Shown: in pieces, positions 1 to 64,000 of the stretch | Layout of the letters: every line of letters begins with the position of its first letter | How positions within the stretch are numbered: position 1 is the stretch's first letter | From: Brachycybe producta | Taxonomy: Eukaryota > Arthropoda > Diplopoda > Playtdesmida > Andrognathidae | NCBI GenBank assembly: GCA_036925085.1 | Contig: JAUPFP010000031.1 | Span: forward strand, 1,612,001-1,676,000 | Direction: 5' to 3' | DNA length: 64,000 nt | Made by a program: the position numbers and the translations under genes | Notes under the pieces: model-generated | Told to the model about the DNA's origin: nothing | What the model saw: only the letters and a program-made list of their open reading frames with translations | The model's database searches: none

Positions 1-165
1 TGGACTTATAATCTTAATGGACCTCGTGGGCTTTTATAAAAACCAAGCCCATGGTTTTTTTTGGGAGGCCTGGTGGATACATAATCTTAGTGGGCCTCGT
101 GGACTTGGTCTGCTGGTGCCCACGAGTGGGTCCAGAAATAGACTAGGCCTCATTTTTTTAATGAA
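1..165. repeat. family V: degenerate GTGGGCTT repeats
   Basis: Irregular short repeats of the type tGGGCcTcGTGGaCTT. The same wording recurs at 19965-20175, 20640-20790 and 59770-60220, so it is a dispersed degenerate minisatellite. The open frame over it is not credible as a protein. Confidence 0.6.
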
Positions 166-440
166 AAAATGTAGTTTTCTCTTTATTTCAGACAATGTGG
201 AAATTTACAATAAAATTGGTAGTTTTGCAAAGTGACTAGTGAATTTGCAGAGTGACCGATTTGTCCACTTCAAAAATAAATATTTCAAAATATATTATTA
301 ATAAATTATAGCTTTGAAAATTAATCAAGAGGATGATTGACGAAAAAAATGATTAAAATTTAATATTTGATATCAAGTGATATCAGTTATTCACTTTTAA
401 TACTGGGTTTCAGCCACTTTTTCTTTTCAATTCAGAAAAT

Positions 441-700
441 CGTACGGAGCCCTGTAAAGGACATGCGAGATTTTTTTTAAAAATTTCGAAATTTCGACTT
501 TTAATCTTTTTTTATTCGGCCATGTTAATTATGCCATGTTGTGCGCACCATACTCTTAATAATTAAATTATTGCTGCTACTAGATGGCGCTTACAATAAT
601 TTAATTATTAAGAGTATGGTGCGCGCAACATGGCATAATTAACATGGCCGAATGAAAGAGATTAAAAGTCAAAAATGTCGAGATTTTAAAAAAGAATCGT
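441..700. repeat. family D copy 1, fold-back
   Basis: The left end CGGAGCCCTGTAAAGGACAT is followed by a near-perfect palindrome (about 525-650) built on CATGTTAATTATGCCATGTTG and CAATAATTTAATTATTAAGAG. The loop carries CTACTAGATGGCGC. The right outer end (GGGCTCCG) is missing, so the copy is truncated. From 700 to 1200 the DNA is AT-rich with homopolymers and holds nothing I recognise. Confidence 0.8.
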
Positions 701-1199
701 CAATTTTTAAAGTTTACAAAAACAAAAAAAACTTTAAAAATTGAACTTTTTTTACATTTTAAATTTCAAAATTAAGTGCAAAACATAAAATATTCAACAA
801 AAAAATTAGAAAAATCTAAAAAAAGGAAGACTTGAGAAAGATAATGAGCAAAAAAAAAAAACAATTAAAAACGGAAAAACGTGTATTTTTGTTTGAATAT
901 TTCTTAATTAAATAAATTTCTTAATGAGGCACACACTTAATGAATTATTTTCTGTTCTTTAAAAAACAAATTTAGGAAACGTTTTTTTTTTTTTTTGAAG
1001 CCGGTGATAATTAATATTAATTATTAATAAATAAAATTCTCCAATTAAATTTATAATAATCTAGAGAGAAAAAAAGTTTAATTTGAGTAACGTTTTTTTC
1101 TCTCTCTCTCTCTCTTTTGTCATTTTTAATTTATAATATTAATTATATTTACATATTTAAAGATAAATTTAACTAAGTTAACTAAAACCATCTTCAAAT

Positions 1200-1610
1200 T
1201 TAGGACGATGAGCGTTTTTTAGTGGTCGAGATAAACTAAAAAACATGGCCGAAACTGATTATTCGAGCTCTATAGTTACTTCGACACTGACACTAATTAG
1301 AAAGTGGTCATATTGTAGTTGATAAAACTACAAAAAGTGGTCGTATGAACCACAAAATGCACTCTGAAAAGGAAACATTTTAATTATTATTGTGGTTGAC
1401 AAGTGGTCCCATTTGAAAACAAGAAATGCTGCAGTCGGTTGGGTACATCGGCCACCATCTAGCCACTGCAGTCCGTCAGTCGTTCGAAAAAAAAACACTG
1501 ATTCGGAAGCTTTTCATAGCAATACATTGTTAACCACAGTACAATCAGTAGTCGTCGTTTTCAACTACTTTTTTGGAATCCATCTCGACCACTAAAAGAC
1601 GCTTGTCTGT
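1200..1610. repeat. family K copy 1, inverted repeat around AGTGGTCGA
   Basis: GACGATGAGCGTTTTTTAGT on the left is answered by ACTAAAAGACGCTTGTC on the right, with several AAAGTGGTCG motifs inside. A relative lies at 25045-25330. No coding potential is seen. Confidence 0.65.
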
Positions 1611-1621
1611 GGCCGCACATA

Positions 1622-2205
1622 GGGTGCATTCGGAAACTAAAGAAAAAGCTATTAAATCTGTAAAGAAAACAGAAAAGTAGCGTCCGGAAACATTATTTCA
1701 GAGAGGCGTCTGGAAAGAAAACGTTTCCGAGAACTATGCTAGCGCCACCTACAATTCTCAAGAAAGCATACATATACAAGGTAATCCAGACATTATCGCT
1801 TTCTCAAGAAAATTAAACTGAATATGGTGACCTTCACACCTGGGTCATAATGTAATGAAATGTGGAATATGCAGATGCCATGTTTACAAAATGGCCGCCT
1901 CCATATAAGGCTTTCTAAGGCCTCATAATTAAGTAGAAAATGGCCAAATCAAGCACATCCTAAAATGCTTTTAAAATTGAATATGGCGACTTTCAGGTGT
2001 GAGAGTTAAAATGTTAAGAAATGTGTAAATGTAGACATCATGTTTACAAAATGGCCTCCTCTATATAAGGTTTTCTAAAGCCTCATATTTGAGAACAAAA
2101 TGGCCATATCAAGCACATCCGGAATTCACTTTTAAAGAAAATAACCTCTTCCTAGATTCTTTACAAGAAAATAAAACAAGTCTTTAGTTTCCGAATGCAA
2201 AATTA
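1622..2205. repeat. family J copy 1, inverted repeat with GCATTCGGAAACTAAAG ends
   Basis: The left end TGCATTCGGAAACTAAAG is matched by CTTTAGTTTCCGAATGCA at the right. Inside, a roughly 190-bp stretch with ATGTTTACAAAATGGCC is repeated twice (near 1875 and 2040). A shorter copy is at 11910-12275. Confidence 0.75.
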
Positions 2206-2325
2206 ATTTCATATATTTATGAGTATTATCCGCCATTTTTTTTTGCTAAAATTATATATTTTGATTTCTAAAATCGTCCAAAATATAATTAAAAATTGGA
2301 GATTTTTTGTCCGTTTTCGTTTCAG

Positions 2326-2915
2326 AAATTCAAGTATTTATCTAGTTTTTAGAAACATCTTTTAAAAGACAATTCAAATTGTATTTAAAACTAGAAAAGC
2401 AAATAAAAACTAAGTGGTAGAATTTTTTTTATAAAAGATATCTTTCAAAATACACTTTTTTATGACACTTTGCTATCAGTTGTTTGTCATAAAACGTTTA
2501 TTTTGAAAAAATATCTTCATAAAAATCTACTACTAAGTTAATTAATGGTTACTCTTCTAGTTTTTTTTCCAAATAAATTTTGAATTTCTTTTAAAATAAG
2601 CTATCAAAGAAATAGGCTTACAATTTCTTTTTGATTTCAATCTGTCATAAAAAGTTTATTTTGAAAGATAATCTTCATAACAATGCGATGCTACCATTCA
2701 ATTTACTCTTCTAGTTTTTTTTTCTTCAAAATAAATTTAGAATTTCTTTTAAAATAAGCCATCAAAACATGCAATTTTTGTCCTTTTCGAACTATCCCAA
2801 AAAGTTTATTTTGAAAGATTAATTAATCTTCATAAGAAAAGGTATCACTCAATTTACTCTTCTAGTTTTTTAAAAAAAAGATGTTTCTAAAAATAAGATA
2901 AATACTTGAATTCCT
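2326..2915. repeat. family B, degenerate fold-back
   Basis: The left arm has TTCAAGTATTTATCTAGTTT and the right arm the reverse complement near 2890-2915. Between them are several CTTCTAGTTTTTT and TTATTTTGAAAGAT motifs of family B. It is older and more diverged than the copies that follow. Confidence 0.65.
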
Positions 2916-2919
2916 ATAG

Positions 2920-3065
2920 CCAAACATTTAAGATGACAATTTAAACATTTAATTTGTCCGTGTAGCACTAGACGGCGCCACCATCTCCCCTTAGAAATAC
3001 TATGAGGGAGGTGGTAGCGCCATCTAGCGCTACACGGACAAATTAAATGTTTAAATAGCCATCTT
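2920..3065. repeat. family S, near-perfect palindrome with AGCGCCATCTAG
   Basis: The arms contain AATTTAAACATTTAATTTGTCCG-like sequence and its complement, ending at GATGG and CCATC. The inner arms carry AGACGGCGCC and GCGCCATCT. I saw only one copy in this window. 3070-3470 is AT-rich with nothing recognised. Confidence 0.75.
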
Positions 3066-3474
3066 AAACAAAATTGCTAAAAATAAAACTCCAAAATTCC
3101 ACTTTAATGTTTCAAACTGAAACATTTTTTTTTCAAATTCTTACTGGTTAAAAATGGTTAATTAATTAATTTTGAGCTTAAGCTTCATTTAAATAACTTA
3201 ATTTTTTTCTTCAAAATAACAGCTCAGCTAATACTGATAATTAAAATACAAGAATGTTCATTAAAAAACACTCTTTCAAAGGAAAATAACGAAACCAAAC
3301 TTCGGATCTTTTGCAAAGTAGCCATTTGCAAAATATGCAAATGAGATGATGAAGAATAATTAAGAAATTTAAACCTATAATTAATTATACTGCAATTTTA
3401 AAAAAAATAGGCTTTAAATATGGATTTCAAGTGTAAAAACACTTTGATTATTCTAATTTTCAAATGCAAATGAA

Positions 3475-4080
3475 GAGAAACTTGAAAATGTTTTAGAAAC
3501 TAGAAGGGTAGCTTAATCACTTCAGGGCAATTTCATATTGATATCTTTTAAAATAAGCTTTTTACGTCAGTTTGAAATTGACTCGACTTTAAGCACGTCT
3601 GCTTAAAAGCGAGTTTTTTGTAATTTTTGTCTGTAAAAAGTTTATTTTGAAAGATATCAACATTGAAAATATCACAAGAGATTGAAGTACCCTTTCTAGT
3701 TTCTAAAACACTTTCTAGTTTTTATTACTTTTGCTCTTCTGAAAGACAGAAATAAACAATGAGTTTGAAAATCAGCTGATCATACAACGTCTTAAGAAAA
3801 ACTTGAAAGTGTCTTAGAAACTAGAATGGTAGCTCAATCACTTAAAGGGTATTTTCATGTTTGATATCTTTCAAAATAAACTTTTTATAAACAAAGATTT
3901 AAAAAAAACATCTGCATAAATATGGATCATTTTCAAACTTCACATAAAAAGCTTATTTTGAAAGATATCAACATGAAAAATATCCAATAAGTGATTGAGC
4001 TACCCTTCTAGTTTCTAAAAACAATTCTTAGTTTTTCTCATTTTCGCTTTTGAAAGACAGGAATAATCACGAGTTCATAA
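3475..4080. repeat. family B, two fold-back copies side by side
   Basis: Each copy has a left arm ending GAAACTAGAAGGGTAGCT and TTTCAAAATAAACTTTTTAT, and a right arm with the complements ATTTTGAAAGATATCAACAT and CCCTTCTAGTTTCTAAAACA. The first is about 3475-3765 and the second about 3790-4060. Confidence 0.85.
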
Positions 4081-4084
4081 AATC

Positions 4085-4610
4085 AGCTGTTCATAAACCA
4101 CCTTAAGGTGGCTGTATAGATATTTATTTTATTTTCCTCCCTCCAGATGGCGCCACTCTATAGGAGAAAAAAAATTCAAATTGTTTTAGAAACTAGAATA
4201 GTTGGTGATAATGCTCAAAGTTTTTTCAATGATGATATCTTTCAAAATAAACTTTTTATGACAGTTTGAAAAATGGCCAGAAATAGTTTTTCATGAAATT
4301 TCAATGGAAAAACCTCCAAAACGGGTCATTTTTCAAACTGAACTATAAAATTGTTTATTTTTAAAGATATTGTCATAAAAAAACTTTTAACATAACCTTT
4401 TACTATTCTAGTTTTGAAAACAATTTGAATTTTTTTTTCGCAATGTTGTTTCTAAAAAAAAACGTTCGCTTGGCGTTTTCGCCTCCAAAATTCACAAAAA
4501 GACGTCTACGGAGCTTAGTATTATCCGCTGAAGTGGTGCCATCTAGGGGTTAAAAACGTAAAATAAATATCTATAAAGCCACCTTAAAGCGTTTTTTCAA
4601 CTTGAAAAAC
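4085..4610. repeat. family B, longer variant with TTAAGGTGGC ends
   Basis: The outer arms CCACCTTAAGGTGGCTGTAT (4099-4118) and TATCTATAAAGCCACCTTAA near 4570-4590 enclose family B core arms. Each outer arm carries a CTCF-like core: AGATGGCGCC at 4145-4154 and GTGCCATCTAG near 4536. A related arm is at 30085-30145. Confidence 0.75.
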
Positions 4611-4773
4611 CACTTCCGAAAAAACAACCAATTTCAAATTCGTCCACTTTTTCGTGTCCAAAAATTGAATAAATTAAAATATTTTTTTGTTCCTAATTAA
4701 AATTCTAATCTAAATGCGTTAATTAAGAAAAAAATATACAGAAGAACAAAAATTTCCGACCAAAAAAAAAACC

Positions 4774-5580
4774 TTACGAAAGTTGCGAATCGTCTTTACG
4801 AGATTTCGATAAAAGTTCGGTTCGAACGACACAAGGATCGTCGATAAAAGGTAAAGGACCACCACCTGGGTCCACTGCATTCTGTATGTCCAGTTTGAGT
4901 TCATTCTCATTGGTCACAATGGTCTCTGTGTCACTATCGACCAGAGATTCCAACTCGGTGGTCATCGTACTCGTTTCGGAATTAACCATATCCAACGGAT
5001 GTCCGAGTTCGATATCGACTATCGTATCGTTAAAAGTTAAACGATCACCACCGACATTCTCGACTAGAATCAGAGGATTAGTATCGTTAGTCGTACAATC
5101 GCGAGATCGATTCGAACAACTCGAGCGAAGTTCGTCGATATCTCGGCCGCCGTTGTCGTCGTCACCGTCCTCGTCTTCGCGAGTTCCTCCTTGAACCTTA
5201 CAAGTGTCTAGAGAGTACCTGAGAGTAACTCTCTTCTTCATACGTTGGCTTAAATCAGAGTAGCCTCTATACATGGGACGTTCGAAGTTTTTAAATACGG
5301 GTGTCGTCGGTTCGCTACACTGTTTGTCACCGACGAGAATCGGTTTCGGAGGTGGTTTGCAACTTATCACAGCCGCCGTCGCCACCACTGCTGGAGGGCT
5401 CGTTAAATGGGAAGAAGTCAATATATTAGTAGGAGGGGTCACACATACCGATGACGTAACGACGGTCACTACATCGGTTGCAGTCAATGCAGATGCTGGA
5501 CTTAACGATGTTTGAAATCGTTTCCGATCTTCTAAATACATGTCCAGAAGTTGATCCACTTTCGATTCGATGTCATCCAC
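4774..5580 (-). CDS. KCNQ: KCNQ channel, last exon with helix D and C-terminal tail
   Basis: Acceptor GTTAAAG|GTG; the first residue is Val, encoded by GTG. The 268 codons and a TAA stop start VDDIESKVDQLLDMYLED, a leucine-heptad helix that continues VVKVERQ of the preceding exon and completes the A-domain coiled coil. A Ser/Thr/Val-rich low-complexity stretch follows, then PPPKP near exon residue 76-80. Next is a conserved-looking basic block RPMYRGYSDLSQRMKKRVTL at 101-120 and an acidic run near 135-143. Coding DNA here is visibly richer in CpG and GC than the flanks. The stop overlaps a sequence that could itself act as a donor (TTTC|GTAAGG), so a further 3' exon cannot be excluded. Possible polyadenylation signals (AATAAA on the minus strand) sit at 4354-4359 and 4123-4128, both inside repeats. 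Residues 442-709. Confidence 0.92.
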   Translation of the reverse strand: MDDIESKVDQLLDMYLEDRKRFQTSLSPASALTATDVVTVVTSSVCVTPPTNILTSSHLTSPPAVVATAAVISCKPPPKPILVGDKQCSEPTTPVFKNFERPMYRGYSDLSQRMKKRVTLRYSLDTCKVQGGTREDEDGDDDNGGRDIDELRSSCSNRSRDCTTNDTNPLILVENVGGDRLTFNDTIVDIELGHPLDMVNSETSTMTTELESLVDSDTETIVTNENELKLDIQNAVDPGGGPLPFIDDPCVVRTELLSKSRKDDSQLS

Positions 5581-5634
5581 CTTTAACGAATTTTAAAACA
5601 AACCGAACTCTTCATTATTTTCTGTCTTTTCAGT

Positions 5635-6315
5635 TGCAAAATGAAGAGAAACTTGAATGTGTTTTAGAAACTAGAAGGGTTGCTCAATCACTTAAAGGGT
5701 AATCTTCATGTTGAGATATCTTTCAAAATAAGCTTTTTATGTCAGTATGTCTATAAAAAGTTTATTTTGAAAGATATGAAACATGAAAATAGCTTTTAAG
5801 TGAACTGAGTTTTACCCTTCTAGTTTCCAACACATCTTAAATTTCTTCTTAGTCGTCTTTGCTCCTTAATATTCAGAGAAACTTTGAAAGTGTTTTAGAA
5901 AACTAGAAGGGATAACTCAATTCACTTAAGGGTATTTTCATGTTGTTATCGTTCAAAATAAACTTTTTTATGTCAGTCTGAAATTGACCCAACATTAAAG
6001 CAGTTTATATTTAAAGATGATGTCATGATTAGAGCTACTCTTCTAGTTTCTAAAACACTTTCAATTTCTTAATGTTTATTCTTTATTTCGAACATTACAT
6101 TAAGAAGAGATTGAAAGTGTTTTTAGAAACTAGAAGGGTAATTCAATCACTTAAAGGTTATTTTCATGTCGATGATATTTTTCAAAATAAGCTTTTTTTA
6201 AATTTTTGTTTATAAAAAGTTTATTTTGAAAGATAACAAAATGAAAATTTACCATTAAGTGATTAAGCTACCCTTCTAGTTTCTAAAACACTTTCTAGTT
6301 CCTAAAAGAATCTTA
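5635..6315. repeat. family B, three fold-back copies filling the last intron
   Basis: Three consecutive copies (about 5635-5860, 5875-6095 and 6098-6315) occupy most of the 799-bp intron between the last two KCNQ exons. Each has the arms GAAACTAGAAGGGT and CCCTTCTAGTTTC around TTTCAAAATAA and TTATTTTGAAAG. The transcript of this intron would fold into serial hairpins. Confidence 0.85.
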
Positions 6316-6379
6316 AAAAGGAGAAAGTTTAGCTGGCAATGGAGAGTGGGGGTCACTGCAATGGTCAGTTCAAACTTGC

Positions 6380-6604
6380 CTGTCTCTCCACCTTGACCAC
6401 TCGTGCCGCTAAACTGATCTTGGAGTCGTAAACGTCCTTCGCTTTCGAGCCCTGTTTACCCAAGATCTGATCTAATCGGCACTGAAGGTTCTTCACGCGA
6501 CCCAAAAGGTCCACGTGACCCGCTGAGTACTGCTCAATCACGTCTTTCACGTCGTATGGCTTAAGGGCCTCTTTGAACTTGCGCCGGGCCACGAAATACT
6601 TCAT
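6380..6604 (-). CDS. KCNQ: KCNQ channel, subunit-assembly exon (helix C, start of helix D)
   Basis: Acceptor TTTTTAG|ATG. The donor is CAG|GCAAGT, a GC donor with otherwise perfect consensus. The 75 codons start [20 protein letters not shown] and continue [20 protein letters not shown], then a coiled-coil stretch ending [10 protein letters not shown]. This is helix C and the beginning of the C-terminal tetramerisation domain that fixes which KCNQ subunits co-assemble. [20 protein letters not shown] is a hallmark of the family. The initial ATG is an internal methionine, not a start. Residues 367-441. Confidence 0.97.
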
Positions 6605-6759
6605 CTAAAAATCAGAAAATCAAACTTCATTAATTACTAGAAATGTAAAACTTGACTTTCATATAACAACGTCACCAGAACTTCAAGTCATTAAGAAACT
6701 AGAAGAGCAAATTTATTTTTACAAGTTGTAGTTGTGGAATTTTGAAGTATATACGGGTC

Positions 6760-7560
6760 TTCTAGAGCCACCTTAGGCTTTTTTAGGTCTTTTTTAGAGC
6801 ATTTTTTCGATTTTGATCGTTATTTTAGAGAGAAAAAAAAATGCGAAATAAGACTTTTTTCTCCAATTTTAAAAAATTGTTGAATTTTTGTACTTTTTGA
6901 AAGTTTTTAGAAATTGTTATTCCTAATCCCTTACGACCTTTTTGACCTTTTCACAGCATTTAAATAGTTTTTCGATGTTTGGCCGTTTTTTGAAAAAACA
7001 AAAGCAACACAGACTTCAAAATATTCTCTTTTTTTTTTTTTTTGCAATTTTAGAAATTCTGCCACGATTTTGAGGAGTGAGGACCTTTGGTACCAGTTTG
7101 AATCCTTTAGAAGCCATTTTAGGCCCTTTTACAGCAATTAAATATATATATTTTTATTTTGGCCGTTTTTTAAAGCTATATAAGACTTGCTTTTAGCCTC
7201 TATTTTTTGTTGTTGCAATTTTAAGCAATTTTTTTAGAGCTTTTGATGAACCTTTTAATGCCGGTTGAATCTCCCTGAGTCTTTTTAGGCACCTTTTACC
7301 CTTTCACCCTTTGGCCGTTTTTTTTAAAGTCTATAATTTATATACAAACTGATTTTTTTTCTCCCATTTTCCTTAATTTTAAAAAAATTCTTGATTCTTT
7401 GTAATTTTTAAGCTTTCTAAAGCCCATCTGAGGCCTGTTTAGGGCTAAAGTGCAATTAAATATTTTTAGGGGTTTCGGCCATTTTTCTTGGAAAAAAAAA
7501 GCAAAGTTGATATTTTTCCTCAAATGTTTTTAAGTTTTAAAAATTTTTGAACTCTAGGCT
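6760..7560. repeat. family U: tandem degenerate GGCCGTTTTTT units
   Basis: Four to five degenerate units of roughly 150-190 bp, each with a GGCCGTTTTTT...AAAA pair, a GCAATTTTAGAA-like run and a TTTGGGGACTT-like run. The same family recurs at 21930-22280, 35195-35420 and 49740-50560. This lies inside the intron between the 7689 and 6380 exons. Confidence 0.55.
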
Positions 7561-7688
7561 TTTTGGAGATTTCCGAGACCAGTCGGTCCCTCTTAAGGCA
7601 TCCAAATAATTTTCGATTTCCGGATTTTTTATACCTTTTTTTATTATTATCCAAAAATTCTGAATTGAGGTTCCTTCACACAACTTAC

Positions 7689-7759
7689 CTTTCTGAAAAA
7701 CCGAATTGCCATTTTATGAGCGTCGGTCAACTGAATGTATTTCGGTTCATCATCATCAT
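7689..7759 (-). CDS. KCNQ: KCNQ channel, exon leading into helix C
   Basis: Acceptor TTTTAAG|AT and donor AAG|GTAAGT. Two bases complete an Asp split with the upstream exon, then 23 codons read DDDEPKYIQLTDAHKMAIRF and FRK. This is the family segment (L)T-x-x-HK-x-AIR-x-(I/F)RK that runs straight into [12 protein letters not shown] of the next exon. The short exon is missed by a simple open-frame scan but is certain from the helix C junction. The acidic start follows the polar linker. Residues 344-366. Confidence 0.9.
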
Positions 7760-7769
7760 CTTAAAATAC

Positions 7770-8630
7770 AAATAAAAAAGATTACAAAAAAACAAATTTG
7801 CATATTTGCAAATAAATATTAAATATGCAGAAAATGTGTGTATTATTATTATTATAAAAAATATTTAAGAAAAAATAACAAAACATTAAATTTGCATTTA
7901 TTTTTTGGTGAAACAACATAAAAAAGAAGCGCCCCAAATCATTCCTGCTTTTAATCTTTAAATTTCAAAAGCCAAAATTTGCATTCCTAAGAGACAAATT
8001 AAAAGAAGGAAAAACTTAACACTTCAACTTCAACTTGAACCCTCTGAGCAAGGTTAAAAAACAAAGAGAAAAATCATGCTCTCTCTCTCTCTAAAATATA
8101 GAACTCTCATTAAAAAGCAAACCCCTGAAACCCTGTTTAGAAAAGTTCAAGTTTTAAGTTCCAAGTGTCAAGTTTCCTTCTCAAATTTGAGAAAAAATGA
8201 ATAATGGGTGAAAATAGTTTAGAATAAAAGTGGTGTCCATTTTTTTTAGCAAATTATTTTAATTATAGTTTTTATTGAAAAAAAAGTGCCATTAAAAGTG
8301 AATCCATGCCTTTTCCTAATGTGAATGTGTATTTATATGTACAGAGTGAGCCAAAATAAAAATGGCAACCAGCACTTTAACACCATCATGCCTTATATAT
8401 GTCACGTTTATAGTCGGCCATTTCAGCAAATCACGTCTTCTTAATAATAATAAATTGGTTTAGAAATATTAATACGATTAGAACTGTAGTAGTCAACGTC
8501 AATTTGCCTTGATTCACGGCATAAAGACTGACGGATCTGAACTGACAGATCGAATCCGTGAAAAAGCTCTACCGATTACATCCGTCAGATTCAAATCTCG
8601 ATTTGACTGTAAACAGGTAACTTAGGACCT
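7770..8630. other. AT-rich intron sequence
   Basis: AT-rich, with short homopolymers and a fragment at about 8025-8185 (CTTGAACCCTCTGAGCAAGG and its inverted partner) that belongs to the AACCCTGTTTAGAGG family Y. Otherwise nothing is recognised. Confidence 0.5.
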
Positions 8631-8634
8631 TAGC

Positions 8635-9345
8635 ACATAGACGACTTTTGAAGTCGAACGTCGCTGGACTGTCGTCGCAATGTATTTTCTATTAAAGGAC
8701 GGCAAATCTAGGCACACAGACGATGTTTAACTGCGTGCCAAGGTTGGGGTCTTTCCATAAAAAAATACATTGCGACGACAATTCAGCGACCTTCAACTTC
8801 ATTTTGTCGACAAAATGAAGTCGTAGGTCGCTGGACTGTCACCACAATGTATTTTTTTTTATGGAAAAACGTCAACAATGTTATCCAACGTTGCCGTCCT
8901 TTAACATAAAATGCATTGCGACGACAGTCCAGCAATCTTCGACTTCACATTGTCAAACTTTTCAGAAACAAAATGAAGTCGAAGGTCGCTGGACTGTCGT
9001 CGCAATGCATTTTCTATTAGAGGGCGGCAAACCTTGGCACACAGGCGATTTTTAAACTGTGTGCCAAGGTTTGCGTCTTTCCATAAAAATACATTGCGAC
9101 GACAGTTCAGCGACCTTAGACTTCATTTTGTCAAACTTTTTGGCGACAAAATGAAGTCGAAGGACACTGGAATGTTGTCATAATGTATTTTTTATGGAAA
9201 GACGCCAACAATGTGTGAAAAGGTTGCCGTCCTTTAACATAAAATACATTGCGACGACAATCCAGAGACACTCAATTTCATTTTGTCGCCAAAAAGTGTT
9301 TCAAAAGCTGCCTGTGTGCCAAAGCCCTTTAATACCGAGAACAAC
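8635..9345. repeat. family H: alternating inverted units GTCGCTGGACTGTCG
   Basis: Units of about 110-180 bp containing GAAGGTCGCTGGACTGTCG, TACATTGCGACGACAGTCCA and TTCATTTTGTCGACAAAATG alternate in orientation at least six times. A fragment is at 58130-58200. Open frames here are by-products of the palindromes. Confidence 0.7.
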
Positions 9346-9389
9346 AATTAAGTCAGAGATGCTCACATCTTGAGAACTCTTAGGGTATA

Positions 9390-9833
9390 TGTGTACACTG
9401 TCGCCTAATTGTCGAACAACTGTTGCATCGTTACCTTCGTGGCCACGGCAACAGATGACAAACGAAACAGTCGTGTCGTTGGTGTGTTCACACAGGCCAC
9501 AGAATTATTGCTAGGATCAAACGATAGATGCGCCTTATTATCCACTCAATACGTCATAAATACGACACTGTCAGGTCGGCCATGTCCAAGCCCAATGGGA
9601 AGCAACGACAGAGTTGTCGCGTGTGTACACGTTCCTAATTGATTTGCATTGGCAAACATGCTAGTCGTTAGACAAAAAGGTTGTCGCAATGTTGTGGCTC
9701 TCGACAACACTTTCAACTGGTGAAACACATTTTTTGTTGTGTCGTTGCCAGTGAACACACCTGTATTGTAACCTATTGTTCACGTCGTAACGACAAAAAG
9801 TTGTTTGACAATTAGTCGACACTGTAAACATAC
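9390..9833. repeat. inverted repeat with TGTCGAACAACT arms
   Basis: The left arm GTACACTGTCGCCTAATTGT is answered on the right by GACAATTAGTCGACACTGTA. The arms are diverged but the pairing continues inwards through the TTGTCG and CGACAA motifs. Overlapping antisense frames are artefacts of the symmetry. Confidence 0.6.
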
Positions 9834-9839
9834 TCTTAA

Positions 9840-10623
9840 GAGGATGCATCGCAAAATTACTTCGAATAGCGCTAGCATCGGGTTTCTATTGAGCCCATAG
9901 ACCAGATGTTAAAGAAAAAATGTTAATTTTTAAAATACACAGCAGTCGCGCCGGCAATATGTTTATTTTTCATATTTAAAGTTGTCCAATTTTGATGGTT
10001 CAAAGTGCAATGTGCACCTTAAATATATATGCTGATCTCGTGATAGAATGACAAAAAATTGGTAAGTGGTTTTCTATTTTTAAAAAAAATATTTCAAAAT
10101 CGCGAATTTCTAACTTTTACGTTAAACTCCATTGAGTACGCCCAAATAAGAAACAAACATCCATTAAAATGTTAGTAAAAATACGTAAAAATAATTTTAA
10201 AAAACCACAATTAAAATACATTGAAGCCAACACATTGGCGCACGTGCTGATTTTTTTCTGGTTTTTAAAATTATTTTTACATATTTTTACCAACATTTTA
10301 ATGGATGATTTTTTTCTTATTTGGGTGTACTCAATGAAGTTTAACATAAAGAGTTAGAAATTCGCGATTTTGGAATAGTTTTTAAAAATAGAAGCGCACT
10401 TTCCAATTTTTTGTCATTCTATCACTAGATCAGCATATATTTAAAAGTGCACATTGCACTTTGAACCATCAAAATTGGACAATTTTAATTATAAAAAATA
10501 AACTTATTGCCGCCGCGACTGCTGTGTATTTTAAAAATTAACATTGGGTCTATGACCTCAATAGAAAAACGATGCTAGCGCTCTTTGCGGAGAGTTTTCG
10601 AAATAATTTTGCCATGTAGCCTC
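9840..10623. mobile_element. family C copy 1, TTAA-flanked 784-bp fold-back transposon
   Basis: TTAA stands on both sides (9836-9839 and 10624-10627). The ends are GAGGATGCATCGCAAAATTA and TAATTTTGCCATGTAGCCTC, and almost the whole element is an inverted repeat meeting near 10230. No transposase frame is present, so it is non-autonomous. The TTAA target fits piggyBac-type integration, but the superfamily is not provable here. Confidence 0.85.
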
Positions 10624-11309
10624 TTAAAATAACGACGAAACAAAATCTGATTTAATTTTGTCGTATGTTTCTTTAAAGAACGAACACAAGTGAAATGCCA
10701 TACTATAAACGCGGCATCATATAACTTTTTTTTTTGTGGCCTCACCCTTACTCATTATTGTATACAGGGTGAGCTTAAAAACAAGTTAATTTATAGAAAA
10801 TATTAATTAGAAAATTTAAAAAACAAATATGGTGCCCAGAGCAAGGCAACTGAAGATTGAAGTAGATTTCAAAATCCAACTAGAAGTAAAGATGATCACA
10901 GCGTGAGAGAGAAAAAAATTTAAGACAAAAAAAAAGCACGAAAACACACAAAAAAACGAGCCATTTTGAGAAGAAGACCACAAAAAATGAGTGCAAAATA
11001 TGGTTAAAAAGCAATGACGTCATCATCATAGCATAGTTATGGTGTTTGGAACCCACAAAATGCAAAAAAAAAAACAGAATCTAGCATCAGCGAGCGGAAA
11101 CTTATATGAGTCCGAAAGAGAACAAAAATAGAAGAAGAAGAAGAAGCGCGGTGTGTTTTCATCATTCTCGTCGAGCTCGGTCGAGACTTCGGGAATGGGT
11201 CACTTTTTCAACGACAATTTTCTCCCCCATTTTTATTATTCTCAAAATCGTATGCTACGTTTACAGTTTGCATTTCATAATCACAGTCTTATCTGATCTC
11301 TCTGCGGTA

Positions 11310-11740
11310 AAGCCGCGATCACATTGGCAATATTCAAAAAGGAAGATTCACACTGCAATGTGTCCTTGAATTAATCCCAATCGCCAACTTGCAAGAAATT
11401 GCAACACATCGTCTTAAGTGCCGTTCACACTGGTTATTTTTTTTTCTTGCAAGAATTAAGATTCCGTGTAACAAATAAGTCAAATATTGTTGTGAATTTG
11501 GCAGTTTCTTGCAAAAAAAAAGCAGAAAAGAGCGTTTTCTGTAAGACGGTGTCTGCAAGAAATCACTTTGAAGCTGAGCGTCCACTAAGGTCCCTGACGC
11601 GCAACGCTGCATCACCGATCAGCTTAAGTCTGGCAAGAATATTATCAACATTGACAATTGCAATTAATTCAAGGACACATTGCAGTGTGAATCTTGATTT
11701 AAATATTGCCAATGTTAGAAGCAAGCAAATGAATTGAGAT
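11310..11740. repeat. family L, inverted repeat GCCGCGATCACATTGGC
   Basis: ATCACATTGGCAATATTCAA with ACACTGCAATGTGTCCTTGA on the left is answered by TCAAGGACACATTGCAGTGT and TTGCCAATGTTAG on the right. The gap 10628-11310 holds a stray ACAGGGTGAGCTTAAAAAC (a transposon-end-like motif, compare 62570) and nothing else recognised. Confidence 0.7.
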
Positions 11741-11909
11741 AACGCAACATTTTTCTGTGACGTCACTATTCCGTATATTTGCCGTTTGCACCGCACAAAG
11801 TCGCTTATATTTGTAAACCAGACCTTTAAATACATATCTTTAAGAAAATCAAAGTGAAACGCCAACTACAAACACGACATAAAACTTTGAAAATGATGTT
11901 AAATTCTGG

Positions 11910-12275
11910 CTGCATCCGGAAACTAAAAAATATTTCTTTAAGGTAAAGCAATTCTGAGGGCTTTCACCTCCTAAAGAATTTCCGGATGTGATTGATTTTG
12001 CCATTTTGTTCTCAAATATGAGGCCATAAAAAGCCTCATATACTGTATAGAGGAGGCCATTTTGAAAACATGACGTCCACAATTCTTGACAATTAAACCT
12101 ACAAACTTTTGTTATGAGAAAGATGCTAACTTTCTTGAGAAGAGTATGTGGAGCTAGCATAGTTCCCGGACATGTTTTCTTTACAGACACCACAAAACCA
12201 CATGTTTCCAGAAACTACTCTTCTGTTTTCTTTAGAGATAATACATTTTTTCTTTAGTTTCCGAATGCAGCCAAT
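11910..12275. repeat. family J copy 2
   Basis: The ends GCTGCATCCGGAAACTAAA and CTTTAGTTTCCGAATGCAGC are the same as in the copy at 1622-2205, with the internal GGCCTCATATTTGAGAACAA-type sequence also shared (here inverted). Confidence 0.75.
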
Positions 12276-12279
12276 GGCA

Positions 12280-12700
12280 ACCGCAAATTAACCAATCATA
12301 ATCAGTCACTTTGATTTAGATCAAAAGCCATCCAAGAACCAGATACCCAGAGTTCAGTTCTAGAGGCCCAAACACAGAAAGCGTAACCGTTCATTCAACA
12401 TCCAGCCTCAGAGGCCTCATTGAGCCCTCTTGAGGCCAGATGCAGAACGGTGCTACTTCAGTGGAAAAGTTCCAAGACCCAAACTCCATTTCAAAAGGTC
12501 CACCAAAGTGACCCATTCCAACTCTCGAAGGAGGGTTCATGCGTTCGAACCCGGTGTGCGTGCAACCCGATCATTTCCACCCCCCCTTCTCAATCTTCCC
12601 ACTAATAACTGACATGCCAGTGACGTCATGAACAAAATTAGGTGGGTCAATTAGTGTGTGTGTGGTCCACCTTTGTTGGAGACGGGTGGTGTCCGTCCCT
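12280..12700. other. GC-richer island in the long KCNQ intron
   Basis: A patch with balanced base composition next to the candidate exon at 12704. It contains no family member that I recognise and no convincing splice pair of its own. It may be conserved regulatory DNA or an old exon. I cannot tell which. Confidence 0.3.
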
Positions 12701-12703
12701 TAC

Positions 12704-12790
12704 TACGCTGCGAACTGTTCTGAGAGGCTTCACGCTGTAGAAGACCGCACCACGTACTCGTAGCGATACTCTCCGTCGATTGGTTCTCCA
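12704..12790 (-). CDS. candidate 87-bp cassette exon of KCNQ
   Basis: This lies inside the 10-kb intron in an island of higher GC. On the minus strand TTCACAG precedes 12790 and GTAAGG follows 12704. In the phase left by the 17829 exon it reads 28 codons, ENQSTESIATSTWCGLLQRE and on to SSQR, with phase 1 on both sides, so it could be included or skipped in frame. The composition suits the disordered linker it would extend. A second open frame (WRTNRRRVSLRVRG...) is more basic but has the wrong phase. I know no homologue, so this is a splice-signal prediction only. Confidence 0.35.
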
Positions 12791-13164
12791 CTGTGAATTA
12801 CATTCATTTTTTTTACAATTCAGAGAAGAAAACAGATCTTTTCTAAGGGCACTAATTTAATGGCGGTTCGTTGGTTCGATTTACAGGGTTGTCAAATTAA
12901 TATGATTTTTAACTTATTTAGAAAACAAACAAAAAAAAATCGAAAATTAACAATTTTTTTCTCGATTATTTAATTTTTTTTTAAAAAAAATATGCAAATT
13001 AAAATTTTTAATTTAGTTTAAAATTTCTAACAATTGTAATTTAACTTAAATATTTGTAAAATTATTATGCAAATATTTAAATTAAATCTAATGCATTTAA
13101 GATGTTTTTAAAAAAAATAGCTGATTTTGTAACTCCGGTTATTTCTGCAATTTCAGAAAAGCAA

Positions 13165-13370
13165 CACTAGGAAGAAATCGAAATTTTGTTAGAAACTAGA
13201 AAGGTAGCTGAATCACTTAATACTCTTTTGATATTGGTATCATTCAAAATGAACTTTTTTGAAAGAAAAAAAAAGCTTATTTTAAAAGATATATCAAAAT
13301 GAAAATAACTCTAAGTGATTGAATTACCCTTCTAGTTTCTAAAACATATTCTAAACCAGCATAAAGATTA
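13165..13370. repeat. family B copy
   Basis: GAAACTAGAAAGGTAGCTGA on the left and ACCCTTCTAGTTTCTAAAAC on the right face each other around a diverged centre. 12800-13165 is very AT-rich with nothing recognised. Confidence 0.8.
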
Positions 13371-13499
13371 AATTAGTTAAGTAAAATATTCAAAATAAAT
13401 GCAAATTAGCAATTATAATTTAAATTCGTTAAATTAAATTAAATCAAATTGATTTAATTTTTTAAATAAAAAATTAAAGCCGAAATTCAAGAAAAAACA

Positions 13500-13660
13500 A
13501 AGTTTGGCACTTTGAACTTTAACCCTCTGAAGTAAGATTTCTACCTAAATCCTGTTCAAGGATGGCACCCGCCTGTGCTCCGAGAGAATTCAAGTTGAAG
13601 TTCAAGTGCCAAGTTGTCCTTCTTGAATTTGAACCTTAAATGAAAAACAACCCTGTTTTT
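13500..13660. repeat. family Y fragment, inverted
   Basis: CTTTGAACTTTAACCCTCTG and, inverted, CAAGTTGAAGTTCAAGTGCC surround CCTGTTCAAGGATGG. The family forms a tandem array at 56120-57110. Confidence 0.55.
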
Positions 13661-14191
13661 CGTTTTGAATAAGATAAGGGTGCATTCACAAACATCAAGT
13701 GTCGCCAGAAATATAACTTTGAGATATTCTTTCAAACAAATGATTCCAGAATCTACCGGTTCACAAAATTAATAATTAAAAAAACTATATAAATGGCTAA
13801 CACTTGACAATTGTAAAATGCCTGAAATAAGCAAGTGCCAATTTTGTTATGTATAATAGTTTAAAATGAATAATAACAAAAAAAAAAACACAAATCAAAG
13901 TGGCTCAAAACACAAACAGCAACAACAATGACAACAATCTAAGAAAAGCCAGTGCTCAACTATTATTTTAACTAGCTACCTAATTATGTGTGTTTGTGTC
14001 TTATATGTGTGTGTGTGAGAGTCAACTCTCGAGAGTGATCACTAATGCCTGCCTCTCTCTCAACTTCAAATTCAATATATAATGAAATTAATACATTATT
14101 GTGGCTGCGACACTGTGTGTGTGTGTGTGGCTGGGTGGGTGGTGGCGGCGGCGGCGGTGCCTTGGAAAATTTCTCCATCCTAAGACCAGAG

Positions 14192-14398
14192 ACAGGCATT
14201 TAGAAATCGGGACGAACACAAGTTGGCTCCGCCCTTTTTATGACGACCGGCAACTTCTAATTGGTTTGTTGGTGTGGTTCGACGTTGAAAAGGGCGGAGC
14301 ATGTGACGTCAGACTACATAACCAACCAATTAGAAGTTCCCGGTCGTCATAAAAAGGGCGGAGCCAATTTGTGTTCGTCCCGATTTCTAAATGCCTGT
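14192..14398. mobile_element. family A copy 1, about 207-bp fold-back MITE
   Basis: ACAGGCATTTAGAAATCGGG and its complement form the ends, and the element is palindromic apart from the centre. It carries CCGCCC and GGGCGG boxes, ATTGG and CCAAT boxes and a perfect TGACGTCA at 14304-14311. It has no open frame of its own. The (GT)n and (GGC)n stretch just before it (14113-14160) is a separate simple repeat. Confidence 0.9.
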
Positions 14399-14694
14399 AG
14401 GTCAGAGGCGTAAATTAAGCAACAATGCAAGCTTGCAACCAGCAGCAGTCTCTAGCAATTGTTGCTGGTGACAACTACGCTAGCGGCACTTTTACAGTCA
14501 ACAACCGTAGAAAAAAAAACAACTAATCCATTATTTTGAATATCAAGCGCACAAGCATGAGCACGAGTAGTCTGGGCCCAACTTTACAGAACATCTGTAC
14601 AGCTTGTAGAGTAATTATTCAAATTGAAGTTTAAAATTAATTTTCAAAGGCACCTCCCCCCAATTTGCGTGTATGTGTCCGTTTGTATTACGAC

Positions 14695-15267
14695 TAGGGC
14701 TCGGATTTTTATGCAATATCATGCATATTTTTATAAATCTGTGGCTCAAGAGTCAATTATAAAGTATAAACCTCCCATACCTACCTTGTACGCACATGAG
14801 TTAAATGTGTTTAGGTGAATTCTACGGAATCCAGTTAAGGACACGAACCAAATAAAAATTGACTTTATTATTAATATTTTAAATTGTTTATATAATTATA
14901 TTTAAGTATTAACTCAATATTGTCAGATTAATTAACTGAATAAATTGAATTCGACATATTGTTTGTTTGTCCTTCATAGGGCTCTGTAGAAAACGTTTAT
15001 TATTTAAATGCATTTAAATTATCAGGTGTGTGTGTGTAATAGGGTACATTATTAGATCAACCAACAATTTTTTTCAATAAAAAATACTGGTTAGAGGTTA
15101 GAACTTTAGTTAATAACTGATAGTAACCAGACATGTAGCCTCTAACCAGCCTTTATGGTTAGAAAAAGCATAATTGTAGTTGCTCTAATGATGATTACTT
15201 CACAATTGGCACTGGAGCCACAAATTGAGAAACTATTGCTTGACATTGCATAAAAATCCGAGCCCTA
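14695..15267. mobile_element. family E copy 1, interrupted by a family F insertion
   Basis: The left end GGGCTCGGATTTTTATGCAA starts near 14699 and the right end GCATAAAAATCCGAGCCCTA ends at 15267. Between roughly 14785 and 15040 lies a family F element (ACATGAGTTAAATG ... CAGGTGTGTGTGTG), so F inserted into E. Confidence 0.75.
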
Positions 15268-15414
15268 ACTATAACAAATGTTTGCATATTAAAAACATAT
15301 TTTTAAAGCACTTCAAAAATGCAATAAAAAGAAGCAGAAAAATAATAATTAAAAACCAAATTTCATCACACATAACAACATTGTTATAAATTTGTGACAA
15401 CAAAACACAGGCAG

Positions 15415-15765
15415 TTGGGCGCACAGGCAAGTATGCACAGCAGTAAACATTTTGTTGGCCCCGCCCTTTTATGAGCTTCATCAATTTCTAATTGGTTTGT
15501 TACTTGGTCTGATGCCCACATATGCTCCGCCCTTTTCAATTTTTAATTGGTTGATATTTAGTCTGACGCTCATAAAAAGGGGCGGAGCCAACAAGATTTT
15601 ATTGCTGGGTACACTTGCCTGTGTTGAACGCAGCCAGAAAAATTCTGTTAGCCCCGCCCTTTTATGAGCATCAATCAGACCACTAATAAACAGAATCAAA
15701 CACGTAACAAACCTAAATAACCAATCAGAACGACTTTTTCTGGCTGCGCCCAACTGCTTCTCAAC
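15415..15765. mobile_element. family A relative (GCCCCGCCCTTTTATGAGC type), compound
   Basis: An outer pair, TTGGGCGCA near 15415 and TGCGCCCAACTGC near 15745, encloses one element with ends CACAGGCAAGTATGCACAG and ACACTTGCCTGT (15428-15622) and flanking CCCCGCCCTTTTATGAGC arms. It is a diverged branch of family A with the same GC and CCAAT boxes. Confidence 0.65.
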
Positions 15766-16055
15766 AAAACATTGTTTTGAGGAATTTTTTTTGGAATTTG
15801 ATTTTCAGCTAAATGAAAAAAAAAAAAAATGTTTCAGAAATAAAAATTGCTAAAGGTGGACAAAATAAATTATATTAAAAACCAAATTGAAAAGGTGATT
15901 TTAAAATTAACTAATTATGGGAACGGAAAAAAATGTCCGCCTTTTGAAACTTCGCGGAACCGCAACAAAATATAAATAAAACAACACCGAAAAGCAAAAT
16001 ATTTCAAGAGAAAAACCAAAAAAAAAACCACAGAATATGTAATTTGTATATCATT

Positions 16056-16400
16056 TAAGGTGGTTTTTTAAAGTGTAAACGGGTCCTTTTGAAAAACTGA
16101 TTATTCTGTTTTTCAGGTGCAAAATCAAGATAAATTTGATTATGCTTTAAAAAACTAGAAGGGTAGCTCAATCACTTAAGAGTATTTTTTCATGATATGA
16201 TATTTTTCAAAATAAACTTACGTCAGTTTGAAAATATTTTTAAAAAATATTTATGTCTATAAAATACAATTAAGTGATTGAGTTACTCATCTAGTTTCTA
16301 AAAATACTTTCTAGTTTCTTTTAATTTTGCTCTTCTGATGAAAAATAGAATTATCAGGAGAGTTTCTAGAAATCAGCTGGTTCTGAACCCATCTTAATGT
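16056..16400. repeat. family B copy with TTAAGGTGG end
   Basis: It starts TTTAAGGTGGTTTTTTAAAG and has the arms AACTAGAAGGGTAGCTCAAT and TGAGTTACTCATCTAGTTTC. It ends near CCCATCTTAATG. The stretch 16400-16720 is a further diverged relative. Confidence 0.75.
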
Positions 16401-16724
16401 GAAAAGTCCATTCATTTCGAAGTTATGGAAAAAATGTCAAGCAAACTTTTAAAAGAAAATCAAAATTTTGTTTAAAAAGTAGAAAAAGTCAAATTAGCAC
16501 TTCAAATCACTATTTTCATATCAATGGTTAACCAAACAAAGGTTACCCTCCCACCATTTTAGGTATAAATATGATACTTACAAACCTAAAACCTAGAATT
16601 AACTTCTAGTGCATCTTCTAGTTTTTAAGTGGAAATTTAAAAAAAAACTGAACTCCGAACGCCCTTACTGAGATTCTAGTTTCAAACAAACTTTCAAGAT
16701 TCTTTTAAAAGTTATATTTCTTAA

Positions 16725-17335
16725 TTGTGGTTAGTTTTTTTTTTGAAGTGATTGAAACGTGTTGGTCATTTCTAGTCTTTAAGCTTACTATCAGTGGTCT
16801 TATGTGTAAACTTATAACTATTATTATTATTATTAAAAGTGGTGGTGATGGAGGTGGTTGTGTTCGGCAACAAAATATAGATATAGAGAGATATTATCAC
16901 ACGACTTTACACAAAGGATTGATGGGAAGATGAGCACTGGACGTTGGCTCGATGGTCCATCTCACTGGACATGGGACAGTTATCGAACAAACTGTCGAAA
17001 GAACGGACGCCACATGTACTTTATGTTTTCAGAGAGAGAAAGAAAGAGCACATAAAAGAAAACACACAGAGAGAGAGAAAATGAAAATGAAAAATGAAAG
17101 ATGAGAGGGTACATTTTTTTTAAAAAAAACTTTCTTTCGTCCTAAGAACAAAAATTGCCACCAAAAACGAAAAAAAGATCTGCTCGAAACGGACAACGAA
17201 CTGTCCCTTGCACATAACGTTATAAAAAACAAAACACGAACACATCGAAAAGATGGTTCACATTAAGTTGAACTTACTGTTTATATTTACGAAATGTGCT
17301 CCCCATAATGGGGTCAATCGTAAAAAGAAGCAATA
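16725..17335. other. intron sequence with a GC-richer patch at 16925-17030
   Basis: A (TTA)n run near 16820 and a GA-rich run near 17035-17085 flank a patch of balanced composition. The plus strand of the patch is open (GRWLDGPSHWTWDSYRTNCR and on), but no splice pair or homologue is recognised. It is recorded as unexplained. Confidence 0.3.
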
Positions 17336-17339
17336 TTGC

Positions 17340-17695
17340 AAGCGAACGAGCGAATCTACGAAAACACGTATGGAACTTCGTAGAAACATCTTTTAAACAA
17401 AATTCAAAGTGTTTTCGAAACTAAATGAATAAATTAACGAGTTGGTTACTTTTTTTTTATGATGATCTATTTAAAAATAATCGTTTAACGACTGTTTTCA
17501 AATACCGATTTTCGTTTTCGAGCATTATCGGCATTATTAAAGCAATTATATTCAAACAGATCGCAATGAAAAAGTAGTCACTCTGTTAATTTACTATTCT
17601 TGTTTCGAAAACACTTTGAATTTCGTTTAAAAGATGTTTCTACGAAGTTCCATACTTGTTTCTGTAGATTCGCTCGATTTAAATGTCGATTTTCC
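17340..17695. repeat. family B relative with GAACGAGCGAATCTAC arms
   Basis: CGAACGAGCGAATCTACGAA and GGAACTTCGTAGAAACATCT on the left are answered by GATGTTTCTACGAAGTTCC and TAGATTCGCTCG on the right. The inner arms are AAGTGTTTTCGAAACT-type, a variant of the B core in which CTAGAAG is changed. ACGCCATCTAG lies just outside at 17727. Confidence 0.7.
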
Positions 17696-17828
17696 ATACA
17701 ACTCTTATGTACGATGACCAACAGTAACGCCATCTAGAAGCACAATTTGTAAACACAAACCTCGTTCGTCACGAAATCGCAAAAACAAAAAAGATCAGAA
17801 GAAGATTTAAGGTCGTCGCTCTACTTAC

Positions 17829-18037
17829 CGTCCGAGTTCCTTTTGGCGATGGAGTTCTCCGAGTTCTCTTTGGCCACCGAATCCTCGCTGACGCTCGTGT
17901 TGAGACGATTGCCAATGTTTTCGCTGGAAGCATTGACATCAGCCAACCGACTTCGTACCATCGGAGAATGAGTGGACGACTGTTTGTGACGCTTTATGGT
18001 CGGAAGGCGACTTACGAATGAAGCGTTGTGTTTAAAT
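17829..18037 (-). CDS. KCNQ: KCNQ channel, helix A-B linker exon with probable helix B
   Basis: Acceptor GGTTAG|A and donor ACG|GTAAGT. One base completes Ser273, 69 codons follow, and one base remains. It opens FKHNASFVSRLPTIKRHKQS. This resembles the arthropod segment SFKHNASFV-RLPTI and aligns loosely with vertebrate helix B (SFNDRTRFRASLRLK), so I take it as the likely second calmodulin-binding helix. The rest, from LADVNASSENIGNRLNTSVS to the end, is polar, rich in Ser, Asn and Glu, and ends SIAKRNSD. It is probably a disordered linker with phosphorylatable serines. An alternative acceptor GCGAG lies 6 bases upstream but gives the wrong phase. Residues 274-342. Confidence 0.85.
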
Positions 18038-18359
18038 CTAACCTCGCAGAAGAAAAAAAAAAGCCATAAAAATACAAAAAAATTTTTTTTAGAAAAATTT
18101 GGAATTTTTCGTAGAAAAAAATGACAGAAATTATAGAAAAAAAAAAGTGAAACAAAATAAAAGTGTAGGTAGAAAGTTTGTATATACCATCAATTACGAA
18201 AAGCATTTTGGAAGAAGAAGAAGAAGAGAATTTTGTGCATTCGAAAAGATAAAAAAACAAAGAGAACATTCAAAAAAACGATTAAACAGGAATTAAAATA
18301 AATAAAGTGGAAGAAATGTGGATGCAAAATGTTATTTTTTATGCGTGAAATAATTATGA

Positions 18360-18912
18360 TTAGGGCTCGGATTTTTATGCAAAATCAAGCAAACGTTTCT
18401 CAATCTATAGCCCGAGAGAAAATTGTGAAATAATAATCCCGTCTTACGTTTTTTTTTAAATAAAGAATACTGGTTAGAGGCTAGCACTTTCTAGTTGACA
18501 ACTGATAATAACCAAGACATCTAGCCTCTAATCAGCCTTTTTTGATTAGAAAAAAAAAGCATAATTACAGTTAACTCACAATTGTTGGCACTTGGGCCAC
18601 AAATTGAGAAACATTTACTTGATATTTAGGGCTCGGATTTTTATGCAATATCAAGTAACTGTTTCTCAATTTGTGGCCCAAGTGCCAATTGTGAAATAAT
18701 CATCCTCCTCATTACAGCAATCAACAATTATGTTTTTTTATTAAAAAAAGCTGTTTTGAGGCTAGATATCTGGTTACTATCAGTTACTATCGATTGATAA
18801 AAACCAATAATTTTTGGTTGATCTAAACGGGAATTGTTACTTCACAATTGGCTTTTGGGCCACAGATTGAGAAACAGTTGCTTGATAAATGCATAAAAAT
18901 CCGAGCCCTATT
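18360..18912. mobile_element. family E copies 2 and 3, end to end
   Basis: Two elements abut near 18628. Each starts TAGGGCTCGGATTTTTATGC and has the mirrored GGTTAGAGGCTAG / CTAGCCTCTAA and TTGTGGCCCAAGTGCCAATT arms. The second ends with ATAAAAATCCGAGCCCTA. A further TTGCATAACAATTCGAGCCC fragment follows at about 18915. Confidence 0.85.
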
Positions 18913-19129
18913 GATATTGCATAACAATTCGAGCCCTAATTATGATATAGTTATATAACGCGTTTATAGTCGGTATTTCGCGATTAAGTCCGTTATTTAT
19001 CTGTGAACAATTTTGAATACAAATTACAAAAAAAAAGGAGGTCACTAGAAAATGTTGACTGTAAACGCAGCATATATGTAGTGGAAACCCCGCTTAAAAT
19101 GGTTTTATGAACAGCTGATTTTCGAACTC

Positions 19130-19390
19130 TTGATTATTCTTTCTTTTAAGAAAAAAAAACTAGAAAGTGTTTTAGAAACTAGAAAGAGTAGTTCAATTAC
19201 TTAATCGTATTTTTCATGTCGATATCTTTCAAAATAAACTTTTCATAGATAAAGGGGTCATTTGGTCATTTTTCAAACTGACATAAAAGTTTATTTTGAA
19301 AGATAATCAACATAAAAAATACCCTTAAGTGATCGAGTTACTCTTCTAGTTTCTAAAACACACTTTCTAGTTTCTTTTAATTTTTTTTCT
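19130..19390. repeat. family B copy
   Basis: The arms AAAGTGTTTTAGAAACTAGA and ACTCTTCTAGTTTCTAAAAC surround TTTCAAAATAAACTTTTCAT and AAAGTTTATTTTGAAAGATA. It lies in the 3.2-kb intron between the 21242 and 17829 exons. Confidence 0.85.
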
Positions 19391-19404
19391 TATGAAAGAT
19401 CAGA

Positions 19405-19590
19405 GTTCGAGAGGCATTTTCACTTTAAAACGAAATGAAAGAGACCGGAATATTTTTTCGTGTTATTCCTATAATTTTAACCGATATAATGATGGCTGCG
19501 ACCGAAAATATATTTCGTGTTGTTTGATTTTTCGTGTTATCAGTTTTCGTGTTAAAAATTTTGGAGACTTTTTTTTTTCGTGACAAAAGT
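19405..19590. repeat. family N, AACACGAAAA-type inverted repeat
   Basis: Multiple TTTTCGTGTTA motifs with a left CACTTTAAAACGAAATGAAA. The family is seen cleanly as a perfect hairpin at 34250-34345 and again at 29568-29695. Confidence 0.5.
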
Positions 19591-19654
19591 GAAACATTTA
19601 CAAAACAAAACAAAAAAAGCCAATTGGAATCACAAAGATTGTATGAATTTCCAG

Positions 19655-19915
19655 AAACTTAAGTTTGTTTTAAGAAACATGTTTTATAAATATATTCAAA
19701 TTATATTTGAAACTAGAAGAGCGAAAAATTGTTGGCATTTTCGTGAAAATATATTTCAAAATAAAACTTTTTATGTCTCAAGTTTAAAGAAGGCTAAAAG
19801 TAATTATATTATTTTCAGAAGTTGTCATAAAAAGTTTGTTTTTTTAGACATATTTCATGAAAATACTTTTAGCTCAATTTATTTACTATTCTAGTTTCTA
19901 ACAAGTTTTGAATAT
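19655..19915. repeat. family B, diverged copy
   Basis: AAACTAGAAGAGCGAAAAAT and ATTTACTATTCTAGTTTCTA form the arms, with TTTCAAAATAAAACTTTTTA inside. Confidence 0.65.
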
Positions 19916-19964
19916 ACGAAGATTATTTTATTATTTAGTTTGTTCAGTCTAGCATGCAGTTTAA

Positions 19965-20175
19965 AAAGCCTACGAGGCCCAATAGCACGCAAGGTTAAAA
20001 AAGAAGCCCAATATGGTCTGATCTTGTGCAAAAGAGTACGAGGCCCAACAGGTCCAAGAAGCCCATTAGGAAAAAAAGCCCGTATGACCTGGGATTTCAA
20101 AAAGCCCAACAAGACTATGAGGACCACAATTAAGCCCACCACGAGCAAGAAGCCCACTAGAGAGAAAAAGTCCAG
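19965..20175. repeat. family V, GAAGCCCA-rich degenerate repeat
   Basis: GAGGCCCAATAG, AAGAAGCCCA and CAAGAAGCCCACTAGAG recur every 20-40 bp on this strand, the complement of the GTGGGCTTCTTG type at 59770-60220. Confidence 0.5.
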
Positions 20176-20214
20176 AAGGGGAAAAAAAAAGCTCACGATG
20201 AAAAAAATTACAGG

Positions 20215-20635
20215 TGGGACGAATCCTAAATTTTCTCGAATCCGAATCCTAAAGGGTTATCGAATCTCTCGAATCCTTCGAATCTTTCATATAAGAATTT
20301 TATATTATTCATTAAGAAGATACAAATAAATGAAATAATATTAAATATTAAATTATTAATAATAAAAACAAGTGTGGCTTCACTCAGGGGGTCGTCCACA
20401 AGGCGATCCATTGGTGATCCGGATACCACCGAAATTGAAACAATCGCCCGTTTTTTTTTATTAGTGAACGCTTCTATTGGACGTCAATGGCGTTAAAACT
20501 AGTTTTACCAAAGTTTTTAACAGTTTTTTTAATGTTTAGATTCGAAAGATTCGAAAGACAAAAAAAACGCAAAGATTCGCCTTTTCGAATCTCGAATATT
20601 TTTCAAGATTCGCAGGATTCGAATGTTCCATCCCT
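20215..20635. repeat. inverted repeat of CGAATC / GATTCG clusters
   Basis: GAATCCGAATCC, CGAATCTCTCGAATCC on the left and AGATTCGAAAGATTCG, AAGATTCGCAGGATTC on the right pair across about 250 bp. Family V sequence follows to 20790. Confidence 0.6.
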
Positions 20636-20925
20636 AAAAAAAACAAATCATGGAAAACGCCCATGGGTCCAAAAAAAAAGCTCTTGGCTTTGACATTCCA
20701 AAGGCCCGCCAAGCATATGCGGCCCATAAAACCCATCAGGTACAAGAAGCCCACGAGAGAAGAAAGCCAGCCTTCAACGAAATTACCCGAACCCAAACCC
20801 AAACCTCGTGTTAAGTGAATTCCGTAAAAGTAAAATAAAAATGTGAAAGAATGTATTTTTTGTAAAAATGAAATGAGATGAAAACAGGGGTTGAAGGTGC
20901 TCGTAATTTCTTTGTTTGTACTTAC

Positions 20926-20973
20926 AGAAGACTCCCCGAAGCCGAGGGAGGTTCCTTTTCCGATTTATCTTTC
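20926..20973 (-). CDS. candidate 48-bp cassette exon of KCNQ
   Basis: I infer this possible small exon from splice signals alone. A T-rich minus-strand tract ends TTAAAG before 20973, and GTAAGTAC follows 20926. Read in the phase left by the helix A exon, the 48 bases give one completing base, 15 codons reading KDKSEKEPPSASGSL, and two bases. Length and phase (2 in, 2 out) allow it to be included or skipped without shifting the frame. Small optional exons at this place after helix A are known in the KCNQ family, but I have no homologue of this peptide. It could be chance: the acceptor AAAG is weak. Confidence 0.4.
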
Positions 20974-21117
20974 CTTTAACCAGACAAACCAAAACAAGAT
21001 ACAGAACCACAACAATTATGACATAAAAAAGACACAACAAATGGCAACAAGAGCAGAAAACAAAAAAAAAATGTCACAACAACAGCATTTGGCATAAAAT
21101 AACAACAAAAACAACCA

Positions 21118-21138
21118 ACGACGACGACGACGACGACA
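21118..21138. repeat. (ACG)n microsatellite
   Basis: Six to seven perfect ACG units lie in the intron just upstream (in plus coordinates) of the helix A exon. Confidence 0.9.
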
Positions 21139-21241
21139 AGAATCACAATGCACAAAGTGACTTTTTCTCAAGAAAAGAAGAAATGAAAAGTAGAAAAAAC
21201 AAAACGGTTTCCGTAAAAAAAGAGAGAATCGAGGAACTTAC

Positions 21242-21426
21242 GATGGTGGACTCGGTAACGGAACCAAATGGATCTTCCAAGTGGCCACAGAAACAGAATT
21301 CTCGTCTGCAGCGTAACACCTCCAAAGGCATTGGATGAGAGTGGCGGCCGGAGGACGACGTCGGATCATGTGTTTCTGACGTTGCTGTTGTTGGACTTTC
21401 AGTGCAAAGCCAGAACCCAAAATACC
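21242..21426 (-). CDS. KCNQ: KCNQ channel, exon with end of S6 and calmodulin-binding helix A
   Basis: Acceptor CCACAG|GGT and donor ATC|GTAAGT. The 61 codons plus two bases begin [20 protein letters not shown], the cytoplasmic end of S6 and the basic post-S6 segment (a PIP2 region in the family). [20 protein letters not shown] follows. That is helix A with its IQ-type calmodulin-binding motif. [21 protein letters not shown] closes the exon in a form I associate with arthropod KCNQ. Open frame to the right of 21426 and left of 21242 is intron. Residues 212-272, with Ser273 split. Confidence 0.95.
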
Positions 21427-21702
21427 CTGTGGCGCGTTAATTATTAAAGTCGTATTCGAGTTCGTTAAAAAGAAACCAAACTTATTATACAAATCAGAAA
21501 AAAAAATTCCTAAAACACAGAAATTATGCTGTTTTTTTGTGTTTCTTGCAGTATTTTCTACAGATTTGGAAAATTGTAAAGTTTCTGAGAAATTTAGCGA
21601 AATTTTAAAAATATCCGCGGGGCAGATTCAGTGAAATTTGGAGAAGTCCTTTACGGACCGGATAAAATCAGGGCAAGGCCCAATGTGGCCAGTACGTTGC
21701 AC

Positions 21703-21910
21703 ACAGGTATTTAGAAATCGGGACGAACACAAGTTGGCTCCACCCATTTTTATGACGACCGGCAACTTCTAATTGGTTTGTTGTATGGTTCGACGTTGAA
21801 AAGGGCGGAGCATGTGACGTCAGACTACATAACCAACCAATTAGAAGTTGCCGTTAGTCATAAAAAAGGGCGGAGCCAACTTGTGTTCGTCCCGATTTCT
21901 AAATGCCTGT
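21703..21910. mobile_element. family A copy 2 with perfect 9-bp target duplication
   Basis: ACAGGTATTTAGAAATCGGG ... TTTCTAAATGCCTGT, flanked on both sides by ACGTTGCAC (21694-21702 and 21911-21919). It is inserted in the intron between the pore and helix A exons. The CRE, GC and CCAAT boxes are kept. Confidence 0.92.
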
Positions 21911-21929
21911 ACGTTGCACATGTATGCAT

Positions 21930-22280
21930 GTTTTAGAGCATTTAAATATTTTTAGACTTTCGGCCGTTTTTTGTTGTTGAAAAAAGCCCAAACTGCAGAC
22001 AAGACTTGGTTTGGATCCATTTTTCGAATTTTTTTAAATTTCTTGAATCCTTATGCTTTTCCAAGCTTTTTGGGGACTTCTGGGGCCAGTTGAGCTTTCC
22101 TGAAACATTCTTAGAGCTTTTAGAGCATTGAAATATTTTTCGTCTTTTGGCCGTTTTTTTTTTAAAAAAAAGCCAAAGACCCATATTTTTTAATTTTAAA
22201 ATTTCTTGAATCCTTATGCTTTTCCAAGCTTTTTGGAGACTTCTGGGGCCAGTTGAGCTCTCCTGAGGCATTTTTAGAAC
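21930..22280. repeat. family U, two tandem units
   Basis: TTGAATCCTTATGCTTTTCCAAGCTTTTTGG-type sequence occurs twice, about 170 bp apart (near 22043 and 22210), each with GGCCGTTTTTT and GGGGCCAGTTGAGCT. It reaches nearly to the pore exon. Confidence 0.7.
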
Positions 22281-22505
22281 TTTTTATTGCAGGTCAGATT
22301 TAGTGAAATGTGAAGACGACCTCACGGGCCAGCTAAAATCAATGTGAGGCCGGATGCGGCCCATATATGTTGCACATGTATGGTTTACTACAAGTTTCTT
22401 GTAGATTTTTGCAATTCTGTACATTTTTCTACAAGGTAGATTATATGTTTTTTTGCAACTTTCTTGCAGATCTCTGCGCTTTAGGACAACTTTAACGTAA
22501 CTTAC

Positions 22506-22616
22506 AGCAGGCAATGCAAAAAGAGATATTCCTAGAAGAGCACAGAATGCACCGATGAGTTTTCCTGGCCACGTTTGTGGTACCACATCTCCGTACCCAA
22601 CGGTACACAACGTTAT
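22506..22616 (-). CDS. KCNQ: KCNQ channel, exon with selectivity filter and S6
   Basis: Acceptor ATCTTAG|ATA and donor GCT|GTAAGT. The 37 codons start [20 protein letters not shown], which contains the K+ selectivity filter TVGYGD (residues 179-184). They continue [17 protein letters not shown], most of S6. The PAG gating hinge of S6 is split by the intron: Pro-Ala end this exon and Gly starts the next, the normal arrangement when read through. A longer open frame runs on past the donor into the intron and is not coding. Residues 175-211. Confidence 0.96.
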
Positions 22617-22675
22617 CTAAGATAATTTTATTTTATTAGTTCGTAAGTATTTCGAAAAATTTTATGTTTGTCTAT

Positions 22676-23099
22676 AAAGCCTCGTTTTCACGGTGGCGAC
22701 AGTTCTATCATGAGAGTAGCTGTCATGAAAGTTACGGATAGTTCACTGTCTCACGATAGCAACTGTCTACACGTCTTGAAGTAACGTGATAGTTGTCTGT
22801 CACATGACAGTGTGACGTCTTACTTCACAGATATCATTGAGTCAACAACAGTGTTGCCTCTCTCTCCCTCCAGAAGCCAAAATTCCCTACAAAGTGGATA
22901 TTTCCCTACACAAGTGGTCAACTCAACAACTATTCCTATATTGCGACAGTTGCTATCAACTATCTAGTCAAACGAGATAGTTGTGATAGTCACTATCGCA
23001 ACAGTGTGATAGCGACTATCATGTGGTCTTCACGATGACAGTTCTCGCGATAGTTGCTACTCTCATGACAGCAACTATCATCGTGAAAACGAGGCTTAA
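22676..23099. mobile_element. family I copy 1, long fold-back with GATAGTTGCTGTCATGAG
   Basis: The ends AAGCCTCGTTTTCACGGTG and CATCGTGAAAACGAGGCTTA are complementary, and most of the interior pairs. A second copy with the same ends lies at 58206-58635. It is in the intron between the S5 and pore exons. Confidence 0.8.
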
Positions 23100-23405
23100 G
23101 AATATGGAAAAAGAATCGATACTTTACTAGTATCGATATTTTCCTTTTTATATCGATATTTTTTATTTGATACTTTTCTTTCGATACTGTCATGGTATCG
23201 ATACTCTTCTTCCGATACTTTTGCGGTATCGATATTCTTCTTTAGATACTTTTTCGTGATAACGATACTCTTCTTCGATACTTTCGCTGTATTGATACTC
23301 TTCTGATACTTTTGTGGTATCGATACTTTTTCTTTCAATACATTCATGGTATCAATATTCTTTCTTTCGATACATGTTATGCGTAAAGTATCGATACTTA
23401 ATCCG
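23100..23405. repeat. degenerate tandem repeat TATCGATACT
   Basis: About nine units of roughly 32-38 bp, each with GGTATCGATA and CTTTCGATACTTTT. The unit is itself partly palindromic (TATCGATA). Confidence 0.75.
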
Positions 23406-23514
23406 TATTTGTCTGTTAAGTTTTTAAGCTGGGTTCCCACTGACATCTTTTCTGGTTAATTTTTTTTTTTTATAATTCCCGATCCAATAAGTTAAAAAAA
23501 CAATTGGTTCTTAC

Positions 23515-23643
23515 CACTCCCCACCATAAGGCCTGAGCAAAATTTCCAAAATCTTTCTCGTTCGAATCTTTTTCAGCTAAATAAACTAAGAAGGATGAAA
23601 AAATGAGGCCTAAAAATCCTATGTACAAAGTCGTGATAAGTTC
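23515..23643 (-). CDS. KCNQ: KCNQ channel, exon with S5 and pore turret
   Basis: Acceptor TTCTTAG|GAA and donor GTG|GTAAGA. The 43 codons begin [20 protein letters not shown], which is S5. They continue [23 protein letters not shown], the turret and the start of the pore helix with its WW pair. The S5 wording is close to human KCNQ1 ([17 protein letters not shown]). The residue before YIGF is Leu where neuronal KCNQ2-5 have the Trp used by retigabine. Both ends are in phase 0. Residues 132-174. Confidence 0.96.
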
Positions 23644-23767
23644 CTAAGAAAAGATAAAAATCACAAATATTATCAATATCGTTTAAAGTTGAATTGAAAT
23701 GTTTTTTTTTATAAAACTCATGAATATTCTACGTTTTTTAAAATAATTATTAGTAAAAAATCGAAAG

Positions 23768-24287
23768 TACGGAGCCCTGTAAAGGACAGGCAAGATTTTT
23801 TTTTTATATCTAGAAATTTCGACTTTAATCTCGGCATTTCGACTTTAATCTCGAAATTTCGAATGACGAGATTAAAGTCGAAATTTCGATATTCTGGAAA
23901 AAGTCGAAATGTCGAGATTAAAGTCGAAATGTCGAGATTAAAGTCGAAATTTCGAGATTAAAGTCGAAATGTCGAGATTAAAGTCGAAATGTCGAGATTA
24001 AAGTCGAAATGTCGAGATTAAAGTCGAAATTTCGAGATTAAAGTCGAAATGTCGAGATTAAAGTCGAAATGTCGAGATTAAAGTCGAAATGTCGAGATTA
24101 AAGTCGAAATTTCGAGATTAAAGTCGAAATGTCGAGAATCTGGAAAAAGTGGAAATGTCAAGATTGAAGTCGAAATTTCGAGATTAAGTCAAAATTTCGA
24201 GATTAAAGTCGAAATTTTGAGATTCTGGAAAAAGCGGAAATGTCGAGATTAAAAAAAAAGCTCGCATGTCCTTTACAGGGCTCCGTA
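23768..24287. mobile_element. family D copy 2, filled by a 20-bp minisatellite
   Basis: TACGGAGCCCTGTAAAGGAC and its complement are the ends. The interior from about 23870 to 24250 is built from some 17 units of AAAGTCGAAATGTCGAGATT, with alternating TTTCGAG and GTCGAG variants, and the palindromic core found in other D copies is gone. Confidence 0.85.
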
Positions 24288-24448
24288 CGAAAGCGTTTTA
24301 TATACTAGAACGGATATATCTTTCAGTTACTCTTCTAGTTTCTAAAATACTTTCAATTTTTTCATAATGTTTCTTCTGAAATATATAAACGATTTTTTTT
24401 TATTCGGCGTTTTAACGATGCGCGTCTTTTTGTTTTTCGTTTCGTTAC

Positions 24449-24624
24449 CTGCCGATGTGCATAAACGACCGAACCGAGTAACTTCCAAGTTCCTCCTCGT
24501 CGGTCCATCCGAACCATTCGAAGGATCTGAAAAAATCGAAGGCCACGAAGCGCCGAGGCAGCAAAAACCTGCCCACTGCTTCCCATGGCTAGCACCACGA
24601 TCGAGGCTACTATCACTATGGAAT
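24449..24624 (-). CDS. KCNQ: KCNQ channel, exon with S3 and S4 voltage sensor
   Basis: Acceptor GAACAG|AT and donor CAG|GTAACG. Two bases complete Asp73, then come 58 codons. [21 protein letters not shown] is S3 and the S3-S4 turn. [18 protein letters not shown] is S4, the voltage sensor, with regularly spaced arginines, and the Gln in place of the third arginine that is typical of [20 protein letters not shown] is the S4-S5 linker. This is the most conserved exon of the gene and makes the family assignment certain. It ends in phase 0. Residues 74-131. Confidence 0.97.
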
Positions 24625-24744
24625 CTGTTCGAAACGAAAAATAGTTCAATTTAAACGATTTTTAATTTTAAAAGTTTGATGTTTTTATTGAAATGAGCTG
24701 ATTTTTGAACTTTCGAATTTAATTCTTGTCTTTTTCAGAAGAGC

Positions 24745-25015
24745 AAAATTAAAGAGAAACTTGAAAAAGTGTTTTAGAAACTAGAAGGGTAACTGACTCA
24801 ATTAATTTCATTTTCATGTTAATATCTTTCAAAATAAACTTTTTAGAGACCAAAAATTTAACAAATATTGTCTGTTTAAAATTGAATCATTTTCAAATTG
24901 ACATAAAAAGCTTATTTTAAAAAATATCAACAAGAAAATAGCATTAAGTGGAGTCAGTTACCCTTCTAGTTTTTAAAACACTTTTTCAAGTTTCTCTTAA
25001 TTTTGTTTCCGAAAG
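24745..25015. repeat. family B copy
   Basis: The arms GTTTTAGAAACTAGAAGGGT and ACCCTTCTAGTTTTTAAAAC, with the usual AAATAAACTTTTTAG inner arms. It is in the intron between the S2 and S4 exons. Confidence 0.85.
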
Positions 25016-25044
25016 ACAATAAACTGAATTCAAACCACCTTTAG

Positions 25045-25330
25045 AAGGAATTAAGGGTGTTCAACAAACGAGCAACTTTAAGTGGTCGATATGAACTGCA
25101 AAAAGTGGTCGGCGTGTGGCCGAAACCGACCTCTGAAGTCGACTGCCAACTGTTTGGGCAGTTTGTTCAAATGTAGTTTAATAAACTACATGAAGTCGAC
25201 TCTAATAGTCGGTTTTGGCTAGACTCCGACCACTTTTTGCAGTCCATATTGACCACTAAAAGTCGCTCGCCAGTGAACGCTCTTGAGCCACAAAAGTCGC
25301 TCGCCAGTGAACGCTCTTGAGCCACAAAAG
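25045..25330. repeat. family K copy 2, plus a perfect 34-bp tandem duplication
   Basis: TTTAAGTGGTCGATATGAAC is answered by CCATATTGACCACTAAAAGT, with GTCGACT arms at the centre. At the right end a 34-bp unit (AAAAGTCGCTCGCCAGTGAA...) is present twice without a mismatch, near 25257-25326. Confidence 0.7.
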
Positions 25331-25379
25331 TGAACATCTGAAACCTTTTAACTGATTTAATTTCAAAAACATTTCTTAC

Positions 25380-25506
25380 CTATTATACAAAATGGCCGCC
25401 GCAAGAATTTTAACCTTCCCAGCATTCCCTGATATCGTGAGCGACATCCGGACGACCACAACCGGAACATGTATTCGTTTCCGAACCATATTACAACAAC
25501 TAGTTC
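25380..25506 (-). CDS. KCNQ: KCNQ channel, exon with S2 and S2-S3 linker
   Basis: The acceptor is TTTCAG|GAA and the donor is ATAG|GTAAGA. The exon has 42 codons plus one base and starts ELVVVIWFGNEYMFRLWSSG. It runs through the very conserved CRSRYQG-LGRLKF-RRPFCII segment, that is S2, the S2-S3 cytoplasmic loop with its basic cluster, and the start of S3. The glutamate in WFGNEYMFRLW lies where S2 supplies a countercharge for S4 arginines. The basic loop is a known PIP2-contact region in the family; that part is inferred by homology. Residues 31-72, with residue 73 (Asp) split across the next intron. Confidence 0.95.
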
Positions 25507-25564
25507 CTGAAAGTTAAAAATAAAACATTTCTTCTTAAAATGTTTTAGAAACAGAAAATCAATA

Positions 25565-25825
25565 AACTAAGAAAAAAATTGAAAGTGTTTTTAGAAACTA
25601 GAATGGCAACTCAATCCCTTTATATATTATTTTCATGTTGTTCATCTTTCAAAATAAACTTTTTATTAGACAATAATTTTAAAAAAAAATATCGTCTACT
25701 TAAAAAGTTGGGTCAGTTTCAAACTGATATAAAAAGTTTATTTTGAAAGATATGACCATGAAAGTACCATTAAGTGATTGAGTTACCCTTCTAGTTTCTT
25801 AAAACAAACTTCCAAGTTTCTCTTA
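25565..25825. repeat. family B copy
   Basis: The arms GTTTTTAGAAACTAGAATGG and ACCCTTCTAGTTTCTTAAAA, in the 3.6-kb intron after the S1 exon. Confidence 0.8.
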
Positions 25826-25911
25826 ATTGAATATATTCAGAAGCAAGTCTGAAAATCAATTCAAAATGTATTGTTTAAACAATTGGCAATTTTTTGAAAA
25901 ATAAGGCCATG

Positions 25912-26100
25912 ATTGTCAAGCCGGGATTGACAAACTAGGACTGTCAAGCCGGAATTGACAAACTAGGATTGTCAAGCCGAGATTAACAAACTAGGATTGT
26001 CAAGCCGAGATTAACAAACTAGGATTGTCAAGCCGAGATTGACAAACTAGGATTGTCAAGCCGGGATTGACAAACTAGGATTATCAAGACGAGATTGATT
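25912..26100. repeat. 28-bp minisatellite
   Basis: About six and a half units of GATTGTCAAGCCGGGATTGACAAACTAG type, with variants GAGATTAACAA. 26100-26600 is AT-rich with nothing recognised. Confidence 0.9.
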
Positions 26101-26610
26101 TGTAGCTTTGCAATTGATATAGTCGAAAGCAAAGATTGAAACAATAATAAAAGTTCAAATTGAATAAACTGAACAATCCAAACAAACGACCAATTTTCGG
26201 ATTAAAAATCTTAAGATTGTCAAGCCTAGATTGATCGTCTTTAACTGGCTTAAAATAAAAAAACCCCATAGGTCTTTGTATTTTGTACGTTCTTAGAATT
26301 CAATTATTATAAAATTTAAGATTGTGGTATTTTTTTTTACGGTTGAGAAAATCGACAATAAATTTGTTATTTGTTTTTTTCTTAGAGAAGAAGGTTAAAA
26401 AAGATGGCGTCTGTCCAAAGTGTCACCAAAATCCTCATCAATTTTTATATAAAAAAAGACCATAAAATAAAAGCTAAACTTTGTAATTGATTGATGTAAA
26501 AAAAAAACAGTTGCCAAAAAAACCCCCAAAAAACCCCTTTTAAAAGTTTAAGATTCATTTTATTTCTTCAACAGAAAATAAAAGAAAAATTGCTACATTT
26601 GAAAACTCCG

Positions 26611-26614
<4 letters not shown>

Positions 26615-26689
<75 letters not shown>
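26615..26689. repeat. (TC)n microsatellite
   Basis: A nearly perfect run of about 37 TC units. The downstream 60 bases are mixed pyrimidines. Confidence 0.95.
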
Positions 26690-26697
<8 letters not shown>

Positions 26698-26757
26698 TCC
26701 TGTCCATCTTTCACTCGCTCTATTTCTCTTTCCATCTCTCTCTCTCTCTCTATTCTC

Positions 26758-27220
26758 TACGGAGTCCTGTAAAGGACATGCGAGATCTTTTTTTCAATCT
26801 CGACATCTCGAAATTTCGACTTTTTCCAGAATCTCGAAATTTCGACTTTTTCCAGAATCTCGAAATTTCGACTTTTTCCAGAATCTCGAAATTTCGACTT
26901 TTTCCAGAATCTCGAAATTTCGACTTTTTCCAGAATCTCGAAATTTCGACTTTTTCCAGAATCTCGACATTTCGACTTTAATCTCTACATGTCGACTTTT
27001 AATCTTTTTTATTCTGCTAAGTTAATTATGTCATGTTGTGCGCACCATACTCTTAATAATTAAATTATTGCTGCTACAAGAGGGCGCTTGCAATAATTTA
27101 ATTATTAGAGTAAAATAGATTAAAAGTCGACATGTAGAGATTAAAGTCAAAATTTCGAGATTAAAGTCGAAATGTCGAGATTTTAAAATAAATCTTGCTT
27201 GTCCTTTACAAGGCTCCATA
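26758..27220. mobile_element. family D copy 3 with a 26-bp minisatellite
   Basis: The ends TACGGAGTCCTGTAAAGGAC and CTTTACAAGGCTCCATA. The left arm holds about six units of a 26-mer (AATCTCGAAATTTCGACT and TTTTCCAG). The palindromic TTAATTATGTCATGTTG core is kept, and its loop carries AGAGGGCGC (27079-27087). Confidence 0.85.
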
Positions 27221-27224
27221 ATTC

Positions 27225-27610
27225 TCTATCTCTCTCACTCTCTCTCTCTCCTCTCTGTCAAACTCTATCTCTCCCTTTCTAATTTATTTTTTTCTCTCTG
27301 TCCATCTCTTTATCTCTCGATTTTTCTCTTTTAAAAGTCCATCTTTCACTCGCTCTATTTCTCTTTTACTCTTTCGCTCTGTTCTTTCTCTCGGTCTAAC
27401 AATCTCACTCATTCGCTATATTTCTCTGTCCTTCTCTGTATTTTTCTCCATCTATCTCTCCTTCATTAACCATCTTTCCGTCTACCTATCTATCTTTCCC
27501 TCTCTCTCTCTCTCTCTGCCTTTTTCTTTTCCTCCATCGTCCTCTGTGTACATCTTTCACTCGCTCTATTTCTTATTTCTTTCTACATCTACTGTATCTA
27601 AATATCACTC

Positions 27611-27646
<36 letters not shown>

Positions 27647-27756
27647 TTGCCCTCTTCCTCTCCTTTTCTCGCTCTCTTTTTCCCGTTTTCTCTTTCCCCT
27701 CCTTCTTTCGCTCATTGTCCGTCTCTCTCCCTAGCTCTACCTCTCTTTCACCCACC

Positions 27757-27787
<31 letters not shown>

Positions 27788-27840
27788 CATCTCTCACTCG
27801 GTCTATTTCTCTTTCTTTCTCTCTCTCAACCAGAAAACAT
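27225..27840. repeat. pyrimidine-rich tract with (TC)n runs
   Basis: Over 600 bases of almost only C and T on the plus strand, with TC microsatellites at about 27495-27520, 27608-27640 and 27758-27781 and the recurring phrase CATCTTTCACTCGCTCTATT. The open frames on both strands are compositional artefacts. 27840-28110 is plain AT-rich. Confidence 0.85.
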
Positions 27841-28114
27841 GAATTATGTTTTACGATGAGATAAAAACAAATAAATAAAAAACCGGCCAACAAAACAAAA
27901 TGTAATAAAAAACTAGAAAGAAAAAAAAAGCCATTACGAAAATTGGCATTGACTATTAATGGACTAGGTATGTTTTCAAATGGGCCACAAGGGCCCCACC
28001 CACCTTTGTAAACCAAAACAAAAAAAAAAAGAAATCAAAAAAGAGCAACATCAAACAGAAATTTATAGTTTGTTAGAAAGTAGAATAGCAACGACACGTT
28101 ATACCTAGTACACT

Positions 28115-28420
28115 CACCTGATTAATTTAAATGCATTTAAATAATAAATATGTTTTACAGAGCCCTGTAAAGTACAAACAAACAATATGTCGAATTCAAT
28201 TTATTCAGTTAATAATCTTAAAATATTGAGTTAATACTTAAATATAATATAATAAACTATTGACAAAATATTGATTTAGTATTTCAATTTTTAATATATT
28301 AATAATAAAGTCAATTTTTATTTGGTGTTCATATCCTTAAATGGCTTCCGTATAATTCACCTAAACACATTTAATTTGAATTCATTTAACTCATGTGTGT
28401 GTGTTGATTTTGATTACACA
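28115..28420. mobile_element. family F copy 2
   Basis: TTTAAATGCATTTAAATAAT ... GAGCCCTGTAAAGTACAAAC ... ACTCATGTGTGTGTGT. It corresponds in reverse to the F insertion at 14785-15040 and directly to the copy at 39820-40800. A G homopolymer follows at 28455-28467. Confidence 0.75.
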
Positions 28421-28771
28421 CTGTAAATATAGCATGGAATTGTTGTGTGTGTGTGGGGGGGGGGGGGCTCTTGAAATTTCAATAAAAGTCGTTGTAAAAA
28501 TAATAAATATGTTAATTTTGCGTTTCAACTAAGATTTTCTATTATAGAAAATGTCGTTCTAAAATAAAACCCCTATTTTGCCGCCCAAACTTCTTAAAAC
28601 TTCTTCCAATTTTCGGAACCATTTTCGAAGAGTGAATCTCATAATTTCCTATCTGAGAGTATCATTCATAAAACCATATTTCCTGATAGTTAACTCTCAA
28701 AAATGGTCAAAAAAACTCTCTCTCTCTTATCTCAGGCTTTATCTCTCTCTTTCTCTACCACTCACTCAAAT

Positions 28772-28973
28772 GCAATTAGAAATCGGGACAAACAGAAGTT
28801 GGCTCCGCCCTTTTTATGACGAACGGCAACTTCTAATTGGTTGGTTATGTAGTTTGACGTCACATACTCCGCCTTTTTCAGCGTCGAACCACACAACAAA
28901 CCAATTAGAAGTTGCCGATCGTCATAACAGGGGCGGAGCCAACTTCTGTTTGTCCCGATTTCTAATTGCCTGT
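28772..28973. mobile_element. family A copy 3
   Basis: GCAATTAGAAATCGGGACAA ... GATTTCTAATTGCCTGT. The left ACAG is lost, and CTCAAATG flanks both sides. TGACGTCA is at 28855-28862. It lies about 170 bp on the 3' side of the S1 exon, inside the following intron. Confidence 0.88.
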
Positions 28974-29138
28974 CTCAAATGCATAGCAGGTTTTTTTACC
29001 TCTGCCCCTTGATGATGGGCAATCACACAAAACATTAAAAAGCATCAATTTTTAATTTATTCAAGAAAAAAATATTTATTAATTTAATAAAATTCAATAT
29101 TCTTATTAAATAAAGAGAAGATAGGAAGAAGAACTTAC

Positions 29139-29229
29139 CATATTGAATAGAATTTCACTGGCTAATGTTTCGTAATCTTTAATTGTTGAGAACACACTCA
29201 GCACCAGACATAGAAAAACCATGAAAAAT
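29139..29229 (-). CDS. KCNQ: KCNQ channel, exon with S1
   Basis: This is the first recognised exon of a Kv7-type voltage-gated K+ channel on the minus strand. A T-rich tract ending TTTGTAG precedes base 29229, and a GTAAGT donor follows 29139. The exon opens with one base that completes a split codon, then gives 30 codons reading FFMVFLCLVLSVFSTIKDYE and onward to LFNM. This is the hydrophobic S1 helix followed by the conserved FSTI-(E/K)-DYE extracellular turn of KCNQ proteins. It ends in phase 0 and joins the S2 exon. No start codon or N-terminal exon was found upstream, up to base 64000, so this is an internal exon. I number the visible protein from its first full codon, which makes this exon residues 1-30. 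Confidence 0.9.
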
Positions 29230-29311
29230 CTACAAAAAAAAAAAATAAGGCAAATTTTAGTCAATTTTCTTTAGTTGGAATTTATTTATGAGAAAATTTT
29301 CAAAAATTCAC

Positions 29312-29556
29312 TTCAAAACACTAGCATTAGCCCATTAGAATTTTTCATAGCGCATGCGCATTGCCGTATATCGTTTTATATAGGAAAGTATTGCAGATTT
29401 GCGTTAGCAGCGCCATCTATTGATCACCAATGGAAACTGCCGATGAGACGTTCACTTAGGGGTAGTTTTCACTTGCCATCAACTTTCCTATATAAAACTA
29501 TAGACGGCAATGCGCATGCGCTATGAAAAATTCTAATGGGCTAATGCTAGTCTTCA
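29312..29556. repeat. family P, fold-back with ACTAGCATTAGCCCATTAGA ends
   Basis: The arms ACTAGCATTAGCCCATTAGA and GCGCATGCGCATTGCCGTAT are mirrored almost perfectly on the right. GCGCCATCTATTGATC lies in the loop region (29410-29425). It sits 80 bp upstream of the S1 exon in the transcribed direction. Confidence 0.85.
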
Positions 29557-29567
29557 AAACTACAGTT

Positions 29568-29695
29568 GAAAACCGCTTAACACGAAATATGTTTTCGGTT
29601 CTGCACCTTAGAATATAGCATAAGCAATTCTTTTAACACGAAAAAATATTTCAATCTCTTACATTTTTTCGTTTTAAACGGTTTTCACTGTTTAA
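29568..29695. repeat. family N copy
   Basis: AGTTGAAAACCGCTTAACAC faces CGTTTTAAACGGTTTTCACTG, with CACGAAAAA motifs between. Confidence 0.65.
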
Positions 29696-29859
29696 GAATA
29701 AAACGAAGATGAAAAGACAAATTCCGCTTTTTCTTATGACAGTTTGGGCCAAATTGTGACAAAAAAAAAATCTAAAAAAATTCGCCTAAATTCCCCCCCC
29801 CCCAAAAAAACACAATATTTGGCCATTTTAAAAGTAAATATTGTTTAGTTTATTTTGAA

Positions 29860-30200
29860 ATATGTCAAAACATAAAAACCAAGTGTATCTTTCAGTTACT
29901 CTTCCAGTTTCTAAGAAACTTTCTAAAAACATAATTATGGGCCCCTATTTGAATTGAAAAATAAAAATGAAGAAATTGTAATTACCATAAAAAGTTTATT
30001 TTAAAAGATAAAAAGATGAAAATTTATGTGTTTCAGTTACTCTTCTAGTTTTTAAAACACTCGCTGAATGACATTAAGGGACTACAGTAGCGCCATCCAG
30101 AGGAACAAAAACAAAATAAATATCTATTCAGCCACCTTAAGTGATTCAGTTACTCTTCTAGTTTCTAAAACACTTTCAAATTGATTTCTACGTTATTTTC
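29860..30200. repeat. family B fragments with TTAAGGTGGCTG end
   Basis: Right-arm pieces (CAGTTACTCTTCTAGTTTCT) occur at about 29893, 30035 and 30145. GCGCCATCCAGAGGAAC with TAAATATCTATTCAGCCACC is the outer end seen at 4085-4610. Confidence 0.65.
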
Positions 30201-30295
30201 TAAGCTTTTTTAATCGACATTTTTACGTTAAAATGTCAAAGTGACTATCATTAGATTTAAAATTAGGCTTTTTGGCCCTTTGACATTCATTTAAG

Positions 30296-30740
30296 TTTCT
30301 CTCTCTCTCTCTCTTAGCCAAAATATAATCGGCTCACTTTAGACTAGAAAGTTGACTAACCTTTCTCTCATCATATTGAGAGAGAGAAATAGAAAGAGAG
30401 ATAGAGAGAGAGAGAAAGAGAAAGAGGGAGAGAGAGAGAGAGAGAGCGGACAAAGCCCTTTATCTCAATCTGGGTCCCTAGAGAACACCCCCACCCACCC
30501 CTAAATTCGTTATTATTCCTATTCCTCACCCTAATTATAATGTAACCTTAACGACCATATATTTTAACGAGATCCAAATAATTTCACTTCCTGTTATCTT
30601 TCAAAATAAAAAATATTACAATCAAATCTCCTAGAAATATATTTTCCACCTCTCTCTCTCTCTCTTCTCTTCTCTCTTTCTCTCCTCTCTCTCTCTCTCT
30701 TCTCTTCTCTCTTTCTCTCTCTCTCCCTCTCCCTCTTTCT
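30296..30740. repeat. purine and pyrimidine simple repeats
   Basis: CT runs at 30299-30314 and 30652-30735 and a GA-rich run at 30378-30448. The CT tract at 30650-30735 contains a duplicated TCTCTTCTCTTCTCTCTTTC. 30740-31190 is AT-rich with nothing recognised. Confidence 0.85.
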
Positions 30741-31205
30741 CGCCCACTTTTAGAAAAAAATCCTAATTTTGATGATCATTTTTTTGGGTGTGGTTAACAC
30801 ACACAAAAAAAAAACAACAAACCCGTGTTAAAAATTAACTAGTTTCACATAAAAAAGTGAGCGATAAGATTAGAATTCCGCTATATATTTATAATATGTT
30901 TACATATTGCACCCTAAAACAATTACCCTTCTACCTTTTTATGATTCGTCAAAAAGTGTTGTTGTTAAAAATGACAATATTTAATATTTACCAAAAAAAG
31001 ATAAGTGAGATTATTTTCATTCATTTGTAAACATCGTTAGTTGTGTTTGTAAATGGAAGTTATCTAATTTTAAATGTTATTAATCGAGTTTGAATTTGGT
31101 TCAGAAAAAGAGAGCCATTTTTATTCTTTTTACAATCACTAAGGCAATTTGCAAAAACTGAAAATTGAATTTAAAATGGGGTTTATTTGGACAGCTGATT
31201 TTCAA

Positions 31206-32075
31206 ACTCTTGATTATTTTGTATTTTTTCAGAAGAGTAAAATTAAGAGAAAACTAGAAAAAGTGTTTTAGAAACTAGAAGAGTAGCTCAATCACTTAAA
31301 ATATATTTTCATGTTTGATATCTTTCAAAATAAACTTTGTATTTCAGTTTGAAAAAGACATTGACTTCAAGATTCTTTTAGGAACTCGCGATTATTCCGT
31401 ATTTTGTAGAAAAATAAAATTAAGAGAAAACTAGAAAAAGTATTTTAGAAACTAGAAGGGTAGCTCAATCACTTAAAATATATTTTCATGTTTGATATCT
31501 TTCAAATTAAACTTTGTATTTTAGTTTGAAAAAAGATCTTAACTTTAAAGTTTCTTTTAAGAACTCTTGATTATCCGTATTTTGTAGAAAAATAAATAGA
31601 AAGCTCGAGAAAACTAGAAAAAGTGTTTTACAAACTAGAAGGGCAGCTCATTCACTTAAAATATATTTTCATGTTTGATATCTTTCAAATTAAACTTTGT
31701 ATTTCAGTTTGAAAAAGACCTTGACTTTAAAGATTATTTTAGGAACTCTTGATTATTCTGTATTTTGTAGAAAAATAAAATTAAGAGAAAACTAGAAAAA
31801 GTGTTTTAGAAACTAGAAGAGTAGATCATTCACTTTAGTGTATTTTTATGTTTGATATCTTTCAAAATAAACTTTGTATTTTAGTTTGAAAAAAGACCTT
31901 GACTTTAAAGATTCTTTTAGGAACTCTTCATTATTCCGTATTTTGTAGAAAAATAAATAAAATTAAGAGAAAACTAGAAAAAGTGTTTTACAAACTAGAA
32001 GAGTAGCTCAATCACTTATAATATATTTTCATAGTTTGATATAATTTTCAAAATAAACTTTTTACTTAAAGATGG
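31206..32075. repeat. tandem array of about 180-bp family B half-units, five copies
   Basis: Five direct copies, each with TTTTGTAGAAAAATAAA, GAGAAAACTAGAAAAAGTGT, GAAACTAGAAGAGTAGCTCA and TTTCAAAATAAACTTTGTAT. The core motif recurs near 31271, 31451, 31632, 31812 and 31992. Only the left arm is amplified, so this array is direct, not palindromic. Confidence 0.9.
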
Positions 32076-32309
32076 TTTTTATGAACAGCCGATTTTCGAA
32101 CTGTTGAAAAAAAAAAGAGCAGAAAAAAGCAATCAAATTATTGGTCAATTTGTAACATTTTCAGTTCGGGTTCCATGGAAACGTTTAAAAAACACTTTTT
32201 TTCTCCATTCTTTTCTTGTTTGTTTTATTGATAAACTATATTAAAAACACCAATCAATTTATCTATTATGGACATCAATCTGCTTCTAGTCATTTATTAC
32301 GGACTAGAA

Positions 32310-32605
32310 CCAACTTAAGGTGGTTTTAAAATGTAAACGTCCCATTAGGTCTGTCTTTAAAGAGGAACTAACAAGTGTTTTAGAAACTAGAAGGGTAGCT
32401 CAATCACTTATAAGTATTTTCATCTTGGATTATCTTTCAAAATAAGCTTTTTATGTCAGTTTAAAAAATGATCCAACTTTAAGCTGACGATATTTTTTTT
32501 TAGATTTTTGTCCATATTTTGAAAGATGGAAAATACTATTAGCTGAATTAGCTGCCACTTCTAGTTTCCAACACACTTTCGATGTCTCCTTAGCTGTCAC
32601 AACCA
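32310..32605. repeat. family B copy with TTAAGGTGG end
   Basis: It starts ACTTAAGGTGGTTTTAAAAT and has the arms GTTTTAGAAACTAGAAGGGT and CCACTTCTAGTTTCCAACAC. Confidence 0.8.
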
Positions 32606-32723
32606 TTTTTTCATTTATCTTACTAGAAACCAGGAAACCTAGGAATCCCACTTTAACAGGAACAACCCTTTCCCATTCCTCTCCACAAAAAACCTTTGTC
32701 CCTTTTTAAGGTGCCTCCAGCTC

Positions 32724-33155
32724 ACAGGCATTTAGAAATCGGGACAAACAGAAATTGGCTCCGCCCTTTTTATGACGAACGCAACTTCTAATTGGTTGGT
32801 TATGTAGTCTGACGTCACATGCTCCACCCTTTTCAACGTCGAACAACACAACAAACCAATTAGAAGATCCCGGTCGTCATAAAAAGTGCGGAGCCAACTT
32901 GTGTTCGTCCCGATTTCTAAATGCTTGTTCTGTTTCTTTGGCTCTGCCCTTTTATGAGCGTCAGACCAAATATCAACCAATTAGAAATAAAAGGGGCGGG
33001 GCATGTGTAACTTCTAATTGGTTGGTTATGTAGTCTGACGTCACATGCTCCGCCCTTTTCAACGTCGAACCACACAACAAACCAATTAGAAGATCCCGGT
33101 CGTCATAAAAAAGGGTGGAGCCAACTTGTGTTCGTCCCGATTTCTAAATGCCTGT
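32724..33155. mobile_element. family A compound element
   Basis: A complete A element (32724-32928) is followed by half of the related GCTCTGCCCTTTTATGAGCG type (32929-33010), then a 3' A fragment ending TTTCTAAATGCCTGT at 33155. The outer flanks CTCCAGCTC and CTCCCGCTC look like the target duplication of the whole compound. The right part recurs at 62812-63038. Confidence 0.8.
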
Positions 33156-33600
33156 CTCCCGCTCCTTCTGCAATTCACTATTTTCCCATTCCTATCTCCA
33201 AAAACCTTTCTCTCTTTCTAGTTTCCTCAGGAATTCCTCTGTTTCCCCATTCCTCTTCCCAAAATCTTTCTAGCTTCCTCAGGAATTCCAACTGTTCTCA
33301 TTTCTCTCCTCAGAAACCTTTCTCCAGGACCGACCAGTTCCTATCTATTCCTCTTCCCAAAAACAATTGTCCCTTTCTAGGTACCTTTACCCCTGAATTT
33401 CAAGCTTCTCTAGGAATTCCCCCTTCTCCTCCAATCCTCTAACCAGAAACCTTTCTCCTTTTTTGAGTTCCCCTGCAGGAATTCCCCGTTTTTTAATTCC
33501 TTTTCTCAGAAACTTCTCTCCCTTTCCCGCTCCCTCAGGTACCTCCCATCTTTTCCTTGCTCCCTTACCGTTTTCCAGGAACCCTTCAATCTCAACTTAA
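33156..33600. repeat. pyrimidine-rich degenerate repeat, duplicated at 63 kb
   Basis: Units of about 55 bp with TCAGGAATTCC, CCCATTCCTCTTCCC and AAAACCTTTCTC. The same order of variants is present at 63039-63440, so the two are copies of one segment. The open frames are artefacts. 33600-34250 is AT-rich, with nothing recognised. Confidence 0.85.
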
Positions 33601-34249
33601 ACAGAAAAAAAACACACAAAAAATGCAAACATCACTTTTGTTTTTATTAAATATGCATATTATTGCATTTTTTTTTCTTCTCTTGTAATAGAAAAAAGAA
33701 ACTTCTTCAACGTTAATTTGCATATTTATTCAAATACTGCAAAATTATTCATCTGTATAATGAGAAAATATTTTCTCTCAAAATTATATTAAATAAAAAT
33801 ATCAAAATCTCTTTTCTCTCTAAATAATAATCAAAAAAAAATGTCACCTGAAGAAAAATTACAAGGTGTTTCTAAATAAACGTTGCTAACATAAAAATAA
33901 AACTCAACCTAATTGATATTTGTTTGAATAAAAAAAAAAGGAAAAAGCTAATCGATCGATTTATGACAATCTTGTTCCCCTTTTTTATTATTGCCATTTT
34001 TTTTTACTGTTGCCAAATTTAACAAATGCCAAAAAAAATTTTTTTTTCTAACATAAGGACCACAATTTAGGTGAATTGCGTGCCACAAAAATAATATAAA
34101 TCACAGTCACAAAAACACACAACTAACAAAAAAAAAGCCTTTCTACTTTCTATGTGTGTTTTTTTTTGGAACTCAAAATCCTTTTCAAATCCAAAAAAAA
34201 CCATAAAAATAATTCATCTGCATATTGAAATACAAAATAATGTTATATA

Positions 34250-34345
34250 CAGTTAAAACCATTTAACACGAAAAATCGGATAACACGAATAATCCTTATT
34301 ACTAAAAAAATTATTCGTGTTATCCGATTTTTCGTGTTAAACAGT
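34250..34345. repeat. family N, nearly perfect hairpin
   Basis: TTTAACACGAAAAATCGGAT and AACACGAATAATCC are mirrored by GGATAATTTTTTTAG-like loop sequence and ATTCGTGTTATCCGATTTTT, CGTGTTAAAC. The stem is over 35 bp with a very short loop. Confidence 0.85.
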
Positions 34346-34464
34346 TGACCTTTTGAGCCAGGGTTTTTGAGTGAAATTTAAGAAACTGACCAAGTTTTTT
34401 TTTGCCATGTCTATAATTTGACACCTTGATTGTCCTTGTGGGATAGGGCCTACTACTTCGACTA

Positions 34465-34683
34465 TATAAGTTACTGCCAATCTGCAGAATCAGTCAATCT
34501 GCATATTGCGTAGGCAATTTGCAAAACAACCAACCTGCTAGTGAATCTGCAAAATTCAATACATATTAGGTACTAAATTAAGCATATTCACTAGCAGGTT
34601 GGTTTTGCAGATTTCCTAGGCAATATGCAGATTGCCTAGGTAGTATACAGATTGACTGATTCTGCAGATTGGCAGTAACTTAT
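34465..34683. mobile_element. family O copy 1, CTGCAGATTGGCAGTAA palindrome
   Basis: TTACTGCCAATCTGCAGAAT and its complement form the ends. GCAAAACAACCAACCTGCTA and CACTAGCAGGTTGGTTTTGC pair inside. A copy is at 51388-51595. 34684-35160 is AT-rich, with GCGCCACCT at 34874-34882. Confidence 0.85.
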
Positions 34684-35194
34684 TACATTATTTAAATTGT
34701 AATTTTTAAGAAATTTTGTTGTAAAACAATTTAATTTAACAAATTATTAATTTATAATTATTAAATTATTGTTCCTAATATTGTTTGCATGATGCGACAC
34801 CTAGTTGTCCCTTAAAGAACTTCCATCAACTTGTATATTTATACTGGTAGAATACAATGTTGCATAGGCAGTAGCGCCACCTATTGTTTTTTTTATTTAC
34901 TTAAGGAAGTTAGATAATGCGGGGTAAACGGATGATTTTTTTTATAATTCTCTTCTAAAAATAGCAAGTTAGTAAAAGGAGCTTATCTTTGAAGTTAATC
35001 GGTTTCAAAGTGGTTCCAAGTTGCAACTTAATCAGAGTTAAATCACTCATAGCTATTTTTATGACAATGTTTCCCTTGCGAATAATGTTATTACAGCTAT
35101 AGTTGTAATAAGAAATGATGATAATGTTCATCACCATCATGTCTATTTGGCCTTCTTGTGGCGCCCCCCGCGTTTATAGTCGGGTTTTCTAGTC

Positions 35195-35420
35195 TTTTCT
35201 TGAAGGGCTTTGGGAGGCCAGTTGAGCCCTTATGAAGCCCTTTTAGGACCTTGTTAGAATTATTTAAATCGTTTTTTGACTTTTAGCCAATTTTTCCATT
35301 TTTATTTTAATTTTAAAAATTATATTTATGATATTTTTTTATGACTTCTTAGGCCAATTGAGCTCCAGTGAGGCATTTTTAGGTCTTTGTAGAGTATTTA
35401 AGATTTGAAATTGTTGTTGG
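35195..35420. repeat. family U fragment
   Basis: GGCCAGTTGAGCCCTTATGA and GGCCAATTGAGCTCCAGTGA stand about 140 bp apart, as in the unit at 22043-22280. 35420-35555 is AT-rich. Confidence 0.55.
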
Positions 35421-35559
35421 GTTTATATCAATGGGGTTTTATATTTTCTGGTTTTGACAATGCATTTTCTATGCTGCACATGGACTCTTGTCCCTCTGCC
35501 ATAGGCCTTTATGGCTGCTTGCAGAGTAATTTTTCAAATCAAATCACATCAAAAACAAC

Positions 35560-35640
35560 TCTAAAGTGATTGAAGTTACCCTTCTAGTTTTCTAAAACAC
35601 ATTTCAAGTTTCACTTAATTTTGCATCTTGAAAGACACAA
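35560..35640. repeat. family B right arm only
   Basis: GTTACCCTTCTAGTTTTCTA and TTCAAGTTTCACTTAATTTT, without a left partner. Confidence 0.7.
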
Positions 35641-35819
35641 AGAGGCTTCATTACAGAAAAGGAAAACAAATATGACTGTCCTATAACAGTAAATTGTCAT
35701 ATCTAGCTCATAACCTTCTAAAAGTCACAAAAGTATATATTACAAAATATTATTATGACAATATTACTGTTGTCATATATAACTGCCATTGACAGGTGTA
35801 CAACATAATGTAATAATTA

Positions 35820-36143
35820 TTGTTCGGATTTTTATGCAAAATCTAGCAAAATGTTTCTCAACTTGTGGCCCCTCAAGTGCCAATTGTAAAGTAATTATCA
35901 TCATCATTAGAGCAACTGCAATTATGCTTTTCTAATAATAAAAAAGATTGGTTAGAGGCTAGCTGTCTAGTTACTATCAGCTGTTGACTAGATAATTCTA
36001 GCCTCTAACCAGGTGTTTTTGTTTGAAAAAAAAATCATAATTGTTGATTAATCTCTAAATGGAGATTGTAACTTCACAATCGGCTCTTGGGCCACAGATT
36101 GAGAAACATTTTGCTTGATATTGCATGAAAATCCGAACCATAG
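35820..36143. mobile_element. family E copy 4
   Basis: TTCGGATTTTTATGCAAAAT and TTGCATGAAAATCCGAA are the ends, with GGTTAGAGGCTAGCTGT and CTAGCCTCTAACCAGG inside. 36150-36880 is AT-rich with poly-C and poly-T runs, and nothing is recognised. Confidence 0.85.
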
Positions 36144-36879
36144 TAATTATAATTAAAGAGTAACATAATAAAGTATGACTGTCATAAATATATGACTTTT
36201 CAAGAGTTCAAAGGGGCGTTTACACTTTAAAACCAGCTGAAAACTTTTCTTCTTTTCCATTGAAAACCAGTAAATAAAATGTGTCCCTAAAGGTTTCTCT
36301 TTCGTGCCCTTTCCCTCCCCATCTCCTCAAATTGTATATATTTTTATGTCCATATCATAACGGGCGATTTTTTTTTCGGGTGCATTTTTAAGTCGAATTG
36401 ATGATAAGTTATAAAATTATTATAAAACTTCAGCTCTGTATTTATTTATTATTTAAAATGCTATTTTCCCTTCTCCATTTATAAGTTTTTTTTAACTTCA
36501 AAAAAACGTCCAAAATAATAATTTCCCTAGACAATTTTAAGTCAATAAAAATGGCGTGTGTTACACTATATGAATAATATAAAACCATTAACACCCCTTT
36601 TCCTCCCAACCCTCCTCCCCCCCTCTTAGGGCCTAAATGGAACTGAATAAATTGGGAGAGGAGCAATTAAGGCAAAGGACCCAAAAACCTCTCCCTTTCT
36701 CTTATTATCCCATTAAAACCCATCTTTAGTCACGCACTGCATTATGGGAGATACTAATTCAAAGTGTACGATATCATTATCATCACAAATAATAAAACTT
36801 GTAATAATTAGCCTTAGTGTAATAATAATTAAGGTCATTTGATATTCAAAAAGGGAAAAAAAGAGAAAAGATTTAAGGC

Positions 36880-37295
36880 CCAAATTCAAGAAGTATAAAC
36901 ATTACTTATTTTTGTTGGAAACCCTGTTCTGAGGGAACAAATAAAGAAGTTCAAATGCTAGGCATTCTTGAATTTTTTCGTTAGCATTTAAACTTCAACC
37001 CTCAAAAAAGGGTTCCAACAATGATAAGTCCTGTTTTACTAAGTAACCTTGACCAGGGCTTTTTTTACCGGAAGTTGGAACCCTGTGCCTTGAACTCCTA
37101 CTTGTACCCTCAAAACAGGGCTCCAACAAAGATAAACAACGTTTCACTGCACACCCTTGAATACCCTTGACAATGTTAGAAGTTGGAACCATGTTCGTAG
37201 AGGGTTCAATTTAAAGTTCAGAAAGATAACATCCAAATTAGAGAAGAAAACTTAGCACTTTGAACTTTAAACTGAACCCTCAGATCAGAGACATT
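36880..37295. repeat. family Y fragments, inverted pair
   Basis: GGAAACCCTGTTCTGAGGGA and AACCCTCAAAAAAGGGTTCC, CCCTCAAAACAGGGCTCCAA alternate in orientation over 400 bp. This is a loose, inverted form of the AACCCTGTTTAGAGGGTTAA family. Confidence 0.6.
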
Positions 37296-37299
37296 TATG

Positions 37300-37711
37300 A
37301 CAGGTATCTGTAGACACAGGCAATTAGAAAACGGGATGAACAGAAGTTGGCTCCGCCCTTTTTATGACGACTGGCAACTTCTAATTTGTTGGTTATGTAG
37401 TCTGACGTCACATACTCTCCGCACTTTTCAACGTCGAACCATACAACAAACCAATTAGAAGTTGCCGTTCGTCATAAAAAGGGTGGAATCAACTTCTGTT
37501 CATCCCGTTTTCTAATAGCCTCTTCTATAGACAGTTTCAGAATTTTTTTTGGCTCCGCCATTTTGTGAACGTCAGACCAAATATGAACCAATTAGAAATA
37601 AAAAGGGCGGGGCATGTGACAGTAGATCCAGTAACAAACCAATTAGAAACTGATGACGATCATGAAAAGGCGGAGCCAAAAAAAATTCTGAAGCTGTCTA
37701 CAGATGCCTGT
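37300..37711. mobile_element. A-related element with a family A copy nested inside
   Basis: The outer element begins ACAGGTATCTGTAGAC and ends AGCTGTCTACAGATGCCTG (compare 61407-61613). A full A element (37316-37523) is inserted into its left end, with CTGTAGACA and CTATAGACA as the target duplication. So A moved after the related type had settled. Confidence 0.85.
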
Positions 37712-38331
37712 TTTTTATGGAGTACCACCACCACCCCTTTAACCAGAGTATTTTTCTATGCTTTAAATACTGAAATTTCCTTCTTAAATTTGGGCCCAAA
37801 GATTAAGAAAAAAAAAAAAAGGATGAGGGCGCCACAGGTCACCTGTTATGTGTATTAGTTAATGAGTGAATCATTTGCATAATATGATGAGGGTGAACAA
37901 CAAAAGAGAGAGAGACAAGAAGAATCAGATTATGCAAATTAGATAGACTCAAGTTTTTTTCTTCTTCTTCTTGATAAAATGAAGAAAATTCACTAAAGAT
38001 GACAGAAAATTAAAAGACACAAAAAAACTTCAAAAAGAATTTCTATGAGAAAATGCTTTTAATCAATATGACGTTTGGCTTTATTTTAATGGCCATATTT
38101 GAAAAAAATATTGAGTCATTTGATCTCATTATGTCACAAAAAAAAAGGATTTCTCTTCAATTAATTGCTAAATTACAAATCGTGGAAATGATTAATTAAA
38201 AGACAACTTTTATTAAAGAAAAATTGAGACAGAAAAAAAAAAAGTTCAAAACCATTTAAGGTGTTTTTATTTTAAACTGTGAACACTCCTTTAACTCTAA
38301 TTATTTTCTGTCTTTCAGGTGTAAAATAAAC
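37712..38331. other. AT-rich sequence
   Basis: AT-rich with a GA-rich stretch near 37905-37925 and a (TTC)n run near 37960. A TTTAAGGTGTTTTTATTTTA stub near 38257 resembles the outer end of family B. There is no gene. Confidence 0.5.
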
Positions 38332-38538
38332 ACAGGCAATTAGAAATCGGGACAAACAGAATCTGGCTCCGCCTTTTTTTATGACGACTGGCAACTTCTA
38401 ATTGGTTGGTTATATAGTCTGACATCATATGCTCCGCCCTTTTCAACGTCGAACCACACAACAAACCAATTAGAAGTTGCCGGTTGTCATAAAAAGGGAA
38501 GAGCCAACTTCTGTTTGTCCCGATTTCTAATTGCCTCT
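38332..38538. mobile_element. family A copy
   Basis: ACAGGCAATTAGAAATCGGG ... GATTTCTAATTGCCTCT, with GC and CCAAT boxes. The CRE has a change here (TGACATCA). Confidence 0.9.
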
Positions 38539-38560
38539 ACATTAAGTTAGTGTGTCCAGA

Positions 38561-38767
38561 ACAGGCAATTAGAAATCGGGACAAACAGAAGTTGGCTCCG
38601 CCTTTTTTTATGACGAGTGACAACTTCTAATTGGTTGGTTATATAGTCTGACGTCACATGTTCCACCCTTTTCAACGTCGAACCACACAACAAACCAATA
38701 AGAAGTCGCTGTTCGTCATAAAAAGGGCGGAGCCAACTTCTGTTCATCCCGTTTTCTAATTGCCTGT
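38561..38767. mobile_element. family A copy
   Basis: ACAGGCAATTAGAAATCGGG ... GTTTTCTAATTGCCTGT. It lies 22 bp from the previous copy in the same layout, and its right end abuts a truncated family C element. Confidence 0.9.
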
Positions 38768-39078
38768 GTACTCAATGGAGTTTAACGTAAGAGTTAGAAA
38801 TTCGCAATTTTGAAATTGTTTTTAAAAAATAGAACCGCACTTACCAATTTTTTGTCATTCTATCACTCGATCAGCATATATTTAAGGTGCACATTGCACT
38901 TTGAACCATCAAAATTGGACAACTTTAAATATGAAAAATAAACATATTGCCGGCGCGACTGTTGTGTATTTTAAAAAAATTAACATTTTTTTCTTTAAAA
39001 TTGGGTCTATGGGCTCAATAGAAAAACGATGCTAGCGCTCTTTGTGGAGATTTTTCGAAGTAATTTAGCTCTTTTTTT
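38768..39078. mobile_element. family C copy 3, right half only
   Basis: From GTACTCAATGGAGTTTAACG to TTCGAAGTAATTTAGCTC this matches the right arm of the copies at 9840-10623 and 47013-47823. Both ends are cut by the flanking A elements. Confidence 0.85.
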
Positions 39079-39284
39079 ACAGGCAATTAGAAATCGGGGA
39101 GAACTTCAGTTGGCTCCGCCCTTTTTATGACGACCGGCAACTTCTAATTGGTTTGTTGTGTGGTTCGACGTTGAAAAGGGCGGAGCATGTGACGTCAGAC
39201 TACATAACCAACCAATTAGAAGTTTCTGATCGTCATAAAAAGGGCGGAGCCAACTTCTGTTTGTCCCGATTTCTAATTGCCTCT
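39079..39284. mobile_element. family A copy
   Basis: ACAGGCAATTAGAAATCGGG ... GATTTCTAATTGCCTCT. It interrupts the end of the family C half-copy. The flanks CTCTTTTTTT and CTCTTTTG are a possible imperfect target duplication. 39285-39820 is AT-rich with nothing recognised. Confidence 0.9.
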
Positions 39285-39821
39285 CTCTTTTGTTCGTTTA
39301 GTTGTTCACCTTTCTAGTTTCTAAAACTGCAGAATAACTAGAATTGTGTTTACAATTGAGAGAGATTTATTATAAGAATGACAACAACAACAAAAAAAGG
39401 TCATTGTCCTTTTGAATCTTTAAAATTTGCTTATTTTTTTTTTACACCTGAGAAATATAAACCTTTGAAAAAAAAACACATTTTCAGATTAGTTATTTTT
39501 AGTTATAGTAAAATTCTATGAATTTAATATGATCCTATGACATTTGAATCTCTCATTTTCCACGAAGTCAAAAAAAACTGCATAAAAGAACATTTCCTAA
39601 TCTTAAAATAGGACCCTAACCATAAATAACTTAGAATACATCAATATAAATAAAAAAGACATTCAGCCTCCAAAAAAAAATAATCACTTTTTTTCCTGAA
39701 TTAATCAAAAACAATTTGAGCAAAAAGCTTGCAACTTAAAGATATAGAGGTAGCTCAACTCCACGTTAAGAGGAAAAAACGTCGCCAACGGGTGAGCGAG
39801 CTTTATACCTTCAACACACAT

Positions 39822-40635
39822 ACACAGTTAAATGCATTTAAATATTAAACACGTTCTACAGAGCCCTGTGAAGGACAAACAAACAATATGTCGTCGAATT
39901 CAATTTATTCAGTTAATTAATCTGAAAATATTGAGATTAATACTTAAATATAAAATATATAAACTACTGACAAAATATTGATTTAATATTTTAATTTAAA
40001 ACTAGTGGGGTAACCCGTCATAAATGACGGGAGCAAAATTCACAGGCAATTGTGCACATGCACGTCGTTTTTTCCTTTTTTTACTCCTTTCATTTCAATT
40101 TCAGTCACCCCTCCCACTTTTCTCTCTCTCTCTCCCCCCTTCTACACTTTCCAACCTTTTCCCCTCACCCCCTCCCACTTTTCTCTCTCTCTCCCTCTTC
40201 TACACTTTCCAACCTTTTCCCCTCACCCCCTCCCACTTTTCTCTCTCTCCCTCTTCTACACTTTCCAACCTTTTCCCCTCACCCCCTCCCACTTTTCTCT
40301 CTCTCTCCCCTTCTACACTTTCCAACCTTTTCCCCTCACACTTTTCTCTCTCTCCCTCTTCTACACTTTCCAACCTTTTCCCCTCACCCCCTCCCACTTT
40401 TCTCTCTCTCCCCTTCTACACTTTCCAACCTTTTCCCCTCACCCCCTCCCACTTTTCTCTCTCTCCCCTTCTACACTTTCCAACCTTTTCCCCTCACCCC
40501 TCCCACTTTTCTCTCTCTCCCCCTTCTACACTTTCAAAAGGAAGAGTTCAACATATAGTTGACCTTGAGAAAAAAAACCGGTTCATTTATTCAAATTTAT
40601 ATAAATTCCGACGTGCTTCAATGGTTTTGTTACTC

Positions 40636-40666
<31 letters not shown>

Positions 40667-40800
40667 CTGGGATATTATATATATAATATTAAATAATAAA
40701 ATCAATTTTTATTTGGTTCATTCATGTCCTTAACTGGATTCCGTATAATTCACCTAAGCACATTTAATTTGAATTATATTTAACTCATGTGTGTATGTCC
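39822..40800. mobile_element. family F copy 3, split by a family G insertion
   Basis: The F sequence AAATGCATTTAAATATTAAA ... GATTTAATATTTTAATTT stops at about 40000. It resumes at about 40684 with AATAATAAAATCAATTTTTA ... ACTCATGTGTGTATGT, in the order of the intact copy at 28115-28420. The insert is the G element at 40001-40683. Confidence 0.8.
40001..40683. mobile_element. family G copy 1 (ACTAGTGGGGTAACCCGTC)
   Basis: It begins ACTAGTGGGGTAACCCGTCA and ends (CA)n, CAGACCTGGGATATTATATA. The ends are not inverted repeats and the 3' end is a simple AT repeat, which suits a non-LTR retrotransposon 3' piece or SINE-like unit, though I cannot prove it. It contains a pyrimidine minisatellite of eight units of about 48-60 bp (TCTACACTTTCCAACCTTTT, CCCCTCACCCCCTCCC). 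The long open frames in all three plus frames are artefacts of that repeat. Confidence 0.7.
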
Positions 40801-40807
40801 CGATGTC

Positions 40808-41005
40808 TAATTGCCTGTGTGGATGACAGTCCTTCATTCCGAAAAACTGCCCTCCGGCCAGGACCATCCTCTCCACGACCGTATTTTAAGTTTTTATACA
40901 ATTTATTGTGTGGATGGGACCTGTTCGACTTCGTGGAGGACAGTCCTGACCGGAGGACAATTCTTCCGAATGGAGGACTGTCCGCCACAAAGGAGGAAAT
41001 GTGGC
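40808..41005. repeat. family R, GC-rich palindrome
   Basis: GTGGATGACAGTCCTTCATT and CTCCGGCCAGGACCATCCTC pair with GGAGGACAGTCCTGACCGGA and GAATGGAGGACTGTCC on the right. It is an unusually GC-rich fold-back. The frames on both strands follow from the symmetry. Confidence 0.75.
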
Positions 41006-41161
41006 AAGTCTACTCACATGGTATCACTTCTTAACCGACGATATGCTCCCTAGATAGAGCTCTTAGTTGAACTACCTCTACGTATGGTAAAACTTGATCT
41101 CAACTTATAAATATTCAGAAAAATAATTTCAGAATGGTTTGAAATTATTCCACGCAATGAC

Positions 41162-41163
<2 letters not shown>

Positions 41164-41234
<71 letters not shown>

Positions 41235-41264
41235 TCTCTCTCTCCCTCTCTCTCTCTCTCTCTC
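41164..41264. repeat. (TC)n microsatellite
   Basis: About 50 TC units with two C insertions. Confidence 0.95.
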
Positions 41265-41361
41265 CATTACTATGAATAGAAAATATAAGCAAAAATAACG
41301 AGAGAAAAAAAAATCGCATCAAGAAAAATGGACGAACAAATTACATTTGGCCATAAAAATA

Positions 41362-41570
41362 ACAGGCATTTAGAAATCGGGACGAACTTCAGTTGGCTCC
41401 ACCCTTTTTATGACGACCAGCAACTTCTAATTGGTTTGTTGTGTGGGTTCGACGTTGAAAAGGGGTGGAGAGCATGTGACGTCAGACTACATAACCAACC
41501 AATTACAAGTTGCGTTCGTCATAAAAAGGGCGAAGCCAACTGAAGTTCGTCCCGATTTCTAAATGCCTGT
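41362..41570. mobile_element. family A copy with perfect 9-bp target duplication
   Basis: ACAGGCATTTAGAAATCGGG ... TTTCTAAATGCCTGT between two copies of ATAAAAATA (41353-41361 and 41571-41579). 41580-42080 is AT-rich, with nothing recognised. Confidence 0.92.
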
Positions 41571-42084
41571 ATAAAAATAACGGCCAAAAAATATGGTAGA
41601 GAAAAATCTTTATGTGGTTTTTTTTTCTGTCTCTCTTTTTACGACCATCAAATAAAGATCAGATATTATTTTTATATAAAAAAGGGCCAACTAAATGTTT
41701 TTATGAAAATACTTTTATGATGTGTGTTCCAAGAAAGCAAAAAAAAAAGGAAGCAAAGTCAAACACCAGAAAAAATTATTAAGAAACCAAAAAAAACCTC
41801 AAATTATATCTTGAGCAATAGAGACCGGATTTATATACACTAAATACCTCAAGAAAAATGCATGAAAATATGCACTAAACACCTTCGAAATATGCATTAA
41901 ACTTACTCGAATATGAATGCTAATATTGAATCATACATCAGAAATGAAGACATTGTTGTCTTGCACTGTCTGCACTTTTTGATAAAAGGATCGCTGTTTT
42001 TAACCGATTGACTTTTGTTCGTCCATGGAAATTAGCATGTAGACAATTTTCAGAATTCTTGTAAAAATGCAAAGAATCATGCAG

Positions 42085-42317
42085 TAGAACATCGATTATC
42101 CGAACTAATGCATAATTCGGATAATCAAAAGTTCATATAATCGAACTCCCATTAAAAAAAGTGGAGAAAAGTAAGAAAAAACCGATTGCAAACACATTTT
42201 TTTATTTTATTAATTAGTATTTCCATAATAATAACATAATAAGTAAAAAAAAATTTGGTTCCGATAACCGACGGCTCCGATAACCGACGGTTCCGATAAC
42301 CGACAATCTACTGTAAC
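42085..42317. mobile_element. family M copy 1, pogo/Tc1-like inverted ends
   Basis: CAGTAGAACATCGATTATCC on the left and AACCGACAATCTACTGTA on the right, with CCGATAACCGACGG tandems. Ends of the form CAGTAGAATCTCGATTATCCG with a TA target are typical of pogo/Tigger-type MITEs. Confidence 0.7.
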
Positions 42318-42806
42318 TAGGTTTTGGAAAAGTATCAGTAGATTCACAGTATATTTGAATGCTTATTGCACTTTTTAAATTACGTTTCCTGATAAGAAAG
42401 CTCCGCAACTGTACGCGAACGAAAAGCGAAAGCTAAACGAAAAGCGAACAGACACCATGTTAAACGACTATACCAGGTATTGCATCATACTTGTCTCAGT
42501 CATGCCGGAGTACCCACTGAAGGCTCTGGTGGACTGTGAAAGATCAGATCTCCAATCTCTCTCAGCCTGAATTCATTTGTGAAAGGGTAGCCTTACTCCT
42601 TCATGGTGTGAACCAGGCTATACCATTAGAAAAATCAAGATTTTTTTTTTCAAAAAAAAAAAAAAAATGTGGCAATTTTCCTGGCTGTTTTTTTTGAGAA
42701 ATTGGCCACCACCACCAAAAATGAGTCTAATAAAAATATAAAACTTGGCTCAGAACCTTTATTCTTCCTGTTATCAAAATAAAATGACTTTTGATTCAGT
42801 CATACA

Positions 42807-42986
42807 ATAGATCTCGATTATCCGGACTAAATGGGACCGGATTTGATTACTGAAAATTCGAATAATCCGGAAAATTTGATACAATTTTTTGGACTTAAAT
42901 TCTCTCCATCACAAATAAACTTCATATTATGATAGAGCCCGGTCCGGATTATTCGGAAGTCCGGATAACCGAGATTCTACTGTATA
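42807..42986. mobile_element. family M copy 2
   Basis: ATAGATCTCGATTATCCGGA and CCGGATAACCGAGATTCTAC with TGTATA. The two arms are better preserved here than in copy 1. 42330-42800 and 42990-43600 are AT-rich with poly-C and poly-G runs (43078-43090, 43417-43429) and no gene. Confidence 0.75.
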
Positions 42987-43609
42987 TGCACCCCTCCCCC
43001 CCCAAAAAAAACCTAAAATGGTGGAGATGAATACCAGGTGTCCTAATTGGACAATAACAATATGTAAAGTAAAACCTCCCCCCCCCCCCCGAAACCTTTC
43101 GAACTGAAATCAGTGCATTATGACAACCACATCATTAAAAGAAGACCCTCATTTTCGATGTCTAAGTAAATAAATGACTCATATTATATACTGGAAGGTT
43201 CATTATACAAATGCAAATACAAATGTGTCGCATTTGAATGATGATATATTTTTTCATGCAGATTTTTCTCTCTTTTTTGTTGTATTTTGTAGACAATTAT
43301 GCCTTAATTGCATGATAATTGTCAGTTATTTTTCGCACCAATGTAAATAATTTTTAGTTAATTGCGTTTTTTTATTCTTCTTCCTGTAATCAAACTTAAT
43401 TAATGGTTTTTTTTTGGGGGGGGGGGGGGTTGTACCTTTTTAATAAAACAAGTCATAAGTTGATTTTGTAAAATTAAATGGTTCTCTATCAATGCTAACA
43501 CATAGCTAGAATCCAGCTACTAGTTTTTTTTTCTTCAAGTGACACTTGCGGAACTTTTTGAAAGACCCTTTTAGAAGCCATTTTCCAAAATCGTCTGCTT
43601 TTTTAAAGT

Positions 43610-43745
43610 TAGAGTAATTTTCAAACTCATACAAAAAAAGCTTATTTTGAAAGATATCAACATGAACATTACAATGGAGTGATTGAACTGCCCTTCTAGT
43701 TTCTAAAACACTTTCTAGTTTCTCTTGATTTTGCTCTTCTGAATG
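43610..43745. repeat. family B copy, mostly right arm
   Basis: AAAAGCTTATTTTGAAAGAT and GCCCTTCTAGTTTCTAAAAC, with weak left-arm traces before it. Confidence 0.7.
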
Positions 43746-43894
43746 AACAATCCGAATTCGAAAGGCGCCTTTTATTTTTAAAAGCCACCTAAATTAATCT
43801 CATAATTATGATAAATAATGGAGAGGTCACTTTGCCTCCAATCTGACTTGATAAATCCCAACTCGCCGCCATTTCTCAACAAACTGTTCTCAAG

Positions 43895-44620
43895 CTAACA
43901 TTGTTAAGAGCCAGTATTTAGGCTCCTTAACGAGCTACGCGAGAATTTTTTGCATTTTTGCAGTCTAGATTTTCCTTAGAATGCAATGCAACCAATAGTT
44001 CCATTTCCGCACTTCCGTTTCACGTGCAATGAACTTTCGAAGTTGCATTTTCATGTGCAACCATAGAAACACTTCAATAATGTCCACTCCGAATGACGAG
44101 TTTTAGCTCTTGAACGAGCTAAGCGAGTTTTTTAGTTCTTGAGAAAGCTAAGCACGAATTTTGGCTCTTGGATAAGTTAAGCATGAGTTTTGATTGCTGA
44201 ACGAGCTCTAATCAAGTCTTGGCTTCTAAATGAGCTAAGCAAGTTTTGAGTCTTAAACGAGCTAAGCGAGAGTTTGACTTTATGCAATCTAGACTTATCT
44301 AGGAATGTGTTGCACCTTACAGTTCCATTGCCATGCTTCCGGTTCACGTGATAAGGAACTTTTGAAGTTGTATTCTTATGAGCAACCATAGAAACACTTC
44401 AATAATGTCCACTCTGAATGGCGAGTTTTAGCTCTTGAACGAGCTAAGCGAGTTTTTTACCTCCTGAGCAAGCTAAACAAGTTTTGTCTCCTGAACGAGC
44501 TAAGCACGAATTTTGGCTCCTGGATGAGTTAAGTGTGAGTTTTGATTCCTGAACGAGCTAAGCGAGTTAAGATGGAATGTGGGATTCTGAACGAGCTAAG
44601 CTGAGAACCCAGAAATAAAT
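43895..44620. repeat. tandem ACGAGCTAAGCGAG repeats in a duplicated block
   Basis: More than 15 irregular units of about 25-35 bp, GCTCTTGAACGAGCTAAGCG-like, lie around two copies (about 43980-44100 and 44285-44415) of a block containing CCATAGAAACACTTCAATAA and GTCCACTC. The block spacing is about 310 bp. Confidence 0.8.
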
Positions 44621-45120
44621 CAGAACTAAATAAGTAGCAACATCGGACCAGATAAAAGTACAATAGAAGAGGATGCAAGCGTTCCAGACGGACAGACAAA
44701 AAGCAGCCTGTGGCTTTTCTTATCGTTGTTATTGCTGTTGTTTATTGAAGTTGTAGTTTGGTGGCGCTCGCGGCTAAGAATGAAAAACCTAATAAGGGTA
44801 GGAGGAGGAGGAGGAGGAGGAGGTTTAGTGTTTTGTTGTGTGCTTTATGTATGTGTAGACGTGTGTTTGGTTGCCATGGCAACCAACGATAAAAACAACA
44901 ATATATATTGCTTTCTGGGCATCTAACTTAAATGCCATTATATAGGCCTACTCTTTCACATTCACCTCATTTCCACCCACTTACAAAACACAATAGAAAA
45001 TACCTCACAAGTCTATTAGAAAACTGTGTTAAGACATGGTTCTAGTAAATAACCGAAATTAACAGACTAGAAATATTCTGATTTTCGAACTCAGAATTAG
45101 TTTCAGGAAGCAAAACACTA
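44621..45120. other. unassigned sequence with (GGA)n
   Basis: A (GGA)n run at 44801-44822 and a TTGCCATGGCAACCAA palindrome near 44870. No gene is recognised. Confidence 0.5.
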
Positions 45121-45144
45121 ATTAGAAATTAACATTTTTTTTTT

Positions 45145-45480
45145 TTTTAGAAACTAGAATGGTTAGCTGAATCAATAGATATTTTCATTTTGATATCTTT
45201 CAAAATAAAAAATATTGCTTATTTTAAAAGTTGTGTTGTTTTCAAACAAGACATTTTTAAAAGACACTAACAAGAAAATACTCAAAACTCTTCTAGTTTC
45301 TAAAACACTTTCAAGTTTCTTTCGATTTTGCTCTTGAATGACAGAATAACCAAGAGTTCGAAGGGCATTTAACATTTTAACACCACGTTTCACTTACTCT
45401 TCTAGTATCTAAACCCTTTATGATCCATTTACTCTTCTAGTTTCTAAAACCTTTCAGTTTCTTATTAAGTTGGTTTTAAA
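45145..45480. repeat. family B copies, diverged
   Basis: GAAACTAGAATGGTTAGCTG, then CTCTTCTAGTTTCTAAAACA near 45290 and again near 45430. TTTCAAAATAAAAAATATTG is the left inner arm. Confidence 0.7.
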
Positions 45481-45589
45481 ACATAAAACGACTATAAAAC
45501 TTTTGATTATTTTTTGTCTTTCGAGTGCAAAATAAAGAAAAAGTTGAATTTTGTTTTAAAATCGGCCTTTTCTTTTAGTCATTTTGCAT

Positions 45590-45790
45590 CTTGTCTAACG
45601 CTTTAGTCAATGTGAAGAATTATTATCATGGAAATAGTTTCGAAAATTGACTAGTACATTTGCAGACCATTAAACTGGCTTGTTATTTTAGGCATTTTGC
45701 ACCTTGTCTAACACACTAGTCAACGTGAAGAAATTATTATCATATTAATATAGTTTCGCAAATTGACTGGTGAATTTGCATAACGATCGA
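45590..45790. repeat. duplicated fragment related to family O
   Basis: ATTTTGCACCTTGTCTAACAC and GCAAATTGACTGGTGAATTT occur twice about 120 bp apart (45580-45665 and 45690-45785). Similar wording is at 225-262. Confidence 0.55.
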
Positions 45791-45821
45791 TTGTTTTTCT
45801 TTTTCCCGTCACTCTGATGGT

Positions 45822-46205
45822 TACGGAGCCCTGTAAAGGACAGGCGAAATTTTTTTTAAAAATTTCGATATTTCGACATTTCGATTTTAATCTCGAAATT
45901 TCGACTTTTTCCAAAATCTTGAAATTTCGACTTTTTCCAAAATCTTGAAATTTCGACTTTAATCTCGACATGTCGACTTTTAATCTATTTTATTCGTCCA
46001 TGTTAATTATGCCATGTTGCGCGCACCATACTCTAATAATTAAATTATTGCTGCTACAAAAAGGCGCTTGCAATAATTTCATTATTAGAGTATGTATGGT
46101 GCGCACAACATGGCATAATTAACATAGCCGAATAAAAAAAATTAAAAGTCGAAATGTCAAGATTTAAAAAAAAAAAATCTCGCATGTCCTTTACAGGGCT
46201 CCGTA
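45822..46205. mobile_element. family D copy 4
   Basis: TACGGAGCCCTGTAAAGGAC and TCCTTTACAGGGCTCCGTA are complementary ends. A short run of CGAAATTTCGACTTTTTCCA units lies in the left arm. The core palindrome is intact, with a degraded AAAAGGCGC in its loop. Confidence 0.9.
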
Positions 46206-46609
46206 GATCGTAATTTAATCTTTCTAAGAAAAAAATACAAAAGAACCTCTAAAATAAATACCATAACAATAAGATGAAAGATAATTTCCCATTCATTTAT
46301 TATAGTGAAAATGAGATGTTTTTTCAGGGTTTTCAAGATTTTCATTTCAGGCAACAAAAAAAAAGAGATGATTTATTTTGTTGTTTAGACGAGAAGAAGA
46401 AAAAAAAAGCCTGACAACTAAATAACTTGAATTCGGTTTGATCTTTAAGATCTCTTGGGTGATGATGATCATCGTCATCATGTTGATGAAAGAAAGAAAA
46501 AAATGAGACTAGAAAAACCCTTTGAGAGATAACTCATCATCATCATAATAATAAAAGACTAGAATCTAAGGGTTAAAAAAAGCATGGTCTATGAACAGCT
46601 GATTTTCAA

Positions 46610-47008
46610 ATCGCTAATTATTCTGTTTTTTTCCTCAGAAGAGAAACTTGAAAGGTGTTTTTTTTTAGAAACTAGAAGGGTAGCTCAATCACTTCAAAAA
46701 ATAAGTTTTTTTTTATGTGAGATAAGCAGATAAATTATATTGTTGAATTTTTGTCTGGAAAAAAAGTTTATTTTGAAAGATATCAACAATAAAAATTATT
46801 AACTGATTAAGCTGACCCATCTAGTTTTTAAAACACTTTCAAATTTCTCTTAATTTTGCTATTGAAAATAAAAAAATAAACGCCTTTCAAAATAATGAGA
46901 AACTAGAAAATGTTTTAGAAAACTAGAAGGGTAGCTCAATCACTTCATGAAATTTTAAAATAAACTTTCAAAATAAACTTTTTATGTCATTCTGAAAATG
47001 AACCAACT
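46610..47008. repeat. family B copies, the second cut by family C
   Basis: The first copy (46635-46860) has both arms. The second (46895-47008) has only the left arm up to TTTATGTCATTCTGAAAATG, where the C element begins. Confidence 0.8.
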
Positions 47009-47012
47009 TTAA

Positions 47013-47823
47013 GAGGCTACATCGCAAAATTACTTCGAAAAATGTCCACAAAGAGCGCTGGCATCGTTTTTTTTTTATTGAGCCCATAGACCCCAATGTT
47101 AAAGAAGAAACGTTCAATTTTTAAAATACACAGCAGTCGCGGCGGCAATATGTTTATTTTTCATATTTAAAGTTGTCCAATTTTGATGGTTCAAAGTGCA
47201 ATGTGCACCTTAAATATATGCTGATCGAGTGATAGAATGACAAAAAATTGGTAAGTGCGGTTCTATTTTTTAAAAAAATATTTCAAAATCGCGAATTTCT
47301 AACTCTTATGTTAAACTCCATTGAGTATGCGCTCGTAAGCAAAAAACATCCGTTAAAATGCTCGTAAAAATACGTAAAAATAATTTTAAAAAATCACAAT
47401 TAAACCACAATGAAGCCAACACATTGGCGCAAGTGCTGAATTTTTCCTGGGTTTTTAAAACTATTTTTAATTATTTTTAAAAACATTTTAATGAATGTTT
47501 TTTTTTTCATACGAGGACGTACTCAATGATTAAGATTTAGAAATTCGCGATTTTGAAATATTTTCTTAAAAAATAGAACCGCACTTACCAATTTTTTGTC
47601 ATTCTATCACTAAATCAGCATATATTTAAGGTGCACATTGTACTTTGAACCATCAAAATTGGACAACTTTAAATATGAAAAATAAACATATTGCCGCCGC
47701 GACTGCTGTGTATTTTAAAAATTAACGTTTCTTCTTTAACATTGGGGTCTATGGGCTCAATACAAAAAACGATGCTAGCGCTCTTTGTGAAGATTTTTCG
47801 AAGTAATTTTGTGAAGTAGCCTC
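47013..47823. mobile_element. family C copy 2, inserted in family B
   Basis: Starts GAGGCTACATCGCAAAATTA after TTAA (47009-47012) and ends TAATTTTGTGAAGTAGCCTC before TCAA. It is 811 bp, nearly all inverted repeat, and has no transposase frame. It interrupts a family B element, so it is younger than that copy. Confidence 0.88.
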
Positions 47824-48560
47824 TCAAAAAATATTATAAATTCCAAACACAGAAGAAGAAGAAAGAACAAACAAGAAATCTGTTTTTTTCTCTCTCAGAA
47901 AATGCAATCTTTATTTATTATTTCCTTCTTTATTTTTCTCATCTAAGACACTTAAAAAAATATATAAATATTAAAAAAATCTCAAAATAAAATAAAAAAT
48001 GTCTCATTTTCTTCTCTCTTAATTCTAGTAATTCGTAATCTTATATTTTCTTCACTTCTTTTATTTACTTTTGATGAAAATCGATGTTGTGAAATTCTTT
48101 ACTTTTATTATTATAAGATATTATATGAAAAGGAAGCAAGTAACAAGCAATTTTCCTCTGAATTCCTTTTCTTAAGAACTTGAGAATTGTAATAACTTCA
48201 CTTCTACTTCTTCTTCTTCTTCTTCTTCTTCAAAGAATGTGAAATGAATTTTAATTAATTCAAAGCCTTCTTATTTTAACAATCAAAGTCTCACAAATTT
48301 TTTTCTCATTTGATTTCTTCTTGTAAAAATGTGTCATAAAAGTATCATAACAATAATAATAAAAAAAATCACAATAGGAAAAAAAAAAAGAAAATTCAAG
48401 GATTAGACCACGCATGTGCAGATACGTCCGCTACACGTCCGCCATCTTGTTCTTTTGAGCAGACGACGCACACGAGTGTTACTCTATGTGGCGTTACACT
48501 AAAATTTGCAAGAAATAAGTCTCACAATCGGTCAATTGAAGATACATTAAAGTGCAAAAT
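47824..48560. other. AT-rich sequence with (TTC)n
   Basis: AT-rich with a (TTC)n run at 48205-48230 and a balanced patch at 48405-48500 (ACGTCCGCCATCTTG). No coding signal is seen. Confidence 0.5.
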
Positions 48561-48569
48561 GCAATATAA

Positions 48570-48990
48570 AGTATTGTTCTTTAAGTGATCGCTTTATACA
48601 AATTTTGAAAAGGTCCTTCCATTTTTAAATAATATTTAATATTTCTTTAACTCCATGTTAAATCCCATAGACTCATAAAACCCATTTCACAAAAGTTTGC
48701 AGAACTCTCGTTAAAAACTACTCAGAACAATAAGAAGAAAATTATCACGTGTATAAATGTATAGGCTTCACGCTGATTTATTTTTATAAATTTTAAAAAG
48801 GTCCTCCTATATTTTAATAACGTTTAAAATCGTACATTTCTTTAACTCCATGTTAAATCCCATAGACGCACAAAACCCCTTCCACAAAAGTTTGCAGAAC
48901 TCTCGTTAAAAACGATTTAGAACAATAACAAAAAATCAGCACGTGTATACATGTATTGGCTTCATGACGATTGCTTTTTATAAGCTTAGC
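48570..48990. repeat. family X, two tandem units of about 205 bp
   Basis: CTTTAACTCCATGTTAAATC, AAAGTTTGCAGAACTCTCGT and GGCTTCA occur in the same order near 48645-48765 and 48840-48965. The copies differ by small gaps. Confidence 0.8.
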
Positions 48991-49739
48991 CCGTGCAGCT
49001 ATGTTTCTATCGACTTTTATGTGACTTCATGCTAGAACAGTATTCTGCTGAGTAGGATTTCGATGGATTCTGCGGAACTGAGTGGAGAGAAAACGATGCT
49101 GAAAACTGTACTGTGTGTACACTCTTGAACTACAACGGGGTTTTTTACACCATTTTTTGCTTTTGCAGGCAAAAAAGTTGCGTGTGGACCGAGCTTTAGT
49201 TTCCAATTGGTCATTATCATCATTTGCTGACCACAGCTCTTCTTTCTGTGTTGGAACTTAAGATCCCAAAAATCAATTGAGATATTTTTTTGTGTTTCTC
49301 TCTTTCGCGCGTTAAGACTCATTTCTGAGAGTTAGGTAGATATTTGAGAGTTTTTTTCAAGGTAGTTTTCTGTTGTAAACAGAAATGAGCTTGAAAAAAA
49401 AAACTAATACCAATTTCAAGTTAGGACTTTCAAAGAAGAAGAAGTAGAAACCCCAAAATGGAGGGGATTACAAAAGGATTTACAAAATTTCAGTATGTTT
49501 TTTCTAGTTTGGTAATTTCATACTGAAAAATCCCTTGAGTAACATTTTCGAGTGACTTCGTTTAGATAGATCTAATACAAAGTGTGTTTCTGTCGAATTT
49601 GTAAACCGATTTTTCGTCTTCGTCTTCTTCTTCTTCTGAACAAATTAAACTAAACATTGGAGGCTGCCATTGTTAAGATTATTTGTTGTAGAAAAATAGC
49701 CTCAAATACAAACTATGTGTAAATGTAGTTGGGTTTAAA

Positions 49740-50560
49740 TGCCTCAAAAATGCCTCAGGAGGAATTTCGTTCAACTGGTTGTTGCATTATTTAAAAAAAA
49801 ATCGGCCAAAAGAAGCCCTCAAGAGTTCAAATGACCTAAGAAATCTCACTCAAGTGGTTATTGCTATTAAAAAAAACGGCCAAAAATGAAGCCCCCAGGA
49901 AGCTTCGCTTTTTTTTTTAAAAAAAAAAAACGGCTAAAAAGTTCAGATGAGCTAAGAAGTCCCCCAAAATCTTCAAAAAGTACAGATTAAAAATATTTAA
50001 AATTAAGAAAAATTGATGAAAAATGATGTAGACTTTTTTGTTTTTCACAAAAAACGGCCAAAATAAAAAAATTAAATAGAAATTTTTTTTTTTTATTTTG
50101 GCCGTTTTTTTGTTAAAAACAAAAAAGTCTACATACTTCATTTTTAAGTCAAAATGACTTTAAAAAGGCCTCAACTGGCTCCCCAGAAGTGATGCAGTTT
50201 CGCAAAAATATTTTAAAATTGACTCAAAAAATCTAAAAATCCTTAGAAAAAAATCTAGTCAACACTTTGATTTTCCTTTTTATTTTTGTTTTAAAAATGG
50301 CCAAAAAAAATTAATATGCTCTAAAACGCCTTTAAAAGGCCTCTGTGAAGGGCTTTTTAACTGGCCCCAAGAAAATGCAAAAACGTACAAAAATTCATCA
50401 AATTTGGTAAAATTAAGTATAAATATACACTTAAAAAACGGCCAAAAGTCTAAAAAAAAATAAATGCTCTAAAAATCCTAAAGAAAAGTCTCGTCAGAGT
50501 TCAACTGCTTCAAAAAACCGTTTTTTTTTTTAAAAAAAATGGCCATAAAATTAAAAAAAG
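49740..50560. repeat. family U, several units in both orientations
   Basis: AAAACGGCCAAAA and GGCCGTTTTTT with AAGGCCTCAACTGG and CCCCAGAAGT recur. A hairpin at about 50035-50135 pairs AGTCTACAT... arms around AATTTTTTTTTT. 49330-49740 is AT-rich with nothing recognised. Confidence 0.6.
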
Positions 50561-50598
50561 GGTTTAAGAATGCAAGTAGATCATTTATTTTGTGTGTG

Positions 50599-50900
50599 TA
50601 GTGTCAGATGGCGCCACTAGCCTTCCTCCCATAGAAATGTAGTGACACTCGTTCAACTCTGACCTCACCTTCCTTCTTTTTTTTTCTGCACGTGGCAAAC
50701 TTTTAATTGCGTCATCGCTATTTCTCTACACGTGCTCTCTCTTCATTTATATTATGTTCTGGGTATAAGTTTGTCCACGTGCTGATAATTAAGGTTGTTT
50801 TGAACGCACTTTTAGAGCTAAAAGGGGTGCATTCGATTTCAACTAACTGGCACGTGTGTAGTTTGCTATCTATGGAGGTTGCATGGCGCCATCTACTTTG
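50599..50900. repeat. family W copy 1, bounded by AGATGGCGCCA
   Basis: A 300-bp unit runs from CAGATGGCGCCACTAG (50605) to TGGCGCCATCTAC (50885). Its ends are an 11-bp inverted repeat AGATGGCGCCA. The inside (GTGCTCTCTCTTC, AAGTTTGTCCACGTGCT, GATAATTAAGGTTGTTTTG) is not palindromic and is shared with 52340-52620. Confidence 0.75.
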
Positions 50901-51271
50901 CATTAAGACAAATATGTGTCTATGGAGCCCCCTCTTAAATGCCCTAAAAAGGCTTCAAGAGGTCTTTTGAGTTCATAATTTCTGGCATTTTTTTTTTGCC
51001 TCATTAAAAGTTGTTTCTAAAACTGATCATGTTTTATCTGCTGTCATCTTTCTCTTCAAATAAAAAACTCTTTTTTCCGAAAAACCACTTTTTTCCGACC
51101 TTTAAAAGCTAACATTGTATAAGATATATATTATGAGCTTATATGTCAAAATGAATCAAGTCTTCTGTATATTTATATACATATATAGACACATAATGAC
51201 ATATATATATACATGGTCCTAAAATATATATATAATAATGCAATCAATGAGCTTTCACTTAATTTAATCAT

Positions 51272-51291
51272 AGCCGCCGCCGCCGCCGCCG
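51272..51291. repeat. (GCC)n microsatellite
   Basis: Six perfect GCC units in otherwise AT-rich DNA (50940-51380), where nothing else is recognised. Confidence 0.9.
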
Positions 51292-51387
51292 ATGTTGAAG
51301 CCACTTTACCAACTAAAAATCATCCCCACCCATCTTAACTCTCCTTTTTTTTCTTCATAAAAAGAACTAAAGTTATTTAATAATGTA

Positions 51388-51595
51388 TATGTTACTGTCA
51401 ATCTGCGAAACCAGTCAATCTGCAGACTACCTAGACAAACTGCAAAAACAACCAACAATGCTAAGTGAATCTGCAAAATTCCCAACACCTAAAATGTATT
51501 GAATTTTGCAGATTCACTTAGCAGTTCGGTGGTTTTACAAATTGCCTAGGCAATCTATAGATTGACTGATTCCGTAGATTGACAGTGACATATAT
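51388..51595. mobile_element. family O copy 2
   Basis: GTTACTGTCAATCTGCGAAA and GATTGACAGTGACATA are the ends. CCAACAATGCTAAGTGAATC and GATTCACTTAGCAGTTCGGT pair inside. Confidence 0.8.
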
Positions 51596-51981
51596 GTACA
51601 TGTATAAGCATTGTGTTAGAATAATGCTATAACATGACAAGTATATGTATTAGCATAATTAGAGTTTTCCCCATCTAACACAAAGATAGAAAGAGAGAAA
51701 AAACCATTCTCTCTCTCTCTCTTTCTATTGTTAATTAAGCATCTTGGCTTAATTAAAAAATAACCCGTGGTACAAAAAAAAAGCATCAGCAACACATTCA
51801 CTCTATCAAAGTTAAGTGTTGTGGAAGAACCTCAACAATAGGAAGAAAAACCCCTTGAGAAACATCTTAAGACAATTTTATTTATTTTACCTTAAAAAGC
51901 TTCATTTGCGTTTAAGTGGTTCTTTATGTTAAAAACAAATGGATTACCAACCGTATGGCCCGCGAGCCAATTATTATTAAA

Positions 51982-52254
51982 GTTCGGAATTTTATGCTAA
52001 ATATCAAGTAAAATGTTACTCAATTTGTGGCCCAATTAAGTGCTAATTGTCAAATAACAATCCCTCCGTTTAGAGAGATTTACCTTCTTCAATCAAAACA
52101 CTAGTTAGAGGCTAGAACTTTCTAGTTGACAACTAGACAGTTAGCCTCTAACCATCCTTTTTGATTCAAAAAAACATAATTGCAGTTGATGATGATAGTG
52201 ATTAATTCACAATTGGCCCTTGGGCACTTGATATTTGCATAAAAATCCGAGCCC
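51982..52254. mobile_element. family E copy 5
   Basis: GTTCGGAATTTTATGCTAAA and GCATAAAAATCCGAGCCC, with TTAGAGGCTAGAACTTTCTA and CTAGACAGTTAGCCTCTAA. TTATTA lies on both sides. Confidence 0.85.
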
Positions 52255-52339
52255 TTATTATTACCGAAGTGGAGGACCGAATAATAAAAATATGACCCAC
52301 CCACACCCCTGCCGCCAAACTTAGCACTTGAACTTAGCC

Positions 52340-52622
52340 CTTTCTCCCATAGAAATGTACTGCAGACACTTCTTCAACTCTAGACTCACCTTCTTCCTTT
52401 TGCACGTGGCAAACTTCTAATTGCGTCATCGCTATTTCTCTACACGTGCTCTCTCTTCGCTTATATTGTGATCTGGGTGTAAGTTTGTCCACGTGCTCTT
52501 GATAATTAAGGTTGTTTTGGACGCACTTTTATAGTTAAAAGGGCTGCATTCAATTTCAACTAATTGGCGACAAGTGTAGTTTGGCCATCTATGGAGGTAG
52601 GTTGCAAGCGCCATCTACCTTG
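52340..52622. repeat. family W copy 2
   Basis: The interior matches W copy 1 at about 85 per cent by eye. The right end is kept (GCGCCATCT at 52608-52616) but the left AGATGGCGCCA is replaced by CTTGAACTTAGCCC. 52640-53330 is AT-rich with a short unexplained balanced patch at 53085-53230. Confidence 0.75.
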
Positions 52623-53329
52623 CATTTATATAAGTTTTTTTCTTTTCTATGTAAACCTCTTAAGTGTCAATCCTTATCATAAAAAAAGGTCAAAACAACT
52701 ATTTTATGTCAACATAAATGTTAAAATTAGCATAAAAATGCAATATATATTTCTATCTCATCATTCACATTTTGATTTCAAAAAGAGGAACCAAAAGATT
52801 GCTAGCAGTGATTGCCTCATTTAAGGGGTTTCCCCCCTTTTTTTTATATATTTGCCTATAAAAGTCAATTTTTTCTCCTCTTAAATAAATTTAATGGTAG
52901 CAACAACAAAAAAATAAAAGACTAGAAAGATAGAGGAAAAAAAATCGAATTTACTTTCTGCTGCTTCAGAAAACATTATGTTTTCATTCAGAACACACAC
53001 ATATATATATATTTATGTGTTGTAGATAGACATAAAAAAAAACTAGAAACATCTTTCAGAAAGAAAAATCTATCCCTGATTATTTGCCTGTCAAAACATT
53101 TGTACTTTTTGGAGTGTTGCCATCAGAGTTTCCGCCTAGAAAAACACATATTTTGTGGATGGGATGGTGGAATTGCTTCATTTCTGCTGTGTTACCGGTT
53201 TTCAGGCTTACTGAACAAAAAATTGGCGGCTTTTTTTTTTTCTTCTTCTGGTTCTTCTTCAAGGGAGAGGTTATTACAATATAAAGCAATTCTTTACATA
53301 ATATGTAACATCCTTTGAGGATTCTTTCA

Positions 53330-54110
53330 ATCTTTCTCTCTATTTCTCACTGTCTTTCATTCCCTTTCTATCTCTCTCTCTCTTTCTACATCTCTCACTC
53401 TATTTTTATTATTATTATTATTACACACTTGTGTGTAACTTCATCGCAGGTTTGTATGTTTGTCCGCTTGTCCTTGTTTTCCATGATCCTGTTGTCTCTT
53501 TCTTGCTCCATCTCACTCTTTCTTGCTCCAGCTCCCTCTCTTGCTCCATCTTTCTTGTTCAATCTCTCTCTTACTCCATCTCACTCTTTTGCTAAATCTC
53601 ATTCTTTCTTACTCCATCTCACTTTTTCTTGCTCCATCCCTCTCTCTGTTGCTCCATCTCCATTTCCCTCTCTCTTGCTCCATCTCACTCTTTCTTACTC
53701 CATCTCCCTCTTTCTTGCTCCATCTCCCTCTTTCTTACTCCATCTCACTCTTTCTTGTTCCATCTCACTCTCTTTTGCTCCATCTCCATCTCACTCTCTC
53801 TTGCTCCATCTCACTCTTTCTTACTCCATCTCACTCTTTCTTGCTCCAGCTCCCTCTCTTGCTCCATCTTTCTTGTTCAATCTCTCTCTTACTCCATCTC
53901 ACTCTTTTGCTAAATCTCACTCTTTCTTACTCCATCTCCCTCTTTCTTGCTCCATCTCCCTCTTTCTTGCTCCATCGCACTCTTTTCTTGCTCCATCTCA
54001 CTCTTTTCTTGCTCCATCTTTCTCTCTTCCTCCATCTCTCTCATCCTCGCTCCCTATCTCTCTCTCTCTCCCTCTTTCTCTCTCCCTTTCTCTCTCTTCA
54101 CAAAACCGGA
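53330..54110. repeat. pyrimidine minisatellite (TTGCTCCATCTCACTCTTTC)
   Basis: About 30 irregular units of 18-26 bp. A block of about 300 bp (CTCCAGCTCCCTCTCTTGCT ... TCTTACTCCATCT) occurs twice, starting near 53525 and 53842. The long plus-strand frames (up to 267 codons, Ser/Leu/His only) are artefacts. Confidence 0.85.
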
Positions 54111-54434
54111 AGAAATGATGAGAAAAGCCTCTATTCATCAAACAACACAACCCTCCTCATCCTATTTTCCTCCCTTCTATCTTCAGTTAAAAAGGAAACT
54201 TGACAAAATTTGCCATCAAAAGTTTAAAAAAAATCCGATCCAGTTACAAAGTTACAAACAACAACAACAAAAAATAACATCGTGAAAAAAACATTCACAA
54301 TCCAATCATTCTAATGAGATGTCTGTAACTGACATTCTAAAAAAAACACCAAAAGAAAAGTGACACCTGGTGTCACTAAGATACTTCAACTTGAACCCTC
54401 TACTGCAGACATTTAAAACATAGAAATAGACATT

Positions 54435-55180
54435 GAGAACTGTTTTAGAAACTAGAAAGGTGGCTGAATCACCTTTCAATGTTTGATATATTTCAAAATA
54501 AACTTTTTAAAGAAAAAAAATTTAAAAAAATATCGTTTACTTTAAAGTTGGGTTATTTTCAAACTCGAATGAAAAGCTTATTTTGAAAGATATCAACATG
54601 AAACTACCCTTAAATGATAGTTACCCTTCTAGTTTCTAAAACACATTCATGTTGATATCTTTCAAAATAAACTTTTTAAAGAAAAAAAAATTTAAAAAAT
54701 ATCGTTTACTTTAAAGTTGCGTTATTTTTAAAACTTGAATAAAAAGCTTATTTTGAAAGATATCAATATGAAACTACCCTTAAATGATAGAGTTACCCTT
54801 CTAGTTTCTAAAACACATTCATGTTGATATATTTCAAAATAAACTTTTTAAAGAAAAAAAATTTAAAAAATATCGTTTACTTTAAAGTTGGGTTATTTTT
54901 AAATTCGAATAAAAAGCTTATTTTGAAAGATATCAACATAAAACTATCCTTAAATGATAGTTACCCTTCTAGTTTCTAAAACACATTCACGTTGATATCT
55001 TTCAAAATAAACTTTTTAAAGAAAAAAAAATTTAAAAAATATCGTTTACTTTAAAGTTGGGTTATTTTCAAACTCGAATAAAAAGCTTATTTTGAAAGGT
55101 ATCAACATGAAAATACCCTTAGACGATATAGGTACCCTTCTAGTTTCTAAAACACATTCACGTTTCTCGTCATTTTGCAC
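54435..55180. repeat. tandem array of about 172-bp family B units, four copies
   Basis: Each unit contains TTGATATCTTTCAAAATAAAC, TATCGTTTACTTTAAAGTTG, AAAGCTTATTTTGAAAGATATC and CCCTTCTAGTTTCTAAAACA. Units start near 54476, 54647, 54820 and 54990. Unlike the array at 31.2 kb, here the whole palindrome is the repeated unit. Confidence 0.9.
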
Positions 55181-55659
55181 CTGAAAGACAGAACACAATC
55201 AGAATTCAACGCTTGAAAAACGTCTTAAAATAAATCTGTAAACTAATAATATGTACAGGGTGTTAAAGAAATATCTCGACCACACTATTGAAGCATCCTG
55301 TACGTTAATACTTTGCGATGAAACCTTAATTTAGGTGCGCGAGGCCTCATAAAAGTAATCAATGTGTTTTGAGAGAGAAAAAGACGCCAATAGAATTTTA
55401 GTTCTCAGTTGCAACTAGTTGAAGCGTCATTAAAACGAGACTTAACTCAATTAAGAAGGGTGGAAAACATCAAGAGTAGAAAAAAAAAAAAAGAAACTAG
55501 AATGTGTACAGACATCAAATTGAAGGCCCTGATTAGGCCTCCCTTTCAATTTAAATCTATAGACAACTCCACCCACTCAATTTGCTTTTCCACACAACCT
55601 ATTTAAGTTTATTTGTGTTTGAAAAAAAAACCCAAAATAAAAGAAAGTAAAATCTCAGC

Positions 55660-56024
55660 AGGTGGCGCTTCTTTTGATTACCCTCCTCCTCCTTCCTCCG
55701 CCCCCATGCAAAGAACTCATTTAGCTAATTCAGGACAATTATATAGATAGAAAAAGATGTTTGGATTTGTTCCAAAACAAAATTAAATTAGAAAAACAAA
55801 ACCTATGGTGAAAACATACACCCTCTAACAACATATGCGCCACCTACTGAGAGACTTCAATTATATTTAGATCAAAGTAACAATTAGATTTTTTTTATTA
55901 AAGAAAACTTTGTTCTGTAAATGTTTAATATAGATGGCGCTGATTAGGAAGATAAGATATATCTGATCAGTTAACTTTAATAAGCTGATAGCATTTTTTG
56001 ATAATAAAGCAGTCAGCGCCACCT
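55660..56024. promoter_or_regulatory. cluster of four CTCF-like cores in convergent pairs
   Basis: AGGTGGCGC at 55660-55668 (+), the reverse at 55837-55845, AGATGGCGC at 55932-55940 (+), and AGGTGGCGC reversed at 56016-56024. Extended to the 14-bp CTCF consensus CCASYAGRKGGCRS, three of the four have a single mismatch (TCAGCAGGTGGCGC and TCAGTAGGTGGCGC types). The function is inferred from motif only. They may instead be transposon ends. Confidence 0.4.
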
Positions 56025-56119
56025 GCTGACAAATATGCTGTTAAACTCTTTAATTTTCCCTTTTACCTTTGAAAGTCAAGTTTTTCTTGACCTGACTTTT
56101 CTTCAACTTTTAAATTTAA

Positions 56120-57110
56120 CTCTCTGAACAGGGTTCCGCTGTGAAAAACATTTGTTTTTACATGTTGGAACCCTGTTTAGAGGGATAAAGTTGAAGTTCC
56201 TAGTTTTCTTATTGAATTTGGAGATGTTTTTCTATAATGGAACCCTGTTTAGAGGATTAAAGTTGAAGTTCCTCGTTTTGTAATTGAATTTGTACCGGTT
56301 TTTCTATAATGAAACAATGTTTAGAAGGTTAAAGTTGAAGTTCCTCGTTTTGTCATTGAATTTGGACCTGTTTTTTTCTATATTGGAACCCTGTTTAGAG
56401 AGTTAAAGTTGACGTTCCTAGTTTTCTTATTGAATTTGGGAATGTTTGTCTATACTGAAACCCTGTTTAGAAGGTTAAAGTTGAAGTTCCTCGTTTTGTA
56501 ATTGAATTTGGACCTGATTTTCTATATTGGAACCCTGTTTAGAGGGTTAAAGTTGACGTTCCTAGTTTTCTTATTGAATTTGGGAATGTTTGTCTATACT
56601 GAAACCCTGTTTAGAGGATTAAAGTTGAAGTTCCTCGTTTTGTAATTGTATTTGGACCTGCCTTTCTATAATGAAACCCTGTTTAGAAGGTTAAAGTTGA
56701 AGATCCTCGTTTTGTAATTGAATTTGGACCTGATTTTCTATATTGGCACCCTGTTTAGAGGGTTAAAGTTGACGTTTCTAGTTTTCTTATTGAATTTGGA
56801 CCTGTTTGTTCTATATTGGAACCCTGTTTAGAAGGTTAAAGTTGTAGATCCTAGTTTTCGTATTGAATTTGGGAATGTTTGTCTATACTGAAACCCTGTT
56901 TAGAAGGTTAAAGTTGAAGTTCCTCGTTTTGTAATTGAATTTGGACCTGATTTTCTATATTGGCACCCTGTTTAGAGGGTTAAAGTTGACGTTTCTAGTT
57001 TTCTTATTGAATTTGGACCTGTTTGTTCTATATTGGAACCCTGTTTAGAAGGTTAAAGTTGAAGGACCTAGTTTTCTTCTTGAATTTGTGCCTTAGACAA
57101 CTATTCAATT
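56120..57110. repeat. family Y tandem array, 72-73-bp period, 13 units
   Basis: The CCCTGTTTAGA anchor recurs near 56171, 56243, 56316, 56389, 56461, 56533, 56605, 56678, 56749, 56822, 56894, 56966 and 57039. Two unit types, TTCCTCGTTTTGTAATTG and TTCCTAGTTTTCTTATTG, alternate. The last units repeat as a block of three. Confidence 0.92.
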
Positions 57111-57114
57111 TACT

Positions 57115-57860
57115 TTTCTGTGTAACTAAATAAGAGTAACTGGCCGTTCTGACGTCATACACTCTTAAATGGCCTTTTCCATGCTTTATACCCCAATAGT
57201 AGAAGATGCTAGTAGTGAACATGGGTCAACTCTGACCAGTGTCCACCACACTCACCCAATATATTTTATGATCAAACCCAATATATATAAAAGAAGTAAA
57301 CTAAACCCTTAAGTAGGCAACGATTAGAATGCCATTTACACCATTTTCACCCATAGACAAACACCACAAAAAGCTATTACACCAGAGGAAATACACCCCC
57401 CTCCCCCTTTCCTTTTTGGTGTGTGTGTGTGTGATGGTGGTAGTAGTGGTCACTCCACTGGTCAATATAAAGAGCAGTGGTTGACCATCAACCATAATCA
57501 TCATTATCATCATCAGGAAAAAAGGAATCGGTTTTCTTAGAATTGATATTCCACTCACCAACCAAATAACATCATTTGGTTTCTATTGTTAAATGTGTTT
57601 CAGGGGGTTGGAGGGTTAAAATGGTGATAAAACCATAAGATAGAATAAGGAGGGAGGTTAAAGGGGTGGGTAAACCCCACCCCACCCCCAGTCAATTTTC
57701 GGCCACCCCCTTAAGAATGGCCCATCAAACGAGTAGAAGCCGAAAAAAAAACCTAATAAAACCTACTTTTTTTTTGTTGGTTGCTTGTGATTCAAGATGA
57801 GAGAAAATTGAAAGAGACTAGAACATGACACTCCCTCTTGAAAACATATTAAGACTAATT
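57115..57860. other. unassigned sequence
   Basis: Short (GT)n at 57419-57433, poly-purine and poly-C patches, and no gene or family that I recognise. Confidence 0.5.
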
Positions 57861-58205
57861 GACATTTTCTAGTATTCTTCACACACATACACACTGCCTA
57901 ATAATAGGCAATTCTAGAACTTATCATTTTGTCCCCCCAAAAAAATCACAACTTTCTAAATTGAATATCAAAGAAGTTCAGAAGAAAACTAAAAGATTTT
58001 CAATCTTAAAAGCCCCGATCACACTAGCAACTTTTAATGCAATTCAAGCTTGGAATGCAACTTGTGATGTGACTTGCAACTAGAACTTTGTAATAAACTT
58101 CTATATCGACTTCGACTTCATATAGAGACTATATATTCGACTTCATTTTGTCGCCGAAAAAGTCTTTCAAAAGTCGCCCGTGTGTCGCCAAGGCTCTTAA
58201 GTGAT

Positions 58206-58635
58206 TAAAGCCCCGTTTTCACGATGATAGTTGTCACGATAGTTGCTGTCATTACAGCAACTATTGCGAGAACTATCATTGGGAAAACCATGTGATAGTC
58301 ACTATCATACTGTTGCGATAGCACTCACTATCACACTATCACGTTTGACTAGATAGCTGATAGTACTGTCGTAATACAGTAATAGTTGTTGTGTGACCAC
58401 CGCTTGTAGGGAAATATCCACTTTGTAGGGAAATTTGGCTTCTGAAGGGAGAGAGAGACAACACTGTTGTTGAATCAATGATGTTTGTGAAGTAGACGTC
58501 ACACTGTCATCACAGAACTATCACCGTTACTTTAAGACATGTAGACAGTTGCTATCGTGAGACAGTGAACTATCGCCAACTTTCATGACAGCTACTCTCA
58601 CGACAGAACTATCACCACCGTGAAAACGAGGCTTA
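58206..58635. mobile_element. family I copy 2
   Basis: TTAAAGCCCCGTTTTCACGA and GTGAAAACGAGGCTTAA are the ends, and GATAGTTGCTGTCATTACAG-like arms fill it. It matches the copy at 22676-23099. 58130-58200 before it is a family H scrap, and 58010-58080 resembles the start of family L. Confidence 0.8.
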
Positions 58636-58639
58636 ATTT

Positions 58640-59765
58640 ACACTTTTAATGAATGAAAAATCGTCTGCTTTTTGAAGCTAGAAAGACAACCATTTTAAGC
58701 ATGTCTAGTGAACCCTACTGTAACTGAAGCATTAAGTACAGTTCGCGCCCTCTATTGGCTACTCTCAGTTATATCACGAAATGTCCAATAGGAAAAACTC
58801 TTAGTTGAGTTACCTCTATTTATCTTGGTGTGAACCAGGCCTAATATGTTAAAAAATAAGATAAAAATGAACAAGAAAAGTTCATTATGTAAAACACTCA
58901 TTTCTAAAAATAAAAAAGAGAAAGATTCTCATTTAAATTGACACCTGTCTCCACTCATTTTCAAAATGGCGCTCAAAAAAAAACCCCCACAAACTTATTA
59001 CAACATTCCAATGCATCTTTTTTCTGTCCTTTTTTTCTCAGAAATAATCTTTAATAAAACAAGAAAACGTCTAGTTTTTTAAAAAAATATATATATTATT
59101 GATTTTTTCTAAAGAATAAAAGTCGGCCATGTTTATCAATAAAGAGAAAAAATCAATTTAAATTTAATTTAAACCGCTTTGAATATCAAAAAGATCAGAA
59201 GAAAAGAAGGTATATTTAATAATATACTATTTTATGAGTTAAGAATTTCATCCTTTAAGAAATTCAGAAACGTTTTAAGACAAATATTTAAATGATGATC
59301 AACCTCTGGCCCTTAAAGTGCCACCGCCCACCAGTTAATCTTTATTGGGTATTATACAGGATGTCTCAAAAACCAATGCCTTCAGTAATAATAATCTCAC
59401 GCAGCTAAATCGTTTAAAATTGAATATCTCTTAATCTATAAATACTACATATTTCAAATTTAGAAACATATCAAAATAAAGTTTTGTATAAAAAAGTAAA
59501 ACAAATTTATTAAAAATTAAAAAAGTTATTGAATTTTAAAAATTAAGGTTTTAAGCGAAACGTTTTTTTTATTAAAAAATTAGCATATTTTAAAATTTAA
59601 TAATTTTTTTAATTATTAACGGATTTATTTCATTTTTTGTATAACTATATTTTGATATGTTGTTAATAACCACATTAAGTTTCAAATGAGTAGCTTTTCT
59701 AGTTTCTGAGATATTTAATTTTAAACAATAGACGGGTTTTGAGATGGTAATTTTATGGAAAAACG
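58640..59765. other. AT-rich sequence
   Basis: AT-rich, with GCGCCCTCTATTGGC at 58745-58759 (a CTCF-like site on the minus strand) and an ACAGGATGTCTCAAAAACCA motif near 59356 of the transposon-end type. No gene is seen. Confidence 0.5.
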
Positions 59766-59769
59766 AGTT

Positions 59770-60220
59770 CATGGACTTTGGTGGACCTCATGGCACCGGT
59801 GGGCTTTGTGGGCTTTTCCGACCTGGTGAGCTTTGTGGGCTTCACGGACCTGATGAGCTTTATTTGCCTCATGAGTACAAGCAATTAGAAATCGGGACAT
59901 ACAGAAGTTGGCTCTGAACTTTTTATGACGACCGACAACTTCTAAATTGGTTGGTTATGTATAGTCTGACGTCACATGCTCCGCCCTTTTCAACGTCGAA
60001 CTACACAACAAACCAATTAGAAGTTGCCGGTCGTCATAAAAAGGGCGGAACCAACTTCTGTATGTCCCGATTTCTAATTGCCTGTACTCATGAGTCTGGT
60101 GAACTTTGTGGGCCTGATGTCTGCAGGGTTTTGTTTGCCTCATGAACCTGGTGATCCTTGTGTGTTTCGTAGGCCTGGTGGGCTTTAAAGGCTGGGCTCA
60201 CTTATGAAATTTTGTTGATT
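59770..60220. repeat. family V with a family A copy inside
   Basis: GTGGGCTTTGTGGGCTTTTC-like degenerate units run to 59870 and resume after 60086. The A element (59877-60085) interrupts them with CTCATGAGT on both sides. Confidence 0.75.
59877..60085. mobile_element. family A copy in family V
   Basis: ACAAGCAATTAGAAATCGGG ... GATTTCTAATTGCCTGT, with TGACGTCA and the GC and CCAAT boxes. 60220-60658 after it is AT-rich with a family Y scrap near 60590-60635. Confidence 0.9.
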
Positions 60221-60658
60221 GGAATGGGCCTCAATTATTTTAAAAGGTATTTAAATTGAATCTTTTACCGTATTTTGAAACATACTGTATATTAGTAAAA
60301 GAAAAAAAAAGGTTGACCCAACAATGTGTTTAAAATGACAGTTGGATTCTATTATGGAACTCCAATTGCAATGTCAAAGGCTTCTTTTCTTTCTTTTTCT
60401 TCTCTTTATCCGAACTCAAATAACTGCAAGTTCAAGATAAAAAGCCCTTTTCTTCTTCTAAAAAAAGAAAATCTAATACGAAAATCCGAAAAAGGGAATT
60501 AAAATCACTGACTGACTGTCCTTCAAAAGAAAAAAAAATCCCACTAAATCTCTTTCAATAGATTTAGGCCAAAATTCAAGAAAGAAACACTTGAACTTCA
60601 ATCACGTTATATTGAGTATACTCTCTAAACAGGGGGTTTTTCTACGTTGATATTTTCC

Positions 60659-61165
60659 AACTAGTGGGGTAACCCATGTCCGGTGATGTATGACAGGACA
60701 TTCTAGTTTAACTATTTTATTCAAATTCTGAAGGTCACTCAATGAAGGACGTTTCCTTCTCCCCCTCTCCCCCACCGCCCTAACGTGTGTTTGCTTAAAG
60801 GTTTTTGTCCTTGTTCTTACAGCGTTACATATAGACAGACAGACTTGGCTTAATACATATATAACTAGTGGGGTAACCCGTCATAAATGACGGGAGCAAA
60901 ATTCACAGGTAATTGCGCGCATGCGCGACGTTTTTTCCTTTTTTTTACTCCTTTCATTTCAATTTCAGCCACCCCCTCCCACTTTTCTCTCTCTCCCCTT
61001 CTACACTTTCCAAAAGAAGAGTTCAACATATAGTTGACCTTGAGAAAAAAAAAACGGTTCATTTATTCAAATTTATATAAATACCGACGTGCTTCAATGG
61101 TTTTGTACAGTGTTACTCCACACACACACATACATACACAGACCTGGGATATTATATATATAATA
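60659..61165. mobile_element. family G copies 2 and 3, head to tail
   Basis: AACTAGTGGGGTAACCCATG starts at 60659 and ends AGACTTGGCTTAATACATAT. ACTAGTGGGGTAACCCGTCA starts at 60864 and ends CAGACCTGGGATATTATATA. Copy 3 is a short version of the 40001 element, with one pyrimidine unit instead of eight. Confidence 0.75.
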
Positions 61166-62070
61166 TTTAAAGTTGTCCAATTTTGATGATTCAAAGTGCA
61201 ATGTGTACCTTAAATATATTCTGATCTAGTGATAGAATGACAAAAAGTTGGTAAGTGCGGTTCTATTTTTTAAAAAAAATATTTCAAAATCATGAATTTC
61301 TAATTCTTATGTTAAACTCCATTGAGTACGCACTTGTAAGCAAAAACATCCATTAGAAAGGCTCGTAAAAATATGTAAAAATAATTTTAAAAAAACACAA
61401 TTAAACCACACAGACATCTGTAGACAGCTTCAGAATTTTTTGTGGCTCTGCTCTTTTATGAGCGTCAGATCAAATATCAACCAACTTAGAAATAAAAAGG
61501 GCGGAGCATGTGACATCAGACCCAGTAACAAACCAATTAGAAATTGATGATGCTCATAAAAGGGAGGAGCCAAAAAAATGCTGAAGCTGTCTACATATAT
61601 GCCTGTCTTTTAGACATTAGAATTTCTTTTGCTCCGCCCTTTTATGACGTCAGACCAAGTAACAAACCAATTAGCGCACATTGGCGCACGTGCTGAATTT
61701 TTTCTTGTTTTTTTAAAAATTATTTTTACGTATTTTGATTAGCATTTTCATGGATTTTTCCCCTCAATGGAGTTTAATATAAGAGTTAGAAATTCGCGAT
61801 TTTGAAACAGTTTTTAAAAATAGAACCGCACTTACCAATTTTTTGTCATGCTATCACTCGATCAGCATATATTTAAGGTGCACCTTGCACTTTGAACCAT
61901 CAAAATTGGACAACTTTAAATATAAAAAATAAACATATTGCCGGCGCGACTACTGTGTATTTTAAAAATTAACGTTTCTTCTTTAACATAGGGTCTATGG
62001 GAGTCAATACAAAAAACGATGCTTGCGCTCTTTGTGGCGATTTTTCGAAGTAATTTTTCATTGTAGCCTC
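61166..62070. mobile_element. family C copy 4 with an A-related insertion
   Basis: The left arm (AAAGTTGTCCAATTTTGATG) lacks its terminus, which the G copy replaces. At 61407-61613 an element ACAGACATCTGTAGACAGCT ... AGCTGTCTACATATATGCCTGT is inserted, followed by part of another. The right arm ends TTGTAGCCTC at 62070. Confidence 0.8.
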
Positions 62071-62620
62071 TGAAGTGAACTAACTGTCAAGATTACCAAA
62101 CAATGAGAGCTACTCTCTCTCTCTCTCTCAAGACTTTCTTCTTCAGCTGCAAATAAAACTATGCAATTTTGCATAAATTTGTAAAATAATTTAGTCAAGA
62201 TTCACCCCCCCCCCCTCTCGTGTTTCCTTCCTAAGAATGCCTTAGAATGCCTCCTTTTTTGTGGAAAAATAATCTAATACATCATATGTGCATGATAAAT
62301 GGTTCCTTTCAACTAAGCGACTAGAAAAGAGAAAAAAAAAAAGTTTAACATAGATTTTTCCCAACCTCACCTTAATTCTCCACTCTCGCTCTTTCTAGTC
62401 TAAGTTGTCTAAACCATCATATGCAAATTTCCATATAACACAATAGATCTATATATAAAAGATATTAAAATCCCCTGTCTCACCCCTTAGTACTCTCTCC
62501 TTTCCCCTTTTTCAATGGAAAAACTGCGAGGATATTTCTGTTCAAAAGACTTTCTCTATAATACAGGGTGTCTATAAAAACAAACGATGTTAGCTATACG
62601 GTTACGGTCGGTTCAACCAC

Positions 62621-63468
62621 AGGCATCTGTAGACACAGACACTCCGCCCTTTTTATGACGACCGGGAACTTCTAATTGGTTTGTTGTGTGGTTCGACGTT
62701 GAAAAGGGCGGAGTATGTGACGTCAAACTACATAACCAACCAATTAGAAGCTGTGTTCGTCATAAAAAGGGCGGAGCCAACTTGTGTTTTCCCCGATTTC
62801 TAAATGCTTGTTCTGTTTCTTTGGTTCCGCCCTTTTATGAGCGTCAGACCAAATATCAACCAATTAGAAATAAAAAGGGCGGGGCATGTGTAACTTCTAA
62901 TTGGTTGGTTATGTAGTCTGACGTCACATGCTCCGCCTTTTTCAACGTCGAACCACACAACAAACCAATTAGAAGTTCCCGGTCATCATAAAAAAGGGCG
63001 GAGCCAACTTGTGTTCGTCCCGATTTCTAAATGCCTGTCTCCAGCTCCTTCTGCAACTCACTATTTTCCCATTCCTATCTCCAAAAACCTTTCTCTCTTT
63101 CTAGTTTCCTCAGGAATTCCTCTTTTTCCCATTCCCCTTCCCAAAATCTTTCTAGCTTCCTCAGGAATTCCAACTGTTCTCATTCCTCTTCTCAGAAACC
63201 TTTCTCCAGGACCAACCAGTTCCTATCTATTCCTCTTCCCAAAAAACATTTGTCCCTTTCTAGGTACCTCAGATACATAAATACCTACCTTTTTCCCATT
63301 TCTCTTTCCAGAAACCTTTCTGAATTTCAAGTTTCTCTAGGAATTTCCCCTTCTCTTTCAATCCTCTACCCAGAAACCTTTCTCCTTTTTGAGTTCCTTC
63401 AGGAATTCCCCGTTTTTTAATTCCTTTTCTCAGAAACCTCTCTTTATCCCGTTTTCTAATTGCCTGTA
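62621..63468. mobile_element. compound family A element and pyrimidine repeat, copy of 32.8-33.6 kb
   Basis: ACAGGCATCTGTAGACACAG opens it. A truncated A element (to 62811), the half A-related piece, a 3' A fragment ending 63038 and the CAGGAATTCC pyrimidine repeat follow in the same order as at 32724-33550. CCCGTTTTCTAATTGCCTGT closes it at 63468, an A-type end that the other copy lacks. 62071-62620 and 63470-64000 hold AT-rich DNA without a recognised gene. Confidence 0.8.
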
Positions 63469-64000
63469 AAACAAAACTAGGTAGACTTTATATACAAACA
63501 TCCTGTATGAAATTCTAGGTGAGATTGTCTGACGTCACAAACTCCCTTTCTATCTCAAGCTTCAATCATCCTCCTCCTCATTTTTTGACGTCACCATCTG
63601 ACACCAGATGGCCTCATCAGATACATATATGTATATATAATACATATTCGCCAGTAAATATACAAGTTGGTTAAGAAACTTGTGTGTTTTTTTGAAGTAT
63701 GGAATTAGAATTCCACCACAGCTGCAAAAAAAATGTTCAACAACATGAAAAAATCGTAGACGAACAAGACTAGAAAAAGATCTACTTGTATAAGTTAAAA
63801 TGAAATATTCCAGAAACATCGATTTGAAACCACAACACCTTGTTAGAGATGTTCCTTCTTTATGACATCACAAGGCGCCTTTTTCTCTCTCTCTCTCCTA
63901 TCTCTGGTTTAATGACTATGAACTTTTTCTCGATTTTCATCTCTCTACATATTAAAAGAAGTGTCTAGAAACTAGAATAATCCATAAAATGGAATACAAC

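Follow-up and report, generated by a model that had tools for sequence, protein, structure and literature searches.

Probable clustering of CTCF-type sites within intron 1 of a KCNQ gene in the millipede Brachycybe producta

Introduction

Closely spaced CTCF sites have been described at the mouse Epha4-Pax3 boundary, where, in the excerpts of the source used here (PMC9279147), six divergent sites lie between two domains and show redundant cooperation, an individual site may count for more than number and orientation, and the divergent orientation is not strictly required. For flies, the portions of the literature drawn upon report that CTCF resembles its vertebrate counterpart in binding and gives one known insulator its insulating activity (PMC2749850), that its motifs are similar to the vertebrate one (PMC3491045), and that the motif is enriched at a small fraction of boundaries only (PMC5768762). 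For a small annelid, the part of the account cited gives the CTCF motif as the commonest in open chromatin, where it is mostly single and located in promoters (PMC7854359). Literature searches that combined CTCF motifs with transposons or with arthropods returned nothing on point among the matches listed, and those on the 9-mer AGRTGGCGC, in either orientation, returned only other subjects among the matches listed.

In this work we analyzed a 64,000 bp stretch of the B. producta genome (the window; C31:1612001-1676000 of an assembly of 295.3 Mb in 442 contigs), which carries four such cores within 365 bp. The locus has several CTCF-type sites close by and in both orientations, as has the Epha4-Pax3 boundary in the excerpts cited above, but it differs in that its sites are four, lie within 365 bp of one intron and form convergent pairs. 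Compared with the CTCF sites of bilaterian animals (consensus CCASYAGRKGGCRS) it is alike in the core AGRTGGCGC, in three of four 14-mers with at most one mismatch and in the presence of a CTCF orthologue in the genome; it is unlike them in a T at position -5 of three sites and in the lack of a flank match in one. The reading that we favor, and hold to be rather probable, is that CTCF-type recognition sites are clustered here in the first intron of a KCNQ gene, in DNA that is apparently single-copy.

Results

Four cores and their flanks

An earlier note on this DNA had placed AGRTGGCGC at 55660 (+), 55837 (-), 55932 (+) and 56016 (-), forming two convergent pairs that span 186 bp (55660-55845) and 93 bp (55932-56024). 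These positions, orientations and spans were all correct. The sites and the cluster that they form are as follows.

55655..55668 (core 55660-55668), plus strand: CTCF-type site 1, TCAGCAGGTGGCGC, 1 mismatch, flank score 3.06
55837..55850 (core 55837-55845), minus strand: CTCF-type site 2, TCAGTAGGTGGCGC, 1 mismatch, flank score -0.23
55927..55940 (core 55932-55940), plus strand: CTCF-type core 3, AATATAGATGGCGC, poor flank, 4 mismatches, flank score -2.2
56016..56029 (core 56016-56024), minus strand: CTCF-type site 4, TCAGCAGGTGGCGC, 1 mismatch, flank score 2.77
55660..56024, no strand: the cluster, which finds only itself in the genome and is flanked by two tandem arrays

The core AGRKGGCRS is matched by all four sites. 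The assertion that three of the four lie one mismatch from CCASYAGRKGGCRS also holds, the mismatches being 1, 1, 4 and 1 in order of position, and the sole mismatch of 55660, 55837 and 56016 is a T at the first position (-5). The same three have the upstream flank CCASY with at most one mismatch in the 14-mer, from which 55932 differs at four positions. Seven places in the window, both strands included, are within one mismatch of the 14-mer CCASYAGRKGGCRS; 20 first-order Markov sequences had 0 or 1 such place apiece.

Flanks were scored with a profile trained on 49 representative sites from contig C1, for which the median score is 2.93. The scores of 55660 and 56016 are close to this median; that of 55837 falls between the 10th and 25th percentile of the representatives, slightly above the random median, and that of 55932 is below the 25th percentile of random flanks. 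Because of these scores we class two of the four sites as typical (55660 and 56016), one as weak (55837) and one as poor, with the core only (55932).

Density and chance

Thirteen exact copies of AGRTGGCGC are present in the window against 0.10 expected (mean of 100 dinucleotide shuffles; maximum 1), and 12,096 places are present genome-wide, compared with 2,228 for its reversed form. Across the 264 kb that was analyzed, composed of the window with 50 kb to its left and 150 kb to its right, 46 sites correspond to 174 per Mb, the genome-wide figure being 41 per Mb, and the cluster at 55660-56024 is the only group of four within 365 bp. Such a group arose in 32 of 20,000 uniform placements at the site density of the 264 kb, and a uniform density would predict about 0.006 of them for the entire genome. 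It should be noted that clumping is common in the 264 kb, with 16 neighboring groups of two and five of three within 365 bp, largely via repeats; since sites clump generally, the uniform null overstates the surprise of the cluster. Given four sites, the order +,-,+,- has a chance of 1 in 16, and thus orientation adds little. The four-site cluster is genuine and not a product of chance; it is ordinary in kind and unusual in density.

A CTCF orthologue in the genome

A CTCF orthologue was found at C16:1697722-1699045 in three collinear pieces which are 61%, 71% and 44% identical to the human fingers, an orthology that rests on best match and collinearity, many other zinc-finger genes matching less well. 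Among solved structures, CTCF is the top match to the middle piece (E 1.6e-64). Recognition by a zinc finger depends on the residues at helix positions -1, 2, 3 and 6. These are the same as in human CTCF in finger 4 (ESKR) and finger 5 (DYKR); an intron interrupts finger 3, which would read TGER given the splicing that we infer. Fingers 6 (QNSA against human QGTM) and 7 (RTDI against RSDV) are kept in part. The remaining fingers diverge further, and fingers 1 and 2 read KYLR and TASN against human RSNR and TTLN. An orthologue with the human recognition residues in fingers 4 and 5, and in finger 3 across the predicted intron, supports the assignment of the cores to CTCF. A dense zinc-finger gene array was also seen at C33:1892118-2082424, with dozens of matches to CTCF-like fingers in about 190 kb.

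The flank of the core genome-wide

The core preceded by CCASY (CCASYAGRTGGCGC) occurs at 411 places in the genome, whereas the control ACCYSAGRTGGCGC, in which the same core follows the same flank letters in another order (ACCYS), occurs at 15; simple composition predicts about 21 places for CCASYAGRTGGCGC by our own arithmetic. The 411 places include repeats, such as four units 77 bp apart on C3. The G form CCASYAGRGGGCGC is present at 73 places and reversed at none, and 38 of the 73 read one 14-mer, CCACCAGGGGGCGC, and may be one family. A non-consensus GCACY flank is also frequent, with 27 of 100 among the places listed of the SCACY pattern (337 places). SCACY overlaps CCACY and is hence unsuitable as a control, for which reason ACCYS was used instead.

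When flanks were grouped and one representative per group was retained, the favored letters were C (-4), A (-3) and either pyrimidine (+9). Two sets of representatives were used: the first had 29 of 75 sites, one of 76 having been dropped because its flank was short, and the second had 49 of 116, after the removal of two from 118. The sets overlap, the sites of loci L031-L050 being common to both, and the grouping is by single linkage, which over-merges. The C1 sample consists of 93 short stretches around 100 listed plus-strand places, with 101 plus and 17 minus sites, and is a convenience sample from the first 2.7 Mb of one contig. Among the 49 representatives +10 A and +11 C, which are outside the 14-mer, are enriched as much as the CTCF positions. 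The enrichment of the flank is independent of the core and supports a CTCF identity of the predicted sites. The CTCF-like nature that had been proposed for the four cores is thus backed both by the orthologue and by the genome-wide enrichment of a CTCF-type flank.

Genomic setting

4777..29210, minus strand: KCNQ voltage-gated potassium channel gene, exons downstream of intron 1 (tblastn and Pfam)

Seven tblastn matches to KCNQ were obtained on the minus strand (29145-29210, 25381-25506, 24455-24625, 23512-23643, 22506-22616, 21268-21432 and 6380-6604), together with a match to Pfam KCNQ_channel (E 3.8e-28), and an ORF at 4777-5592 probably encodes the C-terminus. The first coding exon, ending ...RRLQSKIYNFLERPRGCRAVTYHVIV, is outside the window at window coordinates ~109470-110288. 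Assuming that every exon was found, the cluster thus lies in intron 1, which measures about 80 kb; it is located within the intron of one gene and not between genes. Tandem arrays are present on either side of the cluster, at 54483-55164 (169-bp period) and 56153-57088 (72-bp period). Rfam gave no match in the window at gathering thresholds.

Repeats that carry the core

The repeat F1 is about 375 bp long and contains a convergent pair of AGATGGCGC, the two copies being 267-348 bp apart. In six copies inspected, TTAA was present near the left end in four, near the right end in five and near both in three. A genome search with F1 produced 1,634 first-look candidates; 40 of these were scored, and the matches listed number 41. 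One of the end motifs of F1, AGRTGGCGCCACTAGCC, has 828 exact copies genome-wide. The copies in the window, and those beyond it in window coordinates, are as follows.

50564-50938: F1 copy, in window
52274-52676: F1 copy, in window
65458-65861: F1 copy, beyond window
68617-68986: F1 copy, beyond window
79563-79927: F1 copy, beyond window
83497-83871: F1 copy, beyond window
86832-87188: F1 copy, beyond window

The window sites 50606, 50886 and 52608 belong to F1, and the core is also carried by the families F2, F4 and F5. In the C1 sample 77 of 116 sites shared a group with at least one other, a figure inflated by the over-merging of the grouping.

Sixteen neighboring pairs of sites lie within 400 bp of each other in the 264 kb, of which nine are convergent, six tandem and one divergent. 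The nine convergent pairs are composed of five F1 copies, two palindromic double cores and the two pairs of the cluster itself. Because repeats in this genome produce convergent pairs, convergence is no sign here of an insulator or loop anchor, and the doubt raised by the earlier note, that the pairs might be the ends of transposons, was sensible for this genome. The repeat-borne CTCF-like cores of F1 and others have AGATGGCGC cores and convergent pairs as does the cluster; unlike them, the cluster finds only itself and has no significant match to six repeat profiles.

Are the pairs the ends of transposons?

The proposal that the two inter-site segments are short transposons ending in AGRTGGCGC found no support. 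When both were searched with their flanks against the genome, each had one match at E up to 0.001, the query itself, in a search which skips very common words. No target site duplication was found at the core ends of pair 1 or pair 2, a weak test since none was found either at the approximate ends of an F1 copy; the outer pair has a 2-bp GC, and pair 2 has AATAT at a 7-base offset, a match no longer than chance would give. Pair 1 has flanks that are inverted and not direct, as a motif predicts, and an inverted match of 24 nt at 83%, with no clear extension past the motif. The profiles of F1, F2 and F4-F7 gave no significant match to the cluster (the window scan reached 4.7 bits with E 1.3): even with E up to 100, F1 gave nothing from 55400 to 56250, and F2 and F4-F7 gave only weak matches there, of at most 4.7 bits with E of at least 1.3 (window scan) or at least 0.017 (851-base scan). 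Two of these weak matches extend beyond the core (F2 at 55614-55668 and F6 at 55989-56029).

The 14-mer TCAGYAGGTGGCGC, which is common to sites 1, 2 and 4 (55655, 55837 and 56016), has nine copies in 295 Mb, three of them within 375 bp here. At the other six places the flanks are unrelated to the cluster beyond the motif and short extensions of it (19 of 20 bases at L137 and 21 of 23 at L139). Transposons that end exactly at AGRTGGCGC are not supported for the cluster, in view of the self-only matches, the flanks and the unrelated surroundings of TCAGYAGGTGGCGC elsewhere.

Discussion

Alternative explanations

The cluster might be the decayed remnant of one or two transposons with short terminal inverted repeats that included AGRTGGCGC, old and now single-copy. 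Convergent AGATGGCGC pairs are a hallmark of F1 in this genome, the outer sites have TCAGCAGGTGGCGCT in common in inverted form, sites 1 and 2 have TCTCAGYAGGTGGCGC in common, and a third of all TCAGYAGGTGGCGC copies are within the cluster. Set against these features are the self-only matches of both segments, the silence of the repeat profiles, the unrelated flanks at the six other TCAGYAGGTGGCGC places and, as a weak test, the lack of target site duplications at the core ends, and we regard such a remnant as unlikely. The distribution of TCAGYAGGTGGCGC itself speaks against a dispersed element, and also against wholly independent origins of the sites; its enrichment here could reflect either local copying of short segments or selection that favors a single variant. 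Local micro-duplication, in which one CTCF-type site was copied over a few hundred bases to leave near-identical sites without a function as a cluster, would account for a 14-mer so rare in 295 Mb being common to three sites. Outside the motif, though, the flanks of the four sites have no clear homology, the best of 12 comparisons being attained in 22, 36 and 42 out of 300 shuffles, and we find this origin quite improbable.

A different factor with a related motif, for example YY1/Pho, could also be considered. The YY1/Pho motif is AAGATGGCGGC, and YY1 needs a CCAT core. The AGATGGCGC of 55932 resembles a YY1 site, but the other three sites read GCGCCACCT, without CCAT, for which reason YY1 was rejected at these three, and the flank genome-wide is of the CTCF type; assignment of the sites to another factor is very improbable.

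Taken as a whole the cluster resembles ordinary single-copy CTCF sites more than it does transposon ends. Little credence can be given for now to a broader scenario, namely that F1, F2, F4 and F5, which are apparently unrelated, spread CTCF sites, often as convergent pairs or as the double core AGRTGGCGCCAYCT, while the cluster in the KCNQ intron is a locally grown boundary outside repeats.

Possible role

Were the favored reading of CTCF-type sites in single-copy intronic DNA correct, CTCF would be expected to bind the two typical sites 55660 and 56016, probably also 55837 and perhaps not 55932. Several molecules bound side by side could then turn this part of the intron into a robust architectural or cis-regulatory element free of nucleosomes, which might, for example, limit which intronic enhancers reach the KCNQ promoter. 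Such an enhancer-limiting or architectural element would be the likeliest role of a multi-site intronic cluster, and a loop anchor is one possible role. If bound, the locus would offer a compact test of whether CTCF sites packed closely together can insulate within a long intron, in an invertebrate that is not among the usual models. Of greater importance than the cluster may be the genome-wide result: the CTCF core is strongly over-represented, in large part on repeats, which bears on the spread of CTCF sites outside mammals.

Other occurrences of the core

Several further arrangements of the core were observed. The palindromic double core AGRTGGCGCCAYCT, in which two overlapping and opposed CTCF-type cores make up one 14-mer, is present at 201 places genome-wide; it was seen in L031, L044, L048, L049 and others, and the cases in the C1 sample mostly belong to F2. 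The repeat F4 at window positions 29348-29501 is a short palindromic repeat with ends GCATTGGTTTATATAGGAAAGTG and its complement and with AGATGGCGC near its center, and further copies are at C1 376157, 376277 and 1622235. An F1-like hairpin at 2925-3072 has two opposed weak-to-moderate matches to the F1 profile (E ~1e-8) around site 3017. At 469-698 two inverted 105-nt arms with 85% complementarity enclose a 20-nt gap that holds AGATGGCGC at 582. A self-complementary repeat of about 207 bp (L134 116-320) gave dozens of match rows in the 264 kb among those listed, up to two per copy. Tandem units with one CTCF-type core each were found as three units 66 bp apart at window coordinates 69366-69506 (L016), and as four units 77 bp apart at C3:1145608-1145852, where the cores read CCAGTAGATGGCGC.
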